Shown here in pieces: positions 1 through 64,000 of a stretch of DNA of 64,000 nt (position 1 is its first letter; each line of letters begins with the position of its first letter). The notes under the pieces were generated by a model, which made no database searches, was not told the origin of the DNA, and saw nothing but the letters and a program-made list of their open reading frames with translations. The stretch spans positions 2,790,001 to 2,854,000 of the forward strand of contig NZ_CP118527.1 in NCBI RefSeq assembly GCF_028885415.1, in the 5' to 3' direction. The DNA comes from Streptomyces coeruleorubidus. GTDB lineage: Bacteria; Actinomycetota; Actinomycetes; Streptomycetales; Streptomycetaceae. The translations under genes and the position numbers were made by a program.

Positions 1-737
1 AGGTGCGTGTGCATGCCGCTGCCGGGGTGCTCGGAGAACGGCTTCGGCATGAACGTCGCCTGCACGCCCTGCTCCAGCGCCACCTGCTTCATGACCAGGC
101 GGAACGTCATGACGTTGTCGGCCGTGGAGAGCGCGTCGGCGTAGCGCAGGTCGATCTCCTGCTGGCCCGGCGCGCCCTCGTGGTGGGAGAACTCGACGGA
201 GATGCCCATCGACTCCAGCATGGTGATCGCCTGGCGGCGGAAGTCCATGCCGACGTTGGTCGGGGTGTGGTCGAAGTAGCCGGAGTTGTCGGCGGGCGTC
301 GGACGGCTGCCGTCCAGCGGCCGGTCCTTCAGCAGGAAGAACTCGATCTCCGGGTGCGTGTAGAACGTGAAGCCCAGGTCGGAGGCGCGGGCCAGGGCGC
401 GCTTGAGCACGTAGCGCGGGTCGGCGAAGGACGGCGAGCCGTCCGGCATGAGGATGTCGCAGAACATCCGGGCCGTGCCCGGGGCCTCCGCGCGCCAGGG
501 CAGGATCTGGAAGGTCGACGGGTCCGGCTTGGCGATCATGTCGGACTCGTAGACCCGGGCGAAGCCCTCGATGGCGGAGCCGTCGAAGCCGATGCCCTCG
601 TCGAAGGCCTGTTCAAGTTCGGCCGGGGCCACGGCGACGGACTTGAGGAAGCCCAGAACGTCCGTGAACCACAGCCGTACGAACCGGATGTCGCGCTCCT
701 CCAAGGTCCGGAGCACGAACTCCTGCTGCTTGTCCAT
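1..737 (-). CDS. glnA2: Type I glutamine synthetase, GlnA2-like (3' end outside window)
   Basis: Glutamine synthetase family enzyme, an ATP-dependent ligase joining ammonia or an amine to glutamate. About 245 N-terminal residues are present. The N-terminal beta-grasp domain (residues 1-100) is followed by the start of the catalytic domain, with HPEIEFF (metal-binding Glu130 and Glu132), an EGAPGQ-EI stretch, and GSGMHTH at the very window edge. The sequence matches my memory of the S. coelicolor GlnA2 paralogue better than GlnA. That paralogue is linked to polyamine or gamma-glutamyl metabolism rather than primary ammonia assimilation; this is family knowledge, not visible here. I start at the ATG at 737 (MDKQQ), preceded by GGGGAAGCGG; an in-frame ATG lies at 752. 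Divergent from hmpA across 295 bp. Confidence 0.9.
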   Translation of the reverse strand, partial: MDKQQEFVLRTLEERDIRFVRLWFTDVLGFLKSVAVAPAELEQAFDEGIGFDGSAIEGFARVYESDMIAKPDPSTFQILPWRAEAPGTARMFCDILMPDGSPSFADPRYVLKRALARASDLGFTFYTHPEIEFFLLKDRPLDGSRPTPADNSGYFDHTPTNVGMDFRRQAITMLESMGISVEFSHHEGAPGQQEIDLRYADALSTADNVMTFRLVMKQVALEQGVQATFMPKPFSEHPGSGMHTH

Positions 738-970
738 CTTCCGCTTCCCCATCCTTGCTGGTCAGGCCGCCTGTCTTCCGTACCACGGGAGGCGGTCGGG
801 CACCTGAGCATCCCACCACACCAGCATTTCGTACGCGTTGCGCACCATGATCGCCCGGCCGGCCCGGGACCGAACGTCTCACGTACGGCGGGTGAACTGC
901 TCTTCCGCCCATAGTGCCTGCTCGCACCGACATCCGTAACGGCCGGTTCGGTGCGGTACCCCGCTCTTTG

Positions 971-993
971 AATTTGCATCTCAGATGCAACTT
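971..993 (+). promoter_or_regulatory. Probable NsrR operator upstream of hmpA
   Basis: Half-sites AATTTGCATCT (971-981) and AGATGCAACTT (983-993) are separated by one base. The second, reverse-complemented, matches the first at 10 of 11 positions. An 11-1-11 dyad is the architecture known for NsrR sites. The site lies 40 bp before the flavohemoglobin start, and an nsrR-like gene lies on the other side of hmpA, so NO-responsive repression of hmpA is the natural reading. Confidence 0.75.
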
Positions 994-1032
994 TAAATAC
1001 CGTGCGCGGCAGTCGAGTCCTGAGGAGTCCCG

Positions 1033-2220
1033 ATGCTGTCCGAGCAGTCCGCCGTCACCGTCCGCGCCACCCTCCCCGCCGTCGGCGCGGCCCTCGGCAC
1101 GATCACCGAGCGTTTCTACGCCGGGCTGTTCGCGGCCCACCCCGAGCTGCTGAACGACCTGTTCAACCGGGGCAACCAGGCCGCCGGCACCCAGCGGCAG
1201 GCGCTCGCCGGTTCCGTCGCCGCCTTCGCGACGCACCTGCTGGACCACCCCGAGCAGCGGCCGGACGCCATGCTGCACCGCATCGCCCACAAGCACGCCT
1301 CCCTCGGCGTCACGCCCGAGCAGTACGACATCGTCCACGAGCACCTGTTCGCCGCCATCGCCGACGTGCTCGGCGACGCCGTCACCCCCGAGGTCGCCGC
1401 CGCCTGGGACGAGGTCTACTGGCTGATGGCGAACGCCCTCATCGCCGTCGAGAAGCGGCTGCGTCAGGAGCGGGGCGAGTACGCCTGGCGGGCCTGGGAG
1501 GTCGTCGAGCGCGTCGCCGAGACCGACGACGTCGCCACGTTCCGGCTGCGGCCCGCCGACGGCGGTGAGGTGCGGGACTTCCTCGCGGGCCAGTACGTCT
1601 CCGTCCGCGTCGCCCTCCCGGACGGCGCCCGGCAGATACGGCAGTACAGCCTCTCCGGGGCGCCCGGCCCGGACCTCAGGCAGATCAGCGTGAAGCGCGT
1701 GCACGGCGGCGGCACCCCCGACGGCGAGGTCTCGAACCACCTCCACGCGCGCGTGGCGGCGGGTGACGTCCTGGAGCTGTCCGAGCCCTACGGCGGCCTC
1801 GTCCTGGACGCCGGCCCCGACACCCCGCTGCTGCTGGCCTCGGCGGGCATCGGCGTGACCCCGATCGCCGCGATGCTGGCCCACCTCGCCGAGTCCGGGC
1901 ACCGCGCCCCGGTCACCGTCGTACACGGCGACCGCTCTCCCGCCACCCACGCCCTGCGCGCCGACCACGAGGCCTACGCCGCCAAACTGCCCGGCGCGGC
2001 CGTCCACCTCTGGTACGAGCGGGACGCCCCGGCGGGCACCCGCTCCGGCCTGGTCGACCTCGCCGACGTCCCGGTCGCGCCGGGCACGCGCGCGTACCTG
2101 TGCGGGCCGCTGCCCTTCATGCGGGCGGTACGGGCCCAGCTGATCGGCAAGGGCGTGGCACCGGCCGACATCCACTACGAGGTGTTCGGGCCGGACCTGT
2201 GGCTGGCGGGGCAGGTGTAG
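1033..2220 (+). CDS. hmpA: Flavohemoglobin (nitric oxide dioxygenase)
   Basis: A 395-residue cytosolic flavohemoprotein that oxidises nitric oxide to nitrate using O2 and NAD(P)H. Three domains are readable: globin (1-140) with B10 Tyr29 in ERFYAGLF and proximal His88 in KHASLGV; FAD-binding (about 150-260) with RQYSLSG; and NAD-binding (about 265-390) with LLASAGIGVTP and the terminal EVFGP element. Length equals that of E. coli Hmp. The ATG is preceded by TGAGGAG (1021-1027). Convergent with nsrR, whose stop lies only 10 bp away. The dyad at 971-993 suggests NsrR repression lifted by NO. Confidence 0.96.
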   Translation: MLSEQSAVTVRATLPAVGAALGTITERFYAGLFAAHPELLNDLFNRGNQAAGTQRQALAGSVAAFATHLLDHPEQRPDAMLHRIAHKHASLGVTPEQYDIVHEHLFAAIADVLGDAVTPEVAAAWDEVYWLMANALIAVEKRLRQERGEYAWRAWEVVERVAETDDVATFRLRPADGGEVRDFLAGQYVSVRVALPDGARQIRQYSLSGAPGPDLRQISVKRVHGGGTPDGEVSNHLHARVAAGDVLELSEPYGGLVLDAGPDTPLLLASAGIGVTPIAAMLAHLAESGHRAPVTVVHGDRSPATHALRADHEAYAAKLPGAAVHLWYERDAPAGTRSGLVDLADVPVAPGTRAYLCGPLPFMRAVRAQLIGKGVAPADIHYEVFGPDLWLAGQV

Positions 2221-2230
2221 CGGCGATCCG

Positions 2231-2677
2231 TCAGACGGGCCCTGCGGGCCCCCGCGAGATCCCCAGCAGCAGCGCCCCGGTCGGTTCCGCCACGATGTCC
2301 GCCACCGTGATCGGGTCCAGTGAGGCGAAGAACGCCTCCTGGGCCCGGCGCAGGGCGCCGCGCAGGCGGCAGGCGGAGTTCAGTGGGCAGGGGGTGGGGC
2401 CCTCGCAGTCGACGACGTCGCCGTCGCCCTCGAAGGCGCGCACCACGGCGCCCACCGACGCCGTGCGGCCCCGCTCGGTGAGCGTGAGGCCGCCGCCGCG
2501 GCCGCGCCGGGCGGCCAGCAGGCCCATGTGCTGGAGCTCGGCGACGACCTTCGCCAGGTGGGTGTACGGCACGTCCATGCCGGCGGCGACGTCCCGCGTC
2601 GTCGGACTCGACTCGCCGGCGACGGCGAGCCGCATCAGGACCCGCAGGGCCAGGTCGGTGGAGCGCAGCAGCCGCAT
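2231..2677 (-). CDS. nsrR: NO-sensing Rrf2-family repressor NsrR
   Basis: A 148-residue Rrf2-family regulator. The N-terminal winged helix (1-75) carries the recognition segment YTHLAKVV and the RRGRGGG wing. Cysteines 91, 97 and 103 (DCEG, PCPL, ACRL) have the spacing of the iron-sulfur ligands of NsrR, whose 4Fe-4S cluster is nitrosylated by NO. Sequence and gene pairing match streptomycete NsrR. The ATG at 2677 has no Shine-Dalgarno; a -10-like TACGCT (2684-2689 on this strand) ends 6 nt before it, so the mRNA is probably leaderless. A partial copy of the hmpA operator lies at 2693-2715, suggesting autoregulation. Confidence 0.93.
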   Translation of the reverse strand: MRLLRSTDLALRVLMRLAVAGESSPTTRDVAAGMDVPYTHLAKVVAELQHMGLLAARRGRGGGLTLTERGRTASVGAVVRAFEGDGDVVDCEGPTPCPLNSACRLRGALRRAQEAFFASLDPITVADIVAEPTGALLLGISRGPAGPV

Positions 2678-2692
2678 GCCCGCAGCGTAGGT

Positions 2693-2715
2693 AATCGGTA
2701 TCTCAGGTTCAAATA
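2693..2715 (-). promoter_or_regulatory. Degenerate NsrR-like site upstream of nsrR
   Basis: Plus-strand half-sites AATCGGTATCT and AGGTTCAAATA flank a central C. They share the TCTCAG core of the hmpA operator but only 6 of 11 positions are symmetric. The site sits just upstream of the -10-like TACGCT of nsrR, where a repressor would block the promoter. Confidence 0.45.
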
Positions 2716-2744
2716 ATCCGGATCCGTTCCCATAATCCGGATCC
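2713..2744. repeat. Two direct copies of ATAATCCGGATCC
   Basis: The 13-mer ATAATCCGGATCC occurs at 2713-2725 and again at 2732-2744, a 19-bp period. Each contains the palindrome ATCCGGAT. It lies between the nsrR promoter and the DUF3105 gene. The period places both copies on nearly the same helix face, so a paired regulator site is possible; no regulator is assigned. Confidence 0.6.
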
Positions 2745-2892
2745 CGGGTTCGAACAGTCCGGGGAAGCTGTCGGGCACCTGTCGGTGCCGTATCGATTCA
2801 GCCCATTCCCGCGGCCGCCCTACGAGGGGCCCGGTCTCCCCCATTACGATCAGCTCACCCGACCGTCCCACTCTCCCCACGAAGGACACCCC

Positions 2893-3558
2893 ATGGGCTC
2901 CGCCAAGAAGAGCAACACGGACCGCAAGGCGCGGATAGAGGAGATGCGGCGCGCCGAGCAGGCCCGTGAGCGCCGCAACCGGATCCTCACCATCACGGCC
3001 AGCGTCGTGATCGTCTGCGGTCTCGTCGCCGGCGGTGTCGTGCTCGTGCGGTCCCAGTCCGACGGCGGCAGCGACACCGCGGCGAGTGACTCCTCGGCCA
3101 AGGGGAAGTTCGTCACGGGCAAGGACGGCGTGAAGACCTGGGAAGGCAAGCTGGCCCGCAACCACGTCACCAAGGCGGTGAAGTACGCCTCCGTGCCGCC
3201 GGTCGGCGGTGACCACAACCAGGTCTGGATGAACTGCAACGGCGACGTCTACACCAAGGAGATCAACAACACCAACGCCGTGCACTCGCTGGAGCACGGC
3301 GCGGTGTGGGTGACGTACAACGCCGACGCGAAGAAGGCCGACATCGACGCGCTCGCGGCGAAGGTGAAGAAGACGCCCTACACGCTGATGAGCCCGCTGG
3401 ACGACCAGAAGGACCCGATCATGCTCTCGGCGTGGGGGCACCAGCGCACGGTGACGGGGGCGAGCGACCCGAACGTCGGCAAGTTCTTCGAGAAGTTCGT
3501 CCAGGGCGAGCAGACGCCCGAGCCGGGCGCCGCCTGCACCAACGGGCTGTCGCAGTGA
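2893..3558 (+). CDS. DUF3105 membrane-anchored protein
   Basis: A 221-residue protein with a charged cytoplasmic head (1-26), one membrane helix (about 27-48) and an extracytoplasmic DUF3105 domain holding the conserved NAVHSLEHGAVWVTY and LSAWGHQ segments. Several conserved histidines and acidic residues could bind metal, but no function is established for the family that I know of. I start at MGSAKK, preceded by GAAGGA (2881-2886), not at the upstream in-frame ATG at 2785. The stop overlaps the next start as GTGA, so the two genes are translationally coupled. The DUF3105/DUF305 pairing is common in actinomycetes. Confidence 0.88.
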   Translation: MGSAKKSNTDRKARIEEMRRAEQARERRNRILTITASVVIVCGLVAGGVVLVRSQSDGGSDTAASDSSAKGKFVTGKDGVKTWEGKLARNHVTKAVKYASVPPVGGDHNQVWMNCNGDVYTKEINNTNAVHSLEHGAVWVTYNADAKKADIDALAAKVKKTPYTLMSPLDDQKDPIMLSAWGHQRTVTGASDPNVGKFFEKFVQGEQTPEPGAACTNGLSQ

Positions 3559-4175
3559 GGCAGGCCGGTCTGATCGCGGGGGCCGCGGTGACGGCGCTCG
3601 TCGCGGCCGGCGCGATCACCTACGCGGTCGCCGGGGACGACGGCGGCGGCCGGACCCCCTCCGCCGAGTCCGCGGACGCCGGGTTCGCGCGGGACATGGC
3701 GGTGCACCACCAGCAGGCCGTGGAGATGTCGTACATCGTGCGCGACCGCACGAAGGACGAGGAGGTGCGGCGCCTCGCGTACGACATCGCGCAGACACAG
3801 GCCAACCAGCGCGGCATGATGCTCGGCTGGCTCGATCTGTGGGGGCTGCCCAAGGTGTCCTCGAAGCCGCCGATGACCTGGATGGACATGGGCGACATGG
3901 CCTCCGGCGAGGACGGCGCGCTGATGCCGGGCATGGCGACGAACACGGAGCTGAAGAAGCTCGGCGGACTCAGCGGCAAGCAGGCGGAGATCTTCTACCT
4001 CCAGCTGATGACGGACCATCACAAGGGCGGCGTCCACATGGCCCAGGGCTGTGTCGACAAGTGCACGGTGGGCGTGGAGAAGCGGCTCGCGCAGGGCATG
4101 GTGGACGCGCAGCGGTCGGAGATCGGCCTGATGGCGGACATGCTGAAGGAGCGGGGCGCCGCGCCGCGCGCATAG
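3555..4175 (+). CDS. DUF305 secreted or membrane-anchored protein
   Basis: 206 residues. An N-terminal hydrophobic segment (about 5-27) serves as signal or anchor, then a His- and Met-rich DUF305 domain follows with MAVHHQQAVEMS near its start and MTDHHKGGVHMA near its end, two helices each carrying an HH pair. The family is ferritin-like helical and often sits near metal-handling genes; binding of copper or another metal is inference. The GTG start at 3555 overlaps the preceding stop by 4 nt, and no other start explains the coupling better. A CVDKC pair near the C terminus may form a disulfide. Confidence 0.88.
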   Translation: MRQAGLIAGAAVTALVAAGAITYAVAGDDGGGRTPSAESADAGFARDMAVHHQQAVEMSYIVRDRTKDEEVRRLAYDIAQTQANQRGMMLGWLDLWGLPKVSSKPPMTWMDMGDMASGEDGALMPGMATNTELKKLGGLSGKQAEIFYLQLMTDHHKGGVHMAQGCVDKCTVGVEKRLAQGMVDAQRSEIGLMADMLKERGAAPRA

Positions 4176-4333
4176 GGCGTAAGCCTCAAATCGCCCTGCA
4201 TTGCGGCCTCTTGGGCTCCTCTTGGCCTGCGTAGAGCGCTTCTTGGGGTGCGCATTCCCCTGGCATGAACGGTTCGTCGCGAGAGTGGCGACCGTCGAGT
4301 GATCCACTCGCGTCGAACCGCACAGGGGGCTCC

Positions 4334-6277
4334 ATGAGATCCAACCGCGCCAAGGTGCGCGCCGGGCTGAGCATGGCGGCGACACTGCCGATGCTCGCCG
4401 GCGCGCTGGCGCTCGGCATACCCGCGGCGCACGCCGCCGACCACCCGCTGCGTGACCTGCTCGCCGGGACCAAGCCCGCGTGGGCCACGGCCAGGGCCGA
4501 CCAGGGCGCCGCCTCCGACGGCGCCGGGGTGTCGGCCCGCGTCTATCTCCGGGGCCGCGACGCGGCCGGCCTCGCCGCGTACGCCCAGGCCGTCTCCGAC
4601 CCGAAGTCGGCCTCGTACGGCAAGTACCTGACCGCAAAGCAGGCGAAGGCCCGCTTCGGCGCGACCAAGGCCCAGGTGGCGGCCGTGAAGTCCTGGCTGA
4701 CGGCCGCCGGGCTGAAGGTCACCGGCGTCACGGCGCACTACGTCTCCGTCACCGGTGACGTGGCCGCCGCGGAGAAGGCGTTCGGCGCCCAGTTGCACGA
4801 CTTCGCCAAGGGCTCGAAGACCTACCGCGCCCCGGCGAGCACCGCCTCCGTGCCGGCGAGCCTGGCCGACGCCGTGCTGACCGTCACCGGCCTGGACAAC
4901 GCCCCGCACATGGTCACGCACGACGACCAGCTGCCCCCGCCGGACACCGTGTTCCGCAACGCAGGGCCGTTCTCCTCGTACTACGGCTCGAAGACCGCGA
5001 GCACGCTGCCGGACGCGTACGGCACGAAGATCCCGTACGCGATCAAGGGCTACACCGGCAAGCAGCTGCGGGCCGCCTACGGCGCGGGCACCCGCACCGG
5101 CAAGGGCGTCCGGGTCGCCATCACGGACGCGTACGCCTCGCCGACGATCGCCTACGACGCGGCCACCTACGCCGGCAAGCACGGCGACGCGGTCTGGAAG
5201 ACCGGCCAGCTGCACCAGGTGCTGCCCAAGAAGTACACGGACACCAAGGCCTGCTCGGCTTCCGGCTGGTACGGCGAGGAGACCCTGGACGTCGAGGCCG
5301 TGCACGCGGTCGCGCCGGCCTCGGACGTCACCTACGTGGGTGCCGCCTCCTGCAACGACAGCGACCTGCTCGACGCGCTCGGCAAGGTCGTCGACCACCA
5401 CCTGGCCGACATCGTCTCCAACTCCTGGGGCGAGGTCGAGGCGGCGCAGACGCCCGACCTGGCGGCCGCCTACGACCAGGTCTTCCAGCTGGGCGCGGTC
5501 GAGGGCATCGGCTTCTACTTCTCTTCCGGCGACGACGGCGACGAGGTCGCGAGCTCCGGGACGAAGCAGGTCGACTCCCCGGCCAATTCGGCGTGGGTGA
5601 CCGCTGTCGGCGGCACCTCGCTGGCCGTCGGCAAGGACGACACGTACCTGTGGGAGACCGGCTGGGGCACCGAGAAGGCCACCCAGTCGGCCGACGGCAA
5701 GAGCTGGACCGACTTCCCCGGCGCCTTCACCTCCGGCGCGGGCGGCGGCACCAGCAGGACGGTGGCGGAGCCCTGGTACCAGAAGGGCCGCGTGCCGGGC
5801 GCGCTGGCGAAGGCCAACAGCGCGGACGGCAACCGCGTCGTGCCGGACATCGCGGCGATCGCCGACCCGAACACCGGCTTCCTGGTCGGCCAGACGCAGA
5901 CCCTGCCCGACGGCAGGACGCAGGCGTACGGCGAGTACCGCATCGGCGGCACCTCGCTCGCCGCGCCGACCATCGCCGCCATCCAGGCGCTGGCCCAGGA
6001 GGCCCGCGGCGGCACGCCGATCGGCTTCGCCAACCCGGCCATCTACTCCAAGGCCGGCTCGAAGGCCTACCACGACGTCACCGACGACCCGACGGGCTCC
6101 GGCCTGGCGGTGGCCCGCGTCGACTTCGTGAACGGCTACGACGCGACGGGCGGCTTGGCCACGTCCGTGCGCAGCCTGGGCAAGGACAGCTCGCTCTCGG
6201 CCGTGAGGGGCTACGACGACGTCACCGGCGTGGGCACGCCCGCGAGCGGGTACGTCGAGTCGTACCGGCGGCGCTGA
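4334..6277 (+). CDS. Secreted S53 (sedolisin/kumamolisin-type) serine-carboxyl protease
   Basis: A 647-residue preproprotein. The signal peptide covers 1-34 (positive start, hydrophobic core, cleavage after AAHA). A pro-kumamolisin propeptide (about 45-190) is followed by the S53 catalytic domain. The expected catalytic set is visible: Glu315 and Asp319 in GEETLDVEAV, oxyanion Asp400 in FSSGDDGD, and Ser541 in GGTSLAAP. The C-terminal DDVTGVGTP is the usual calcium-site region. These enzymes are acid-active extracellular endopeptidases. The ATG at 4334 follows AGGGGGC; an in-frame ATG at 4265 would place 23 residues before the signal peptide. Monocistronic, ending at the hairpin 6307-6336. 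Confidence 0.93.
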   Translation: MRSNRAKVRAGLSMAATLPMLAGALALGIPAAHAADHPLRDLLAGTKPAWATARADQGAASDGAGVSARVYLRGRDAAGLAAYAQAVSDPKSASYGKYLTAKQAKARFGATKAQVAAVKSWLTAAGLKVTGVTAHYVSVTGDVAAAEKAFGAQLHDFAKGSKTYRAPASTASVPASLADAVLTVTGLDNAPHMVTHDDQLPPPDTVFRNAGPFSSYYGSKTASTLPDAYGTKIPYAIKGYTGKQLRAAYGAGTRTGKGVRVAITDAYASPTIAYDAATYAGKHGDAVWKTGQLHQVLPKKYTDTKACSASGWYGEETLDVEAVHAVAPASDVTYVGAASCNDSDLLDALGKVVDHHLADIVSNSWGEVEAAQTPDLAAAYDQVFQLGAVEGIGFYFSSGDDGDEVASSGTKQVDSPANSAWVTAVGGTSLAVGKDDTYLWETGWGTEKATQSADGKSWTDFPGAFTSGAGGGTSRTVAEPWYQKGRVPGALAKANSADGNRVVPDIAAIADPNTGFLVGQTQTLPDGRTQAYGEYRIGGTSLAAPTIAAIQALAQEARGGTPIGFANPAIYSKAGSKAYHDVTDDPTGSGLAVARVDFVNGYDATGGLATSVRSLGKDSSLSAVRGYDDVTGVGTPASGYVESYRRR

Positions 6278-6306
6278 CTTCCGCCGACTGACCTCCGCAA
6301 GGGGAC

Positions 6307-6336
6307 GGGGTGGTGTGTGGTGACCCACACCACCCC
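6307..6336. terminator. Perfect 11-bp hairpin after the sedolisin gene
   Basis: GGGGTGGTGTG (6307-6317) pairs perfectly with CACACCACCCC (6326-6336) around an 8-nt loop. It lies 30 bp after the protease stop and before the nadE promoter. It lacks a U-tract, as is common in Streptomyces. Confidence 0.75.
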
Positions 6337-6367
6337 ATTGCGTCGCTCTGACGATTACACTGGGCCC

Positions 6368-8122
6368 GTGCCTCAACTACGTCTCGCCCTGAACCAGATC
6401 GACTCGAGCGTCGGCGACCTCGCCGGGAACACCGAGTCGATCGTCCGCTGGACCCGGCACTCCGCCGAGCAGGGAGCGCATCTCGTGGCGTTCCCGGAGA
6501 TGGCGCTCACCGGGTACCCCGTCGAGGACCTGGCCCTCAGGCCGTCCTTCGTGGAGGCCTCCCGGGCGGCGCTGCGGAGCCTTGCCGTCCGCTTGGCCGA
6601 CGAGGGTTTCGGCGAGCTGCCGGTGATCGTCGGCTACCTGGACCGCTGCGCGACCGCCCAGCCGAAGTACGGCCAGCCGGCCGGCGCGCCGCAGAACGCG
6701 GGGGCGGTGCTGTACGGCGGCGAGGTCGTCCTGAACTTCGCCAAGCACCACCTGCCGAACTACGGCGTCTTCGACGAGTTCCGCTACTTCGTGCCCGGCG
6801 ACAGCATGCCGGTCCTGCGCGTGCACGGCGTGGATGTCGCCCTGGCCATCTGCGAGGACCTCTGGCAGGACGGCGGCCGTGTCCCCGCGGCGCGTTCGGC
6901 GCGGGCGGGCCTGCTGGTCTCGATCAACGCCTCGCCCTACGAGCGCAACAAGGACGACACGCGTCTGGAGCTGGTCCGCAAGCGGGCCCAGGAGGCCGGC
7001 TGCACCACGGCGTACCTCGCCATGATCGGCGGCCAGGACGAGCTGGTGTTCGACGGCGACTCGATCGTCGTGGACAGGCACGGCGAGGTCGTGGCGCGGG
7101 CGCCGCAGTTCGCCGAGGGCTGCGTCGTCCTGGACCTGGACCTGCCGGCGGCGTCGGCGGACGCGCCGACCGGCGTGGTGGACGACGGCCTGCGCATCGA
7201 CCGCGTGGTGCTGTCGGAGGAGCCCCTGGCACCGTACGAGCCCGAGCTCACCGGGGGCTACGCGGACCGCCTGGACGACGACGAGGAGGTCTACTCGGCG
7301 CTGGTCGTGGGCCTGCGGGCGTACGTCGCGAAGAACGGCTTCAAGTCGGTCCTGATCGGCCTGTCGGGCGGCATCGACTCCTCGCTGGTCGCGGCGATCG
7401 CGTGCGACGCGGTGGGCGCGCAGAACGTGTACGGCGTGTCGATGCCGTCGAAGTACTCCTCGGACCACTCCAAGGACGACGCGGCGGAACTGGCCCGCCG
7501 CACCGGCCTGAACTACCGCACGGTCGCCATCGAGCCGATGTTCGACGCGTACATGGGCGCGCTGGGCCTGACGGGCCTGGCGGAGGAGAACCTCCAGTCC
7601 CGCCTGCGCGGCACGCTGCTCATGGCCGTCTCCAACCAGGAGGGCCACATCGTCCTGGCCCCCGGCAACAAGTCGGAACTGGCGGTCGGCTACTCCACGC
7701 TCTACGGCGACTCGGTCGGTGCCTACGGCCCCATCAAGGACGTCTACAAGACGTCGATCTTCCGCCTGGCCGAGTGGCGCAACCGGGCCGCCCGCGAGCG
7801 CGGCCAGACCCCGCCGATCCCCGAGAACTCCATCACCAAGCCCCCGAGCGCGGAGCTCCGCCCCGGACAGGTCGACACGGACTCGCTCCCCGACTACCCG
7901 GTGCTGGACGCGATCCTCGACCTGTACGTCGACCAGGACCGGGGCGCCGACGAGATCGTCGCGGCCGGTTACGACCGGGCGCTGGTCACGAAGACCCTGC
8001 GCATGGTCGACACGGCCGAGTACAAGCGACGGCAGTACCCGCCGGGCACGAAGATCTCGGCGAAGGGCTTCGGAAAGGACCGCCGACTGCCGATCACGAA
8101 CGGGTGGCGGGAGTCGGTCTGA
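6368..8122 (+). CDS. nadE: Glutamine-dependent NAD+ synthetase
   Basis: A 584-residue two-domain enzyme that amidates nicotinic acid adenine dinucleotide to NAD+. The N-terminal nitrilase-type glutaminase has the triad Glu44 (FPEMALTGYP), Lys126 (FAKHHLPNYG) and Cys162 (ICEDLW). The C-terminal synthetase has the ATP pyrophosphatase loop SGGIDS at 333-338 and the downstream GNKSELAVGYSTLYGD. The start is inferred as GTG 6368: TACACT (6356-6361) is a good -10 hexamer ending 6 nt upstream, giving a leaderless transcript, and homologues begin with PQLRLALNQID. An in-frame ATG at 6317 lies within the preceding hairpin. Confidence 0.95.
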   Translation: MPQLRLALNQIDSSVGDLAGNTESIVRWTRHSAEQGAHLVAFPEMALTGYPVEDLALRPSFVEASRAALRSLAVRLADEGFGELPVIVGYLDRCATAQPKYGQPAGAPQNAGAVLYGGEVVLNFAKHHLPNYGVFDEFRYFVPGDSMPVLRVHGVDVALAICEDLWQDGGRVPAARSARAGLLVSINASPYERNKDDTRLELVRKRAQEAGCTTAYLAMIGGQDELVFDGDSIVVDRHGEVVARAPQFAEGCVVLDLDLPAASADAPTGVVDDGLRIDRVVLSEEPLAPYEPELTGGYADRLDDDEEVYSALVVGLRAYVAKNGFKSVLIGLSGGIDSSLVAAIACDAVGAQNVYGVSMPSKYSSDHSKDDAAELARRTGLNYRTVAIEPMFDAYMGALGLTGLAEENLQSRLRGTLLMAVSNQEGHIVLAPGNKSELAVGYSTLYGDSVGAYGPIKDVYKTSIFRLAEWRNRAARERGQTPPIPENSITKPPSAELRPGQVDTDSLPDYPVLDAILDLYVDQDRGADEIVAAGYDRALVTKTLRMVDTAEYKRRQYPPGTKISAKGFGKDRRLPITNGWRESV

Positions 8123-8146
8123 CAGTCTTTCGTGACGCCGCGTCGG

Positions 8147-8686
8147 TCAGGCAGCGCCCCGTCTCCGTGCCCGATAGGCCGCTGCCTTGACCCGGTTGCC
8201 GCACTCCTCCATCCCGCACCACGTGCGCCGCGCGCCCCGTGAACGGTCGAGGTAGATGCGGGTGCAGTCGGGCCGGCCGCACTCCTTGAGAAAGGCGTGG
8301 GGGTCGGCGAGTACGGCGATGCCCGTTCGGGCCAGTTGGGAGAGTGCCGCGGGGAGGTCTCCCGATCTGTGCAGTCCCGCGTCGCTGAGCCTGACCGTGC
8401 ACACCGGCCCGGCGGCCGTGCCGTTGACGACGTCGAGGCTGCCCGGGTCGAAGCGGCGGCCGAGCAGGCGGTCGAGAGCCAGTCGGTAGATCGCCTCCCG
8501 CAGCGACAGTGCGGATTCGAAGGCTGCCCTGTCGGCCGTCACCCGGTCCGGGAGCTCCTCGCATGCGGCCACCCACCGCTCCAGGTCCGCGGGCGCGGCC
8601 AGGAGGTCCACGGGGTCGGCTCGGCGTGACAGGACGGTGCCGGCGAGGTCGAGCGCCGCGTTGCCGCTCACGAACGTGAAGTCCAC
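8147..8686 (-). CDS. CGNR zinc-finger / ABATE-domain regulator
   Basis: A 179-residue protein of the ABATE-CGNR family, thought to be DNA- or stress-ligand-binding regulators. The ABATE-like region (1-120) is followed by the C-terminal finger: CGRPDC, then RRTWCGMEECGNRVKAAAYR, giving the CxxxxC...CxxxxC(GNR) zinc ligands. The start is a GTG at 8686. A GTCACC box begins one base upstream of it, and five such boxes fill the divergent region shared with the HAD gene, so this protein is a candidate to bind them. Confidence 0.88.
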   Translation of the reverse strand: MDFTFVSGNAALDLAGTVLSRRADPVDLLAAPADLERWVAACEELPDRVTADRAAFESALSLREAIYRLALDRLLGRRFDPGSLDVVNGTAAGPVCTVRLSDAGLHRSGDLPAALSQLARTGIAVLADPHAFLKECGRPDCTRIYLDRSRGARRTWCGMEECGNRVKAAAYRARRRGAA

Positions 8687-8746
8687 GTCACCATCTTGAC
8701 CGGTGACGGGGCCGGTGACAACATCGTCACCTCCTCAGGTGGTGAC
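8687..8746. promoter_or_regulatory. Five GGTGAC/GTCACC boxes in divergent promoter region
   Basis: GTCACC at 8687 and 8726; GGTGAC at 8702, 8714 and 8741. Start-to-start spacings are 15, 12, 12 and 15 bp, so the set is symmetric about 8716. A perfect dyad GGTGAC-N6-GTCACC lies at 8714-8731. A plausible promoter for the HAD gene, TTGACC (8696-8701) with CAACAT (8719-8724) and a 17-bp spacer, is overlaid by two boxes. Confidence 0.65.
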
Positions 8747-8773
8747 GTGGGTGGCACGAAGGCGGGAGGACGC

Positions 8774-9481
8774 GTGACCGAGATCCGCGACATCGAGGTC
8801 GTCGTCTTCGACGTCCTCGGCACGCTCGTCGACGGGCCCAGGGGGCTTCGAGCGGCGATTCGCGAAGCCGCACCCAGGTGCGACGAGGCGGCTGCCGACG
8901 ACCTGCTCACCGTGTGGCAACAGCACTGCGAGCTGGAACAGCGACGCATCCGGCAAGGGTTCCGCGCGTACGTCGACACCGAGGCCATCGACGCGGAGGC
9001 CGCGCGGCGCGTGGCCGGCCGGGCCGGACTCTCCGACCCCGCGACCATCGCCCGGTTGGCCACGGCGGGTCGGCGGCTGCCGCCCTGGCCCGACTCCGTC
9101 GCCGGTCTCGAACGGCTCGCGCAGCGGTTCCCCCTGGTCGGGCTCTCCGACGCCGGTCGCACGGCGCTGCTGCACCTCAACGCACACGCCGGACTGCGCT
9201 GGCACCAGGCCCTGTCCGCCGAAGCCGTCCAGGCGTACAAGCCGGCGCCGGAGGTCTACCGGCTCGCCGTCGACGCCGCCGGATGTCCACCGGAACGCGT
9301 CCTCATGGTGGCCGCCCACGCCTGGGACCTCCGTGGGGCGCAGGCGGTCGGCATGCGGACCGCCTATGTCGAGCGGCCGGTCGGGGATCCGCCGACGAGC
9401 GCCGATGCCTTCGACTGGCGGTTCGACGAACTCGACGGGCTGGTCACCTCCCTGACAAGGGGTCAGGTAGCGTCGGGCTGA
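8774..9481 (+). CDS. HAD-superfamily hydrolase, haloacid dehalogenase type II-like
   Basis: A 235-residue HAD hydrolase. Motif I is FDVLGTLVD (nucleophilic Asp), motif II VGLSDAG, motif III YKPAPEVY (Lys), and motif IV AAHAWDLRGAQAVGMRTAYVERP. The last resembles the SSHPWDI..A...G..T.WV.R signature of L-2-haloacid dehalogenases. The second acidic residue of motif I (DxD) is absent, as in dehalogenases, so a phosphatase role is less likely. The GTG at 8774 follows GGGAGGA (8764-8770); an upstream TTG at 8696 is part of the putative -35. Divergent from the CGNR regulator. The substrate is unknown. Confidence 0.88.
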   Translation: MTEIRDIEVVVFDVLGTLVDGPRGLRAAIREAAPRCDEAAADDLLTVWQQHCELEQRRIRQGFRAYVDTEAIDAEAARRVAGRAGLSDPATIARLATAGRRLPPWPDSVAGLERLAQRFPLVGLSDAGRTALLHLNAHAGLRWHQALSAEAVQAYKPAPEVYRLAVDAAGCPPERVLMVAAHAWDLRGAQAVGMRTAYVERPVGDPPTSADAFDWRFDELDGLVTSLTRGQVASG

Positions 9482-9500
9482 CACCGACAGGGGGTTGGTC

Positions 9501-10067
9501 ATGACGGAGCGTGGGGTTCCGGACCGTGTGGTGGTCGCGGAGCGGATGGCCGCCGAGGCGGGGTTCACGAAGAGCTGCATCCCCGAAGTGGGCCGGCTGC
9601 TCAGGCTGGCCGTCGCCGCCAAGCCCGGCGGGGTCGTCGCCGAGAGCGGCACCGGCTCGGGTGTGGGCACCGCCTGGCTGCACAGCGGCCTGGGGGCCGG
9701 TGCACGTCTCGTCACCGTGGAGCGGGACGAGGAGCTGGCCCGGCGAGCGGCCGGTGTCTTCGCGGACGACGACCGCGTCAGCGTGCTGACCGGTGACTGG
9801 CGGCTGCTCGAGCGGCACGCCCCGTTCGACGTCTTCTTCTGCGACGGCGGCGGCAAGCGGGACGCCCCCGAACGGGTCGTCGAGCTGCTGGCACCCGGCG
9901 GCCTTCTCGTCCTGGACGACTTCACCCCGTCGGCCGACTGGCCGCCCCGGTTCGAAGGCGAGGTGGACGAGCTCCGGCTCTTCTACCTCACCCACCCGAG
10001 CCTGGACGCCACCGAGGTCCTCACCACGCCCGCCAGTTCGGCGGTCGTCGCGGCACGCCGCGTCTGA
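9501..10067 (+). CDS. SAM-dependent O-methyltransferase-like protein
   Basis: 188 residues with a class I methyltransferase fold. The SAM-binding loop GGVVAESGTGSGVGTAW (about 43-59) has Glu-Ser in place of the usual E(I/L)G(T/V), then VTVERDEELARRA as the acidic beta-2 loop, and VFFCDGGGKRDAPE then LLVLDDFTPSADWPP typical of the O-methyltransferase family 3/CmoA-like group. Short for the family. The ATG at 9501 follows AGGGGG. The gene starts 19 bp after the HAD stop, so it is probably cotranscribed. The substrate cannot be inferred. Confidence 0.8.
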   Translation: MTERGVPDRVVVAERMAAEAGFTKSCIPEVGRLLRLAVAAKPGGVVAESGTGSGVGTAWLHSGLGAGARLVTVERDEELARRAAGVFADDDRVSVLTGDWRLLERHAPFDVFFCDGGGKRDAPERVVELLAPGGLLVLDDFTPSADWPPRFEGEVDELRLFYLTHPSLDATEVLTTPASSAVVAARRV

Positions 10068-10088
10068 AACCACGAGAGGCTCTGTTCC

Positions 10089-10325
10089 TCAGGGCACGGT
10101 TACGACGATCTTGCCGCGCGCGTGGCCGGTGGCGCTCTCCTCATGCGCGGCGGCGATGTCCCGCAGCGGGAACCCCCAGTGCACCGGGGCGGTGAGGCGG
10201 CCTTGGTCGGCGACTCCGGCGGCGTCCATGCCGGGGATGTGGGGAACCGCAGGGAGGCCGTCTCCTTCAGCATCCCCGAGCGCAGGTACCAGTCGGCGGC
10301 ACTGACAACCTCCGTATGTCCGGGA
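10089..10325 (-). pseudogene. Decayed zinc-type alcohol dehydrogenase / quinone oxidoreductase
   Basis: Two separated pieces of an MDR-family oxidoreductase survive. Reading on the minus strand from about 10325, one frame gives EVVSAADWYLRSGMLKET then SLRFP, typical of residues 30-60. After a one-base deletion near 10241-10245 another frame gives HIPGMDAAGV and then jumps to the family C terminus, GFPLRDIAAAHEESATGHARGKIVV. Roughly 200 middle residues (the NAD(P)-binding domain) and the N terminus are missing. No start codon or RBS remains. Clear gene remnant. Confidence 0.8.
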
Positions 10326-10422
10326 GTGGTTGAGGAGAACCTCCTGGAACGGGCGTTGTCTTCCCCGTGCGCCGAAGTGGGAGACCTGCCTGCCGGGCCC
10401 TCTCGGTTGCCGTACGCACAGT

Positions 10423-10457
10423 GCGGCGGTCCGCGGGATCCACCCGCGGACCGCCGC
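10423..10457. terminator. Perfect 15-bp hairpin downstream of MFS gene
   Basis: GCGGCGGTCCGCGGG (10423-10437) pairs perfectly with CCCGCGGACCGCCGC (10443-10457), loop ATCCA. It lies 31 bp beyond the stop of the minus-strand MFS gene, which it should terminate. Confidence 0.85.
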
Positions 10458-10488
10458 CCGAGTCACAGCGCCGGCGTACCGGCCCCGG

Positions 10489-11706
10489 TCAGTGGTGCAC
10501 CGCTTCCGCCTCCTGCGGGACATGGCTCGCCACGACCCGCTCGCGCCCGGCGGCCGGCGCACTGCGCCGGTCCACCGCGTAGGCCAGCGACGCAACGCCG
10601 AGGCCGAGCACGGCCAGGGCCGCGCCGGCCAGGGCCGGGGAGGTGACCCCGAAGCCCGCGGCCAGGGCGAGGCCGCCGATCCAGGCGCCGCCGGCGTTGG
10701 CGAGGTTGAAGGCGGCCTGGTTGGCGGAGGAGGCCAGGGACGGGGCCGACGCGGCCTTGTCCATGACCATCAGCTGGAGCGGGGAGCCGGTGGCGAAGGC
10801 CGCCATGCCGAGCAGGATCACGGCGACGGCGGCAGTGAGTTCCGTGCGCATCAGCAGCGGGAACAGCGCCAGCACCGCCAGCAGAGCGCCCAGGCCGCCG
10901 AACAGCGTGCCCCGCAGGGAGTGGTCGGCCAGACGGCCGCCCAGCAGGTTGCCCGCGGTCGCGCCGACACCGAAGAGGGCCAGCAGCAGGGTGACGCTGG
11001 CGTCGGCGTAGCCGGCGGCGTCCGTGAGCATGGGCGTGATGTAGCTGTAGGCCGCGAAGAGGGCGCCGAAGCCCGCGACCGTCGTGCCGAGCGACAGCCA
11101 GACCGGGACGGAGCGCAGGGCGGCCAGTTCGCCGCGCAGGCCGTTGGCGGTGGCGTGCTCGTGGTCGTGCGGGATCAGGAACGCGAGCGCGGCGATCGCC
11201 GCCAGGCCGATGGCGCTGACGCCGAGGAAGGTCGCCCGCCAGCCGAGCTGCTGGCCCATGAGGGTCGCGACGGGCACACCCACGACGTTCGCGACCGTCA
11301 GGCCGAGGAACATCAGGGAGACCGAGCGCGCCTTGCGTTCGGGGGCGACCATGTTCGTCGCGACGACGGCGCCGACGCCGAAGAAGGCGCCGTGCGGCAG
11401 ACCGCTCAGGAAGCGGGCCGCCAGCAGCCAGCCGTTGTCGGGGGCGAGGGCCGACAGCGCGTTGCCCGCGACGAACAGCCCCATCAGCCCGATCAGGACG
11501 GTGCGGCGGGACATCCGGGCGGTGACCGCGGCCAGCAGCGGGGCGCCGATGACGACGCCCAGCGCGTACGCCGACACCAGGTGGCCGGCGCTGGGTATGG
11601 AGATGTTCAGGTCGGCCGCGACGTCGGGCAGCAGCCCCATCATCACGAACTCGGTCGTACCGATGCCGAAGGCGCCCACGGCGAGGGCGAGCAGGGCCAG
11701 GGGCAT
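10489..11706 (-). CDS. MFS efflux transporter, DHA1/AraJ-like
   Basis: A 405-residue inner-membrane protein with 12 predicted helices, of the proton-antiport DHA1 family (AraJ/YdhP/sugar-efflux subgroup). It opens with LALLALAVGAFGIGTTEFVMMGLLP, the TTEF-MG signature of this subgroup, and has the loop 2-3 signature as ARMSRRTVLI. The C terminus is a short charged tail. The substrate is unknown; relatives export sugars, arabinose derivatives or drugs. No regulator gene is adjacent, but an elaborate dyad (11719-11779) lies directly upstream. The ATG at 11706 follows an AAAGG-type site. Ends at the hairpin 10423-10457. Confidence 0.92.
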   Translation of the reverse strand: MPLALLALAVGAFGIGTTEFVMMGLLPDVAADLNISIPSAGHLVSAYALGVVIGAPLLAAVTARMSRRTVLIGLMGLFVAGNALSALAPDNGWLLAARFLSGLPHGAFFGVGAVVATNMVAPERKARSVSLMFLGLTVANVVGVPVATLMGQQLGWRATFLGVSAIGLAAIAALAFLIPHDHEHATANGLRGELAALRSVPVWLSLGTTVAGFGALFAAYSYITPMLTDAAGYADASVTLLLALFGVGATAGNLLGGRLADHSLRGTLFGGLGALLAVLALFPLLMRTELTAAVAVILLGMAAFATGSPLQLMVMDKAASAPSLASSANQAAFNLANAGGAWIGGLALAAGFGVTSPALAGAALAVLGLGVASLAYAVDRRSAPAAGRERVVASHVPQEAEAVHH

Positions 11707-11718
11707 GAGGGAGCCTTT

Positions 11719-11779
11719 CGAGACTTGCGGTGTTTCGTACTTCGTGACTTCGTATGTTCAAGTACGGAACAAAGTCTCG
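11719..11779. promoter_or_regulatory. Nested dyads and ACTTCGT repeats upstream of MFS gene
   Basis: The outer dyad CGAGACTT (11719-11726) pairs with AAGTCTCG (11772-11779). The inner dyad GTACTT (11737-11742) pairs with AAGTAC (11760-11765). Both share nearly the same centre (about 11750). Between them ACTTCGT is repeated directly at 11739 and 11747, an 8-bp period. This is probably a regulator-binding region for the exporter. Confidence 0.6.
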
Positions 11780-11863
11780 CAGGCCGACTATTCCGCGAGG
11801 CCTCCGGGAAGTGAAGCCTCGGTTGCCAATTCCTGCCGGACTGGCCCTGAGCTGCGGTTTTCC

Positions 11864-12916
11864 TCAGCCGCCTGTGGTGACACTCACACGGGCCGCGACG
11901 GGCAGATGGTCGCTGCCGGTCTGCGGGAGCGTCCAGGAGCTCTCCGGCTTCAGGCCCCTGACCATGATCTGGTCGATGCGCGCCATCGGGAACGACGCCG
12001 GCCAGCTGAACCCGAAGCCGTTGCCGGCGGCGCCCTGCGTGGAGCGCATCTGGGAGGTGACGGCGTTGAGCGCACGGTCGTTCATCGTGCCGTTCAGGTC
12101 GCCGAGCAGCACGACGTTCTCCAGCGGTTCGTGGGCGATGGCCTCGCCCAGGAAGTCGGCGCTCCGGTCGCGCTGCCGGGCCGTGAACCCGGCCTCCATC
12201 TTCACGCGTACGGACGGCAGGTGGGCGACGTAGACCGCGACCTGCCCGGCGGGGGCGGTCACGGTGGCGCGCATCGCCCGCGTCCAGCCCAGGTCGATGT
12301 CGACGGCCCGCACGCCGGTCAGCGGGTACTTGCTCCACACCCCGACCGTGCCCTGCACCGAGTGGTACGGGTACGTCGAGTCCAGCGCCCGCTCGTACGT
12401 CGGGACCGCGCCCTCCGTCAGTTCCTCCAGGGCCACCACGTCCGCGCCGGAGGCGGCCACGTCACGGGCGGTGCCGGCCGGGTCGGGGTTGTCCGCGTTG
12501 ACGTTGTGCGTGGCCACGGTGAGGTCGCCGCCGGTGGCGGTCTTGTCGCTGACCTGGCCGCCGAAGAGGTTCAGCCAGACCAGCGCCGGCAGCAGCACCG
12601 CGATCAGAGCGGTCGCGGACTTGCGGACGACGGCGAGGAGGAGCAGCACCGGGATGAAGAGGCCGAGCCAGGGCAGGAACGTCTCGATGAGGCTGCCCAG
12701 GTTGCCGATCGTGTTCGGGATCCGCGAGTGCAGCACCATGATCACGGCCAGCAGCACCGCGCACGCTGCCACGAAAATCCCGCGCCGCCAGATCTGCCGG
12801 TCCCCGCGCCGGTCGCCGAACAGCCGGTCGAACAGGCGCCGAAGCCGGTCTCCCCGGGGCTCGGGCCCCGAGCCGCCGTTGTCCGTCTCCGTCATGTACG
12901 CCTGCTGCTGCGCCAT
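11864..12916 (-). CDS. Membrane-anchored endonuclease/exonuclease/phosphatase-family protein
   Basis: 350 residues. A charged cytoplasmic N terminus (1-45) precedes three closely spaced membrane helices (about 47-122: GIFVAACAVLLAVIMVL, FLPWLGLFIPVLLLLAVV, TALIAVLLPALVWLNLF) and an extracytoplasmic EEP domain. The domain carries THNVNADN, EELTEG (metal Glu), LLGDLNGTMND (Asp-Asn catalytic pair) and the terminal GSDHLPV (Asp-His). These are the DNase I-type active-site motifs, intact. The substrate could be a lipid head group, polyphosphate or nucleic acid outside the membrane; none can be chosen. The ATG at 12916 follows GAGGCGAC. Confidence 0.88.
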   Translation of the reverse strand: MAQQQAYMTETDNGGSGPEPRGDRLRRLFDRLFGDRRGDRQIWRRGIFVAACAVLLAVIMVLHSRIPNTIGNLGSLIETFLPWLGLFIPVLLLLAVVRKSATALIAVLLPALVWLNLFGGQVSDKTATGGDLTVATHNVNADNPDPAGTARDVAASGADVVALEELTEGAVPTYERALDSTYPYHSVQGTVGVWSKYPLTGVRAVDIDLGWTRAMRATVTAPAGQVAVYVAHLPSVRVKMEAGFTARQRDRSADFLGEAIAHEPLENVVLLGDLNGTMNDRALNAVTSQMRSTQGAAGNGFGFSWPASFPMARIDQIMVRGLKPESSWTLPQTGSDHLPVAARVSVTTGG

Positions 12917-13092
12917 ACCGTCGCCTCACTGCCTGCCGTGCACACCATCGCCCCCGTGTCTACGACCCTAGGGGATGATCCGTTCCGTTCCCGCCGTCCC
13001 TCGACGGCCGTACGGGGGCGAGGACGTTCGAGCCAGCGGGAGGAGTTCCGATCAGGCCCGGAGTAAGCGCCCTCTGTGACGAAACGCGCACA

Positions 13093-13728
13093 CTAGGACC
13101 CGTGAGCTGCGGAACTGATGGGGCGTAGGCCTTCGAGGAGTGTGTCGACGACCTGGGCGGCGAGGTCGTCGGGGAGGTCGGCGTCCGGGCGCAGGACGGA
13201 GCGCACGAGCACGGGGCCGATGAACATGTCGCTCAGCAGCTCGATGTCGACGTCCGTGCGCAGTTCGCCGTTCTCCTGCCCCCGGCGCAGGATCTCCAGG
13301 CCGAGCCGGCGGCGCGGTGCGAGGACGCTGGCCTCGTACGCGGCCCAGATCTTCGGGCTGCTCTTCATCTGGGCGTGCACGTTGGTCAGGATCGCCGACG
13401 AGCGCTTGGCCAGGCCGCGCCGGCGCGCCTGTTCCAGCAGGGCCACGAGGTCGTCGCGCATGGAGGTGCCGGGGAGCGGGGGCCCGGGGGGTTCGGCGGC
13501 GCGCAGGACGTCGACGAAGAGTTCCTCCTTGCCGCTCCAGCGGCGGTAGATGGTGGCCTTGCCGACGCCGGCGGTCCGGGCGACGCGCTCGATGGACAGC
13601 TCCGCGAGGGGCACGCCGTCCTCCAGGAGCCTCATCACGCCCTCGATGATGGCGCGCTCGACGGCCTCGCTTCTGGGGCGGCCCCTCGGGGGGCCGTCTG
13701 GCCGGGAGTGCCGTTCGGCGAGGCTCAC
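13093..13728 (-). CDS. TetR-family repressor of the adjacent MFS exporter
   Basis: 211 residues with an N-terminal helix-turn-helix (about 25-70: AIIEGVMRLLEDG, IERVARTAGVGKATIYRRWSGKEELF) and a variable ligand-binding C terminus resembling the TetR_C families of drug-exporter repressors. It starts at GTG 13728 after an AAAGGAC site and lies 49 nt downstream of the DHA2 exporter in the same direction, forming an exporter-repressor operon. The perfect palindrome 15401-15419 before the exporter is its likely operator, making the operon autoregulated and inducible by an unknown drug-like ligand. Confidence 0.9.
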   Translation of the reverse strand: MSLAERHSRPDGPPRGRPRSEAVERAIIEGVMRLLEDGVPLAELSIERVARTAGVGKATIYRRWSGKEELFVDVLRAAEPPGPPLPGTSMRDDLVALLEQARRRGLAKRSSAILTNVHAQMKSSPKIWAAYEASVLAPRRRLGLEILRRGQENGELRTDVDIELLSDMFIGPVLVRSVLRPDADLPDDLAAQVVDTLLEGLRPISSAAHGS

Positions 13729-13777
13729 GTCGCTGCGTCCTTTCCTGGGCAGGATGAGGATGATTCTCGCGCAAGGT

Positions 13778-15376
13778 CTACGACCGCGCGTCCGACAACT
13801 CCCTCTCCTCGTCCCCCTGCTGCTCCGGCTGCCTGCCGGGCAGGAACAGCGCCACGACGGCCGCGCCGATCAGTGCGACACCCGCTCCCCACAGGGCGGT
13901 GACGTGCATCGCGTGCAGGAACGCGTCGTAGGCCGGGGCGAGAAGGGCCTTGCCCTGCGGGCCCAGCTTCGCGGCGACGCCGAGGGTCGCCTCGATGGAC
14001 TCCCCCGCGGTGTGCCGGACGGCCGGCGGCAGCCGGTCGAGCTTGTCCTCGATGCCCGTGCGGTACACCGCGGACAGCACCGAGCCCAGGACGGCGATGC
14101 CCAGGGCGCCGCCGACCTGCCGGAAGGTGTTGCTGAGGGCGGAGGCCGAGCCGGCCTTCTCGCGGGGCAGGGCCTGCATGATGACGACACTGACCGGCGT
14201 CATGATGTGCGCCATGCCGGTGCCCATCAGGAAGAAGATCACTTCCAGGATCCAGATGGGCGTGTCGGCGTCCAGCGTGGCGAAGGCGGCCAGCATCGCG
14301 GCGATGACCAGCATTCCGGCGGTCGTGGTGGCCTTGTTGCCGAAGCGGTCGACCAGCAGCCGGGCGCGCGGGGCGAAGATCAGCTGGGCGGCGGCCAGCG
14401 GCAGCATCAGCAGACCGGTCTGCAGCGGCGAGTAGCCGCGCACGCTCTGCGTGTAGAAGACCGAGAAGAAGGTCACGCCCATCAGCGCGAAGAAGACCAG
14501 CGCGATGGCGGCGATGGCGCTCGAGAAGACCTTGTTCTTGAAGTACGTGACGTCGATGGAGGGGTGGTCGGTGCGCTTCTCGAACACGACGAAGGCGACG
14601 AGCACGGCGAGCCCCGCGCCGATCGTCGCCAGCACGGTGACGTCGGTGAAGTCGGCGAGCTGGCCGCCCTTGATGATGCCGTAGACGAGCAGCACCAGGC
14701 CGACGACGGACAGCACGACGCCGACGGGGTCGAGGCGGCCGGGGCTGGGGTCGCGGGAGTCGGGCACCAGCCACAGCATCAGCGCGAGCGCGAGCAGCAC
14801 GATCGGCACGTTGATCAGGAAGACCGAGCCCCACCAGAAGTGGTCGAGGAGCACGCCGCCGGTGATCGGGCCGATGGCGATGGCGAGGCCGACGCCGCCC
14901 GCCCAGATGCCGATGGCCTTCGGCTGCTCCTCGCGCTCGAAGACGTTCATCAGGACGGCGAGGGTGGCCGGCATGACGAACGCGGCACCCAGGCCCATCA
15001 CGGCGCGGAAGGCGATCAGCTCCCCCGGCGAGCCGGAGAAGGCCGCGAGCGCGGAGCCGGCGCCGAACACCGCGAGCCCGCCGAGCAGAACCTTCTTGCG
15101 GCCCAGCCGGTCGCCGAGCAGACCGGCGCTGAACAGCAGGCCCGCGAAGACGAGGGTGTAGGCGTTGATCGCCCACTCCAGCTCGCTCTGCGTGGCCCCC
15201 AGCCCGGTGGGGGCGGGCGTGGAGATCGTCTTGATGGCGACGTTCAGGATCGAGTTGTCGAGAACGACGATCAGCAGGCTCAGCATGAGCACGCCGAGGA
15301 TCGCCCAGCGGCGCCGGTGCACCGCTTCCGGTACACGAGGGCCGGTGCGGGCGGCGCGGTCGGCAGGAGTAGTCAT
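13778..15376 (-). CDS. DHA2-family (EmrB/QacA-type) multidrug MFS exporter
   Basis: A 532-residue 14-helix drug:proton antiporter of the inner membrane. Readable signatures are [16 protein letters not shown] in helix 1 (the LDxTIVNVAL motif of DHA2), [11 protein letters not shown] (motif A), and the [14 protein letters not shown] segment (W-x-x-x-Y) in helix 2. The large extracytoplasmic loop between helices 13 and 14 holds the [16 protein letters not shown] region. The ATG at 15376 (MTTPADR) is inferred because the operator palindrome lies 25 bp upstream; the open frame continues through it. Cotranscribed with the following TetR gene. Confidence 0.92.
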
Positions 15377-15400
15377 GCCGTCGAGCGTAGGGGCATTACG

Positions 15401-15419
15401 ATACGAGACCGTCTCGTAT
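15401..15419. promoter_or_regulatory. TetR operator, perfect 9-1-9 palindrome
   Basis: ATACGAGACCGTCTCGTAT is symmetric except for its central base. It lies 25 bp upstream of the DHA2 exporter ATG, and the operon encodes a TetR protein. Another TetR gene in this window (34621-35256) has related GAGACG/CGTCTC dyads. Confidence 0.85.
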
Positions 15420-15579
15420 TGAAACACTCTTACCGAGCCCTTACATCCGCTGTGCTTCAGGGCGCCCGCGCCGGAACTCACAGGGGCTCCCCTAGCCCTG
15501 GATGACACGAGGTGCCACCATGGACGTGGTCCGGGGACGCCGTCAGGGCGCCTCGAGATGACGTGTGAGGAGCCGTGCA

Positions 15580-16455
15580 ATGACGCAGCTTCCGGCTGCC
15601 CAGAGTGCTCAGAAGAAGTCCTCCGACAGCGGCAAGACGCTGTACGGAGGCAAGGGGACCCGCCGCATCACCGTGCGGGACATCGCCGCCGCCAAGGAGC
15701 GCGGCGAGAAGTGGCCCATGCTCACCGCGTACGACGCCATGACCGCGTCCGTCTTCGACGAGGCCGGGATCCCGGTCATGCTCGTCGGCGACTCGGCGGG
15801 CAACTGCCACCTCGGGTACGAGTCGACCGTGCCCGTCACCCTCGACGAGATGACCATGCTGTCGGCGGCGGTCGTACGGGGCACCTCGCGCGCCCTGATC
15901 GTCGGCGACCTGCCCTTCGGCTCCTACCAGGAGGGTCCGGTGCAGGCGCTGCGCTCGGCGACCCGGCTGGTGAAGGAGGCGGGCGTACAGGCCGTGAAGC
16001 TGGAGGGAGGCGAGCGGTCGCACGAGCAGATCCGGCTGCTCGTCGAGTCCGGCATCCCGGTCATGGCACACATCGGCCTGACCCCGCAGTCCGTCAACTC
16101 GATGGGCTATCGCGTGCAGGGCCGCGGCGAGGAGGCGGCCCAGCAGTTGCTGCGGGACGCCAAGGCCGTGCAGGACGCGGGCGCGTTCGCCGTGGTGCTG
16201 GAGCTGGTTCCGGCGGAGCTGGCGGCCGAGGTGACACGGGTGCTGCACATCCCGACCGTCGGGATCGGGGCGGGGCCCGAGACGGACGCGCAGGTGCTGG
16301 TGTGGACCGACATGCTGGGTCTGACCGGTGGGCGTGTGCCGAAGTTCGTGAAGCAGTACGCCGATCTGCGTGCGGTCATGGGCGACGCCGCGAAGGCGTT
16401 CGCCGAGGACGTCGTCGGCGGAACGTTCCCGCAGGAGGAGCACTCCGTCCACTAG
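15580..16455 (+). CDS. panB: 3-methyl-2-oxobutanoate hydroxymethyltransferase (ketopantoate hydroxymethyltransferase)
   Basis: A 291-residue cytosolic enzyme transferring a hydroxymethyl group from 5,10-methylene-tetrahydrofolate to 2-oxoisovalerate, giving ketopantoate, the first committed step to pantothenate and CoA. Family motifs are present: [26 protein letters not shown] (Mg and substrate Asp), [16 protein letters not shown] (Lys and Glu), [12 protein letters not shown], and [21 protein letters not shown]. The 30-residue N-terminal tail is usual for Streptomyces. The ATG at 15580 follows GTGAGGAG. Monocistronic, closed by the strong hairpin 16474-16509. Confidence 0.96.
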
Positions 16456-16473
16456 AGCCACTGCGGTACCACG

Positions 16474-16509
16474 GGCAGCCCGCCGATCGTCCCCCGTCGG
16501 CGGGCTGCC
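16474..16509 (+). terminator. Perfect 13-bp terminator hairpin after panB
   Basis: GGCAGCCCGCCGA (16474-16486) pairs with TCGGCGGGCTGCC (16497-16509) around a 10-nt loop, 18 bp after the panB stop. It separates panB from the ABC exporter operon. Confidence 0.88.
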
Positions 16510-16515
16510 GCGTTC

Positions 16516-16566
16516 TGTCGGTGCCGCGAAGACCCCTGTCGGTGATCTGTCGGTGGTTTGTCGGTG
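16516..16566 (+). promoter_or_regulatory. Four TGTCGGTG direct repeats with 11-bp phasing, before the ABC exporter
   Basis: TGTCGGTG occurs at 16516, 16537, 16548 and 16559, so the starts are 21, 11 and 11 bp apart and lie on one helix face. Direct heptamer-type repeats at 11-bp period are the known form of SARP binding sites. They end 21 bp before the exporter ATG (16588). A 5-bp dyad CTGAC-ACC-GTCAG lies between (16571-16583). A SARP gene lies two genes downstream. Confidence 0.7.
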
Positions 16567-16587
16567 GGAGCTGACACCGTCAGGGGC

Positions 16588-17607
16588 ATGACGCGAATCG
16601 ACAAGAACGCCGGCGGCGCCGCTGTGACCGTGCGGGGGCTGGTGAAGCACTACGGCGAGACCAAGGCACTGGACGGGGTCGACCTGGATGTGCGGGAGGG
16701 CACCGTCATGGGGGTGCTCGGGCCGAACGGGGCCGGGAAGACGACCCTCGTACGGATCCTGTCCACGCTGCTCGCTCCCGACACGGGCCGGGCCACCGTC
16801 GCCGGCTACGACGTCGTACGGCAGCCCCGGCAGCTGCGGCGGGTGATCGGACTCACGGGACAGTACGCCTCCGTGGACGAGAAGCTCTCGGGCTGGGAGA
16901 ACCTGTACATGATCGGGCGGCTGCTCGACGTGTCCCGCAAGGAGGCCCGCAGGCGGGCCGACGAGTTGCTGGAGCGCTTCTCGCTGACCGAGGCGGCCAA
17001 GCGGCCGGCGGCGACGTACTCCGGGGGCATGCGGCGGCGGCTGGACCTGGCCGCATCCATGATCGGGGCACCGGCCGTGCTCTTCCTGGACGAGCCGACC
17101 ACCGGGCTCGACCCGCGCACCCGCAACGAGGTGTGGGACGAGGTGAAGCGCATGGTCGGCGACGGGGTCACCGTGCTGCTCACCACCCAGTACATGGAGG
17201 AGGCCGAGCAGCTCGCCTCGGAGCTGACGGTCGTCGACCGCGGCCAGGTCATCGCGGGCGGTGCCATCGAGGAGCTGAAGGCGAAGGTCGGCGGCCGGGC
17301 GCTGCGGATCCGCCCGGCCGATCCGACGCAGCTGCGGCCGCTGGCCGCCGCGCTGGACGAGCTGGGGATCACCGGGCTCGCCACCACGACCGTGGACACC
17401 GACCGGGGTGACGTCCTCGTGCCGATCCTCAGCGACGAGCAGTTGACCGCCGTGGTCGGCGCGGTCACCTCGCGCGACATCACGCTCTCCGCCATCACCA
17501 CCGAACTGCCCAGCCTGGACGAGGTGTTCCTGTCCCTCACCGGCCACCGTGCCAGTGCCCCGCAGGACGCCGTGCCCGCCGAAGACCTTCAGGAGGCCGC
17601 CGCATGA
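16588..17607 (+). CDS. ABC exporter ATP-binding protein, DrrA-like
   Basis: A 339-residue cytosolic ATPase of a daunorubicin-type (DrrA) exporter. Walker A GPNGAGKTT lies near residue 45, the Q-loop is at LTGQYAS, the ABC signature is YSGGMRRRLDLA, Walker B is VLFLDEPTTGLD, and the H-loop region is LLTTQYMEEAEQL. The C-terminal about 90 residues form the DrrA-specific accessory domain. Translation probably starts at ATG 16588 (MTRIDKN); AGGGG is only one base away from it, so the leader is very short or absent. The stop overlaps the permease start (ATGA). Confidence 0.94.
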   Translation: MTRIDKNAGGAAVTVRGLVKHYGETKALDGVDLDVREGTVMGVLGPNGAGKTTLVRILSTLLAPDTGRATVAGYDVVRQPRQLRRVIGLTGQYASVDEKLSGWENLYMIGRLLDVSRKEARRRADELLERFSLTEAAKRPAATYSGGMRRRLDLAASMIGAPAVLFLDEPTTGLDPRTRNEVWDEVKRMVGDGVTVLLTTQYMEEAEQLASELTVVDRGQVIAGGAIEELKAKVGGRALRIRPADPTQLRPLAAALDELGITGLATTTVDTDRGDVLVPILSDEQLTAVVGAVTSRDITLSAITTELPSLDEVFLSLTGHRASAPQDAVPAEDLQEAAA

Positions 17608-18419
17608 GCGCCGTCACCATCCACGACGCCGAGGCGGACGCCCGTATCCCGCTGCGTGGCCATCTGCGTCACACCGGTGCCCTGATCCGCCGCAACCTGC
17701 TGTGGATCCGCAAGGACCCGGAGTCGATGGCCGACGCACTGCTGATGCCGGTCATCTTCACCCTGCTGTTCGTGTTCGTCTTCGGCGGCTCGATCGGGCA
17801 GGCGCTGGGCGGCGGGCAGGACCAGTACGTGCAGTACGTGATCCCCGGCATGATCGCGATGATGAGCATGACGCTGTCCCAGGGCGTCGGCACCGGCTTC
17901 AGCCAGGACTTCAACTCCGGTGTCATGGACCGCTTCCGGTCCCTGCCGATCGGGCGCGGTTCGGTGCTGTTCGCGAAGATATCGGTGGAGCTGCTGCGGA
18001 TGCTGTTCGCGACCGCCGTGCTGATGATCGTGTCCGTCGCGGTGGGGTTCGAGATCACCAACTGGCCGGGGCTGTTCGCGACCGTGGCCCTGTCCACGGC
18101 GTTCGCCTCGTCGATCATGTGGGTGTTCCTGACCCTGGGCGTGATCCTGAAGAACGCGCAGTCGGTGCAGGCGATGGGCTTCCTGGTGCTGTTCCCGCTC
18201 CAGTTCGGCTCGTCGATCTTCGCGCCGACGACGTCGATGCCGGGCTGGCTGCAGGCGTTCACCGACTACAACCCGCTGTCGACGCTGGCGGACGCCGCAC
18301 GCGGTCTGATGGTGGGCGGGCCGGTCGCGCACGACCTGTGGGTGACCCTCGGCTGGTCGGTGGCGATCACGGCCGTGATGGCGCCCGTCGCGATCCACAA
18401 GTTCCGCACCAAGAGCTGA
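17604..18419 (+). CDS. ABC exporter permease, DrrB-like
   Basis: A 271-residue integral membrane protein of the ABC-2 family with six predicted helices. LLMPVIFTLLFVFVFGG, IPGMIAMMSMTLSQGVG, the cytoplasmic FNSGVMDRFRSLPIGRG loop (the conserved ABC-2 D-R-x-x-x-x-P motif) and FLVLFPLQFGSSIFAPTTSMPGWL are typical. It forms a half-exporter with the preceding ATPase, coupled by a 4-nt overlap. DrrAB-type pumps export hydrophobic natural products or lipids; no substrate is indicated. Convergent with the large SARP-type regulator, 20 bp away. Confidence 0.93.
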   Translation: MSAVTIHDAEADARIPLRGHLRHTGALIRRNLLWIRKDPESMADALLMPVIFTLLFVFVFGGSIGQALGGGQDQYVQYVIPGMIAMMSMTLSQGVGTGFSQDFNSGVMDRFRSLPIGRGSVLFAKISVELLRMLFATAVLMIVSVAVGFEITNWPGLFATVALSTAFASSIMWVFLTLGVILKNAQSVQAMGFLVLFPLQFGSSIFAPTTSMPGWLQAFTDYNPLSTLADAARGLMVGGPVAHDLWVTLGWSVAITAVMAPVAIHKFRTKS

Positions 18420-18439
18420 CCGGGCGGGACGGGTCCGCG

Positions 18440-21400
18440 TCAGAGCAGGGCGGTGGCCTCCTCGGGGGAGAGGCCGCCGCCTTCCGCGTACGCGGACTCG
18501 TACGCCGTGTCGCCGAGCACCGCCCGCGCCCGCCGCTCCGCCCGCTCGCGCGCCTCGCGCTCCTGCCGCGCGGGGACGTGCCCGGACGGCAGCAGGGCGT
18601 CGGCGGCGCCGAGGCAGCGGGCCGCGTCCCGGGCGCGGTGACCGCCGTCGAGGCCGGCCAGGGACCCGGCGGCGATGGTCAGGTACACCGCGCGCATATG
18701 CGGTGCGATGGCCGCCGAGAGCGGATCGGCCGCCCGCTCCAGTGCCCTGCTGATCAGGTCCAGGCACGCCTCGTGACGCCCCTCCACGGCGTCCAGCCAG
18801 GCCTCCGCGCCGAGGATGAACGCGTCGAAGACGATGAAGTGGGCGATACGGAAGTCCTGGCGCAGCCGCCGCAGTTGCTCGCGCGCCTCGGGGACGCGGC
18901 CCGTCATGCCGAGCCGGCCGGCCAGGAAGAGACGGGCGGCGGGCATGGCCTCGCTGTGCGCGTCCTCGCGCGCCGCGATCACCTCGCGCAGCAGCCGCTC
19001 GCCGCGCTCGCCCTCGCCCGCCTCCAGCAGCGCGCTGCCCAGCCGGGCGGCGAGGACGGCCGCCTGGGCGCGGGCGCCGACGCGTTCGGCGTGTGCGATG
19101 GCCGCCTCGTAGTCGGCGGCGGCCAGGGAGTAGGCACCCTTGCGTTCATGGGCCTCGGCGCGCGCCGAGAGGGCCTCGGCGGTGCCCCAGGCGTCACCGA
19201 GGCGCTGGTAGATCTCCAGCGACTCGTCGGCGTCGCGGGCGGCGTCGCCCGCCCAGTCGGTGCGGTTGGCGAGGAAGTTGGCCCGCATCTGGAGGCCGGA
19301 GGCCAGCTCCCAGTCGAAGCCCGGGGTCTCCCGGCAGGTGCGGATGGACGCGTCCATGATGACGCGCAGCCGCGCCATGTCGCCGGTCAGCATCACGGCG
19401 AAGAACCAGAGCAGGCCGGGGAGCCGGCAGTTCTGCGGCAGGCCGGGCTCGTAGGTCAGGGAGATGGTCCGCAGCTTCTGCTGGGAGCGCGGGTTCTGCC
19501 AGGCGTCCAGTTCGGTGTCCATACAGGCGAGATGGGCCAGATGGACACCGCGCCGGGCCTCCCACAGGACCTCTCCGGCCATCGGGGGCGGGGCGTCGGT
19601 GCAGCGCTGCCGGACCGGGGCGGCGGGGCGGACTGGCTCGGTGAAGGGGTCGGGGCCGAGGGCCATGACCTCGCGGCACCAGTTGCGGGCCTCGATGCGC
19701 AGGTCGCGCATCTGCCAGTACCAGACGAGGGACAGCGTCAGGCACAGCGCCTCCTGCTCGTCGCGCAGGGCGACGGCGTGGCGCAGGGCGGTGCGCAGGT
19801 TCTCGTACTCCCGCTCCAGCCGGCGGATCGCGGCGAGCTGGTCCGGGCCGCGCAGCAACGGGTCGGTGGTGCGGGCGAGTTCGCGAAAGTACGTCAGGTG
19901 GGCGCGCTCGGCGTCGGCGCGCTGCCCGGACTCCTCCAGCCGCTCGGCGGCGTACTCGGCGACGGTCTCCAGCAGCCGGTAGCGCATCTCGCCGTCGCCC
20001 GACTCGCCGGGCGGCGTGGCCACGACCAGGGAGCGGTCGACCAGGGAGCCGAGCGCCTCCAGGGCGGCCGGTCCGCACACCGCCTCGGCGGCGGGCAGGT
20101 CACAGCCGCCCGCGAACACCGACAGCCGCCGCAGGACGTCCCGTTCGTCCTCGTCGAGCAGGTCCCAGGACCAGTCGACGACGGCTCTGAGGGTCTGCTG
20201 GCGGGGCAGGACGGTGCGGCTGCCGGAGGTGAGGAGACGGAAGCGGTCGTCGAGCCGGTCGGCGATCTGGCGTGGCGTCAGCATCCGCAGCCGGGCGGCG
20301 GCCAGTTCGATGGCCAGCGGCAGACCGTCCAGGCGCCGGCAGATCTCCGCGCACGCCTCGGGGTCGTCGTCGATCCGGAAGCCGGGCCGGGCCGCCGCGC
20401 CCCGGTCGGCGAGCAGTCGCAGCGCGACCGGCTCGGGCAGCGGCTCCACGGGCCGCAGCAACTCCCCCGGCACGCCGAGGGGTTCCCGGCTGGTGGCGAG
20501 GACGGTCAGGCCGGGGCAGCGCTCCAGCAGTTTTTCGGCGAGCCGGGCGGCGGCCTCGGCGACGTGCTCGCAGTTGTCGAGGATCAGCAGCATGCGCGGT
20601 CTGGAGCAGTGCTCGGCGAGCCGCTCGACGGGGTCGTCGAGCCGGTCGGCGACGGCGGCCCGGATGCCCTCGGCGCTGGCGCCGTACAGCACGGTCTCGC
20701 GGGCGCCGACGGCGGTGAGCACGGCCTCCGGTACGGCGGCGGGGTCGTCGACCGGGGCGAGCTCGGCCAGCCACACACCGCCCGGCATGGCGTGCCGTAC
20801 GGTCTCGGCGGCCTCCTGCGACAGCCGTGTCTTGCCGGCCCCGCCGGGTCCGAGCAGCGTCACCAGGCGGGCGGCGGTGAGATCGCCACGGATGGTCTCG
20901 ATGTCGCTCTCGCGGCCGATGAAGGAGGTGAGCCGGGCGCGCAGGTTGCCGGCGGCCGGGGCGTCCGCGGCGGGCGCGGACACGGCGCTGTCGTCTCCCG
21001 GCTTCAGTAACTCCGCGTGCAGGGAGCGCAGTTCCGGTCCCGGGTCGGCCCCGAGCCGGTCCGCGAGCAGCCGCCGCACGTCCTCGTACGCCTCCAGCGC
21101 CTCCGCCGTGCGGCCGGCGTCGCGCAGGGCGCACAGGCGCAGGGTCTGGAAGGGCTCGTCCAAGGGGTGGCTGTCGCACAGGGCGGTCAGTTCCGGCAGG
21201 GACTGCTCGGCGTGGCCGAGGGCGAGGGCGGCGCTGTGCCGGGCGCGCAGCACGTCCAGGCGGCGGGTGTCCCGGCGGGCCGCCTCGGCGGCGCGGTCGG
21301 GGAGGTCGGTGAGGGCCGGGCCGCGCCACAGTTCGAGGGCGTCGTCCAGGACCACGGCCGCCTTGGCGGGGTCGCCGTCGGCCAGGGCCCGCAGCCCCTC

Positions 21401-21724
21401 ACCGGCCAGCCGCTCGAACCGGTGCAGGTCGATGTCGTCGGGCGAGGCGGTGAGCCGGTACCCGCCCTCGGCGGAGGCGACCGCGTCCGCCCCGAGCGCC
21501 CGCCGTAACCGCCCGACCAGCGCCTGGAGCGCCCCCGGGGCGTCGGCGGGCGGCTCGCCGCCCCACACCTCGTCGACGAGCAGCCCCACGGGCACGGTAC
21601 GGCCGGCCCGCAGGGCCAGCACGGTCAGCAGCGCACGCAGCCGCGCCCCGCCCACCGGGACGACCGTGCCGTCGGTGCGGAGCGCCTGCGTGGTGCCGAG
21701 GATGCGGTAGCGCACGGGGACCAT
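18440..21724 (-). CDS. Large SARP/AfsR-like regulator (BTAD, NB-ARC, TPR-like)
   Basis: A 1094-residue transcriptional regulator. The N-terminal OmpR-type winged helix (1-95, [20 protein letters not shown]) and bacterial transcriptional activation domain (about 96-245, [15 protein letters not shown]) define a SARP. Then come an NB-ARC/STAND ATPase (about 265-545) with P-loop [11 protein letters not shown], Walker [11 protein letters not shown] and [13 protein letters not shown], and a helical TPR-like sensor region to the C terminus. AfsR-type proteins couple a signal to expression of secondary metabolism or export genes. Start ATG 21724. Convergent with the DrrAB operon, whose promoter carries 11-bp-phased repeats of the kind SARPs bind; this link is inference. 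Confidence 0.92.
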
Positions 21725-21895
21725 TGTCCCCGCTACGCCGAGAGCCGGTCACGGAGTTCGGCGGCGCGGCGGGCGGCACGGGACCGGCCGATGCCCCCGC
21801 GCCCCCGGAACCGACCGCCCCGCGCGAGACGTTTTCCCCCTGCGCCCGGTACCGTCGGGCCGTCCCATCGCGTGTTCGAGACTGCAGGGAGTCCC

Positions 21896-22696
21896 ATGAC
21901 CACCGCCACCAGCCGCCACAGTGAGCGGCGGATCAGTCCCGTCTTCGTCGGGATTCTGGCCGTGACGGCGGTCACGGGATGGGCGACCTGGACCGGGTTC
22001 GCGCAGCAGCCCGGGGTCGCCGTGTTCCTCTTCGTGACGGCGGCCTGGATCGTCTCCCTGTGCCTGCACGAGTACGCGCACGCGCGCACCGCCCTGCACA
22101 GCGGCGACATCTCGGTCGGCGCGAAGGGCTACCTCACGCTGAACCCGCTGAAGTACACGCACGCGCTGCTCAGCATCGTCCTCCCGGTGATCTTCGTGAT
22201 CATGGGCGGGATCGGGCTGCCGGGCGGCGCGGTGTTCATCGAGCGGGGGCGGATCCGGGGCCGCTGGAAGCACAGTCTGATCTCGGCCGCCGGCCCGCTG
22301 ACGAACGTGCTGTTCGCCATCGTCTGCACGGCCCCGTTCTGGCTGGACGCGCTGGACGGCGTGCCGAGCGACTTCCGGTTCGCCCTGGCCTTCCTCGCGC
22401 TGCTCCAGGTGACGGCCGCGCTGCTGAACTTCCTGCCGGTGCCGGGCCTGGACGGCTACGGCGTCATCGAGCCCTGGCTGTCGTACGGCATCCGACGGCA
22501 GGTGGAGCCGTTCGCGCCGTTCGGCCTGCTGTTCGTGTTCGCGCTGCTGTGGCTGCCGGCGGTCAACGGCGTGTTCTTCGACGTGGTCGACTCGATCCTG
22601 AAGTCCCTCGGGATCAGCGACTTGGAGACCTACTGCGGTCAGGAGCTGTACCGCTTCTGGCAGGGCTCGAACGAGTTCTGCTCGGCCGCTCCCTGA
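21896..22696 (+). CDS. Site-2-protease-type (M50) membrane metalloprotease homologue
   Basis: A 266-residue polytopic membrane protein. Zinc motif HEYAHA (HExxH) sits in the second helix (SLCLHEYAHART), and the third zinc ligand is supplied by LPVPGLDGYG, the equivalent of the NPDG motif. Five to six helices are apparent. It is a small member without PDZ or CBS domains, similar to the SpoIVFB/YwhC-like group. Such proteases cleave within membranes, for example anti-sigma factors, but no target is encoded next to it. The ATG at 21896 follows CAGGGAG. Divergent from the SARP gene. Confidence 0.88.
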   Translation: MTTATSRHSERRISPVFVGILAVTAVTGWATWTGFAQQPGVAVFLFVTAAWIVSLCLHEYAHARTALHSGDISVGAKGYLTLNPLKYTHALLSIVLPVIFVIMGGIGLPGGAVFIERGRIRGRWKHSLISAAGPLTNVLFAIVCTAPFWLDALDGVPSDFRFALAFLALLQVTAALLNFLPVPGLDGYGVIEPWLSYGIRRQVEPFAPFGLLFVFALLWLPAVNGVFFDVVDSILKSLGISDLETYCGQELYRFWQGSNEFCSAAP

Positions 22697-22700
22697 CAGG

Positions 22701-22880
22701 TCAGCCCGTGACCGACTTCTGCGCCTTGCCCCGCTTCACGTAGTACCAGCACATGTTGGACGACAGGCCCGCCAGCAGCACCCAGACGATCCCCAGCCAG
22801 CTGCCCTCCATGAAGGAGACCACGGCCGCGGCCACGGCGAGGAGACAGACGATCAGGGCGTAGAGGGCGAGGCGGGGCAT
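22701..22880 (-). CDS. Small membrane protein, 59 residues
   Basis: MPRLALYALIVCLLAVAAAV opens the first of two predicted helices (about 4-22 and 27-45), followed by a basic C-terminal tail, WYYVKRGKAQKSVTG. Start ATG 22880 after GGAGTCGACCGA. It lies 4 bp past the convergent M50 gene and 65 bp downstream of npdG in the same direction, so it may be the tail of the npdG operon. Found widely in streptomycetes as a hypothetical protein; no function is known to me. Confidence 0.75.
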   Translation of the reverse strand: MPRLALYALIVCLLAVAAAVVSFMEGSWLGIVWVLLAGLSSNMCWYYVKRGKAQKSVTG

Positions 22881-22944
22881 TCGGTCGACTCCTGTCGGGG
22901 GACACTGCGGGCACTGCTGGTGCCCTCCAGTGTCCCCCATGCCG

Positions 22945-23664
22945 TCATACGTCCGTGACGCGGAGCCCCGCGTGCGCCTTGTACCGGCGGTTCACCGAGA
23001 TCAGGTTCGCCACCAGCGACTCCACCTGGTGGGCGTTGCGCAGCCGCCCGGCGAAGATGCCGCGCATGCCGGGGATGCGCCCGGCGAGGGCCTGCACGAT
23101 CTCGACGTCGGCACGGACCTCGCCGAGCACCATCACGTCGGTGTCGATCTCGTCGATCTCCGGGTCCTGGAGCAGCACGGCCGACAGGTGGTGGAAGGCG
23201 GCCGTGACCCGGGAGTCCGGCAGCAGGGCGGCGGCCTGCTCGGCGGCGCTGCCCTCCTCGGGCTTGAGCGCGTAGGCACCCTTCTTGTCGAAGCCGAGCG
23301 GGTTGACGCAGTCGACGACGAGCTTCCCGGCCAGTTCCTCGCGCAGGGACTCCAGCGTCTTGCCGTGGCCGTCCCACGGCACGGCGACGATCACGATGTC
23401 GCTGCGGCGCGCGGTCTCGGCGTTGTCGGCGCCCTCGATACCGTGCCCGAGTTCCTCCGCGGCGGCCTGGGCGCGGTCGGCCGCGCGCGAGCCGATGATC
23501 ACCTTCTGCCCGGCCTTGGCGAGCCGGTAGGCGAGACCCTTGCCCTGCGGCCCGGTCCCGCCGAGCACCCCGACGACGAGTCCGGAGACGTCGGGCAGGT
23601 CCCAGGGGTCCTTGGCGGGGGCCTTCTGGGCGTTGTCGGTGGCAGCACTGTCGGTAGAGGTCAT
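22945..23664 (-). CDS. npdG: NADPH-dependent F420 reductase
   Basis: A 239-residue cytosolic F420:NADP oxidoreductase family protein, moving hydride between NADPH and deazaflavin F420. The Rossmann motif VVGVLGGTGPQGKGLAYRLA (about 29-48) and the NADP-selective VIIGSRAADRAQ follow a short Ala/Lys tail. IVIVAVPWDGH, KLVVDCVNPLGF and VTAAFHHLSAVLLQD are family signatures. F420 supplies many streptomycete secondary-metabolism reductases. The ATG at 23664 lacks an SD; TAGAGT (minus strand, 23672-23677) ends 7 nt upstream, so the mRNA is probably leaderless. Confidence 0.93.
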   Translation of the reverse strand: MTSTDSAATDNAQKAPAKDPWDLPDVSGLVVGVLGGTGPQGKGLAYRLAKAGQKVIIGSRAADRAQAAAEELGHGIEGADNAETARRSDIVIVAVPWDGHGKTLESLREELAGKLVVDCVNPLGFDKKGAYALKPEEGSAAEQAAALLPDSRVTAAFHHLSAVLLQDPEIDEIDTDVMVLGEVRADVEIVQALAGRIPGMRGIFAGRLRNAHQVESLVANLISVNRRYKAHAGLRVTDV

Positions 23665-23697
23665 GGCCCAGACTCTACGTCCGCCGCGGTCATCGGC

Positions 23698-24771
23698 TCA
23701 GGTCAGCTCCGCCACGGGCACCCGGCGGAAGGCGATGGTCTCGTAGGCGCTGAAGTCGCCGGTCTCGTACAGCAGGCCCACGGTGTCCGCGTCGACGCGC
23801 ACGAGGTCGGAGTACGCGGCGGGCAGGCCGTCCACGGTGTGGGCCGGGCGCCAGGTGGTGCCGCCGTCGGTGGAGGCGCGGATCGTCATCAGGGCGCGGA
23901 AGCCCGGGTCGGCCGGGCCGGAGTAGAGCAGCACGTCGGGGTCGCGGAGTTGGAGGACGCTCGCCTGGCACACGGGAGCGGACAGACCCGCCTGCGGACG
24001 GAAGGGTTTCACCAGGGTCTGGCCGCCGTCGACCGAGTGGGCGTCGGCCCGGGTGCCCGGCGACGGGGAGTCGTTGCGGGTGTTGAAGTACACGCGGCCG
24101 TCGGGGAGTTCGGCGGCGGTGGTCTCGTTGGCGTTGATGTAGCCGTCGGTGTTGTCGTCGACGTAGCCGATCCGCCAGGTCGCGCCCCGGTCGTCGCTGA
24201 GCAGGCAGTGACCGCCGTTGTATCTGCCCTCGGTGCCGTTGTCCGTGCCGGTGGGCGGCAGGGAGTGGTTGGCGGGGACGACGATCCGGCCCGTGCTCAG
24301 CTGGAGGGCGTGGCCGGGGGTGGTGGCGTACCAGCGCCAGTGCGGTTCCTTCGTCTCCTGGGTGATCTCCTTCGGCGCGGACCAGGTGAGGCCGTCGTCG
24401 TCGCTGTGCTGCACCCAGACCCGGCGCCCGTCGGCCGCGCTCACCTTGCCGCGCCGGATGGCGTCCTCGGTGGCGAGGGCGGCGTTGCGTACGTGCACGA
24501 GGAGGACGCGGCCGGTGTCGAGGACGACGGGGGCCGGGTTGCCGGCGAGGGCGTCGCCGTTCTTCGCGGCGACCAGGAGCGGGCTCCAGGTGCGGCCGCC
24601 GTCCGTGGAGCGCTTGAGTACGACGTCGATGTTCCCGAAGTCGTCCCGGGAGCCGACGCGGCCCTCGCAGAAGGCGAGCAGGGTGCCGTTGCCCGTGGCG
24701 ACGACGGCGGGGATGCGGAAGCTGGCGTATCCCTCCCGGCCCGCGCGGAAGGGGACGCTGGTTTGGGTCAT
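23698..24771 (-). CDS. Sialidase-family (BNR repeat) protein without signal peptide
   Basis: A 357-residue six-bladed propeller of the exo-alpha-sialidase/GH33-like family. The FRIP motif is at 18-21 (Arg19 of the arginine triad), and four Asp-boxes are readable: STDGGRTW, SDDDGLTW, SDDRGATW and STDGGTTW. GNPAPVV, FCEGRVGSRDDFG and PVCQASVLQL supply further family features. No signal peptide or membrane segment is present, which is odd for a sialidase; a cytosolic glycosidase or trans-acting family member is possible. Start ATG 24771 (MTQTSVP) rather than 24819. Ends 33 bp before npdG, in the same direction, which has its own promoter. Confidence 0.85.
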   Translation of the reverse strand: MTQTSVPFRAGREGYASFRIPAVVATGNGTLLAFCEGRVGSRDDFGNIDVVLKRSTDGGRTWSPLLVAAKNGDALAGNPAPVVLDTGRVLLVHVRNAALATEDAIRRGKVSAADGRRVWVQHSDDDGLTWSAPKEITQETKEPHWRWYATTPGHALQLSTGRIVVPANHSLPPTGTDNGTEGRYNGGHCLLSDDRGATWRIGYVDDNTDGYINANETTAAELPDGRVYFNTRNDSPSPGTRADAHSVDGGQTLVKPFRPQAGLSAPVCQASVLQLRDPDVLLYSGPADPGFRALMTIRASTDGGTTWRPAHTVDGLPAAYSDLVRVDADTVGLLYETGDFSAYETIAFRRVPVAELT

Positions 24772-24889
24772 CGGCGGGTTCCTCCGGGCGTTCGACGACG
24801 GTACGGATGACCGGTCCATCTGCCCAAGCCGGGCGAATTCGTGGTGAATTCCACATCACGAGTGACCGGTTGGGGCAGGATGCGGGCGC

Positions 24890-25492
24890 ATGGATGCCGT
24901 ACGGGTCGCGCTGCTTCGGGAAGTGCTCGCCGGGACGGAATGGCTGGGCGCCACGCGGCGGTTCGCCGGTGCGCTGCGGGGGTCGGTGGTGTCGCACGGC
25001 GGCGGGCTGCTGCTCGTCGGCACGCCGGAGTACGAGCCGTGGCACCTGGCGGCGCATCTGGTGGACGAGGCGGCCTGGTCGGGCACGCCGGAGCTGGCCC
25101 CGATGCTGGTACGGCATGACGCGCGCCCCTCGGATCCGGCGCATCTGGCGGTCGGCCTCGGGCGGCTGGAGGCGGCCCGGCGGGGCGAGACACTGCTGCT
25201 GGTGTCCCCCGAGGGGCCCGCCGCACCTCTCCTCGAACGGGTGTCCGACGCGCGGCGCGCCGGGGCGACGGTGCTGTCCCTCGGCCCCGGTGAGGGCGAG
25301 CTGCCGGCCATGGCCCATGAGGCGCTGGCCGTCCCCGACGGCTCGGAGCTGGACCTGGACACGGTCCAGCACCTGGTCAGCGCGGCGGCCGGGGAGAACG
25401 CGCTGCCGACGCCACGCGGCCGCCGCCGCTTCCGGGACAGGGTGTCGAGGCTGGCGGAATACCTGACGGCCCCGCCGCCGGCGCGCTGGTAG
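24890..25492 (+). CDS. Conserved streptomycete protein with SIS-like half
   Basis: 200 residues, soluble. The segment RRAGATVLSLGPGEGELPAMAHEALAVP (about 122-149) resembles the sugar-isomerase (SIS) fold element in which an alpha/beta strand is followed by a ligand loop; LLLVGTPEYEPWHLAAHL near residue 45 could be the first strand. No enzyme signature is complete, so I leave it as a possible ligand-binding regulator. The ATG at 24890 lacks a clear SD; CAGGAT 8 nt upstream is a possible -10, consistent with leaderless expression. Divergent from the sialidase gene. Confidence 0.75.
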   Translation: MDAVRVALLREVLAGTEWLGATRRFAGALRGSVVSHGGGLLLVGTPEYEPWHLAAHLVDEAAWSGTPELAPMLVRHDARPSDPAHLAVGLGRLEAARRGETLLLVSPEGPAAPLLERVSDARRAGATVLSLGPGEGELPAMAHEALAVPDGSELDLDTVQHLVSAAAGENALPTPRGRRRFRDRVSRLAEYLTAPPPARW

Positions 25493-25564
25493 GACCGGCT
25501 TCGCCGGTGGTGCGGCTGCGCGAACGGCGCGCAGCCGCCGGGGTACGCAGCCGCCGGGATGCGC

Positions 25565-25795
25565 CTACTCGTCGTTCCGGCCGCCCGCCGGGGCGTCGTG
25601 CCACTTGGGGTCGTTCTCCCACTGGAGGTTGCGTGCTCGGGCGGTCTCCATCGCGTGTTCGGCTTCCGTGCGGGAGGCGTACGGTCCGAACCGGTCCTTG
25701 CCCGGGCACTCCGGCCCCTCCTCGACCTTCTTGTGCTCCAGGCAGTAGTACCACTCGCCCGGCTTGCCGACCGTCCGCTTCTTGAACAGGGCCAT
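25565..25795 (-). CDS. Conserved small protein, 76 residues
   Basis: A soluble, basic then acidic protein: [20 protein letters not shown], a [15 protein letters not shown] cysteine pair (about Cys18 and Cys30), and a helix with [13 protein letters not shown]. The layout recalls small SPOR-like or zinc-binding actinobacterial proteins encoded near map. Start ATG 25795 after AGAGGAG. Divergent from map with 58 bp between the starts. No function assigned. Confidence 0.78.
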
Positions 25796-25853
25796 GACCA
25801 GCTCCTCTCGCCACCGTCATGTTCCCCCGTGGCCGCTGGTTAGACTCGCTGGC

Positions 25854-26711
25854 ATGTCTGGCCAGTCGCTGCTCGTCCCGGGGGAGCTGTCCCCCACCCG
25901 TCCCGTGCCCGGAAACATCCGCCGCCCCGAGTACGTCGGCAAGCCCGCGCCGACGCCGTACACCGGACCGGAGGTGCAGACGCCCGAGACGATCGAGGCG
26001 ATGCGGGTCGCCGGCCGGATCGCCGCCCGGGCGATGGCGGAGGCCGCGAAGCTGATCGCCCCGGGGGTGACCACGGACGAGCTGGACAAGGTGGCGCACG
26101 AGTACATGTGCGACCACGGCGCCTATCCCTCGACGCTCGGCTACCGGGGCTTCCCGAAGTCGCTGTGCACCTCGGTCAACGAGGTCATCTGCCACGGCAT
26201 CCCGGACTCGACGGTCCTGCGCGACGGCGACATCGTCAACCTCGACGTGACGGCGTACATCGGCGGTGTGCACGGCGACAACAACGCGACCTACCTGGTC
26301 GGAGACGTCGACGAGGAGTCGCGGCTGCTGGTGGAGCGGACCCGGGAGTCCCTCGCCCGGGCGATCAAGGCGGTCAAGCCGGGTCGGCAGATCAACATCA
26401 TCGGCCGGGTCATCGAGTCGTACGCCAAGCGCTTCGGCTACGGGGTGGTCCGGGACTTCACCGGCCACGGCATCAACAGCGCGTTCCACTCGGGCCTGAT
26501 CATCCCGCACTACGACAGCCCGCACGCGACGACGGTCATCCAGCCCGGGATGACGTTCACGATCGAGCCGATGCTGACGCTCGGGACACACGAGTACGAC
26601 ATGTGGGACGACGGCTGGACGGTCGTGACGAAGGACCGGAAGCGGACGGCCCAGTTCGAGCACACGCTGGTGGTGACGGAGACGGGCGCGGAGATCCTGA
26701 CGCTGCCCTGA
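25854..26711 (+). CDS. map: Type I methionine aminopeptidase with N-terminal extension
   Basis: A 285-residue cytosolic enzyme removing initiator methionine. The five metal ligands are all present: Asp131 (NLDVTAY), Asp142 (GDNNATY), His205 (TGHGIN), Glu238 (TIEPML) and Glu269 (QFEHTL). An approximately 40-residue Pro-rich N-terminal extension ([20 protein letters not shown]) is of the MetAP1c type seen in actinobacteria. ATG 25854 has no SD, and TAGACT (25842-25847) ends 6 nt upstream, a textbook leaderless start. Terminated at 26725-26747. Confidence 0.95.
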
Positions 26712-26724
26712 TCATCGATCACCG

Positions 26725-26753
26725 AGCCCGCCCCGCGAGGGCGGGCTTTCTCT
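26725..26753 (+). terminator. Intrinsic terminator after map
   Basis: AGCCCGCCC (26725-26733) pairs with GGGCGGGCT (26739-26747), loop CGCGA, followed by a T-rich run TTTCTCTT. It is one of the few canonical terminators in the window. Confidence 0.88.
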
Positions 26754-26793
26754 TGTAGTCTTTTACCGACAGGTCGTCGGCAAATCTCTTGAC

Positions 26794-26812
26794 TTAGGTA
26801 AGCCTTACCAAA
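26794..26812. promoter_or_regulatory. DmdR/DtxR-type iron box before heme oxygenase
   Basis: TTAGGTAAGCCTTACCAAA is a close match to the 19-bp DtxR/IdeR/DmdR consensus (TTAGGTTAGGCTAACCTAA). It begins 31 bp before the heme oxygenase ATG, so iron-replete repression is expected. Confidence 0.88.
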
Positions 26813-26824
26813 GAGGATGTGCCC

Positions 26825-27472
26825 ATGGAATCCTTCTCGACCCTCATTCGGACGGCTTCCCGCGAGCAGCACGAGGAGGTCAGGGGCTCGACGTTCCTGA
26901 GCGACCTGCTGGGGCACAAACTGGGGGTCGACGCGTTCGCCCGCTACACGGAGCAGCTGTGGTTCGTGTACGGGGCGCTGGAGTCCGGCGCCGAGCGCCT
27001 GGCCGGGGATCCGGTGGCCGGCCCCTTCGTCCGCCCGGAACTGTTCCGGATGGCCTCGCTGGAACAGGATCTGGAGTACCTGCGCGGCCCCGACTGGCGA
27101 TCGGGCGTCAGCGCGCTGCCCGCCACCCTGGAGTACGCGCGGCGGATCTCCGACTGCGCCCGCACCTGGCCGGCCGGCTACGTCGCCCACCACTACACGC
27201 GCTACCTCGGCGACCTCTCCGGCGGGCAGATCATCCGCGACACGGCCGAGAGGACGTGGGGTTTCCCGAAGAAGGGCGACGGGGTCCGCTTCTACGTGTT
27301 CGAGCAGATCCCCAACCCGGCCGCCTTCAAGCGGCGTTACTGGGAGCTGCTGGACGCGGTGCCCGGTGACGAGCTGGAGCGACAGCGGATCGTGTCCGAG
27401 TGCAAGCGGGCGTACGCGCTGAACAACACGGTGTTCCAGGCGCTGGGCGAGGAGTTCCCGCTGTCGGCGTGA
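26825..27472 (+). CDS. hmuO: Heme oxygenase (iron release from heme)
   Basis: A 215-residue soluble enzyme cleaving heme to biliverdin, CO and Fe2+. The proximal heme ligand is His16 in REQHEEVRGS, and the distal-helix motif YLGDLSGGQIIRD (about 130-142) is the HO signature that packs over heme. Length is typical of HmuO/BphO. ATG 26825 follows AAGAGGA. The iron box immediately upstream makes it an iron-starvation gene, and the efeOBU operon 0.8 kb further also carries one. The biliverdin product has no obvious user here. Confidence 0.94.
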   Translation: MESFSTLIRTASREQHEEVRGSTFLSDLLGHKLGVDAFARYTEQLWFVYGALESGAERLAGDPVAGPFVRPELFRMASLEQDLEYLRGPDWRSGVSALPATLEYARRISDCARTWPAGYVAHHYTRYLGDLSGGQIIRDTAERTWGFPKKGDGVRFYVFEQIPNPAAFKRRYWELLDAVPGDELERQRIVSECKRAYALNNTVFQALGEEFPLSA

Positions 27473-27503
27473 CCGGACGAAGAATGAGTGGTCACGCCCA
27501 GGT

Positions 27504-28148
27504 TCAGCGTTCGAGGTGGACCCGGCCGCCGACCTCGGTCCATCCGCCCGGCTGGGGCGCGGTCAGGATCTGGGAGCCCGCGCCCTGGGTGATGTTGAGG
27601 GCCCGGCCGAGCCGGTCGGTGAGCAGCAGGGCCGCCGCCCCGGTCGCCTCGTCCTCGTCGATCCCGTCACCGCGCCCGGGGAAGGCCCGGGCCCGCACCC
27701 GTCCGGCCGGCTCGTCCTCCCACGCCCAGGCGTACACCCACTCCCCCGGCGGCGGCACGGCCAGATCGTCGACCTCGGCGGCGCTGCCGTACTGCCGCAG
27801 GGTGCGCTGCGGCACCCACTCCGCCCGCGCCTCGATCCAGCAGAACTCCCCGTCCTGCCGGGCCCCGACCACCCCGGCGGGCGTGACCAGCTCGGGCACG
27901 TCGAGCAGCCAGGCCGTCCCGACACACGGGTGCCCGGCGAAGGGCAGGCGCAGGGTCGGCGTGTAGATGTCGATCACACCGCGCTCGGGGTCGTCGACGA
28001 ACACGGTCTCACTGAACCCGAGTTTCGCGGCGAACTCCTGCCGGTCACTCCGCTCGGGCAGCACCGAGCCCTCGCGCACGACACCGAGCTCGTTGCCGTA
28101 TCCACCGTTCGGCCCGCAGAAGACGCGGAGCACGTCGTAGTCAGTCAC
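27504..28148 (-). CDS. PhzF-family isomerase/epimerase-like protein, short
   Basis: A 214-residue member of the PhzF/DapF-fold family. Motifs are LRVFCGPNGGYGNELGVV (N-terminal GN-x-LAVV-like), PFAGHPCVGTAWLL (the conserved AGHP-xxGTA) and DEDEATGAAALLLTDRLGR (the D-x-x-TGSA-like loop). The usual catalytic Glu region (AFCGHATLA..E) is partly degenerate, and the protein is 50-70 residues shorter than PhzF. The start is uncertain: GTG 28148 (VTDYDVLRVF) has no good SD. Substrate unknown. It sits divergently between hmuO and efeO, with the efeO iron box in the shared region. Confidence 0.78.
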   Translation of the reverse strand: MTDYDVLRVFCGPNGGYGNELGVVREGSVLPERSDRQEFAAKLGFSETVFVDDPERGVIDIYTPTLRLPFAGHPCVGTAWLLDVPELVTPAGVVGARQDGEFCWIEARAEWVPQRTLRQYGSAAEVDDLAVPPPGEWVYAWAWEDEPAGRVRARAFPGRGDGIDEDEATGAAALLLTDRLGRALNITQGAGSQILTAPQPGGWTEVGGRVHLER

Positions 28149-28279
28149 GGGGGCATTCAAGCATCGCCCGGGCGGCCAGGGCGTCCCAGGTGGCCGGACC
28201 GCTCCCAGTCGCGATCTTGACCGTCCCTTGACCGCCTCATGAGGGCGATTTTGAGCCACTTAAGCAATCCTTATGTGCC

Positions 28280-28298
28280 TTAGGTGAGCCTCACCTTC
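28280..28298. promoter_or_regulatory. DmdR/DtxR-type iron box before efeO
   Basis: TTAGGTGAGCCTCACCTTC matches the actinobacterial iron-box consensus and lies 21 bp before the efeO ATG. Iron repression of efeOBU follows. Confidence 0.88.
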
Positions 28299-28318
28299 CC
28301 TGCCCTCCTGGAGCCCTC

Positions 28319-29467
28319 ATGCGACCCGCCAGACCCGTTTCCGCCGCGATCGCCGCCGCGGCGGCTCTGACCGCCGTCACCGGCTGCACGGAGAAGAGCA
28401 GCGCCCAGGAGGGCGACCACGTCGTCCATGTGACGGCGACGGACGACAAGTGCGAGGTGTCGAAGAAGGAGTTCCCGGCCGGGCACGTCGAACTCGCCGT
28501 CGAGAACAAGGGTTCCAAGGTCACCGAGGTCTATGTGCTCTTCCCCGACGACCGTGTGGTCACGGAGCGGGAGAACATAGGCCCCGGCACCAAGCAGCGG
28601 GTCACCGCCGAGGTGAAGGCCGGCGACTACCAGATCGCCTGCAAGCCCGGGATGAAGGGCGACGGCATCCGCCAGACCGTCAAGGCCACCGGCGGCAGGA
28701 CGATCCAGCGTGATCCGCGCCTGGACAAGGCCGTTGCGGCCTACCGCGCCTACGCCCAGGCACAGGCCGACGAGACACTGCCCAAGGCCGAAACCTTCGC
28801 CCAGGCCGTCAAGGACGGCGACCTGGAGGCCGCGAAGAAGGCGTACGCCCCCTCCCGCATCGGCTGGGAGCGCACCGAGCCGGTCGCCGAGTCCTTCGGC
28901 GACATCGACCCCAAGGTCGACGTCCGCGAGGACGGCCTCGAAGCCGGCCAGGACCCGGCCACCGACTGGACCGGCTGGCACCGCCTGGAGAAGGCCCTCT
29001 GGCAGGACAAGAAGATCGGCGACCGCGAGAAGGAGCTGGCCGATCGGCTGATCAGCGACCTGAAGGACTGGCAGAACCGCGTAGGCAAGGCCGAGATCAC
29101 CCCGACCTCCATGGCCAACGGCGCCAAGGAACTCCTCGACGAGGTCGCCACCGGCAAGGTCACCGGCGAGGAGGAGCGCTACTCGCACACCGACCTGGTC
29201 GACTTCAAGGCCAACGTCGAGGGCGCGCAGAAGTCGTACGAGCTGCTGAGGCCGGTCGCGCAGGAGAACGACAAGGCCCTCACCACGGAACTGGACAGGC
29301 AGTTCGCCGCCCTGAACACGCTGCTCGACAAGTACCGCCCGGACACGACGTCGTACGACTTCACCTCGTACGACAAGGTCGGCAAGGCCGACCGCAAGGA
29401 GCTCTCGGACGCGGTCAACGCGCTGGCGGAGCCCCTGTCGAAGCTCGCTGCCGCCGTCGTGAAGTAG
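28319..29467 (+). CDS. efeO: Iron uptake lipoprotein EfeO
   Basis: A 382-residue extracytoplasmic component of the EfeUOB ferrous iron system. The lipoprotein signal has lipobox AVTGC (Cys23). A cupredoxin-like domain (about 28-125, with CEVSKKEFPAGHVELAVENKG) is followed by the M75 imelysin-like domain (about 140-382, with WTGWHRLEKALW and LLDEVATGKVTGEEERYSH). It probably captures and passes iron to EfeU. First gene of the efeO-efeB-efeU operon (12 and 5 bp gaps), preceded by an iron box. Confidence 0.94.
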   Translation: MRPARPVSAAIAAAAALTAVTGCTEKSSAQEGDHVVHVTATDDKCEVSKKEFPAGHVELAVENKGSKVTEVYVLFPDDRVVTERENIGPGTKQRVTAEVKAGDYQIACKPGMKGDGIRQTVKATGGRTIQRDPRLDKAVAAYRAYAQAQADETLPKAETFAQAVKDGDLEAAKKAYAPSRIGWERTEPVAESFGDIDPKVDVREDGLEAGQDPATDWTGWHRLEKALWQDKKIGDREKELADRLISDLKDWQNRVGKAEITPTSMANGAKELLDEVATGKVTGEEERYSHTDLVDFKANVEGAQKSYELLRPVAQENDKALTTELDRQFAALNTLLDKYRPDTTSYDFTSYDKVGKADRKELSDAVNALAEPLSKLAAAVVK

Positions 29468-29479
29468 AGGACCGCGCCC

Positions 29480-30730
29480 ATGACGGACACCAGCAACGAC
29501 AACCACACACCGTCCCCCTCCCGGCGCTCCCTGCTCGGCTGGGGTGGCGCGGGTCTGGCCCTCGGCGCCGCCGCGGCGGGCGGAGCGGTGGCGATGGCCC
29601 GCACGGACGAGGACGGCGGGCCGGACGCCGGAACCGCGATCGCCTTCCACGGCTCGCACCAGGCGGGCATCACTACGCCCGTCCAGGACCGGCTGCACTT
29701 CGCCGCGTTCGACGTGACGACCGACGACCGGGCGGAGTTCGTCCAGTTGCTGAAGGACTGGACGCGGGCCGCCCGCCGCATGACGGCCGGGCAGCCGGTG
29801 GGCAAGGGCGGTTACGGCGGCCTGCCCGAGGCACCCCCCGACGACACCGGCGAGGCCCTGGACCTCAAGCCCTCCCGCCTGACCCTCACGATCGGCTTCG
29901 GCCCGAGTCTGTTCGGGAAGTTCGGCCTGGCGGAGCGACGACCGGCCGCCCTGGTGGACCTGCCGAAGTTCGCGGGCGACAACCTCGACGAGAACCGCAG
30001 CGGAGGCGACCTGTGCGTCCAGGCCTGCGCGGACGACCCGCAGGTCGCCGTGCACGCCATCCGCAACCTGGCCCGCATCGGCTTCGGCAAGGTCGTCATC
30101 CGCTGGTCGCAGCTCGGCTTCGGCAAGACGTCGTCGACGACGCCCGAGGCGCAGACGCCGCGCAACCTGATGGGCTTCAAGGACGGCACCCGCAACATCG
30201 CGGGCACGGAGACGGACCGGCTGAAGAAGTTCGTGTGGGTGGACGAGAAGGACGGTCCGGCCTGGATGACGAACGGCTCCTACCTCGTCGCCCGCCGCAT
30301 CCGCATGCACATCGAGACGTGGGACCGCACCTCGCTCCAGGAGCAGGAGGACATCTTCGGCCGTGACAAGGGCGAGGGTGCCCCGGTCGGCAAGGCGAAG
30401 GAGCGCGACGAGCCGTTCCTGAAGGCGATGAAGCCCGACGCGCACGTCCGGCTCGCGCACCCCGACGCCAACCACGGGGCGACGATCCTGCGCCGGGGCT
30501 ACTCCTTCACCGACGGCACGGACGGACTGGGCCGCCTGGACGCGGGCCTGTTCTTCCTGGCCTACCAGCGGGACGTCCGCAAGGGCTTCATCCCCATCCA
30601 GCGCAACCTGGCCACGGACGCGCTCAACGAGTACATCCAGCACGTGGGTTCGGCGCTCTTCGCGATCCCGCCAGGCGTTCGCGACAAGGACGACTGGTGG
30701 GGCCGGACGCTGTTCTCCGAGGAGGCGTAG
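29480..30730 (+). CDS. efeB: Dye-decolourising-type heme peroxidase / deferrochelatase EfeB
   Basis: A 416-residue Tat-exported DyP-type peroxidase. The twin-arginine signal (SRRSLLGWGGAGLALGAAAA) sits at residues 13-35. The DyP GxxDG motif is MGFKDGTRN (catalytic Asp235) and the proximal heme ligand is His332 in DANHGATILRRGY. In EfeUOB the enzyme oxidises Fe2+ or extracts iron from heme outside the membrane before EfeU transport; which applies here is not shown. Starts 12 bp after efeO and 5 bp before efeU. Confidence 0.95.
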   Translation: MTDTSNDNHTPSPSRRSLLGWGGAGLALGAAAAGGAVAMARTDEDGGPDAGTAIAFHGSHQAGITTPVQDRLHFAAFDVTTDDRAEFVQLLKDWTRAARRMTAGQPVGKGGYGGLPEAPPDDTGEALDLKPSRLTLTIGFGPSLFGKFGLAERRPAALVDLPKFAGDNLDENRSGGDLCVQACADDPQVAVHAIRNLARIGFGKVVIRWSQLGFGKTSSTTPEAQTPRNLMGFKDGTRNIAGTETDRLKKFVWVDEKDGPAWMTNGSYLVARRIRMHIETWDRTSLQEQEDIFGRDKGEGAPVGKAKERDEPFLKAMKPDAHVRLAHPDANHGATILRRGYSFTDGTDGLGRLDAGLFFLAYQRDVRKGFIPIQRNLATDALNEYIQHVGSALFAIPPGVRDKDDWWGRTLFSEEA

Positions 30731-30735
30731 ACCCG

Positions 30736-31581
30736 ATGTTCTCCAACTACCTGATCGGTCTGCGCGAGGGGCTGGAGGCGAGCCTCGTCGTCTGCATCCT
30801 CATCGCCTACCTGGTCAAGACGGACCGCAGGGACGCACTCAAACCCATCTGGACCGGCATCGGCGTCGCCGTCGCCCTCGCGCTGGGCTTCGGCTCCGCC
30901 CTCGAATTCGGCTCCCAGGAGCTGACGTTCCAGGCGCAGGAGGCGCTCGGCGGGTCCCTGTCGATCCTCGCGGTCGGTCTGGTGACGTGGATGGTGTTCT
31001 GGATGCGACGCACCGCCCGGCATCTGAAGTCGGAGCTGCACGGGAGGCTGGACGCGGCCCTCGCCATGGGTACGGGCGCGCTGGTCGCCACGGCGTTCCT
31101 GGCCGTGGGCCGGGAGGGCCTGGAGACGGCCCTGTTCGTCTGGGCCTCGGTCCACGCGGCGAGCGACGGCACGCCGCGGCCCCTGCTCGGTGTCGCGCTG
31201 GGCCTGTTGACGGCGATCCTCCTGGGCTGGCTGTTCTACCGGGGCGCCCTGCGTATCGATCTCGCCCGGTTCTTCACGTGGACCGGCGGCATGCTGGTCG
31301 TCGTCGCGGCGGGCGTACTGGCGTACGGCTTCCACGACCTCCAGGAGGCGGACTTCCTGCCCGGCCTCAACGACAAGGCCTTCGACATCTCCGGCACGAT
31401 TCCTCCGGACAGTTGGTACGGCACGCTGCTCAAGGGCGTGTTCAACTTCCAGCCGGACCCGACGGTGCTCCAAGTCGTGGTGTGGCTGCTGTACTTGATC
31501 CCGACCCTGGCACTGTTCCTGTCACCGGCGGGTTTCGGACGCGGCCGGACCACGACAACACCGGTGCGCGACAGGGCGTGA
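30736..31581 (+). CDS. efeU: FTR1-type iron permease EfeU
   Basis: A 281-residue seven-helix iron permease. The two REGLE iron-binding motifs of the oxidase-dependent Fe transporter family are intact: REGLE at 10-14 in the first helix and REGLE at 126-130 in the fourth. ATG 30736 (MFSNYLIG) lies 5 bp after efeB; an upstream in-frame ATG falls inside efeB. With EfeO and EfeB it forms a complete system for ferrous iron at low pH or for heme-derived iron. Ends before two hairpins at 31587-31614 and 31639-31676. Confidence 0.95.
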   Translation: MFSNYLIGLREGLEASLVVCILIAYLVKTDRRDALKPIWTGIGVAVALALGFGSALEFGSQELTFQAQEALGGSLSILAVGLVTWMVFWMRRTARHLKSELHGRLDAALAMGTGALVATAFLAVGREGLETALFVWASVHAASDGTPRPLLGVALGLLTAILLGWLFYRGALRIDLARFFTWTGGMLVVVAAGVLAYGFHDLQEADFLPGLNDKAFDISGTIPPDSWYGTLLKGVFNFQPDPTVLQVVVWLLYLIPTLALFLSPAGFGRGRTTTTPVRDRA

Positions 31582-31586
31582 CGAGG

Positions 31587-31676
31587 CACTCGGCGTTGCT
31601 GCTTAGGCCGAGTGGGTCCGCAACCCGGCGGAGCGGGGTGCCGCTTCTTTGGGACGGGTGCCGCCCCAAGCGGCAC
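31587..31676 (+). terminator. Tandem hairpins after efeU
   Basis: The first hairpin is CACTCGGC (31587-31594) with GCCGAGTG (31607-31614). The second and longer one is GTGCCGCTT (31639-31647) with AAGCGGCAC (31668-31676), and the region between can extend the stem (GGGACGG against CCGCCCC). Together they should end efeOBU transcription. Confidence 0.8.
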
Positions 31677-31772
31677 GACTGCCCGCAGCTAGGGCGCAGG
31701 CACACCCCCCGCCCAACCGCCGGAGGCACCCGGTAGGGTTCGCCTCCGGAAAGGGGAAGGTGAAGGAACCCG

Positions 31773-32774
31773 ATGAGCAGGGATCGCGACCCTCGAACGC
31801 TCCGCAGGTCCGCCCGGAGCGCCCTCATAGCGGCCTCGGTGACCGCTTTGTCGTTGACGGCGAGCGGATGCGTCGTGGTGCACGGCGAGCGGGAGATCCT
31901 CCCGTCCACCACCCGCGCCGAAGCCGCCAAGGCCCTCCAGGAGTTCACGACCGCGTACAACGAGGCCGACAAGGCCTACGACGCCTCCCTGGACGCCGAC
32001 CACACCACCGGCGCCCTGGCCGACATCGACTCGGCACGCCTGAAGGCCGGGAAGACGAACAGCCCGGACGGCAACCCGAACCACACGCCCCTGAAGCTGA
32101 CGGACGCGAAGTACACGATTCCCAAGAAGGCCGGCTGGCCCCGCTGGTTCCTCGTCGACGCGGTCGGCAACAAGGGCGGCACGGCCCGCTGGCTGCTCGT
32201 GTTCACCCGCAGCAGCCTGGACGACCCCTTCCAGGTCGCGTATCTCACCCTCGTCGCACCGGGCAAGGTCCCGGAGTTCAAGAAGGACGCGGACGGCTGG
32301 GCCGAGTCCGTCCCGGTGAACTCGACCGGCCTGGCCGCCGCCCCCGGCGACCTGAGCCAGGACTACACGGCCTACCTCAAGAACGGTGGAGACACCTTCT
32401 CGGACGGCTCCCACACCAGCCAGTGGCGCGCCCTGCGCAAGAAGAACTCCAAGAAGCCGGGCCTGGTCACCCAGTACATCGACGAACCGCTGACGAACGG
32501 CGACTACCAGCCCCTCGCCCTGCGCACGGCGGACGGCGGCGCGCTGGTGTTCTTCACCACACGGCACTTCGAGAAGCAGACGGCCTACGCGGGCACGTCG
32601 TTCCCCGTCCCCAACAAGGACGTCCTCGCGCTGACGACCGGCGAGATCAAGCAGTCCCTCATGATGGAGTTCGTCTCCAACGAGGTGGCGCTGGACCCGC
32701 CGAAGGGCAGCGGCAACCAGCAGGTGACGATCCTCGGCCGGATCCAGGGAATGACGTCGGCGGAAGGCTCGTAG
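31773..32774 (+). CDS. Putative lipoprotein, conserved in Streptomyces
   Basis: A 333-residue secreted protein. Signal peptide with lipobox TASGC (about residue 33), then a soluble domain rich in Lys and Asp with WPRWFLVDAVGNKGGTARWLLVFTR and LALRTADGGALVFFTTRHFEKQTAY. These segments suggest a two-lobed beta-rich sensor-like domain, but I recognise no named family. GAACCCG before ATG 31773 is a weak RBS. Downstream of the efe terminators; convergent with the primase-polymerase gene 23 bp further. Confidence 0.8.
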   Translation: MSRDRDPRTLRRSARSALIAASVTALSLTASGCVVVHGEREILPSTTRAEAAKALQEFTTAYNEADKAYDASLDADHTTGALADIDSARLKAGKTNSPDGNPNHTPLKLTDAKYTIPKKAGWPRWFLVDAVGNKGGTARWLLVFTRSSLDDPFQVAYLTLVAPGKVPEFKKDADGWAESVPVNSTGLAAAPGDLSQDYTAYLKNGGDTFSDGSHTSQWRALRKKNSKKPGLVTQYIDEPLTNGDYQPLALRTADGGALVFFTTRHFEKQTAYAGTSFPVPNKDVLALTTGEIKQSLMMEFVSNEVALDPPKGSGNQQVTILGRIQGMTSAEGS

Positions 32775-32797
32775 GGACAGGACAGAGCCGGGGCGGC

Positions 32798-33532
32798 TCA
32801 GTGCCGCAGCGGCCAGGCCGCCCCGGCGTGGTCGGCGTCCTCACCGGCGTACCGGGCACCGGCCTCGGTCAGGGTCTCCAGCAGGCTCAGCGGATCCGGC
32901 AGCGGATGCTCGGGCCCGCGCACCCAGTGCACGGTCTGGTCCTCACCGGGCAGCCGCGCCGGCGGTACGAGGACGTAGGAGCCGCGGCAGTGCCACCGCA
33001 GACCGGGGTGCTCGTCCATCGTCTCGGGGTGGCAGTCCAGTTCGCACGGCCACCACTCGTCCTCGTCCTCGGGCGTCCCGCGGGTGAGGGTGAAGAACAG
33101 CATGCGGCCGTCGTCGCTCTCGGCGACGGGCCCGACCTCGACACCGTCGGCGAGCAGCCGCTCCAACGCACTGCGACCGGCATCCAGGGGCACGTCGAGG
33201 ACGTCGTGCACCATGCCGGTCGCGGTGATGAAGTTGGCCTGCGGCTGATGGCGGGCCCAGCGTTCGATCTGGGCGCGGTCGGTGGTCGACTGCGTCTGCC
33301 AGGCGAAGGACACCGGATGCCGGGCCGGGGTGGGACAGCCCACGCGGTCGCAGGAGCAGCGGTAGCCGGCCGGGTGGGCGGCGGGCGCGAGCGGCAGTCC
33401 AGCGCCGGCGGCGGCGAGCAGCAGGTCCTCACGGCCGCCGTCACCGGCGGTCTCCTTCGGCCGGCGCCCGGCGCGCAGCCACTGGGTGAGTTTGCCCTGC
33501 AGACCGGTCCGGCCGCCGTACTCCGCGCTCAT
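32798..33532 (-). CDS. Bifunctional DNA primase/polymerase-domain protein
   Basis: 244 residues matching the N-terminal prim-pol (AEP-type) domain of actinobacterial and plasmid replication proteins. After a basic leader comes LLLAAAGAGLPLAPAAHPAGYRCSC, then a CSCDRVGCPTPARHP zinc-like loop typical of this family, and downstream the GRMLFFTL and SYVLVPPARLPGEDQTVHWVR strands. The catalytic acidic residues are not obvious: VHDVLDVPLDAG is in the position where NxGVxxD is expected. No helicase domain and no plasmid genes are nearby. Its chromosomal occurrence in many streptomycetes suggests a repair or regulatory role; unproven. Confidence 0.82.
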   Translation of the reverse strand: MSAEYGGRTGLQGKLTQWLRAGRRPKETAGDGGREDLLLAAAGAGLPLAPAAHPAGYRCSCDRVGCPTPARHPVSFAWQTQSTTDRAQIERWARHQPQANFITATGMVHDVLDVPLDAGRSALERLLADGVEVGPVAESDDGRMLFFTLTRGTPEDEDEWWPCELDCHPETMDEHPGLRWHCRGSYVLVPPARLPGEDQTVHWVRGPEHPLPDPLSLLETLTEAGARYAGEDADHAGAAWPLRH

Positions 33533-33742
33533 CTATCCCCTCGCCTCGCTGTCGTGCGGAACAGCATGCCTCATGGTCCCATCTTCCCGCGCGCCGGGGG
33601 GCCAGTGCCCACATCCGGGGCAGGAGGGCCGAGACATGCACCGGTGGGGCGAGGCACATGCCCGTGGGGCGAGGCGTACTCCGCACCATGATCGGGTGTC
33701 ATTGCCCGCTTTGCCGTGACATGCCGCCCTACCGTGGTCGCC

Positions 33743-34642
33743 ATGGTCACAAGGATCGCGCTGACGGGCCTCGCCTCCGCGGCTTCCGTGGTCTCGCTGA
33801 CCCTCACGGGACCGGCGGCCGGCGTCGCCCCGGCTCTGCCGGCGGGCATCCGTCCGCCGGAGGGACGCACCCGCCCGCTGGAGTGGGGCACCGGCCCCCT
33901 GACCGTGGCGGCGCTCCCGCGCACCACGTACGTCGCCCACCGCGGCGGTGCCCGCGAGGTCCCCGAGAACAGCATGACGGGGCTGATGGCCGCCTACGAG
34001 CGCGGTACGGCGCAGGTGCTGGACTTCGACACGCGGCTGCTGCGCGACGGAACGCCCGTGGTGTTCCACGACGAGACGCTGAACCGCACCACCTACCTGG
34101 GCGGCGAGGTGCGCGGCCTCGACGCCCGGGAGTGGCAGGGCGTCCGGCTGCGCCCGAAGGACGCGCTGCCCGGCAGCTGGCGGTCGGAACGGCCGCCGAC
34201 GGTCGCGGAGGTGCTGGATCGTTTCGGCGGGCGGATCGTGCTGATGCTGGAGGCGAAGGACCCGCGCAGCCTCGACCGGCTGGCCGGGCTGATCCGGGCC
34301 CGTGGCCTGAATCGCTCGGTGTTCGTGAACTCCAACGACCCGGAGGTGGCCCGGCGTGCCCATCACCTGGGCCTGCTCGCCCAGTTGTGGCGCTCGGCGC
34401 GGCAACTGCGCACGGACCGCCCGGAGCGCTGGCGGCCGTACGTGGACCTGCTGGACGTGGACCACCGGGCGCGTGACGCGGACCTGGTGCGGGCGGTGAA
34501 GTCGGGGATCCGGCGCGTGTGGGCGCACACCGTGGTGACGGACGCGCAGCGGGACCGGGTGCTGGCGCTGGGCTGCGACGGGGTGATCACGGACACGCCG
34601 GGCCGCCTCGCGCGGGCCGCTCAGCGGGGCGCGAGGCCGTGA
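33743..34642 (+). CDS. Glycerophosphodiester phosphodiesterase, secreted
   Basis: A 299-residue GDPD-family enzyme that hydrolyses glycerophosphodiesters to glycerol-3-phosphate and an alcohol. A signal peptide (about 1-30, ending AAGVAPA) precedes the TIM-barrel domain. AHRGG...PENSM supplies the catalytic His and metal Glu, FDTRLLRDGTPVVFHDETLNRTT the second His and metal Asp, and LMLEAKD a further Glu. ATG 33743 lacks an SD; TACCGT (33730-33735) ends 7 nt upstream, so it may be leaderless. Its 3' end overlaps the convergent TetR gene by 22 nt. Confidence 0.9.
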   Translation: MVTRIALTGLASAASVVSLTLTGPAAGVAPALPAGIRPPEGRTRPLEWGTGPLTVAALPRTTYVAHRGGAREVPENSMTGLMAAYERGTAQVLDFDTRLLRDGTPVVFHDETLNRTTYLGGEVRGLDAREWQGVRLRPKDALPGSWRSERPPTVAEVLDRFGGRIVLMLEAKDPRSLDRLAGLIRARGLNRSVFVNSNDPEVARRAHHLGLLAQLWRSARQLRTDRPERWRPYVDLLDVDHRARDADLVRAVKSGIRRVWAHTVVTDAQRDRVLALGCDGVITDTPGRLARAAQRGARP

Positions 34643-35256
34643 AGGGCGTAGTCGACGAGGGTGTCGGTGTACTCGTAGGAGATCGGGCCCGTGTGCTGGA
34701 GCCAGCGCTGGGCGAGCGGGGAGATGAAGAACTCCAGGGCGATGCGCGGGTCGATCTCGGGCCGCACCTGGCCGGCGTCCTGTGCGGCGCGCAGCCGGCC
34801 GATGTAGAGGTCGAGTGAGGGCTGCATCAGCTTGGCGACGAGCTCGCGTCCGAGCTGCTCGTTGACGACGCCCTCGGCGGCCAGCGCGCGGGACGGCGCC
34901 TCGTACCTCGGGTCGCGCAGCTGGTCGACGGTGGCGCGCAGGACGCCCTTGACGTCGGTGGCGAGGTCGCCGGTGTCGGGGAAGACGTACGGCACCGGAC
35001 CCGCCTCCCGCAGGGACTGCTCGCCCAGGTCGAGGAACGCCTCCATCAGCACGTCCGCCTTCGACGACCACCAGCGGTAGATCGTCTGCTTCCCGACACC
35101 GGCGCGGGCGGCGATGCCCTCGACGGTGGTCTTCGGGTAGCCGACCTCCACGACGAGCGAGAGGGCGGCGGCGTAGATGGCGCGGCGGGACTTCTCGCTG
35201 CGCCGGGTGGAGTCGGGGGCGGGCTTGGCGGGCTGAGCGGACTTCTGTGCGGACAT
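34621..35256 (-). CDS. TetR-family regulator
   Basis: 211 residues. HTH at about 22-68 (AIYAAALSLVVEVGYPKTTV, IAARAGVGKQTIYRWWSSKADVL). The C-terminal half matches the TetR_C group with long helices and the PISYEYTDTLVDYALHGL end. ATG 35256 lacks an SD and an AT-rich GATAAAT lies 5-11 nt upstream, so it may be leaderless. It is divergent from the small DUF6243 gene across a region with two GAGACG/CGTCTC-type dyads, presumably its operators. Convergent and overlapping with the GDPD gene. Confidence 0.9.
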   Translation of the reverse strand: MSAQKSAQPAKPAPDSTRRSEKSRRAIYAAALSLVVEVGYPKTTVEGIAARAGVGKQTIYRWWSSKADVLMEAFLDLGEQSLREAGPVPYVFPDTGDLATDVKGVLRATVDQLRDPRYEAPSRALAAEGVVNEQLGRELVAKLMQPSLDLYIGRLRAAQDAGQVRPEIDPRIALEFFISPLAQRWLQHTGPISYEYTDTLVDYALHGLAPR

Positions 35257-35273
35257 GGGTCGAATTTATCAGG

Positions 35274-35334
35274 TTGACAAGACGGAGCGTCTCGCCGGAC
35301 AGTGGAGCGGTACGTACGAGACGAACCGTCTCGT
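35274..35334. promoter_or_regulatory. Promoter with two TetR-type dyads
   Basis: A forward promoter TTGACA (35274-35279), 18-bp spacer and GACAGT (35298-35303) is visible. Dyad 1, AGACG-GAG-CGTCT (35280-35292), sits in its spacer. Dyad 2, ACGAGACG-AAC-CGTCTCGT (35316-35334), follows; the centres are 39 bp apart. Both resemble the operator at 15401-15419, but with 3 rather than 1 central bases. Confidence 0.7.
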
Positions 35335-35364
35335 CACTGACCGGACGTGGGAAAGGAGCCCGAC

Positions 35365-35574
35365 ATGGCCCGGGGCGGAGCCGGAAACCTGCTGGGTATC
35401 GGCGGATCGCGCCAGAAGCTCGGCCGCAAGGCGCTACGCGGCGGCGGCCGGGGCGGCCGGATCGGCGGCGGCCTCGATCCGCAGGCCCACAAGCGCGAAC
35501 TGCTGCGCAAGCTCCAGGAGAAGCGACAGCAGCAGGAACGACGGGAGGGCCGTACGACCGACGAGTCCTCGTGA
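35365..35574 (+). CDS. DUF6243-like small basic protein
   Basis: A 69-residue protein with a Gly- and Arg-rich start (MARGGAGNLLGIGGSRQKLG), a Gly-Arg stretch, and a C-terminal charged helix, QAHKRELLRKLQEKRQQQERR. Likely cytosolic and nucleic-acid-binding by composition only. ATG 35365 follows GGAAAGGAG at good spacing. It lies under the operator-bearing promoter 35274-35303, so it is the probable target of the divergent TetR regulator, which is unusual because no transporter or enzyme is present. Confidence 0.8.
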   Translation: MARGGAGNLLGIGGSRQKLGRKALRGGGRGGRIGGGLDPQAHKRELLRKLQEKRQQQERREGRTTDESS

Positions 35575-35576
35575 GC

Positions 35577-35594
35577 CTCCCCCGCCCGGGGGAG
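35577..35594 (+). terminator. Short GC hairpin after the DUF6243 gene
   Basis: CTCCCCC (35577-35583) pairs with GGGGGAG (35588-35594), loop GCCC, 3 bp after the stop. Confidence 0.6.
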
Positions 35595-35623
35595 ACGGTC
35601 CCCTCGCGCGCGGGATCCTCCAG

Positions 35624-35677
35624 GGGCGTCCGGCGGATGTGCTGAAGCGGCCGAGAAACCGCGACCGACGGACGCCC
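35624..35677 (+). promoter_or_regulatory. Inverted repeat ending at the RBS of the S37 protease gene
   Basis: GGGCGTCCG (35624-35632) is complementary to CGGACGCCC (35669-35677), which abuts the RBS GGGAGGA (35678-35684). If transcribed, the stem would sit directly against the ribosome-binding site. Confidence 0.5.
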
Positions 35678-35690
35678 GGGAGGACTCACG

Positions 35691-37061
35691 ATGCGTGTGT
35701 GGACCAGACGACGAGTGCTCACCTCGGCGGCGACGGCCGTCTCGGCGGCGGGTCTCGTCGCGGCGACGGCCCTGCCCGCCCGGGCGGCGGCCCGAGCGGC
35801 GCGGCCCGGCACCGGCGACATCGCGGACGCGCTGCGGGCACTGCCCGGACTGCGCCTGATCGAGGAGCGGCAGGACGCCGAACCGGGCTACCGGCACTTC
35901 GTCCTGGGCCTGAGCCAGCCGGTCGACCACAGGAACCCCGCGGCCGGCACCTTCGAGCAGCGCCTCACCCTGCTGCACACCGCCGCCGACCGCCCCATGG
36001 TCCTCACCACCACGGGCTACCACGCGGTCGTCTCGCCCTGGCGGAGTGAACCGACGATCCTGCTCGGTGCCAACCAACTCCAGGTGGAACACCGCTACTT
36101 CGGCACGTCACGCCCGGCAGGGACCGGCTACGCCCGTCTCACGATCCGCCAGGCCGCCGACGACCACCACCGCGTCGTCCGCCTCTTCCGCCGGCTCTAC
36201 CCCGGTGCGTGGATCTCCACCGGCAGCAGCAAGGGCGGCATGGCGACGGTCTACCACCGCCGCTTCCACCCCCAGGACGTGGACGGCACGGTGGTCTACT
36301 CGGCTCCGAACAACGTCGACGACCGCGACGACTCCGCCCACCTGCGCTTCCTGGAGACGGTCGGCACCCCGGCAGGCCGCGAGGCCGTCAGGTCCGCACA
36401 GCGGCGGCTGCTGCTCGACCGGGCCGAGATGGTCGCCCGTTACGAGGCCTGGGCGGCCGCGGGCAACGACACCTTCCGCATCATCGGCAGCGCCGACCAG
36501 GCCTTCGAGATCGCCGTACTGCGCGTGCTGTTCATGTTCTGGCAGCGGGGCAGCGCGGCCGACGCCGCCACGATCCCCGGCCCGGAGGCGACGGCCGACG
36601 AGCTGTACACCTGGCTCCACGACACGGCGGGGCTGCCTCTCTACGCCGACACGGCGGCGCGGCGGTACGTCCCGTACTGGTACCAGATCGGCACGCAGCT
36701 GGGGTACGGCGATGTCCCCACCGGCCATGTGGCGGACCTGATGCGCCACTCCGGCGGCATCGAGGCGCGCAACTTCGTCCCCCGGGACATCCCCATGGCC
36801 TTCGACGCGGCAGCCATGCCGGACATCGACCGCTGGGTCCGCCGCCATGGCAGCCGGCTGCTGTTCGTCAACGGCACCCAGGACCCTTCCGTGGCCGAGT
36901 ACTTCAACCCCGGCGGCCGCGACTCCGCGGTCCTCTGGGTCCCGGGAGGCAACCACAACATCGAGATCGCGAACCTGTCCCCCGCCGACCGGGCGTCGGC
37001 GGAGGAGGCGTTGTTCCGCTGGGCCGGTCAGGAGTACTTCACGCACACGTTGGGCACGTAG
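35691..37061 (+). CDS. Secreted S37-family serine aminopeptidase (tripeptidyl aminopeptidase-like)
   Basis: A 456-residue exported protein of peptidase family S37 (PS-10 type, first described in Streptomyces lividans). Signal peptide with a twin-arginine-like start, TRRRVLTSAATAVSAAGLVA, ending near residue 32. YRHFVLGLSQPVDHRNPAAGTFEQR is the family hallmark. The nucleophile is Ser180 in TGSSKGGMA, and the acid and base are probably in the C-terminal NGTQDPSVAEYF and GGNHNIEI (His) segments. RBS GGGAGGA before ATG 35691. The 3' end overlaps the convergent SH3-like gene by 34 nt. Confidence 0.9.
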   Translation: MRVWTRRRVLTSAATAVSAAGLVAATALPARAAARAARPGTGDIADALRALPGLRLIEERQDAEPGYRHFVLGLSQPVDHRNPAAGTFEQRLTLLHTAADRPMVLTTTGYHAVVSPWRSEPTILLGANQLQVEHRYFGTSRPAGTGYARLTIRQAADDHHRVVRLFRRLYPGAWISTGSSKGGMATVYHRRFHPQDVDGTVVYSAPNNVDDRDDSAHLRFLETVGTPAGREAVRSAQRRLLLDRAEMVARYEAWAAAGNDTFRIIGSADQAFEIAVLRVLFMFWQRGSAADAATIPGPEATADELYTWLHDTAGLPLYADTAARRYVPYWYQIGTQLGYGDVPTGHVADLMRHSGGIEARNFVPRDIPMAFDAAAMPDIDRWVRRHGSRLLFVNGTQDPSVAEYFNPGGRDSAVLWVPGGNHNIEIANLSPADRASAEEALFRWAGQEYFTHTLGT

Positions 37062-37381
37062 CCCACGGTGCCGCGGTAGTTGACCTTGCGCCAGTAGTGG
37101 TAGCTCTTGATCCCGCAGGCGTTCTTGTACGAGCCGCCGTCGACGCCCTTGATGTCACAGCCCTTGGTGCCCTTGTACCAGAGGCGCAGGATGGTCGACT
37201 TGGTGCTGGCCGACTTGCGCACATTGACGTTCGAAAGTGCCGTGAGGCTCTTGCACTTCGCCGTGGCCGCGACGGTGGTCATGTCGTCGCTCTGCACGGT
37301 CGCCGTGCCGGAGGCACTCGGCACGAACCCGGCCAGGGCCAGGGCCGCCACCGCCAGCGGGGCGATCAGAAGCTTCTTCAA
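37028..37381 (-). CDS. Secreted SH3-like domain protein
   Basis: A 117-residue exported protein with a signal peptide, MKKLLIAPLAVAALALAGFV (cleavage near SASG). The mature part holds one bacterial SH3-like fold: LSNVNVRKSASTKSTILRLWYKG then YHYWRKVNYRGTVGYVPN. Cysteines flank the domain (CKS, GCDI, ACG, NVCVKYS), giving two likely disulfides. Such domains bind peptidoglycan or act as inhibitors. GGGAGGAACC precedes ATG 37381. Codes on the opposite strand to the last 34 nt of the S37 protease gene. Confidence 0.86.
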   Translation of the reverse strand: MKKLLIAPLAVAALALAGFVPSASGTATVQSDDMTTVAATAKCKSLTALSNVNVRKSASTKSTILRLWYKGTKGCDIKGVDGGSYKNACGIKSYHYWRKVNYRGTVGYVPNVCVKYS

Positions 37382-37464
37382 AGGTTCCTCCCGTTTCTGT
37401 GGTGCGCATTACTCACGCCCGAGGGCGCGGAGTTGATCTTATGCGTACCTGACAGGAGTCCCGA

Positions 37465-38451
37465 TCATGGTGCCGGCGGCCAGGCGTCGCCCCAGTCCGC
37501 GTCCCGTGCCGCCTTGTAGAGATCGCCGTGGCGTTTGGTGACGGTGGTGCGGTGCAGGGACGGTTCGGTCTCGCACAGGTCGAGGAGGACCTGGCCCTTG
37601 CGGATCTGCGGGCGCCTGACGACACGGGAGGCTGCCGGGGTGACGGGGAAGCGGGCGGCGGCGACGTAGCTGAACTTCTCGTCCTCGTAGGGGAGGGAGC
37701 CGCCCTTGACCTGGCGGTGCAGGGAGGAACGGCTGACCCGGGCGGAGAAGTGGCACCAGTCCGTGCCCGGGGCGATGGGGCAGGCGGCGCTGTGCGGGCA
37801 GGGGGCGGCGACGTGGAAGCCGGCGTCGACCAGCCGGTCGCGGGCCTCGATGACGCGGGCGTAGCCGTCGGGGGTGCCCGGTTCGACGATCACCACGGCC
37901 TGGGCCGCGGTCGCGGCGGCGTCGACGAGGGCGGTGCGGTCGGGGGCGGTCAGCTCGTTGAGGACATAGGAGACGGTGACGAGATCAGTGCTCTCCAGGG
38001 TGAGCGCCGCTCCGATCCGAGAGCGCTGCCACCGTACGTCCCGCAGGGCCGGGTCGGCCGCGGCGATCTCCCGGCCGAGGGCGAGCGCGGGCTCGGCCCA
38101 GTCGAGCACGGTGACGGGCCGCTTTCCGCCCCAGGTCGCGCTCACGGCCCAGGCGGCGGCACCCGTACCGCCGCCGACGTCGGTGTGCGATCCGGGCACC
38201 CACGCGGGCGCCGCCTCGGCGAACGCCTCCAGCGCCGACCGCACCGCCTCGAAGGTCGCGGGCATCCGGTAGGCGGCGTAGGCGGCGACATCCGCCCGGT
38301 CACGGAGGATGGGAGCGTCGGTCGGGGTGGCCCCGCGGTAGCTGGCGATCAGCCGCTCGACCGCCTGCGCGGCCTGCCGGGGCGGCAGCCCGTCGAGCAG
38401 ACCGGCGAGGGCGGCGCGGAGGGTTTCGGCCGGGGGTGCGGGGGCGTTCAC
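37465..38451 (-). CDS. Rsm22-family methyltransferase-like protein
   Basis: A 328-residue member of the small ribosomal subunit Rsm22 family. The Rossmann SAM loop is HTDVGGGTGAAAWAV (about 87-101), followed by VTVLDWAEPALALGREI and VTVSYVLNELTAPDR. A C-terminal cysteine cluster, CPHSAACPIAPGTDWCHF, supplies four Cys, which in mitochondrial Rsm22 relatives ligate an Fe-S cluster. GSLPYEDEKFSYVAAAR is a family block. Role in ribosome assembly or rRNA methylation is by homology only. Start ATG 38451. Transcribed away from the degenerate patch that follows. Confidence 0.86.
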   Translation of the reverse strand: MNAPAPPAETLRAALAGLLDGLPPRQAAQAVERLIASYRGATPTDAPILRDRADVAAYAAYRMPATFEAVRSALEAFAEAAPAWVPGSHTDVGGGTGAAAWAVSATWGGKRPVTVLDWAEPALALGREIAAADPALRDVRWQRSRIGAALTLESTDLVTVSYVLNELTAPDRTALVDAAATAAQAVVIVEPGTPDGYARVIEARDRLVDAGFHVAAPCPHSAACPIAPGTDWCHFSARVSRSSLHRQVKGGSLPYEDEKFSYVAAARFPVTPAASRVVRRPQIRKGQVLLDLCETEPSLHRTTVTKRHGDLYKAARDADWGDAWPPAP

Positions 38452-38584
38452 CCGGCGATTCTACGAGGGCCCGAGCCCGGAGACTCACCCGTCCGGACTG
38501 GTCGGACTGTGCACGTGGCGCGGTCGGCATGACGCTGGAAGCCAAGTTCTCGCGTCGAGCTCACAGCTGTCCAGGAGCTCGATC

Positions 38585-38939
38585 ATGGCCCGGAACCGCC
38601 GTCTGACCTGAGCTCGCGGTCCGAAGTCTGGCGCCTGCTGTGCGACGGCCACCGCTACGGGGAGTGGGTGACAGGAACCCGGCAGGTCCTCGCCGCGGAC
38701 CCGCACTGGCGGGAGGTGGGTGCCCGGCTGAAGGTCCGCGTCGGCACCGGCCTGACTTCTCACCCTCGACGACACCTGTCTCGTCCGCGTATGCGAACCG
38801 CCACCGCCTGGAAGTGGAGGCGAAGGCAGATCCCTTCGGCGCGGCCCGCATCGCTATGAGGTTGCTCCCCTGGGGCAAGCACACCCTGCTGACGAAGCTG
38901 GCTCGAATCGCGGTGCGCGAGGGTGATGGGGGCGTTTGA
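38585..38939 (+). pseudogene. SRPBCC/polyketide-cyclase-like gene broken by several frameshifts
   Basis: Consecutive frames give a family-like string: ATG ARNRRL, then after a shift SEVWRLLCDGHRYGEWVTGT and DPHWREVGARLKVRVGTG, then after another shift LTLDDTCLVRVCE, then after a third HRLEVEAKADPFGAARIAMR and LLPWGKHTLL. Each piece matches the order of streptomycete SRPBCC proteins. The C-terminal about 25 residues are replaced by unrelated sequence. At least three indels between 38605 and 38800 make it nonfunctional. Marks the left edge of the degenerate patch. Confidence 0.8.
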
Positions 38940-39097
38940 GGCATTGCTGCGCTCCCCCGGGTGCCGAGACTGTCCGATCGCGGAGTGCCGATGGTGCCGC
39001 CGTCGCCGGTTGTGTGACCGGCGACCAGCTCCACGAGGAGCATCGGCGGGATCGGCGCGGCTGTGACCGCGGAGACCCGTAGGCGGCCCTTCTTCTG

Positions 39098-39140
39098 GTG
39101 CCTCCGGCACGATTCCAACCCGTGACACCCGCTTTAAGGA
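39098..39140 (-). pseudogene. Degenerate tRNA 3'-end remnant, copy 1
   Basis: The minus strand reads CTCCTTAAAGCGGGTGTC, then a damaged T arm (ACGGGTTGGAATCGTG) and CCGGAGGCACC. It shares the 12-mer AAAGCGGGTGTC and the acceptor-like end with the better-preserved copy at 41736-41788, plus an outside GGCCCTTCT (39085-39093). The anticodon-like CCT fits an Arg (CCU) tRNA. Read as an old attachment site. Confidence 0.55.
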
Positions 39141-39232
39141 GTTCGATCCATGCTCAGCCCGGCTGTGTCGTCGCCCGGTCGCGGTAGCTGCGCCGGGCCG
39201 TGCATGGGTGCCTGCGTCCGACGCTGTCGATG

Positions 39233-39639
39233 TCACTCGTGGATGTCAGCTCGCCCTATCCGCAGAGGTTTCTCTTGGCGATCAGTGATGGTGAACTCCA
39301 TCCACTCGATGCCGGCGACACGGAAACTGGCTCCGACGTTAGAGGACGCGATGCCCTCGAACTCATGACGTACGCCTGACTCCGGGCTGCTGAGGGTCCA
39401 GGGCGTCGCGACCCTCCATGCCCGCTGAAGGGTGGTGAAAAGTGCATCCTCCGGGGCGGAACGACGGAGGGGAGAGACGAACCGCAGCTCGGCCACAGCT
39501 CTGGGAACTTCCAGTACCGCTCGTAACTTTCGATCTCGATGGTGTGCGGCAACAGCTCTCCGATGCGGCCGACCACTCGCTCGGCACCGCGGCGGTGGGC
39601 CACGTGCGCGTAGCAGCGCCAACGGATCGTCTCGAACAT
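39233..39639 (-). pseudogene. Hypothetical gene split by a frameshift
   Basis: From ATG 39639 one frame reads MFETIRWRCYAHVAHRRGAE, continuing to a YERYWKFPELW segment. Near 39495-39505 the sensible reading moves to the next frame, AELRFVSPLRRSAPEDALF, through HEFEGIASSNVGASF and GIEWMEFTITD to a stop at 39233. The joined protein would be about 135 residues. Either piece alone has poor composition after the junction. I know it only as a streptomycete hypothetical protein. A sequencing error is the alternative explanation. Confidence 0.6.
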
Positions 39640-39703
39640 GCTGACACTGTAGGGCTCTTGGAGAACTGTGCCGCGGCCTCTTCCGGCCCAGCCTGCCAGC
39701 CCC

Positions 39704-40168
39704 TCAGAGATGGCGCTTGGACGCTCTGACCAGTCGGCTGATGTCGTCGCGGGTCTTCACCCTGCGCTGGTCGAGCTCGGTCCTGCTATCCGTCTTGGGC
39801 AGCACTGTGACGTCCGCAAGCACAGCTTCCGCCGCCTGGCTCAAAGCCTCGTCATCGGTGAGCATCTGCACCCGGAAGAGGGCCTCCTGGGCGTTGGAGC
39901 GCAGGTCGTAGGCGCGGACTCGCACCGCGCCGGGGTCCTCGTGTGGTGGTTGTTCATGTTCGCAGAACCAGAGATGCACCAGGCAGCGGCGGTAGTTGAT
40001 GAGTGCGCCGGCGTAGGCGGAGTAGGCATCGAGCCGCTCCTGCCGGAGCCTCTCATGGCGGGTGAACTGATGCCCCTTGTCGGTGGTGCGCTGCTGAAAC
40101 GCCAGGGTGAGCCCTGAGCCGAGCAGGGTTCCCAGAACGGCTATGGCACTGGCGATGATGGTCTCCAC
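39704..40168 (-). CDS. Small membrane-anchored hypothetical protein
   Basis: 154 residues. One N-terminal membrane helix (about 3-24, TIIASAIAVLGTLLGSGLTLA) is followed by a long helical, coiled-coil-like cytosolic part with HERLRQERLDAYSAYAGALI and repeated charged heptads to the C terminus. This architecture is common in orphan genes of streptomycete islands and resembles phage or defence-associated membrane proteins, but no function is known. GTG start at 40168; no strong SD. Intact, unlike its neighbours. Confidence 0.75.
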   Translation of the reverse strand: METIIASAIAVLGTLLGSGLTLAFQQRTTDKGHQFTRHERLRQERLDAYSAYAGALINYRRCLVHLWFCEHEQPPHEDPGAVRVRAYDLRSNAQEALFRVQMLTDDEALSQAAEAVLADVTVLPKTDSRTELDQRRVKTRDDISRLVRASKRHL

Positions 40169-40525
40169 ACACCAAGCTGATCACGTATCGCCGACCGGGC
40201 GCAGTACAAGCCCTGTCTCACGCCAACACGCTTTCCAACTGGGTTGGTGGGGTGGTGGGGTATGTGCAGGGGCGTTCAACTGGGTTCATGGGCGGACGGC
40301 CCGTACGTCGTGTCCGGCGTGAGGTCGCCTGTGAACGACCGTGAACGGGGCTGAATGAGACGAAAACCGAGACGGGCGCCTCCCGCCCTCCGGCACCACC
40401 GGCCGGGAGGGAAGTCCCTTACCTTCTCGATGACCCCGGTGAATCCCACGACGGGCCGACCGGCTGAGTCGTCCGACCGGCCAGATCGATGGTCGAACAA
40501 CATCGTTCCACGACAGGATGCCGTC
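40169..40525. other. Non-coding accessory stretch with small repeats
   Basis: No convincing gene. CAACTGGGTT occurs twice (about 40229 and 40278), GTGAACG twice (40331-40347, separated by ACC), and a hairpin pairs CCTCCCG (40379-40385) with CGGGAGG (40404-40410). The A/T content is above the window norm. The repeats could belong to a vanished element, but nothing identifies one. Confidence 0.5.
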
Positions 40526-40756
40526 ATGCGCCACGCTTACGAAGAGTCCGAGCTGCTCAAGTTGACCCGCCGCTACGTCACGCCCGGCCAGCGGTACCTC
40601 AAACTCGGTGGCAGCCTTCTCGGGATGAGTGGGCGCGAGCGCGCCAAGTTCACGCGGAAGTTGGGAAAGGCTGCCAGTGATATCAGCCTCCGGGCAGCCC
40701 GGCAGTCGGTTCCACGTGGAAGGGCCGTCCAGGAACGAGTTTGTGGGAGAGGCTGA
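40526..40756 (+). pseudogene. Truncated DUF6000-like gene fragment
   Basis: From ATG 40526 the first 55 residues (MRHAYEESELLKLTRRYVTP, GQRYLKLGGSLLGMSGRERA, KFTRKLGKAASDIS) resemble the N terminus of DUF6000-type streptomycete proteins of about 200 residues. The reading then runs into unrelated RAARQSVPRG and stops. In another frame just after the break (about 40690-40860) lies FHVEGPSRNEFVGEADSVEA and MVVDRLPPGCGPAVV, which looks like a piece of a second gene. I read this as a deletion junction between two gene remnants. Confidence 0.55.
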
Positions 40757-40873
40757 CAGCGTCGAAGCAGCCGTGGCGATGGTCGTTGACCGCTTGCCGC
40801 CGGGCTGTGGTCCCGCCGTCGTCAAGCGGGCGTGGCCACACTGCGACGTCGTCACCCCAGGAATGGACCACCG

Positions 40874-41536
40874 TTATGGTTGCTCTTCTGTCTTGACGGT
40901 GAACGGTCCGGTGGCGAGGGCTACACAAGGGGTGACGTCCGTTGTCTCGCCCGCCGCCACACCCGCCTCGCACAGCTGGCCGCCATTCTCGCGCAGGTCG
41001 AGGTAGAAGCGCGTGGTCTTGCCGTCCTGCTTGAGGCCGTGAATGCGTTCGTCGATGTAACCGAGGCTGTTCAGGGTCTTCCGGACCTTGGCGGGGGTGG
41101 GCTCCACGACTTTTTGCAGCGCCTCGATGATGCGCTGTTCGTGGTGGACGCTCGTGCACCCATCGTGCCGGTCCAACTCTGTCGCAGGCCCTGTGGGAGG
41201 GCCGGGTTCGATCGGGTCGGTTGGGGGCGTTTCCCCAGGGGCGAGACTCCGCACCGGCTCCGGACTGGTCGACTTTCCGGGCGGTGCCGGCGGGATCCCG
41301 TCGGACGGGGGACACGCCTGCGCGTACCTATCCAGCATTGCCGCGAACGCCTCCTGCTCGGGGGATGTCTGTGTGGGTCTCGCCTTGGAGGCGACGCTGC
41401 TGACCCGCTCACCCTGTGGGCCACTCCCCTTCAGCTCACTTCCGCAGCCGGTGATTGCCAGAGAGGCGAGAGCGGCGGCCGCGAGGCCGCGCCGGTGATG
41501 GGCGAATGCGCTGATGGAGGCACGGATGTGTGTCAT
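40874..41536 (-). CDS. Putative lipoprotein
   Basis: 220 residues. Signal peptide with lipobox AITGC (Cys about 31), then a Pro- and Ser-rich linker (about 70-110) and a C-terminal globular region with EQRIIEALQKVVEPTPAKVR and LNSLGYIDERIHGLKQDGKTTRFYLDL. The last part has four cysteines likely forming disulfides. Conserved as a hypothetical lipoprotein in streptomycetes to my memory. Start ATG 41536. It appears intact inside the patch bounded by the two tRNA remnants. Confidence 0.75.
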   Translation of the reverse strand: MTHIRASISAFAHHRRGLAAAALASLAITGCGSELKGSGPQGERVSSVASKARPTQTSPEQEAFAAMLDRYAQACPPSDGIPPAPPGKSTSPEPVRSLAPGETPPTDPIEPGPPTGPATELDRHDGCTSVHHEQRIIEALQKVVEPTPAKVRKTLNSLGYIDERIHGLKQDGKTTRFYLDLRENGGQLCEAGVAAGETTDVTPCVALATGPFTVKTEEQP

Positions 41537-41689
41537 ATGCAGAGTCTCCGGTGACCACCGCTCGCCCTGCTTGAGTACGCGTACTTACCCACATGGGTAC
41601 TCGACTTCAGCAGCCGACGGGTGTTCCGTGCTGCGAGGAAGTAGTGCCCCCGGGACCGGATCGCGTGTGGCACGGCGCCTGAAACGGCT

Positions 41690-41730
41690 AAGGGCCAGCC
41701 CGGGAGGAAACCCCTCCTGAGCTGGCCCTT
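41690..41730 (-). terminator. Terminator downstream of the tRNA remnant
   Basis: AAGGGCCAGC (41690-41699) pairs with GCTGGCCCTT (41721-41730), with an inner GGAGG/CCTCC pairing. It sits 5 bp after the tRNA-like 3' end on the minus strand, where a tRNA terminator belongs. Nothing else is seen in 41537-41689. Confidence 0.75.
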
Positions 41731-41735
41731 CTCTC

Positions 41736-41788
41736 TGTGCCCCGGCAGGATTCGAACCTGCGACACCCGCTTTGGGAGAGCGGTGCTC
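41736..41788 (-). pseudogene. tRNA 3'-half remnant, copy 2
   Basis: The minus strand reads GAGCA, then anticodon arm CCGCT-CTCCCAA-AGCGG, a variable loop GTGTC, T arm GCAGG-TTCGAAT-CCTGC, and CGGGGCACA. The literal anticodon is CCC; the arms look like the streptomycete tRNA-Arg(CCU) 3' half with CCT changed to CCC. Upstream of GAGCA no D arm or 5' acceptor strand follows, so the tRNA is truncated. Such 3' halves are what site-specific integration at a tRNA leaves behind. Confidence 0.7.
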
Positions 41789-41841
41789 GTGCCCGGCCCC
41801 TCATGACCACATGACCACCCCGCACATCATCGCTCCCCCTC

Positions 41842-42972
41842 TCACATCCCCCGCACCGCCCGAGCCACCCGCGACCCCGCCGCCGCCCTCGGCGCGCTGT
41901 CCGGACGGCGGCGGCGTGGGTGGACCGCGTTGGTGAGGAGGATGAGGTACGTGTCCGTCGCCGGGTCGAGAACGAGGGACGTGCCCGTGAAGCCCGTGTG
42001 GCCCGCCGCGCCGCGACCCGCCAGGTCGCCCATGAACCAGGGCTGGTCGAGGGAGAAGCCCAGGCCCGGCGGGGTGAAGAGGAGGTCGACGAAGTCGGGG
42101 CCGAGGATGCGGGCGGGGCCGTAGGAGCCGCCGGCGAGGAGGGCGCGGCAGAACACCGCGAGGTCCCGGCCTGTGGAGAACAGGCCCGCGTGGCCCGCCA
42201 CGCCGCCCAGCGCCCAGGCGTTCTCGTCGTGCACCTCGCCCCGCAGCATCCCCCGGTCCGCCTTGGCCCACGGCCGCCGCTGGTCCTCCGTCGCCGCCGC
42301 CCCGGGGCACGGCCCGAACTCCGTCGCCGTCATGCCCAGCGGCCGGGTGATGCCGTCGCGGAAGAGGACGTCGAGCGTGCGGCCGGTGATGCGTTCCAGG
42401 ACGTGCTGGAGGAGCAGCATGTTCAGGTCGGAGTAGCGGTACGTGCCCGGGACCGCGACCGGCGCCTCCGCCCGCAGTGCCGCCAGCCGCTCGGCGTCGT
42501 CGGCGCAGTCGTACAGCGGGAGTTCGGGCCGCAGCCCGGAGGTGTGGGTGAGCAGCTGCCGTACGGTGATGCCGTGCCGGGCGGCGGCCGTGAAGTCGGG
42601 CAGGTACGCCCCCACCCGCGCGTCGATGCCCAGGGTGCCGCGCTCGATCTGCTGCACGGCGGCCACGGCTGTGAACAGTTTGGTCAGGGACGCCAGGTCG
42701 AAGGGAGTGCCGACGGTCATCGGGACGCGGTCCTCGGCAGGCAGTTCCACACCGGCGTCGGTGTCCTCGTCGTAGGCCGAGTACCGCACGGCCCAGCCCG
42801 CCGCCTCCTCCACCGCGATCACCGGGCCGCGTCCGACGACCACGACCGCGCCCGGCGCCCAGGGGCGCTGCCCGGTGGTGAGGACGTGGACCTCCCGGAC
42901 CAGGTGGCGCAGTTCCCCGGGGTCGAGTCCGGCCCGTTCCGGCGTGCCGTCGCGCAGTCTTGGTGCGCTCAG
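41842..42972 (-). CDS. Serine hydrolase, class C beta-lactamase family, apparent CTG start
   Basis: 376 residues of the S12 / beta-lactamase C family. The catalytic SLTK is in FDLASLTKLF, the YSDLN tyrosine motif in YRYSDLN, and the HTG motif in AAGHTGFTG. ITVRQLLTHTSGL is a family block. No export signal is seen. The N terminus LSAPRLRDGTPERAGLDP aligns with relatives, but no ATG, GTG or TTG precedes it; CTG at 42972, 9 nt after GGAGGG and overlapping the exporter stop (CTGA), is the only start that fits. Coupled to the upstream Bcr/CflA gene. It may act on peptidoglycan fragments or esters. Confidence 0.85.
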   Translation of the reverse strand: MSAPRLRDGTPERAGLDPGELRHLVREVHVLTTGQRPWAPGAVVVVGRGPVIAVEEAAGWAVRYSAYDEDTDAGVELPAEDRVPMTVGTPFDLASLTKLFTAVAAVQQIERGTLGIDARVGAYLPDFTAAARHGITVRQLLTHTSGLRPELPLYDCADDAERLAALRAEAPVAVPGTYRYSDLNMLLLQHVLERITGRTLDVLFRDGITRPLGMTATEFGPCPGAAATEDQRRPWAKADRGMLRGEVHDENAWALGGVAGHAGLFSTGRDLAVFCRALLAGGSYGPARILGPDFVDLLFTPPGLGFSLDQPWFMGDLAGRGAAGHTGFTGTSLVLDPATDTYLILLTNAVHPRRRRPDSAPRAAAGSRVARAVRGM

Positions 42973-44312
42973 CTGTCTGCTCCCTCCGCGTTCACGCGCC
43001 TGCTGTCCGTCTTCCCGTCCGTCTGCCCGTCGGTCTTCCGTTCCGTCTTCCAGGGTCGGCACATTCCCACGAAGCAGGCCAGTGCCACCAGGGCGGCGGC
43101 CAGTTGGACGACGGCCATCGGGACGGCCGTGTCCTCCCCGGCGACGCCGACGAGCGGGGAGGCGATCGCGCCGATGAGGAAGGACGACGTGCCGAGCAGG
43201 GCGGACGCCGAGCCGGCGGCGTGCTTGGTACGCATCAGGGCGAGGGCCTGGGTGTTGGGCAGGGTGATGCCCATCGCGGACATCAGCACGAACAGCGCGA
43301 CGGCGACGGGCGCGAGAGGGACCTCGCCGAACACCCCGAGGGACATCAGCAGCAGCGCGGTCGCGGCGGTGACGACGATCGACAGGCCGATCCCGAGGAC
43401 GCGGTCCAGGCTGACCCGGCCGACGAGGACCTTGCCGTTGATCTGGCCGACGAGGACCAGCCCGACCGAGTTGACGCCGAACAGCAGGCTGAACGTCTGC
43501 GGGGAGGCGCCGTAGATCTCCTGGATGACGAACGGGGACGCCGAGATGTAGGCGAACAGGGCGGCGAAGGCGAAGCCGCCGGTGAGGGTGTAGCCGGCGA
43601 AGGAGCGGTCGGCGAGCAGGCCGCGCATCGCGCGCAGGGCCTCGCCGACGCCGCCGCTGTGGCGCTGAGCGGGCGGCAGGGTCTCGGGCAGCCTCGTCCA
43701 GACCAGGGCCCCGATGAGGATGCCGATGACCGTCAGGACGATGAACACGCCCCGCCAGTCCGTCACGCGCAGGACCTGCCCGCCGATGAGCGGCGCCACG
43801 ATCGGGGCGACCCCGGAGATCAGCATGAGGGTGGAGAAGAAGCGGGCCATGGCCATGCCGTCGTACAGGTCGCGGACGACGGCCCGGGCGATGACGATGG
43901 CGGCCGCGCCCGCGAGGCCCTGCGCCAGCCGGAAGGCGACGAGGAGTTCGACGGTGGGCGCGAGAGCGCACAGGACGGTGGCGACGATGAAGACGCCGAG
44001 CCCGGCGAGGAGGGGGCGACGGCGTCCCCAGCGGTCACTCATCGGACCGACGACGAGCTGGCCGAGCGCCATGCCGGCCAGGCAGGTGGTGAGGGTGAGC
44101 TGGACGGTCGCGGCGGGCGACTGCAGGGAACGGGTGACCTCCGGCAGGGCCGGGAGGTACATGTCCATCGCCAGCGGAGGTACGGCGGTCAGGCTTCCGA
44201 GGAGGAAGGTGACGAGGAGCCCGGTGCGGCGGTGCGGTGTGAGGTCGGGCCGCTCCGTCCCGGCTGCGGCCCCCTGCGCGGTGTTCGGTATGGACGCCCC
44301 ACCCTCGGGCAT
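42969..44312 (-). CDS. Bcr/CflA-family MFS drug exporter
   Basis: A 447-residue 12-helix proton antiporter. A 30-residue Pro/Gly-rich cytoplasmic head precedes helix 1. LAMDMYLPALPEV is the DMYLPA signature of the Bcr/CflA (DHA1) subfamily, and GPMSDRWGRRRPLL is motif A. Relatives export chloramphenicol, bicyclomycin or sulfonamides. I start at ATG 44312 (MPEGGAS) because GGGAGGG lies 5 nt upstream; an in-frame ATG at 44342 lacks an SD. Its stop overlaps the serine hydrolase start. Divergent from the Gfo/Idh gene. Confidence 0.92.
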   Translation of the reverse strand: MPEGGASIPNTAQGAAAGTERPDLTPHRRTGLLVTFLLGSLTAVPPLAMDMYLPALPEVTRSLQSPAATVQLTLTTCLAGMALGQLVVGPMSDRWGRRRPLLAGLGVFIVATVLCALAPTVELLVAFRLAQGLAGAAAIVIARAVVRDLYDGMAMARFFSTLMLISGVAPIVAPLIGGQVLRVTDWRGVFIVLTVIGILIGALVWTRLPETLPPAQRHSGGVGEALRAMRGLLADRSFAGYTLTGGFAFAALFAYISASPFVIQEIYGASPQTFSLLFGVNSVGLVLVGQINGKVLVGRVSLDRVLGIGLSIVVTAATALLLMSLGVFGEVPLAPVAVALFVLMSAMGITLPNTQALALMRTKHAAGSASALLGTSSFLIGAIASPLVGVAGEDTAVPMAVVQLAAALVALACFVGMCRPWKTERKTDGQTDGKTDSRRVNAEGADS

Positions 44313-44397
44313 GAGTCCCTCCCTTTTCGAGTCGATCGCCACCTATGCTCTCAGCTCGTACGGACTGCTCGGGGTCACGAGGTGAAGGCGGGGCGCG

Positions 44398-45432
44398 ATG
44401 ACGGCGGACACGGTGCGGTGGGGGATCCTGGCGACCGGCGGGATAGCGGGCGCGTTCACCGCGGACCTGATCGACCTGCCGGACGCGGAGGTCGTGGCGG
44501 TGGCGTCCCGGTCGGAGGCGTCCGCGAAGACGTTCGCCGAACGGTTCGGGATCCCGCGGGCGTACGGCGACTGGAACGCGCTCGCGCGGGACGAGGACAT
44601 CGATGTCGTCTACGTCGCCACGCCGCACACGGCGCACCGGACCGCCGCCGGTCTGTGTCTGGCGGCCGGGCGCAACGTGCTGTGCGAGAAGCCGTTCACG
44701 CTGAACGTGCGCGAGGCGGCGGAACTCGTCGCGCTGGCGCGGGAGCACGGGCGCTTCCTGATGGAGGCGATGTGGATGTACTGCAATCCGCTGGTGCGGC
44801 GGCTGAAGTCGCTGGTCGACGACGGGGCGATCGGTGAAGTGCGCACGGTCCAGGCCGACTTCGGGCTGGCCGGTCCGTTCCCGCCCTCGCACCGGCTGCG
44901 GAACCCGGAGCTGGGCGGGGGCGCGCTGCTCGATCTCGGCGTGTATCCGGTGTCGTTCGCGCAGCTGCTGCTCGGGGAGCCGTCGGACATCGCGGCGAGA
45001 GCGGTGCTCTCCGAGGAGGGCGTCGATCTCCAGACGGGAGCACTGCTCTCCTGGGAGAGCGGCGCTCTTGCCTCGGTGCACTGCTCCATCGTCGGCGGCA
45101 CGGCGACCTCCGCCTCGGTCACCGGCTCGCAGGGCCGTATCGACATCCCGCACGGCTTCTTCTTCCCGGACCGCTTCGTGCTGCACCGCGACGGCCGTGA
45201 CCCCGAGGAGTTCACGGCCGACCCGGCGGACGGGCCCCGCAACAGCCTCCGTCACGAGGCGGCCGAGGTGATGCGCGCCGTGCGCGCCGGTGAGAGCGAG
45301 TCCCCGCTCGTCCCGCTCGACGGCACGCTCGCCGTGATGCGGACGCTCGACGCGATCCGGGACCGCGTCGGCGTCCGCTATCCGGGCGAGACCCCGGACG
45401 AGGACCTCACGGCCGAGCTCACGCCGGCTTGA
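44398..45432 (+). CDS. Gfo/Idh/MocA-family oxidoreductase
   Basis: A 344-residue NAD(P)-dependent sugar-type oxidoreductase. The Rossmann start VRWGILATGGIAGAFTADL (about 6-24) is followed by VVYVATPHTAHRTAA, the conserved CEKPFTLN (catalytic Lys about 99), and the C-terminal LGGGALLDLGVYPVSFAQLLLG block. Closest in pattern to trans-1,2-dihydrobenzene-1,2-diol or glucose-fructose oxidoreductase-like members. Substrate unknown. ATG 44398 follows GGTGAAGGCGGGG. Its 3' end overlaps the convergent phoD by 14 nt. Confidence 0.92.
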   Translation: MTADTVRWGILATGGIAGAFTADLIDLPDAEVVAVASRSEASAKTFAERFGIPRAYGDWNALARDEDIDVVYVATPHTAHRTAAGLCLAAGRNVLCEKPFTLNVREAAELVALAREHGRFLMEAMWMYCNPLVRRLKSLVDDGAIGEVRTVQADFGLAGPFPPSHRLRNPELGGGALLDLGVYPVSFAQLLLGEPSDIAARAVLSEEGVDLQTGALLSWESGALASVHCSIVGGTATSASVTGSQGRIDIPHGFFFPDRFVLHRDGRDPEEFTADPADGPRNSLRHEAAEVMRAVRAGESESPLVPLDGTLAVMRTLDAIRDRVGVRYPGETPDEDLTAELTPA

Positions 45433-47059
45433 GCCCCTGCTCCCCCACCTGAGTCACGAAGGACGCGGCCGTCGTGACCGGCGCCCCCTGCCGGGTCACG
45501 TACGGCACGGTCTTGAAGTCGGCCCGCGCCGACTCCTGCCCGAGGGCGACGGTGACGTAGCCGCGCCGGCCGTTGAAGAACTTCAGGTGCGGGTTGGCGC
45601 CCATGTAGGTGTCCCAGGTGGCGGGCTTGTCGGCGCCGTCCCGGCCGCTGGAGATCGACGTCGCCACGATCTCGGTGCCGAGGGTGGCGGAGGACTGGTC
45701 GTCGAAGTCGTCCTTGATGTCGAAGGCGTACGCCGCGTGCACGTCGCCGCTGAGGACCATCAGGTTCTCGACACCGGCGGCCTTCGCCCCGTCGAGGACG
45801 CGCCGGCGTGAGGCGCTGTAGCCGTCCCAGGCGTCCATCGACACCCGCGACGGGGTGGTGGCGTCCATGTGCCGCCGGGCGAACAGGACCTGCTGCGGTA
45901 CGACGTTCCACAGCGCCCGTGAGGAGCGCCAGCCGTCGAGCAGCCACCGTTCCTGCGTCGCGCCGGTCATGGTGCGCGCCGGGTCGTCGGACTCGGGGCC
46001 GGGGACGTGCGCCTTGTCGCCGTAGGCCTGGTCGGAGCGGTACTGGCGGGTGTCCAGGACGTCGAACTGGGCGAGCCGGCCCCAGTGCAGGCGGCGGTAG
46101 AGCCGCATGTCCGGTCCGGCGGGGCGCTGCGGCTGCCGCAGCGGCTGGTTCTCCCAGTAGGCGCGGTAGGCGGAGGCGCGGCGCAACAGGAACTCCTCCG
46201 GCGGGACGCTGTTCTCGGGGATGTCATCGGCGTAGTTGTTCTCGGTCTCGTGGTCGTCCCAGGTGACGACGAAGGGGTGCGCGGCGTGCGCGGCGACGAG
46301 GTCGGGGTCGGACTTGTAGAGGGCGTACCGCAGGCGGTAGTCCTCCAGGGTCAGCGTCTCGCGGTTGAAGAGGCCGGGCAGCGTGCGGTCGGTGTAGTTG
46401 CGCTGGCCGCCGGCGGAGTTGACGGCGTACTCGTAGAGGTAGTCGCCGAGGTGGAGGACGAGGTCGACGTCGTCGGCGGCGAGATGGGCGTACGGCGTGT
46501 AGTAGCCGTCGTGGTAGGCCTGGCAGGAGACGGCGGCGAGGGTGAGTTCCGGGACGCGGCTGCCGGGGTCCGGGGCGGTGCGGGTGCGGCCGGTCGGGCT
46601 GACCCAACGGCCCACGCGGAAGCGGTAGTAGTAGACGCGGCCGGCGTCCAGGTGGCCGGCCTCGACGTGGACGGTGTGGTGGAACTCGGGGTGCGCGGTG
46701 GCGGTGCCGCGCCGGGCGATGCGGCGGAACCGCTCGTCGTGGGCCAGCTCCCAGTGGACGGTGACGCGTTCGGCGGGCAGTCCGCTGTCGGCCTGGAACG
46801 GGGCGGGCGCGAGGCGGGTCCACAGGATGACCGAGCCGGGCAGCGGGTCGCCGGAGGCGACGCCCAGCGTGAACGGGTTCTCGGTGATCCGCGCGGCGTC
46901 GAGTTCGGCGGCGGCCGCGACTCCCGGGGACGGCAGGTTGGTCGCGAAGGCCAGCGCGGCGGCGGCGCCGGTGGCGGTCAGGAAGCGGCGGCGGCCGATG
47001 TGCCGGGCGGCCGCGCGGAGTTCGGGGGCGTGCTGGGACGGGTGTGCTGCGGGTGTCAT
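45419..47059 (-). CDS. phoD: PhoD-type alkaline phosphatase/phosphodiesterase, Tat-exported
   Basis: A 546-residue secreted phosphatase. The twin-arginine signal is GRRRFLTATGAAAALAF (about 22-38). The N-terminal beta-sandwich (about 50-145, NPFTLGVASGDPLPGSVILWTRL) is followed by the metallophosphoesterase domain: LAAVSCQAYHDGYYT (Cys metal ligand), LVLHLGDYLYEY (Asp), TWDDHETENNY (DHE) and VLSGDVHAAYAFD. These ligate Fe3+/Ca2+ in B. subtilis PhoD. It releases phosphate from esters outside the cell. ATG 47059 follows GGGGAGGACCGG. Two 11-mers resembling PHO-box units lie upstream (47105-47126). Confidence 0.92.
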   Translation of the reverse strand: MTPAAHPSQHAPELRAAARHIGRRRFLTATGAAAALAFATNLPSPGVAAAAELDAARITENPFTLGVASGDPLPGSVILWTRLAPAPFQADSGLPAERVTVHWELAHDERFRRIARRGTATAHPEFHHTVHVEAGHLDAGRVYYYRFRVGRWVSPTGRTRTAPDPGSRVPELTLAAVSCQAYHDGYYTPYAHLAADDVDLVLHLGDYLYEYAVNSAGGQRNYTDRTLPGLFNRETLTLEDYRLRYALYKSDPDLVAAHAAHPFVVTWDDHETENNYADDIPENSVPPEEFLLRRASAYRAYWENQPLRQPQRPAGPDMRLYRRLHWGRLAQFDVLDTRQYRSDQAYGDKAHVPGPESDDPARTMTGATQERWLLDGWRSSRALWNVVPQQVLFARRHMDATTPSRVSMDAWDGYSASRRRVLDGAKAAGVENLMVLSGDVHAAYAFDIKDDFDDQSSATLGTEIVATSISSGRDGADKPATWDTYMGANPHLKFFNGRRGYVTVALGQESARADFKTVPYVTRQGAPVTTAASFVTQVGEQGLKPA

Positions 47060-47104
47060 CCGGTCCTCCCCTGACGAATGGCTGCAGGGGGCATTGGAGT
47101 GGCC

Positions 47105-47126
47105 GGGGACGACACCTGGTTGACAC
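47105..47126 (-). promoter_or_regulatory. Candidate PHO box before phoD
   Basis: On the minus strand two adjacent 11-mers read GTGTCAACCAG (47126-47116) and GTGTCGTCCCC (47115-47105). PhoP sites are direct 11-bp repeats of GTTCACCCGNN type; the match here is imperfect, mainly GT-TCA-CC in unit 1. They lie 46 bp before the phoD ATG. Confidence 0.4.
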
Positions 47127-47193
47127 GTACACAGCACTCGCGTGACGGATGGATGAGTTCCGCATGGCGGGCCCTCCCGTACGCTGCGGGCCC

Positions 47194-47952
47194 ATGAATG
47201 CCAAGGAAAATGCGATCGCGGTGGTGACCGGGGCGGGATCCGGTATCGGGCGCGCGGTCGCCGTGGAACTGCTCCGCGCCGGCTGGTCGGTGGCGCTGGC
47301 GGGCCGGCGCGCCGGGACCCTGGAGGAGACGGCGGCCCTGGTGCCCGAGGGCGCGGCTCTCGCCGTACGGACGGACGTCTCACGGCCCGAGGACGTGACC
47401 GCCCTGTTCGCCGCCACCGTCGAGCGCTTCGGGCGGGTCGACCTGCTGTTCAACAACGCGGGCACGTTCGGGCCCGGCGGCGTGCCGGTCGAGGAGCTGC
47501 CCTACGACGCGTGGCGGCACGTGGTGGACACCAACCTCAACGGGGCGTTCCTGTGCGCGCAGGCGGCGTACCGGCAGATGAAGGAGCAGGACCCGCAGGG
47601 CGGGCGGATCATCAACAACGGCTCGATCTCCGCGCACACGCCGCGTCCGCACTCGGTGGCCTACACCGCGACCAAGCACGCGCTGACCGGCCTGACCAAG
47701 TCTCTGTCGCTGGATGGGCGGCCGTACCGCATCGCCGTCGGGCAGATCGACATCGGCAACGCGGCGACGGACATGACGGCCGGTATGGGGACGGGAGCGC
47801 TTCAGGCGAACGGCGAGGTCGCCCCGGAACCGGTGATGGACGTCGCCGACGTGGCCCGCACGGTGCGGCACATGGCGGAGCTGCCGCTGGAGGCGAATGT
47901 GCAGTTCGCGACCGTCCTGGCCACGACGATGCCGTACGTCGGGCGCGGCTGA
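47194..47952 (+). CDS. Short-chain dehydrogenase/reductase
   Basis: 252 residues, classical SDR. Cofactor motif TGAGSGIG (about 13-20), NNAG, catalytic Ser in NNGSISAH, and YTATK (Tyr and Lys). [11 protein letters not shown] after the second strand suggests NADP preference. No partner genes define a substrate. ATG 47194 is chosen over 47149; TACGCT (47180-47185) ends 8 nt upstream and no SD is visible, so it may be leaderless. Divergent from phoD. Confidence 0.9.
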
Positions 47953-48124
47953 CCCCGGGGGCGCGCACTCGTCAACCCGTCAACCTGCACAAACGGAATA
48001 TGAACGTCCGTACCATTGCGGCCGGTCGGGCGCTTATGCTCAAATCTCCTACACGAAAGCTTCACAGTTGGAGCGCAGAGCCTCCATCTGAGAACTTCCG
48101 CCGGCCACATTTCCAGGGGGGGCC

Positions 48125-48210
48125 GCGGCAGTCGTTCCACGGCACCGGGTGGGGGTGGACCCCGCGTGGGACCGCGGGGTGCGCACCGATGCGCGTGGAA
48201 CGACTGCCGC
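48125..48210. repeat. 86-bp nested inverted repeat between convergent genes
   Basis: A perfect 17-bp repeat, GCGGCAGTCGTTCCACG (48125-48141) and its complement (48194-48210), encloses 52 bp. That interior holds a second perfect 8-bp dyad, ACCCCGCG (48159-48166) with CGCGGGGT (48173-48180). It lies 172 bp past the SDR gene and 28 bp past the aldo/keto reductase stop. It could be an oversized bidirectional terminator, a structured RNA or a small MITE-like insertion. No target duplication was seen. Confidence 0.8.
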
Positions 48211-48237
48211 ATACGTTCAAGGGCCGGCCCGCAAGGG

Positions 48238-49224
48238 TCACCGCCCGAGCAGCCGGTCCACCTCGGCCAGCTGTGCGCCGGTCAGTGCCCCCTTCTCCAG
48301 CGCCGCCGCGTTCTCCTCCGCCTGGGCGACCGAACGGAAGCCCGGGATGGGAATCGTCCGCGAACTGCGCGCCCACAACCAGGCGAGGGCGCCCTGGCCG
48401 AGCGTGCGGCCCTCGCTGGTGAGGACGTCCCTGAGGGCGTCGACGCGGGTGAGCCACTCCGGGTCGGCGCCGGACCCGTCACCGAACCCCTGCAGCCAGG
48501 CCGGGGGCCTGCTGCGGATGTCCCCCGCCTCCAACGGCTGCCCGTCCCGGCGCTTGCCGGTGAGCAGCCCCATGGCCAGCGGACTGCGGTTGACGCTCGC
48601 GAGGCCCGCCTCCTCGCACAGTCGGAGCATCGCGGGGGCGTCCTGGAGGACGTTGAGTGCGTGCTGGACGGCGGCGCAGTGCGGCCCCTCGGCGAACACG
48701 GCGGCGCGTGCGGGGTCGTCGGTGCTCCACGCGTAGGCGCGTATCAGCCCCTCGCGGACCAGGTCCTCGCACGCGTCCCGGAGCAGGGCGGCCTGTTCGG
48801 TGTCCGCGTCGGAGAGATGGAACTGGTAGAGATCGACGTAGTCGGTGCCGAGCCGGTCCAGGGACGCGGTCAGGGCACGGCGCAGGTAGGCCGGGGAGGC
48901 GTCGCTACCGGTGAGGGTCCGGGTGTCCTCGTCGAACACGTTGCCCCACTTGGTGGCCACGACGACATCGGCCCTGTGCTTGCCGAGGGCCCGGCCCAGC
49001 ACGCGTTCGCTGTGTCCGGCGCCGTAGGTGTCGGCGGTGTCGAAGAAGGTGACGCCCAGGTCGAGGGCGCGCCGCACCGCCCGGACCGACTCCTCGTCGT
49101 CGACCCTGCCCCAGCCGAGCGGCTGCCCGTCGGCCCCCTGCCATTCGCCGCCGATCGCCCAGCAGCCGAAGCCGAGGGCGCTCACCTCGATGCCACTGCG
49201 TCCGAGCTGCCGTGTGGTTTCCAT
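48238..49224 (-). CDS. Aldo/keto reductase
   Basis: A 328-residue (beta/alpha)8 NADPH-dependent reductase. The AKR tetrad is Asp in FFDTADTYGAGHSE, Tyr in TADTYG, Lys in VVATKWG, and the His equivalent in LYQFHL. The C-terminal IPGFRSVAQAEEN is the NADP pyrophosphate-binding segment. Close to the YajO/general stress AKR group. ATG 49224 (METTRQLG) has no SD; TAGCCT (minus strand, 49232-49237) ends 7 nt upstream, a leaderless start, and the promoter has MerR-type geometry. Confidence 0.92.
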   Translation of the reverse strand: METTRQLGRSGIEVSALGFGCWAIGGEWQGADGQPLGWGRVDDEESVRAVRRALDLGVTFFDTADTYGAGHSERVLGRALGKHRADVVVATKWGNVFDEDTRTLTGSDASPAYLRRALTASLDRLGTDYVDLYQFHLSDADTEQAALLRDACEDLVREGLIRAYAWSTDDPARAAVFAEGPHCAAVQHALNVLQDAPAMLRLCEEAGLASVNRSPLAMGLLTGKRRDGQPLEAGDIRSRPPAWLQGFGDGSGADPEWLTRVDALRDVLTSEGRTLGQGALAWLWARSSRTIPIPGFRSVAQAEENAAALEKGALTGAQLAEVDRLLGR

Positions 49225-49231
49225 GTCCGGG

Positions 49232-49262
49232 AGGCTAGGAGTTGGAGTGCACTCGAACACAA
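49232..49262 (-). promoter_or_regulatory. MerR-type promoter of the aldo/keto reductase
   Basis: On the minus strand, -35 TTGTGT (49262-49257) and -10 TAGCCT (49237-49232) are 19 bp apart, the long spacer used by MerR activators. The spacer holds the palindrome GAGTGCACTC (49245-49254), extended by outer AA/TT pairs (49242-49257). No merR gene is in the window. Confidence 0.65.
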
Positions 49263-49283
49263 GCCCCCGGCGGGATGGGTTTT

Positions 49284-49610
49284 TCAGGCCTGCCCGGTCT
49301 CGAAGCGGGAGATCCGGCCGTCGTCGTCCACGGTGAAGCTCCACCGGGTGCGCATCTCGCCCCAGGTGTCGTTGCTGTAGCGGGCGATGAGGGCGCGGCC
49401 GCCCTTGGACTCGTTGTCGACCTCCAGGTGGCCGTGGGAGGAGAAGATCTCCCGGTCGACCCAGTCGGCGAGGTCGCGGTCGGAGCCGTCGTCCGCCATG
49501 GTCGCGCCCGGCGCGAGGAGCGCCATGAAGGCCTCGCGGTCGTGGTTGTTCACGGCGGTCACGAAGGCGCGGACGGCCGGATCGCTGAGGCGCGTGGTCT
49601 GAATCGTCAT
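49284..49610 (-). CDS. NTF2/SnoaL-like protein
   Basis: A 108-residue single-domain protein of the NTF2-like (SnoaL-like) alpha+beta barrel fold. PAVRAFVTAVNNHDREAFMALLAPGATM is the usual N-terminal helix-strand pattern, and TWGEMRTRWSFTVDDDGRISRFETG the final strands. Small-molecule binding or isomerase activity is possible; none is indicated. Start ATG 49610. It ends 22 bp before the MerR-type promoter of the aldo/keto reductase, in the same direction. Confidence 0.85.
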   Translation of the reverse strand: MTIQTTRLSDPAVRAFVTAVNNHDREAFMALLAPGATMADDGSDRDLADWVDREIFSSHGHLEVDNESKGGRALIARYSNDTWGEMRTRWSFTVDDDGRISRFETGQA

Positions 49611-49758
49611 GCCAGTCAGCCTCGTACCGGCCGCCCCGCCACGCCACCCGTGCCACCCGAACGGCGTCCCGGGCGGGTCCGCGGGGTGTCAGGGGTGCGA
49701 CGGTGGAAACGCGACGGGGAGTGTTCCTCTGTTCCTGCTGTCTGCTCCGGGAGACGAC

Positions 49759-50316
49759 GTGAGGCGTTACGACCGACGTGATCTGGGCCTGCTGCTGCTT
49801 CGGCTGGGGACGGGAGGTGTGCTGGCCGCGCACGGCACACAGAAGCTGTTCGGCTGGTTCGGCGGGCACGGCATCGAGGGGACCGGCCAGTTCATGGAGT
49901 CCGTCGGCTACGCCCCCGGCAAGGCGAGCGCGACGGCGGCGGGCCTCGCGGAGACCGGCGGCGGCGCGCTGCTGGCCCTGGGCCTGGCCACACCGGCGGC
50001 CGGTGCCGCGGCGGCCGGTGCGATGGCGGGCGCGGCGGCGGTGCACACGCCGAACGGCTTCTTCAACGCGAGCGGCGGCTACGAGTACGCGGCGACGCTG
50101 GGCCTCACGGCCGCCGGCCTGGCCGTCACCGGCCCGGGCAGGCTCTCCCTGGACCACGCGCTCGGGCACGCGGTGAACCGGAGCTGGATGATTCCGGCGG
50201 CGTTCGCGGCGACGGCGGCGGGGACGGCGCTGGTGGTGGGGGCGCGCGCCCGGCGGCTGCGGAAGGCCGAGGAAGGCGAGCAGGACCCGCTGTTCGAAGA
50301 GGACTTCATGGAGTAG
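49759..50316 (+). CDS. DoxX-family membrane protein
   Basis: A 185-residue four-helix membrane protein. RYDRRDLGLLLLRLGTGGVLAAHGTQKLFGWFGGHGIEGT is the DoxX N-terminal signature (R-x-x-x-G-x-x-F-x-x-H-G-x-x-K-LF). The C-terminal tail is charged (RRLRKAEEGEQDPLFEED). Mycobacterial DoxX joins a redox complex with superoxide dismutase; here no partners are adjacent. GTG 49759 follows GGGAGACG. Divergent from the NTF2-like gene. Confidence 0.88.
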   Translation: MRRYDRRDLGLLLLRLGTGGVLAAHGTQKLFGWFGGHGIEGTGQFMESVGYAPGKASATAAGLAETGGGALLALGLATPAAGAAAAGAMAGAAAVHTPNGFFNASGGYEYAATLGLTAAGLAVTGPGRLSLDHALGHAVNRSWMIPAAFAATAAGTALVVGARARRLRKAEEGEQDPLFEEDFME

Positions 50317-50364
50317 CCGTCGGCGGCGCCTCGCTGTCAGACCCCCGTGACAGGCTGCCGCCCC

Positions 50365-50742
50365 ATGAACGATCACACACCGCAGGCCCCGCCCTCTCCC
50401 GACCTGTGGGCCGCCGTCGAGACTCTCTGGGAGTGGCTCGGCTCCAACCGCCCGATCGAGGGCCGCGAGGGCGTGCTGCTGCGCATTCTGAAGCTGTCCG
50501 AGGAGGTCGGGGAGGTCGCCGAGGCGGTGATCGGCGCGACCGGCCAGAACCCGCGCAAGGGCGTCACCCACACCTGGGACGACGTGCAGTCGGAACTGTG
50601 CGACGTGGCCATCACGGCCCTGGTCGCCCTGCGCTCGCTCACGCCCGACTCGCGTGAGGTGTTCGCACAGCACCTGGAGCGGGTGACGCGACGGTCCTCG
50701 GGACGATCGGCACAAGCGGACGTGCCGCGTCCGTCGCTCTGA
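50365..50742 (+). CDS. MazG-like nucleotide pyrophosphohydrolase-family protein
   Basis: A 125-residue all-alpha NTP-PPase-like protein. LRILKLSEEVGEVAEAVIG carries the EExxE metal motif, and DDVQSELCDVAITALV the second (E-x-x-D) motif, both intact. Single-domain MazG-like proteins hydrolyse non-canonical NTPs. The final 20 residues are a Ser/Arg tail. ATG 50365 (MNDHTPQ) is chosen over 50347; no SD is visible. 48 bp after the doxX-like gene, possibly cotranscribed. Confidence 0.88.
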   Translation: MNDHTPQAPPSPDLWAAVETLWEWLGSNRPIEGREGVLLRILKLSEEVGEVAEAVIGATGQNPRKGVTHTWDDVQSELCDVAITALVALRSLTPDSREVFAQHLERVTRRSSGRSAQADVPRPSL

Positions 50743-50846
50743 CCATCGAATAACGAACAAGAGCCCGTTCACTTTTCCCCGTCGGGTTACGCTGCGGTGA
50801 AAAGCGCCGAGCGGCCGACCCTGGCCCAACCAGGTTGAGGAGTCCG

Positions 50847-52289
50847 GTGACGGGGGTGGAGTGGCGGTTTCGTGCCGTGGTGGTCGCGCATGCCGTGTCG
50901 GCGTACGGGACCTATCTGAATCTCATCGCGCTCAGCCTGTTCTCGTACGAGGTCACGGGCACCGCCCTGGGCGTGGGCATCGTGATGGCCGTACGGCTGC
51001 TGTCCGGTGTCACGGCGGGCCTGGCCGCCGGGGTGCTGACCGCAAGGGTCACGCGCCGGACCGTCATGGTGGTCACGGACCTCGCCCAGGCCCTCGCCAT
51101 GGTCGTGCTCGCGCTCCGGGCGTCGGACACGCCGCTGTGGGTGCTGCTCGAGGCGGTGGTCGTGCTGGGCGCGGGCAACACGTTCTTCAACGTCGCCCTG
51201 CGCAGCGCGGTGCCGGTCATGGTCGGGCAGGACGAGCGCGCTCGGGCGAACGGCGTGCTGGTCACGGCCCGTTCCGTCGCCACGGTGCTGGGTTTCGCGT
51301 CGGCCGCGCCGGTGATCGCCCTCGGCGGTTTCGGTGTCGCGTTCGCCGTGAACGCCGCGAGCTTCGCGGTGTCGGCCGCGGCCGTGCTGGTGCTCCGGCC
51401 GCGCACGGACGACGACCCGGTGGGCGACCCGCCCGAGGTGCTCCCGGAGCAGGGCGGCACCGGCTCCTCGGGGGGCCGTCTCGGGCGGCTGCGGCTCCGG
51501 GTGGCGGGCCTCGCCGGAGCGTTGCTCGGCATGATCGCGCTGCGAGGTCTGGACGCGCTGGCGTCCGCGTCGCACAACGTCGCGCTGCCGCTGGCGGCGC
51601 ACGCGGCCGAACCGTCCGGTCCGGCGGTGTTCATGACCCGGTTCTGGTCGGCGTGGGCCGTGGGCACCCTGCTCGCCCACCAGGTCCTCAAACGCCGGTC
51701 GCACGGCACGTCCTGGGGCGAGCGCGCGTTCGCGGTGGGCACCTGCGCGATGTCGTTCTGTTTCGTGGCGGCGTTCACCGGGCTGCCCGCCCCGGCCCTG
51801 ATGGCGGCGGCCGTGGCGGCGGGGTTCGCGGACGGCTGGACCGAGATCGTCTACACCTCGCGCCTCCAGGCGGCCCCCGACCGGCAGCGCAGCCGCCTGT
51901 TCGGCCTGTCCGCCACCGCCGAGCAGTCCGGATTCGCCCTGGGCACGATGGCCGCGGCGGCCGCCCTGGAGGTCCTGCCCGCCCTGGCCGTCGTGGGCGT
52001 CTTCCATGGGGCGGCGGTGTGCGGGGCGCTGGCGCTGCTGCTGCTCACGGCGGGCCGGCGCGGCACGGGCCGGCCGGGCCCGGCCGGCGGCGACACCCAC
52101 TCGCCCGCCGCTGAGAACCACCAACCCACAGGCGACAACCGCCCACCCACCGGTGGCGACCACCCGTCAGCCGGCGAGAACCACTCGCCCGTCGGCGAGA
52201 ACCGCTCAGATCATTCGCCAGCCGGCGAAGAAAAGGGAGAAGACGCGCATGGAACGTCCACGGGGGCAAGCCAGTTGCCGGGGTCCTGA
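50847..52289 (+). CDS. MFS exporter coupled to the PKS-NRPS gene, with repetitive C-terminal tail
   Basis: A 480-residue major facilitator of the DHA3 (macrolide efflux/enterobactin exporter-like) type: a long first transmembrane bundle (about 8-180), then RLRLRVAGLAGALLGMIALRGLDALA and the second bundle to about 400. The tail (about 418-462) is cytosolic and built from near-repeats such as PTGDNRP, PTGGDHP, SAGENHS and PVGENRS. GTG 50847 follows GAGGAG (50837-50842). The 3' end overlaps the PKS-NRPS start by 41 nt, so the two are probably cotranscribed and coupled; it likely exports the product or confers self-resistance. Confidence 0.88.
   Translation: MTGVEWRFRAVVVAHAVSAYGTYLNLIALSLFSYEVTGTALGVGIVMAVRLLSGVTAGLAAGVLTARVTRRTVMVVTDLAQALAMVVLALRASDTPLWVLLEAVVVLGAGNTFFNVALRSAVPVMVGQDERARANGVLVTARSVATVLGFASAAPVIALGGFGVAFAVNAASFAVSAAAVLVLRPRTDDDPVGDPPEVLPEQGGTGSSGGRLGRLRLRVAGLAGALLGMIALRGLDALASASHNVALPLAAHAAEPSGPAVFMTRFWSAWAVGTLLAHQVLKRRSHGTSWGERAFAVGTCAMSFCFVAAFTGLPAPALMAAAVAAGFADGWTEIVYTSRLQAAPDRQRSRLFGLSATAEQSGFALGTMAAAAALEVLPALAVVGVFHGAAVCGALALLLLTAGRRGTGRPGPAGGDTHSPAAENHQPTGDNRPPTGGDHPSAGENHSPVGENRSDHSPAGEEKGEDAHGTSTGASQLPGS
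52101..52230 (+). repeat. Degenerate 21-bp coding repeats in the exporter tail
   Basis: About six near-copies of a 7-codon unit of the form (P/S)-x-(G/E)-(E/D)-(N/D)-(H/R)-x encode the hydrophilic C terminus. They lie just before the PKS-NRPS RBS (AAGGGAGA). Copy-number variation among strains would be expected. Confidence 0.6.
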
Positions 52290-55200
52290 GCCCGAACGCA
52301 CGGAGGGCGATCCGGTCGACGCCGTGCGGGCGCTGCTGGGCGCCGCCCGGTCCGCTCCCGGCTCAGCCGTCGTCACCCTCGCCGCCGACGGCACGACGAG
52401 CTCACGGTCGTATCCCGAACTGCTGGACTCGGCCCGCCGTATGTTCACCGGCCTGCGGGCGCACGGACTGCGGCGCGGCGACACGGTGGTGCTGTGCGGG
52501 CTGCCACTGGCCGAGTTCTTCCCCGCTTTCTGGGCCTGTGTGCTCGGCGGTGCCTTACCCGTGGCCATCGCCGAGCACCCCGCGCCGGGCTCCCCGGCCT
52601 TCGAACGCCTGCGGCAGGCCTGCGCGTTGCTCGACCAGCCGCTGGTACTGACCGACGCACCCGGCGCGGCTGCCCTCGCCCACACCACGCCCGCCATGCG
52701 GGTCGCCCTGGCGCGAGAGTGTCTCGCGGCGCCGCCCGCGGACGGCCTCGTCGAGCCGGAACCGTCCGACACGGCCCTGCTGATGCTGTCCTCCGGCAGC
52801 ACCGGCGTCCCGAAGGCCGCCCGGCTGACGCACGCCGGGCTCGCGGACTTCGCGGCGAGCAGCCGGCGGGTCCTGGACGTGCGGCCGGACGACACGATGG
52901 TGAACTGGCTGCCCGTCGACCACAGCGGCGCCTTCCTCCTCTACCACCTGCTCGCGGTCTTCACCGGCTGCACCAACGTCCACGCGCCCACCGAGCACGT
53001 GCTCGCCGACCCGCTGCGCTGGCTCGACCTCCTCCACGAACACCGGGCGCGACACGGCTGGGCACCGACGTTCGCCTACCGGCTGGTCTCGGACGCGCTC
53101 GCCGAGCGGGCCGACCGCTCCTGGGACCTGAGCGGCCTCAAGTCGCTGGTGTGCGGGGGCGAGCGGGTCGTACTGCCGGTGCTGCGCCGCTTCCTCGACG
53201 CGACGGCCCCGTACGGCGTGCGCGAGGAGCACATCGCCCCGGTGTGGGGCATGGCCGAGACGGTCACGGCCGTCACCTACGGCCGGCTGGACCGGCCGGG
53301 CACCGTGCACCGCCTGCTCAAGAACAGCCTGGGCGGCGACCTGGTCCGGGCCGGCGAGGACACCCCGGACGCCGACTGTGTCACCTTCGTGGCCTCCGGC
53401 TCGCCCGCGCACGGCGTCACCCTGCGCATCGTCGACGACCGCGGCGACCTCGCCCCGCCGGGCCGCATCGGCAGGCTCCAGGTCCACTCGGCCGCGCGGC
53501 TCACCCCCGGCTACGTGAACAACCCCGAGGCGGACGCCGCGGCCTACCCGGCCGGAGGCGACTGGTTCGACACCGGCGATCTGGCCTTTCTCCACGACGG
53601 CCAGGTCGTCATCACGGGCCGCCGCAAGGACGTGATCATCCTCAACGGCCACAACGTGTACTGCCACGAGGTGGAGGAGACCGCCACCGCGGTCGAGGGC
53701 GTCCGGCAGGGCGAGGTCGCCGCCTGCGGCATCCCGCACCCGGAGCGGGGCACGGAGGACCTCGCCGTGTTCTTCGTCAGCCGCGGCGCCGCCGAGGACA
53801 TACGTATCGCCGCGGAGGTGAAGGCGGCGCTGTACACCCGCCTCAGGCTCACCGCCGCGTACGTCCTGCCCGTCCCGCTGGGCGAGTTCCCGCGGACGCC
53901 GGCGGGCAAGGTGCGCCGCGCCGAACTCCAGAACCGCCTGGTCACCGGTGGCTTCGGCGCCGCGCCGACCGCGGCACCGGATGCCCGGGCGGACGCGGAC
54001 GCCGTGACCCGGGCCGTCCAGGAGGAACTGAGCGCCGTGCTGGGCCGTCCGGCCGACGCGGATATGCCGTTCTACGAGCTCGGCCTGACGTCCGTACTGC
54101 TGGTGCGCCTGCGGAACCGGCTGGCGGAACGCCTCGGGACGCCGATCGCCCAGACCGCGTTCTTCGAACACCCGACGGGCACGGCCCTCGCGGCACACCT
54201 GGCGAGCGGGGCGACGGCTGCGGCCGGGTTTGAGGCGGGGGTCGGATTTGAGGCGGAGGCCGGGCCCGAGGCGGAGGCCGGGCCCGACGCCGCGGTCAGT
54301 CCCGAGGCTGGGACCCAGCCCAACCCTGCGGTCCAGCCCGACCCTGCCATCCAGCCCAACACCGCCGTCCAGCCAGACCCTGCCATCCAGCCCGAGGAAA
54401 TCACCGGCGAGAGCACCACCGCCGACTCCCCCGAACACCACGTCGCCGTCATAGGACTGTCTCTGCGCTTCCCCGGCGCGAACTCGGTCGAGGAGTTCTG
54501 GACCAATCTCCGGGACGGCGTCGACAGCGTCCGGGTCTTCGGGGAGCAGGAGCTCGCGGCGGCGGGCCTGTCGCCGGAACAGCGCCGCGCGCCCGGCCTC
54601 GTGCCCGCCGCCGGGATCCTCGACGGCGTGGAGGAGTTCGACGGGGACTTCTTCGGGATGAGCCCCAAGGAGGCCGGACTGACGCATCCCGCGCACCGGC
54701 TGTTCCTGGAGTGCTGCCACCAGGCCCTGGAGGACGGCGGCCACGCGGCGACCGCGCCCGGCGTCCGGGTGGGGGTGTTCGCCGGGTCGGGCATGAACCT
54801 CTACGACCACCAGCAGCAGCCCGCGACCGGCTCACCGTACGACCCGTCGGACCCGGCCGCCGGCATGCAGTCGGCCATCGGCCAGGAGCCGGACTTCCTC
54901 GCCACCCGCGTCGCCTACCGGCTCGGCCTCACCGGACCGGCGATCGGTGTGCAGACGGCGTGTTCCACGTCCCTGGTCGCGGTGCACCTCGCGGTGCAGG
55001 CGCTGATCACCGGGGAGACGGACCTGGCGCTGGCGGGCGCCGCGGCCGTGCATCTGCCGCAGGAGACCGGCTATCACAGCCACCCCGGGTCGATCCTGTC
55101 CCCCACCGGACGCTGCCGCGCCTTCGACGCGGAGGCCGACGGCACCGTCGGCGGCAACGGCGTGGCCGCCGTCCTGCTCAAGCGCCTCGACCGGGCGCTG

Positions 55201-58200
55201 GCCGACGGCGACACCGTGCACGCGGTGATCCTGGGCTCCGCCGTGAACAACGACGGCGCCGCCAAGGTCGGCTTCAGCGCTCCCGGTGTCGAGGGACAGG
55301 CCGAGGTCGTACGCCAGGCGCTGCGCAGGGCACAGGTGCCCGCGGAGACGATCTCGTACGTGGAGGCGCACGGCACCGGAACGCGCCTCGGCGATCCGGT
55401 GGAACTCACGGCGCTGGCACGGGCCCTCGGCGAGCACGCGGGTCGCCCCGCCTCCTGCGTGGTCGGCTCGGTGAAGCCGAACATCGGGCATCTCGACAGC
55501 TGCGCCGGAATGGCCGGGCTCATCAAGACGGTCCTCATGCTGCGCAACCGCACCCTGGTGCCGACACCGCACCTCACCCGGCCGAACCCCGAACTGCCCT
55601 TGTCCGACGGCCTGTTGACACTCGCCACGGAACTGCGGCCGTGGCAGGTGCCGGACGGTGTGCCCCGCCGGGCCGGGGTCAGCGCGCTCGGCGTCGGCGG
55701 CACCAACGCCCATGTGGTGCTGGAGGAGGCCCCGCCCGTACGCCCTCGCCCCGCCCCCGAACTGCCCGTCCTCGTGCCCGTGTCGGCCCGCGACCCCGAG
55801 GCCCTGGACGAGCTCACGGCCGGGCTTCGCGACCGGCTGCTGGCCCGGCCCGGCCTCCCGGCCGCCGACGTGGCCGCCACCCTGGCCCTCGGCAGGCCGC
55901 ACCGCGTGGCCCGCACCGCCGTGGCCGGCCGCACGGCAGGCGAACTCGCCCGCGCGCTGGAGGAACAGCACCACGTCACGTCCTCCCCTCTCGGCCCGGT
56001 CGCCTTCGCGTTCGCGGGCCAGGGCAGTGCGCGTCGCGGCATGGCGAACGGCCTGTACGCCGCGCACCCGGCCGCACGGGCCACGCTCGACCGGTGCGAG
56101 GAGATCTACGCCCAGGAGTTCGGCGGCAGCCTGCTCGCGCGGCTGCTGACCGCCCCCGCCCCCGCTCTCGCTCTCGCTCTCGCCGACCGTCCCGCGGACG
56201 ACGAGATCTGGCCCACCGAGACCGCGCAGGCCGCCCTGTTCGCCCATCAGGCGGCACTGGCGGACGCCTGGCGGGCGGCCGGGATACGCCCCGGCCTCCT
56301 GCTCGGCCACAGCGTCGGCGAGTACGCCGCCCTGTACGCGGCCGGTGCCCTGACCCTGGAGGACGGGCTGCGGCTCACCGCCTGGCGCGGGCGACTGATG
56401 CAGACCCGCTGCCCGGCCGGGGGCATGCTCGCCGTCCGGACCGACCAGGCCACCGCGCGGCGCATCGCGCAGGCCGCCGGTGCGGAGCTCGCCGCGGTCA
56501 ACGGCCCGCACGCCCACGTGCTCTCGGGCCCGCCGCAGGCCCTGAAGGAGGCTGCGGCACTGCTCGACCATGAGGGCCTGCGGTGGCGTGCGCTGCCGGT
56601 CGACCGGGCGTTCCACTCCGCCGAGATCGACAGCGCCCTGGACGAGTTCAGGACCCGTGCGCGTGGCGTGACGTACCGTCCGCTGCACACCCCGCTGGTG
56701 ACCACGGCCGACGGTGAACTGCGCCCGGCGGGCTGGACCGCCGACGTGGAGTACCTCTGCCGGCAGGCCCGGCACCCGGTCCGCTTCGACCTCGCCATGG
56801 GCACGGCCGTCGAGCAGGGCTGCCGGGACTTCGTGGAGATCGGCGCCGGGCGGACCCTCACCGGCCTCGGCCGGCACTGCGTACCCGACAGCCGCTGGCT
56901 GAGCGGGCAGGGCGAAGGGGACGGGGCGGCCGAGCAGGCGCATGGGTTCCTGACGGCGCTCGGCTCGCTGTACGGCAGGGGCGCGGACCTGGACTGGGAG
57001 GCGCTGACCGGGGACGGGGGCCGGGTGCGGCTTCCGGGGCATCCGCTGCGACGGCGTACGGTGCCGTACCAGGCCGTGACGCCGGCCGCGGCTCCTGACC
57101 TGCCCGTACCGGACGGTGAAGTCATCGGTGCCGTCCGGCAGTTGACGGCCGACAAGCTCGGCCGCCCGATCGCCGACGTCACACCGGACAGCTCGTTCTT
57201 CGAACTGGGCGCGGACTCGCTGTCCCTGATGAGCATGACGACGGAGCTGGAGCAGCGGTACGGCGTCCGGGTCCCGGTCCGGGAGGTGTTCGACTCGGCC
57301 GACACACCGCGGAGGCTGGCGGAACGGGTCGGGCGGTTGCGCGAAGACGTGCCGGTGATCCAGGAACCGGTGGTCGAGCAGCCGGCGGCGCCTGCCGCTC
57401 CTCCGGAATCACCGGAGGAGCTGCCGGAATCACCCGAAGGGCTGCACGCCCTGTTCGGTCAGCAGCTACGGCTGGCGGAGCAACTCGTCGACCAGGTGGG
57501 CGAGATGATCTCCCGCCAACTGGACGTGCTCGCGACGACCGGCACCACGACGGCACCGCCCACTCCGGCACGGACGCCGGCACCCCTTGTCCCCCGGCCC
57601 GCTCCCACGCCCACCCCCTCCAACCCGCCCCCTGCCGCCTTCGACTTCAGCCTCTACTTCTTCGGCGACTACCCCCAGGACACCGACCACGACAAATACG
57701 GCCTGATCATGGCCGCCGCGGACTTCGCCGACCAGCACGGCTTCCACGCCCTGTGGTTCCCCGAGCGGCACTTCAACTCCTTCGGCGCGCTCTTCCCCAA
57801 CCCCTCCGTGCTGGCCGCGGCCCTCGCCGCCCGGACCAGCCGGATCCGGCTGCACGCCGGTTCCGTGGTGCTGCCGCTGCACCATCCCGCCCGGGTCGCG
57901 GAGGAGTGGTCGGTGGTCGACAACATCTCCGGCGGCCGGACGGGCCTGTGCTTCGCGAGCGGCTGGCACGCGACCGACTTCGCGCTCGCGCCGCAGCACT
58001 TCGGCCGGCACCGCGAGGTGATGTACGAGCACCTGGCGACCGTACGGGACCTCTGGGCGGGACAGCCGGTGCAGACGACGGCGGGCGACGGCACCCCCGT
58101 CGAGATCCGCCTGCACCCCCGCCCCGTACAGGAACGGCCGCCGATGTACGTGGCCGTCGTGGGCAATCCGGACAGCTACCGCCGGGCGGCCGCCGAGGAC

Positions 58201-61200
58201 CTCGGTGTGGTCACCAACCTGATGACGCAGACGGTGGAGCAACTGGCCGAGAACATCGCGCTGTACCGGCGCTGCCGTGCCGAGCACGGTCTCGACCCGG
58301 CGGCCGGGCGGGTCGTGGTGCTGGTGCACACGTACCTGGAGGACGACTCGGAGCGGGCGCGGGCCGAGGCGTACCGGCCTTTCCTGTCGTATCTGCGCTC
58401 CTCGCTCTCCCTCTTCGACCAGGTCACCAACAGTCTCGGTTTCCAGGTGGACCTGGAGAACACGCCCGAGGAGGACGTGGAGTTCCTTCTCGGTCGCGCC
58501 TACGAGCGCTACTGCGACTCCCGCGCGCTGATCGGCGACGAGCACACGGCCGCGGAGACCGTACGGCGTCTGCGGGAGGCCGGTGCGGACGAGATCGCCT
58601 GCTTCGTGGACTTCGGCGTACCGAAGGAGAAGGTGCTGGCGGCGCTGCCGGTACTGGACCGGCTCCGCAGGGCGGCTCCCGGGACGAAGCCTCCGGCACC
58701 CTCAGCGCCCCGCCGGGCGCCGCTCACCCCCGCCCAGCGCCGTATCTGGTTCCTGGAGCAACTGCACCCGGGTACCGCCATGTACCACGAGCCCAAGGCG
58801 ATCCGGCTGGAAGGCCCGCTGGACGTCCCGGCCCTGCGCTGGGCGCTGGACCGGGTCACGGACCGGCACCCGGCGCTGCGCACGGTCTTCGGTGACACGG
58901 CCGGTGTCCCGTACCAGGAGATCCTCGACCGTATGCCGCTCGACTGCCCGGTGGAGGACCACACGGGTTCGACCGAGGAGGAGGCCCTGCGGTCGGCACT
59001 CGCGGACGACCACGGACTCGACCTCGCCACGGGTCCTCTGGTCGCGGCCCGCCTGCTCCGCCTGTCCCCGGACCGCCACCTGCTCTTCCTCCTGGCCCAC
59101 CACATCGTCTTCGACTCCTCCTCCACGGCCGTGCTGGCCCGTGACCTGGCCGCGTACTACCGCGCCCGGCGGGGCGGCAGTGCGGGCTCGGAGCCGCCGC
59201 CCCTGCCCGAACTGCCGGCGGCACCCGAGGCAGACCCCGCGTCTGTGGACTTCTGGCGGCAGCGCCTCGGCGACGCGCCGGAGCTGACCCTGCCCACCGA
59301 CCGCCCCCGCCCGCCGGTCAGGACGGGAGCGGGTGCGAGCCTCACGCACGCCCTGGACGCGGAACTCGTCAGGGACCTGCGGAAGTTCGCCGCCGGGCAC
59401 CGCGCCACCCTCTTCATGACACTGACCGGCGCGATCGGCGCGGTCCTGGGCCGTTTCAGCGGGCAACGGGACGTGGTGATCGGCACCGCGGTGGCGGCCC
59501 GCCCCGCGGGCGCGGAGGACCACGTGGGCCTGTTCCTCGACACCGTGCCGCTGCGCCTGGACCTGACCGGTGAGCCGGACTTCCCGACGCTGCTGCACCG
59601 GGTCCGGGAGAGCAGCACGTCGGCGTACGAACACCGCGGCGTCCCCTTCGACGAGTTGGTGGGCGCGCTCAACCCGCGTCGTGACCCGGGCCGCAATCCG
59701 CTGTTCCAGGTGATGGTGGAGTACGAGAACGAGGGCGAGGCCCTCTTCGACCCGCCCCGTCTGACGGCCACGCTGCTCGACGTCCCGAGCGCCCGCGCTC
59801 CGTTCGACCTCAGCGTCTACCTCACCCACCACGCGGGCGGCGTCCGCTTCATGGTCGAGTACGACACGGCCCTCTTCGACGAGGCCACGGTGCGCCGCTT
59901 CGTGGGCTACGTCGAACAGGTCCTGCGCCGCGCCCTGGACGCACCGGGCGCGCCGCTCGCGGACCTGACCGCACTCACGGCCGCGGACCGCACGGCCCTG
60001 TCCCACGCGGAGCACCCCGGCGAAGGGCCCCGGGCCACTCTGCACGGCCTGTTCGAGCAGCAGGCCCGCCGCACCCCGGACGCCGTAGCTCTGATCAGCG
60101 GGGAACAACACCTCTCCTACGCGGACGTGGACGCGGCGGCCAACCGCCTCGCCCGGCAGTTGCGCACCCGGGGCGCGGCGCGCGGAGAGCGGGTCGCCGT
60201 ACTCCTGCCGCGAGGTCCGCAGCTGATCACGGCCCTGCTGGCGGTGCTCAAGAGCGGGGCGGCATACCTCCCTCTCGACCCGTCCCTTCCCACTCCGCGT
60301 CTGTCGCTGCTGCTCGACGACGGCACACCCGTACTCCTGCTCACCTCCGGCACCGCGATCGCCGGGCACCCGCGCCTGGCGCCGGAGCTGCCCGTCCTGC
60401 GTGTGGAACAGGCGGACGACACACTGCCGTCCACCCCGCTCACGGACGGAGCCGGCCCGGAGGACCCTGCGTACTGCATCCACACCTCGGGCTCGACGGG
60501 CCGCCCGAAGGGCGTCGTCGTGCCCCACCGCGGCCCGGCGAACCTGGTCCACGGCCATCTGCGCCGCCACCCCGCGCTGCGCACCCTCCAGTGGACGTCA
60601 CCGGCGTTCGACGTCAGCGTGCAGGAGATCTTCACGACGCTGGCCTCGGGAGCCGCGCTCGTCCTCGTCGACGACGCCGTACGGCACGACCCCGCGGCGC
60701 TGGCGCAGGCGGTACGCCACCACCGGGTGCAGCGCATGTTCATGCCCTGCACCCCGCTGAAGTACCTGATGGAGGCCGCCCCCCAGCTGCCCTCCCTGCG
60801 CGAGCTGTTCTCGGCGGGCGAGGCACTCCAGCTCACGCCCGCCTTCCGCCGCTTCCTCGCCACGCACCCGCACTGCGCGCTCTACAACCAGTACGGCCCC
60901 ACGGAGACGTCGATCATCGTCACGTCGCACCGCGTCGACCCGGCCGGCGAGGAGTGGCCCCCGATCGGCACCCCGGTGCCGGGGGCGCGCATCCTGCTGC
61001 TGGACGACTCGGGCCGGCCGGTCCCGGTCGGCGCCGTCGGCGAGATCCATGTGAGCGGCACGCCGGTGGCGCACGGCTACCACAACCGCCCGGCCGAGAC
61101 CGCCGCCGCGTTCCTCGACGACGGCGCGGGCGGGGTGCTGTACCGCACGGGCGACCTGGGCCGCCGGCGCACCGACGGCACGCTGGAGTACCGGGGCCGG

Positions 61201-63168
61201 GCGGACGACCAGGTCAAGATCCGCGGCTACCGCGTCGAACCGGGCGAGGTGCAGTCGGCGTTGACGGCACTGCGCGGGGTCCGGGACGCGGCGGTGCTCC
61301 CCCGCCGCGACCGCCACGGTGACATGGAGCTGGTGGCGTACGTGGTGCCGGCCGATGCGGCCTCCTGGCCCGACCCGCGCACCGCACTGGCCGCCGAACT
61401 GCCCGACCACCTGGTGCCCCGCCGATGGGTGACCCTCGACCGCCTCCCGGTGAACGCCTCCGGCAAGCTGGACCGCACGGCCCTGCCGGATCCGGGGGAC
61501 GAGTCCGCCGAGCCGTCGCAGACCGGGCCGACGACGGCCCTGGAGAAAACACTGCACGACCTGTGGGGCGAGGAACTGGACGCCCGGCCGATCCCGGTCA
61601 CTACCTCGTTCTTCGAACTCGGCGGCCACTCCCTGAGCGCGATCCGGCTGCTGAACCGCATGCGGGAGGAGGCGGACGTCGATCTCACGATGGCCGACTT
61701 CTTCCTGGATCCGACGATCCGAGGCATCGCGACACGTAACCGTGTCGTGGACACCGCGCCGATGCCCTCGACCCTGCGCCGTCTGTGGCGCCGCCACCAC
61801 GCACTCCCCGACCCGAGCGTCTACAACATCGCCCACCGCATGGATCTGAGGGGGGACTTGGAGCCCGAGGTCCTGCACGAGGCCCTCAGGGACCTGGTGG
61901 CACGCCACCACGCGCTCCGCGGCAGGCCGGTCCGCCGAGAGGACGGACGGTACGAGGTCGAAATCCTGGCCCATGTCCCCGTGACGCTGCCGATCACCGA
62001 CCTCCGCGCCCACGCCGGGGACGCGGAGTACCTGGACCGCTGGTGCCGAGAGCAGGTCGCCACCCCGTTCACGCTGAACCAGACCCCGCTCTTCCGATTC
62101 CGCCTGGCCCGTCTCGCCGAGGACCACTGGGTCATGGTGACGGTCTTCCACCACGCGGTCTGCGACGGCTGGTCCCTGAGCATCATCAGGCGCGACCTAC
62201 AGGAGCTGTACAACGCGCGTCGATCCGGTACGGCACTCCAACTGCCCGTCACTGTCGCTCAGTTCACGGACTTCGCCCGATCGGAACACACCCTGCCGGA
62301 CAAGCGCAGGACAGCCCTGGAGCACTTCTGGCGCACGGAACTCGACAACGTCCCCCTACGCCCGCCCCTCCCCTACGACCACCCGCACCCGGGCAAGCTC
62401 TCCGGCCGGGGCGCCCTGCACACCTGGACCGTCACCGACGACACACCCGCCCGCCTGGCCGGCACGGCAACCCGCCTGGGCACCACCGCCTACACGGTCC
62501 TCGCGGCCACGTTCGCCACGTGGCTGGCCGACCTGTGCGGCGAACGAGGCGACATCGTCCTGGCGGCCTCCAGCGCGAACCGCGTGCAACGCGACCGCGC
62601 CGAGATCGTCGGCATCCTGGGCGACGCCGTACTCCTACGGGCCCGGCTGTCCGAAGCGGAAACCTTCCCCGACCTGGTGTCCCAACTGAGCAGCACCCTC
62701 TTCACGGCCCTCGATCACCAGGAACTGCCCCTGACGGACGTGGTGTCTCTCGTCTCGCCCGAGCTGAAGGACGCCCTGTTCCCCACGGTCCTGTTCACAG
62801 TGATCACCACAGAGCCGCCGGCCCTGAACCTCCAGGAGGTCTCCACCACCATCCGCGCCCTCCCCGTCCAGGGCGTGGCCCGCAACGAGCTCTACGTCGT
62901 GATCGCCCCCGAGACCGACGCGATCACGGTCACGTTCGAGTACTCGACGGACCTGTTCACCCACGAGACGGTCCAGGCGTGGGCCGGGTCCTTCACCGAG
63001 GCACTGAGGTCGGCGGTGGACTCCGGGAACCAACTCCGGGAACTAAGGGAAACCGCTGCTACAGCGCGTCCACCGCGCTCACCTTCCACCCGTCGCCCGT
63101 GCGGTCCATCGTCATCCGCACCCGGTTCAGGTCCACGCGGGACCCCGAGACCTGGGTGCTCTGGGTGA
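52249..63168 (+). CDS. Hybrid PKS-NRPS: AL-ACP-KS-AT-ACP-MOX-C-A-PCP-C
   Basis: A 3639-residue megasynthase. Domains: acyl-AMP ligase (about 22-560, SSGSTG 181-186); ACP1 (Ser615 in GLTS); repetitive linker (655-725); KS (728-1162, Cys905 in TACSTS); AT (1250-1555, Ser1355 in GHSVGE, RAFH 1453-1456 favouring malonyl-CoA); ACP2 (Ser1657); luciferase-like FMN monooxygenase (1800-2140, WFPERHFNSFG); C1 (2158-2585, HHIVFDS from His2284); A (2600-3080, Ser2747 in SGSTG); PCP (Ser3128); C2 (3172-3600, HHAVCDG from His3301). No KR, aminotransferase or TE. My reading of the A-pocket is D-V-Q-F-F-A-Q-I-I-K, nearest the proline-type codes but not a clean match. Expected chemistry: an acid is loaded, extended once by malonate, probably alpha-hydroxylated, and joined to one amino acid. 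Codon 103 is TTA. ATG 52249 follows AAGGGAGA. The last 36 codons lie antisense to the next gene. Confidence 0.93.
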   Translation: MERPRGQASCRGPEPERTEGDPVDAVRALLGAARSAPGSAVVTLAADGTTSSRSYPELLDSARRMFTGLRAHGLRRGDTVVLCGLPLAEFFPAFWACVLGGALPVAIAEHPAPGSPAFERLRQACALLDQPLVLTDAPGAAALAHTTPAMRVALARECLAAPPADGLVEPEPSDTALLMLSSGSTGVPKAARLTHAGLADFAASSRRVLDVRPDDTMVNWLPVDHSGAFLLYHLLAVFTGCTNVHAPTEHVLADPLRWLDLLHEHRARHGWAPTFAYRLVSDALAERADRSWDLSGLKSLVCGGERVVLPVLRRFLDATAPYGVREEHIAPVWGMAETVTAVTYGRLDRPGTVHRLLKNSLGGDLVRAGEDTPDADCVTFVASGSPAHGVTLRIVDDRGDLAPPGRIGRLQVHSAARLTPGYVNNPEADAAAYPAGGDWFDTGDLAFLHDGQVVITGRRKDVIILNGHNVYCHEVEETATAVEGVRQGEVAACGIPHPERGTEDLAVFFVSRGAAEDIRIAAEVKAALYTRLRLTAAYVLPVPLGEFPRTPAGKVRRAELQNRLVTGGFGAAPTAAPDARADADAVTRAVQEELSAVLGRPADADMPFYELGLTSVLLVRLRNRLAERLGTPIAQTAFFEHPTGTALAAHLASGATAAAGFEAGVGFEAEAGPEAEAGPDAAVSPEAGTQPNPAVQPDPAIQPNTAVQPDPAIQPEEITGESTTADSPEHHVAVIGLSLRFPGANSVEEFWTNLRDGVDSVRVFGEQELAAAGLSPEQRRAPGLVPAAGILDGVEEFDGDFFGMSPKEAGLTHPAHRLFLECCHQALEDGGHAATAPGVRVGVFAGSGMNLYDHQQQPATGSPYDPSDPAAGMQSAIGQEPDFLATRVAYRLGLTGPAIGVQTACSTSLVAVHLAVQALITGETDLALAGAAAVHLPQETGYHSHPGSILSPTGRCRAFDAEADGTVGGNGVAAVLLKRLDRALADGDTVHAVILGSAVNNDGAAKVGFSAPGVEGQAEVVRQALRRAQVPAETISYVEAHGTGTRLGDPVELTALARALGEHAGRPASCVVGSVKPNIGHLDSCAGMAGLIKTVLMLRNRTLVPTPHLTRPNPELPLSDGLLTLATELRPWQVPDGVPRRAGVSALGVGGTNAHVVLEEAPPVRPRPAPELPVLVPVSARDPEALDELTAGLRDRLLARPGLPAADVAATLALGRPHRVARTAVAGRTAGELARALEEQHHVTSSPLGPVAFAFAGQGSARRGMANGLYAAHPAARATLDRCEEIYAQEFGGSLLARLLTAPAPALALALADRPADDEIWPTETAQAALFAHQAALADAWRAAGIRPGLLLGHSVGEYAALYAAGALTLEDGLRLTAWRGRLMQTRCPAGGMLAVRTDQATARRIAQAAGAELAAVNGPHAHVLSGPPQALKEAAALLDHEGLRWRALPVDRAFHSAEIDSALDEFRTRARGVTYRPLHTPLVTTADGELRPAGWTADVEYLCRQARHPVRFDLAMGTAVEQGCRDFVEIGAGRTLTGLGRHCVPDSRWLSGQGEGDGAAEQAHGFLTALGSLYGRGADLDWEALTGDGGRVRLPGHPLRRRTVPYQAVTPAAAPDLPVPDGEVIGAVRQLTADKLGRPIADVTPDSSFFELGADSLSLMSMTTELEQRYGVRVPVREVFDSADTPRRLAERVGRLREDVPVIQEPVVEQPAAPAAPPESPEELPESPEGLHALFGQQLRLAEQLVDQVGEMISRQLDVLATTGTTTAPPTPARTPAPLVPRPAPTPTPSNPPPAAFDFSLYFFGDYPQDTDHDKYGLIMAAADFADQHGFHALWFPERHFNSFGALFPNPSVLAAALAARTSRIRLHAGSVVLPLHHPARVAEEWSVVDNISGGRTGLCFASGWHATDFALAPQHFGRHREVMYEHLATVRDLWAGQPVQTTAGDGTPVEIRLHPRPVQERPPMYVAVVGNPDSYRRAAAEDLGVVTNLMTQTVEQLAENIALYRRCRAEHGLDPAAGRVVVLVHTYLEDDSERARAEAYRPFLSYLRSSLSLFDQVTNSLGFQVDLENTPEEDVEFLLGRAYERYCDSRALIGDEHTAAETVRRLREAGADEIACFVDFGVPKEKVLAALPVLDRLRRAAPGTKPPAPSAPRRAPLTPAQRRIWFLEQLHPGTAMYHEPKAIRLEGPLDVPALRWALDRVTDRHPALRTVFGDTAGVPYQEILDRMPLDCPVEDHTGSTEEEALRSALADDHGLDLATGPLVAARLLRLSPDRHLLFLLAHHIVFDSSSTAVLARDLAAYYRARRGGSAGSEPPPLPELPAAPEADPASVDFWRQRLGDAPELTLPTDRPRPPVRTGAGASLTHALDAELVRDLRKFAAGHRATLFMTLTGAIGAVLGRFSGQRDVVIGTAVAARPAGAEDHVGLFLDTVPLRLDLTGEPDFPTLLHRVRESSTSAYEHRGVPFDELVGALNPRRDPGRNPLFQVMVEYENEGEALFDPPRLTATLLDVPSARAPFDLSVYLTHHAGGVRFMVEYDTALFDEATVRRFVGYVEQVLRRALDAPGAPLADLTALTAADRTALSHAEHPGEGPRATLHGLFEQQARRTPDAVALISGEQHLSYADVDAAANRLARQLRTRGAARGERVAVLLPRGPQLITALLAVLKSGAAYLPLDPSLPTPRLSLLLDDGTPVLLLTSGTAIAGHPRLAPELPVLRVEQADDTLPSTPLTDGAGPEDPAYCIHTSGSTGRPKGVVVPHRGPANLVHGHLRRHPALRTLQWTSPAFDVSVQEIFTTLASGAALVLVDDAVRHDPAALAQAVRHHRVQRMFMPCTPLKYLMEAAPQLPSLRELFSAGEALQLTPAFRRFLATHPHCALYNQYGPTETSIIVTSHRVDPAGEEWPPIGTPVPGARILLLDDSGRPVPVGAVGEIHVSGTPVAHGYHNRPAETAAAFLDDGAGGVLYRTGDLGRRRTDGTLEYRGRADDQVKIRGYRVEPGEVQSALTALRGVRDAAVLPRRDRHGDMELVAYVVPADAASWPDPRTALAAELPDHLVPRRWVTLDRLPVNASGKLDRTALPDPGDESAEPSQTGPTTALEKTLHDLWGEELDARPIPVTTSFFELGGHSLSAIRLLNRMREEADVDLTMADFFLDPTIRGIATRNRVVDTAPMPSTLRRLWRRHHALPDPSVYNIAHRMDLRGDLEPEVLHEALRDLVARHHALRGRPVRREDGRYEVEILAHVPVTLPITDLRAHAGDAEYLDRWCREQVATPFTLNQTPLFRFRLARLAEDHWVMVTVFHHAVCDGWSLSIIRRDLQELYNARRSGTALQLPVTVAQFTDFARSEHTLPDKRRTALEHFWRTELDNVPLRPPLPYDHPHPGKLSGRGALHTWTVTDDTPARLAGTATRLGTTAYTVLAATFATWLADLCGERGDIVLAASSANRVQRDRAEIVGILGDAVLLRARLSEAETFPDLVSQLSSTLFTALDHQELPLTDVVSLVSPELKDALFPTVLFTVITTEPPALNLQEVSTTIRALPVQGVARNELYVVIAPETDAITVTFEYSTDLFTHETVQAWAGSFTEALRSAVDSGNQLRELRETAATARPPRSPSTRRPCGPSSSAPGSGPRGTPRPGCSG
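54226..54396 (+). repeat. Tandem coding repeats in the ACP1-KS linker
   Basis: Two repeat types abut. Units near GAGGCGGAGGCCGGGCCCGA encode (F/P)EAEAG. Units near CAGCCCGACCCTGCCATC encode QP(D/N)(P/T)A(I/V). They form a flexible acidic-then-Pro-rich linker (residues about 660-716) between the loading module and KS. Confidence 0.75.
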
Positions 63169-63841
63169 CCTGGTTGACGAAGAGCAGGACCACGACCTTG
63201 TCGGGGGAGGCCGAGACGACGGAGGCGGCCGGGGCGGCGCCGGAGCCGGGGGCGGCGACCGTCGCCTTCACCACGCCGTGGTACTTCCTGGCCGTCGGGG
63301 CGACCACGGTCTTCGTGGTCTTGCCGTACTCGTCGCGGAAGTCGCCGGTCAGGTGCGCGCGGGCCCGGGAGAAGTCCTTGTCCAGGCGGCGGTAGTCGTA
63401 CGACAGGACGATCGGCGCCGCTTTGCGCGCGGCCGCGAGCGCCTCGGTCCGGGCGGTCTCCGTCAGGCGGCCGTCGCGGTACTGCCATCCCAGGGCGGCG
63501 AGCGCGACCAGGCCGACGACGAGCAGGACGGCCAGGACCAGGGTGAGCAGCCTTTGACGGCCGCCGGGGCCGGGCTCGCTCCGCTTCTGCGGCTCGTCCT
63601 CCTCGAACGACTCCGGCGACGGCTCCGGCGGGTCGTCCCAGCCGTCCTTCGGGGCCTCGACGAGGACGGTGCGTCCGGCGGGCGGCAGCTCGGCCCGGCG
63701 CGCGGACTCCTCGTCGCCGGCCGTCGCCGCGCCCGCTTCGCGGTGGCCGCGCTCGGCGCGCTTCGCCGCCGCGCGGGCGGCCGCCGTCATGGTGCGGCGG
63801 GTGCCGGGACCGGGGGCGCGGCCGGTGGTCGTCTTCGGCAT
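63059..63841 (-). CDS. Mce-associated membrane protein
   Basis: 260 residues. A long charged, Pro-rich cytoplasmic head (1-95) is followed by one membrane helix (about 98-120, LLTLVLAVLLVVGLVALAALGW) and an extracytoplasmic domain with ALAAARKAAPIVLSYDYRRLDKDF and ARAHLTGDFRDEYGKTT, the pattern of Mce-associated (Mas) proteins. These stabilise Mce lipid-import complexes of the actinobacterial envelope. ATG 63841 follows GAGGAG. The last 110 nt overlap the 3' end of the convergent PKS-NRPS frame. Confidence 0.88.
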   Translation of the reverse strand: MPKTTTGRAPGPGTRRTMTAAARAAAKRAERGHREAGAATAGDEESARRAELPPAGRTVLVEAPKDGWDDPPEPSPESFEEDEPQKRSEPGPGGRQRLLTLVLAVLLVVGLVALAALGWQYRDGRLTETARTEALAAARKAAPIVLSYDYRRLDKDFSRARAHLTGDFRDEYGKTTKTVVAPTARKYHGVVKATVAAPGSGAAPAASVVSASPDKVVVLLFVNQVTQSTQVSGSRVDLNRVRMTMDRTGDGWKVSAVDAL

Positions 63842-63889
63842 GGTGGTACTCCTCGTCGGTGCTTGTCGGTCGGCGAATCGGCCCGTGGA

Positions 63890-64000
63890 TCAGCCGACGA
63901 ACTCGACGTCGGACGTCAGCCAGCGGCCGTCCTTGTGCACGAGGTCGAGCTGGAGCCGGTACGTGCGCGCCTCCCCCTCGGGCACGGCGGTGTTCGTCAC
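63890..64000 (-). CDS. Probable second Mce-associated protein (5' part outside window)
   Basis: The C-terminal 36 residues are readable before the TGA at 63890-63892: NTAVPEGEARTYRLQLDLVH, then KDGRWLTSDVEFVG. The YRLQLDLV..DGRWLTSDVEFV ending is the usual last strands of Mce-associated proteins. It lies 48 bp upstream of, and in the same direction as, the preceding gene, so the two probably end an mce operon that continues beyond the window. Confidence 0.7.
   Translation of the reverse strand: MTNTAVPEGEARTYRLQLDLVHKDGRWLTSDVEFVG

Follow-up and report, generated by a model that had tools for sequence, protein, structure and literature searches.

The window analysed here, a stretch of 64,000 nt at positions 2790001-2854000 of the 9.41-Mb single-contig genome of Streptomyces coeruleorubidus, contains a compact two-gene cassette on its forward strand. 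The first gene of the operon encodes an MFS exporter (50847..52289; MFS_1, E 1e-20), and the second encodes a hybrid PKS–NRPS synthase of 3639 aa in a single open frame (52249..63168). The first-pass annotation had reported a 41-nt overlap of these genes; its coordinates are right, the overlap being located at 52249-52289.

The synthase matches PF00501 twice, PF00550 three times, PF00109/PF02801, PF00698, PF00296, and PF00668 twice. Together with the NCBIfam models, these matches bear out the domain order AL-ACP-KS-AT-ACP-monooxygenase-C-A-PCP-C that the first-pass annotation had given. The earlier statement that the synthase has neither an aminotransferase nor a KR agrees with the search of 11 Pfam families, in which no model for a KR, an aminotransferase (PF00202), or a thioesterase matched the synthase. 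The loading adenylation domain (52351..53958) is followed by ACP1 (54010..54213; PF00550), the ketosynthase (54427..55743; PF00109/PF02801), and the acyltransferase (55981..56883; PF00698), which is probably malonyl-specific, as its motif RAFH is one that we take to be of the malonyl type. ACP2 (57112..57339; PF00550 at residues 1628-1694) lies immediately upstream of the monooxygenase (57646..58668). The first condensation domain (58702..60024; PF00668), the amino-acid adenylation domain (60040..61494; TIGR01733, 395 bits), the PCP (61540..61746; PF00550), and the terminal condensation domain (61771..63024; PF00668) complete the line. The inspected catalytic residues, among them the serine motifs of ACP1 and the PCP, the ketosynthase Cys, and the acyltransferase Ser, are kept in all 21 aligned synthases; Ser or Ala replaces Gly within GHSxG in two acyltransferases.

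The 3' end of the synthase gene deserves a separate description. The codon signature (the GC content of the codon positions) changes near 63000-63060, and a convergent gene on the opposite strand, recognised by eye from its translation as Mce-associated, occupies 63059-63841. The synthase frames of L042 and L043, two near relatives, stop immediately after the last condensation domain, whereas a short difference in length carries the window's frame beyond this point. For this reason, the last ~45 residues (63025..63168), which are partly antisense to the Mce-associated gene, are probably non-functional. A frameshift hiding further domains was also considered. It was rejected after inspection of 62400-64000 in all six frames, as the DNA that follows the synthase was recognised by eye as an mce operon on the other strand.

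Conservation and distribution of the cassette

A search of the genus with the monooxygenase domain covered 392 genomes, 149 of which matched at E 1e-40 or better. In 19 of the 149 (the genome of the window included), the match has at least 77% identity and the frame around it is 3464 aa or longer. The genus contains three further matches of 69-71% identity, one being located on a 6.8-kb contig. A search of the class gave matches at E 1e-70 in 26 of 394 genomes. Besides the window, 20 of the matched places were fetched as stretches of 19-20 kb. All 20 relatives have the same domain order, terminal condensation domain included, with the reservation that ACP1 of L057 was not called by BLAST. A gene of the exporter family adjoins the synthase in 17 of the 20 loci and is missing at L055, L060, and L061. 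In L055 and L061, a different neighbouring gene starts like a transporter when read by eye. When the neighbours were clustered using a cruder gene caller, 15 of 21 loci contained the exporter, and no other gene family occurred in more than four. The small two-gene unit recognised at the outset is thus confirmed: the order recurs in 20/20 relatives, and the exporter is the sole widely common neighbour. The script for placing start codons resolved 7 of 19 loci; the overlap is 41 nt in the window, L042, L043, L044, L046, and L109 (for L109 also in the record's own annotation), whereas L056 has a gap of 63 nt instead.

The dN/dS values of the synthase are 0.30, 0.29, and 0.28 in comparison with L042, L044, and L047, respectively; the gene is under purifying selection. 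The arrangement is not a product of chance, given the order kept in 20/20 relatives, the catalytic residues kept in 21/21 synthases, and dN/dS of 0.28-0.30. A protein search gave 1129 matches among 2300 candidates scored, and the best 120 of these were taken for analysis. Of these, 110 are full-length homologues; the analysis left out P0066 and P0094, whose architectures differ, and eight proteins that fall short of 3200 aa. Alignments of 111 rows, referred to below, consist of the window synthase and these 110 homologues. Among the matches listed, Streptomyces comes first, followed by Actinophytocola, Kibdelosporangium, Lentzea, Actinokineospora, Actinosynnema, and Saccharothrix; a single protein cluster, labelled S. 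albidoflavus, comprises 279 members. The cassette is a self-contained two-gene unit conserved in many actinobacteria.

Several features of the surroundings can be noted. In Streptomyces aurantiacus, the cassette is carried by a linear plasmid (L109; NZ_CP114282.1, 1-18434), where it adjoins the phosphonate genes aepX/aepY, and an ISAs1 transposase is nearby. In L048 (15448-17298), it adjoins a tRNA-Met gene and two tRNA-Asn genes, a possible insertion site. In L061, the distant synthase relative is followed by a gene (3803-5104) that resembles a cytochrome P450 by eye. An iron-regulated siderophore is weakly disfavoured, as visual inspection of the DNA preceding the exporter in 18 loci showed no motif shared beyond the window's near relatives.

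The monooxygenase domain and its probable reaction

Residues 1800-2140 had been taken for a luciferase-like monooxygenase, and an alignment to the contrary had been named as the way to refute this. The segment matches TIGR04020, the model for MupA/Atu3671 luciferase-like monooxygenases, with 471 bits (cut-off 244) over the full model (1-341), and its best solved relative by sequence is 6KET, the PuwE domain of the puwainaphycin synthetase (404 bits). An AlphaFold model of the domain (pLDDT 88.5) superimposes on 6KET with a TM score of 0.92 at 50% identity. Both the family model and the structural comparison identify the segment as an FMN-dependent luciferase-like monooxygenase of the MupA/PuwE type. 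It is the most conserved of the seven domains measured (55% of columns; 111 rows from the best 120 of 1129 matches).

The monooxygenase tree contains 89 rows: 56 of 57 loci (L089, whose frame is without the upstream part, was excluded) and 33 proteins hand-picked from 240 listed. The rows were labelled by BLAST according to about 500 residues of upstream context. Window-type monooxygenases form one clade of 42 rows with a support of 100/99; 40 of them have an ACP directly before the domain and two are cut short. With midpoint rooting, a likewise well-supported clade of 14 rows (11 with an aminotransferase and three fragments) and L083, which also has an aminotransferase, stand beside it. With this root, it is likely that the aminotransferase was lost. 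The kinship with microginin-type lines proposed earlier is supported by the adjoining aminotransferase-coupled clade and by 6KET as the nearest solved structure. For the ACP label, five changes are needed across the tree because it also occurs outside this clade, in the fragments P0134 and P0205; ACP–monooxygenase junctions are therefore not exclusive to the window clade. Four alignment columns at 90% set apart 35 aminotransferase-less domains from 12 coupled ones; as residues diagnostic of the two types, these columns are not interpretable.

Other arrangements were met during this survey. L062, L063, L064, and L065 are placed in or beside the aminotransferase-less clade and have different gene orders in which the terminal condensation domain was not called; their adenylation domains have the DVSVQ and QYGPTE motifs as in the window's kind. 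L092, L093, and L096 show the order C-A-monooxygenase-A, with adenylation matches flanking the monooxygenase as if it were inserted in the adenylation domain. The same chromosome carries another TIGR04020 locus near one end, at 25000-44999 (L039; 449 bits), which is of the aminotransferase type; its domains are spread across several overlapping open frames, and it looks broken.

The first-pass annotation regarded a beta-keto thioester as a less familiar substrate for such an enzyme. This view cannot be kept, since this is the demonstrated substrate of MupA: a gain of 16 Da was seen in vitro with the beta-keto thioester on ACP_D4 alone and not with its free pantetheine counterpart; the product proved labile, and a reduction reportedly comes afterwards (PMC10952193). 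In the same text, acetoacetyl-ACP was not turned over by MupA; the structure of the chain therefore matters, and the analogy is limited. Within the TIGR04020 family, MupA is the only member for which hydroxylation at the alpha-carbon of an ACP-bound beta-keto chain is known. Between the two reactions suggested earlier, alpha-hydroxylation stands as the default for the window monooxygenase and oxygen insertion becomes less likely, because MupA acts on a beta-keto thioester (PMC10952193) and neither a KR nor an aminotransferase is present here. PuwE is described as yielding 3-amino-2-hydroxy acyl chains (PMC4219810).

Alternatively, the domain might insert oxygen by Baeyer-Villiger oxidation of the beta-ketone, or its alpha-hydroxylation might set off a change of the skeleton (shortening of the chain or a Favorskii-like shift), giving an acyloxy-acetyl or rearranged hydroxy acid amide. 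A Favorskii-like step has reportedly been proposed for fabrubactin. A type II Baeyer-Villiger enzyme occurs among the structural matches with 18% identity, but 6KET is much closer structurally than such enzymes. Rearrangement is kept as a rival because the luciferase-like CalD and MndB are named as enzymes that couple alpha-hydroxylation to Baeyer-Villiger-type chain shortening (PMC8739492). However, the nearest characterised relatives point the other way, MupA being a hydroxylase (PMC10952193) and the puwainaphycin enzyme being proposed to be one (PMC4219810). We consider these alternatives rather unlikely.

Starter unit, amination, and release

Compared with solved structures, the loading domain scores highest with StsA (6ULX, 340 bits) and McyG (4R0M, 283 bits), while fatty-acyl ligases reach about 152 bits (3PBK). 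In the alignment, it has Ser at the place of Asp235 of amino-acid domains, as do all 111 of 111 rows (from the best 120 of 1129 matches). The corresponding residue is Ile306 in StsA, which takes alpha-ketoisocaproate, and Val227 in McyG, which takes Phe (PMC11253843). These residues suggest that the starter likely has no alpha-amino group. The designation AL, in the sense of a classical fatty-acyl ligase, appears not to suit this domain: it is closer to StsA and McyG, and its segment WLPVDHSGAF aligns with WLPFYHDMGL of 3PBK and differs from it (the DHS motif is found in 110/110 full-length homologues from the best 120 of 1129). A fatty-acyl ligase as the loader, with a lipid-tailed acyl amino acid as the product, is accordingly an unlikely alternative, although the NCBIfam models that fit the loader best are one for acyl-CoA ligases (308 bits, below its cut-off of 572) and one for fatty acyl-AMP ligases (244 bits, below its cut-off of 600), and puwainaphycin has fatty-acyl starters of the PKS type (PMC4219810).

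It could also be supposed that the cassette is a microginin-type line whose aminotransferase acts in trans, giving an alpha-hydroxy-beta-amino acyl peptide. Sister cassettes, in which the aminotransferase sits directly before the monooxygenase, lend this idea some appeal. Nevertheless, a tblastn search at E 1e-5 of the 19-20-kb stretches of the 20 relatives, the window, its two flanks, and the plasmid record retrieved no aminotransferase, although it did retrieve the control L068, and the cassette keeps no gene other than the exporter. On the DNA covered, amination in trans is quite improbable.

The adenylation pocket, read by hand as D-V-Q-F-F-A-Q-I-I-K, is nearly constant. Over the 111 rows from the best 120 of 1129 matches, the counts are D235 111, V236 106, Q239 107, F278 104, F299 81, A301 104, Q322 106, V/I330 111, I/V331 107, and K517 111, and 33% of the columns of the domain are 95% conserved; L060 and L061 deviate in the pocket. 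It is likely that most of the family uses one amino acid. Parts of the string resemble what we take to be the proline code, so the amino acid is possibly proline or pipecolate, judging by the hand-read pocket; the occurrence of Phe299 in only 81/111 rows (from the same best 120 of 1129) weakens the proline reading. The string itself was not found in the literature searched.

The first condensation domain has HHxxxDS instead of HHxxxDG in 111/111 rows (from the best 120 of 1129). In sister-type loci, the condensation domain after the monooxygenase has Ala at that Gly place in 12 of 13 cases. The last condensation domain retains the strict HHxxxDG in 95/111 rows and the second His and the Asp in 111/111; seven of the 16 exceptions have Asn or Ser for the first His (all from the best 120 of 1129). 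This domain is nearly the least conserved of the seven (19% of columns; acyltransferase, 18%; 111 rows from the best 120 of 1129). Among the homologues from the best 120 of 1129, it is the last domain in 109/110, the remaining protein having 665 residues beyond it. In L069, L079, and L080, which are of the sister type, it forms a separate open frame, which fits a role in release or transfer. Terminal condensation domains have precedents as release domains in basiliskamide and phormidolide (PMC8739492), and the one in the window is presumed to act in this way. That it is instead the remnant of a longer line severed by the mce operon, as a frame finishing in a condensation domain without a TE and running into an antisense gene might suggest, is scarcely credible and largely refuted, since the domain is kept in 20/20 relatives at mostly different sites and is last in 109/110 homologues (best 120 of 1129), L042 and L043 stop immediately past it, and the synthase is under purifying selection.

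Proposed product and comparison with known systems

We propose that the cassette produces one conserved small molecule by the following route, to which we assign a probability of about 0.6. The loader would adenylate a keto, hydroxy, or aryl carboxylic acid that carries no alpha-amino group and transfer it to ACP1; the ketosynthase and acyltransferase would add one malonate, giving a beta-ketoacyl-ACP2 that is neither reduced nor aminated in line. The monooxygenase, using FMNH2 from a cellular reductase, would hydroxylate the acidic alpha-carbon in a MupA-like manner and yield an alpha-hydroxy-beta-ketoacyl thioester. The first condensation domain would couple this chain to a single amino acid, for which proline and pipecolate are possible candidates. 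The terminal one would release the product by forming an ester or an amide, perhaps with the new hydroxyl itself, and the MFS protein would export it. The pockets for both substrates are nearly invariant in 111 rows (from the best 120 of 1129 matches), which points to one conserved product in varied genomic surroundings.

A more specific proposal is tentative, and we hold it to be doubtful though possible: an unrecognised class of alpha-hydroxy-beta-ketoacyl imino acids in Streptomyces, Lentzea, Saccharothrix, Actinophytocola, and their relatives, with the terminal condensation domain closing the chain onto its own hydroxyl to give a bicyclic morpholinedione or a near relative. As part of the same proposal, the monooxygenase in all these lines may precede the aminotransferase and act on the beta-ketone, against the order usually drawn, because the two types form sister clades separated by four columns at 90%. 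The cassette is a natural isolated test of a MupA/PuwE-type monooxygenase without reduction or amination, and it bears on whether hydroxylation or amination comes first in microginin-type synthetases. As just two genes are involved and can easily be expressed, the product can be sought directly.

Each domain type is already known, and the combination is a conserved variant. No paper on this domain order or its product was found in the literature searched (mostly without subscription papers, and without MIBiG), and novelty is provisional. Two compounds considered as relatives were rejected: the dudomycin synthetase is C-A-PCP-TE and unrelated (PMC7696016), and the luciferase-like gene of ichizinone is separate, among 16 genes of a different system (PMC12144821).

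In comparison with known systems, StsA and McyG are the best-scoring solved relatives of the loader and likewise have Asp235 replaced, but by Ile or Val, whereas the window has Ser. The FkbP and RapP pipecolate modules share the C-A-PCP-C arrangement, and their terminal condensation domain is said to close an ester; unlike the window synthase, they finish large macrolides. A search with the C-A-PCP-C tail gave no FkbP or RapP name in the best 120 of 3621 matches. The sister Streptomyces cassettes (L066-L077 and others) have in common with the window an MFS exporter (15/15 sister-type loci, L066-L080), KS-AT-ACP, monooxygenase-C-A-PCP-C, and a terminal condensation domain. They differ in having at least two synthase genes, an aminotransferase (e.g., L068 and L079), and a different adenylation pocket, and no loading domain was seen in them.

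In the microginin synthetase, an AL and KS-AT-ACP are followed by an aminotransferase and then the monooxygenase. The microginin and puwainaphycin loading halves (PuwE, 6KET; PMC4219810) thus share KS-AT-ACP, the monooxygenase, and C-A-PCP with the window but have an aminotransferase between the ACP and the monooxygenase, which the window family does not have. MupA, whose own sequence lay outside the comparison, belongs to the same TIGR04020 family and also acts on an ACP-bound beta-keto thioester with no reduction or amination beforehand. MupA works in trans on a trans-AT PKS, where a KR reduces the ketone later (PMC10952193), whereas the window domain is built into a cis-AT line in which no reduction follows.
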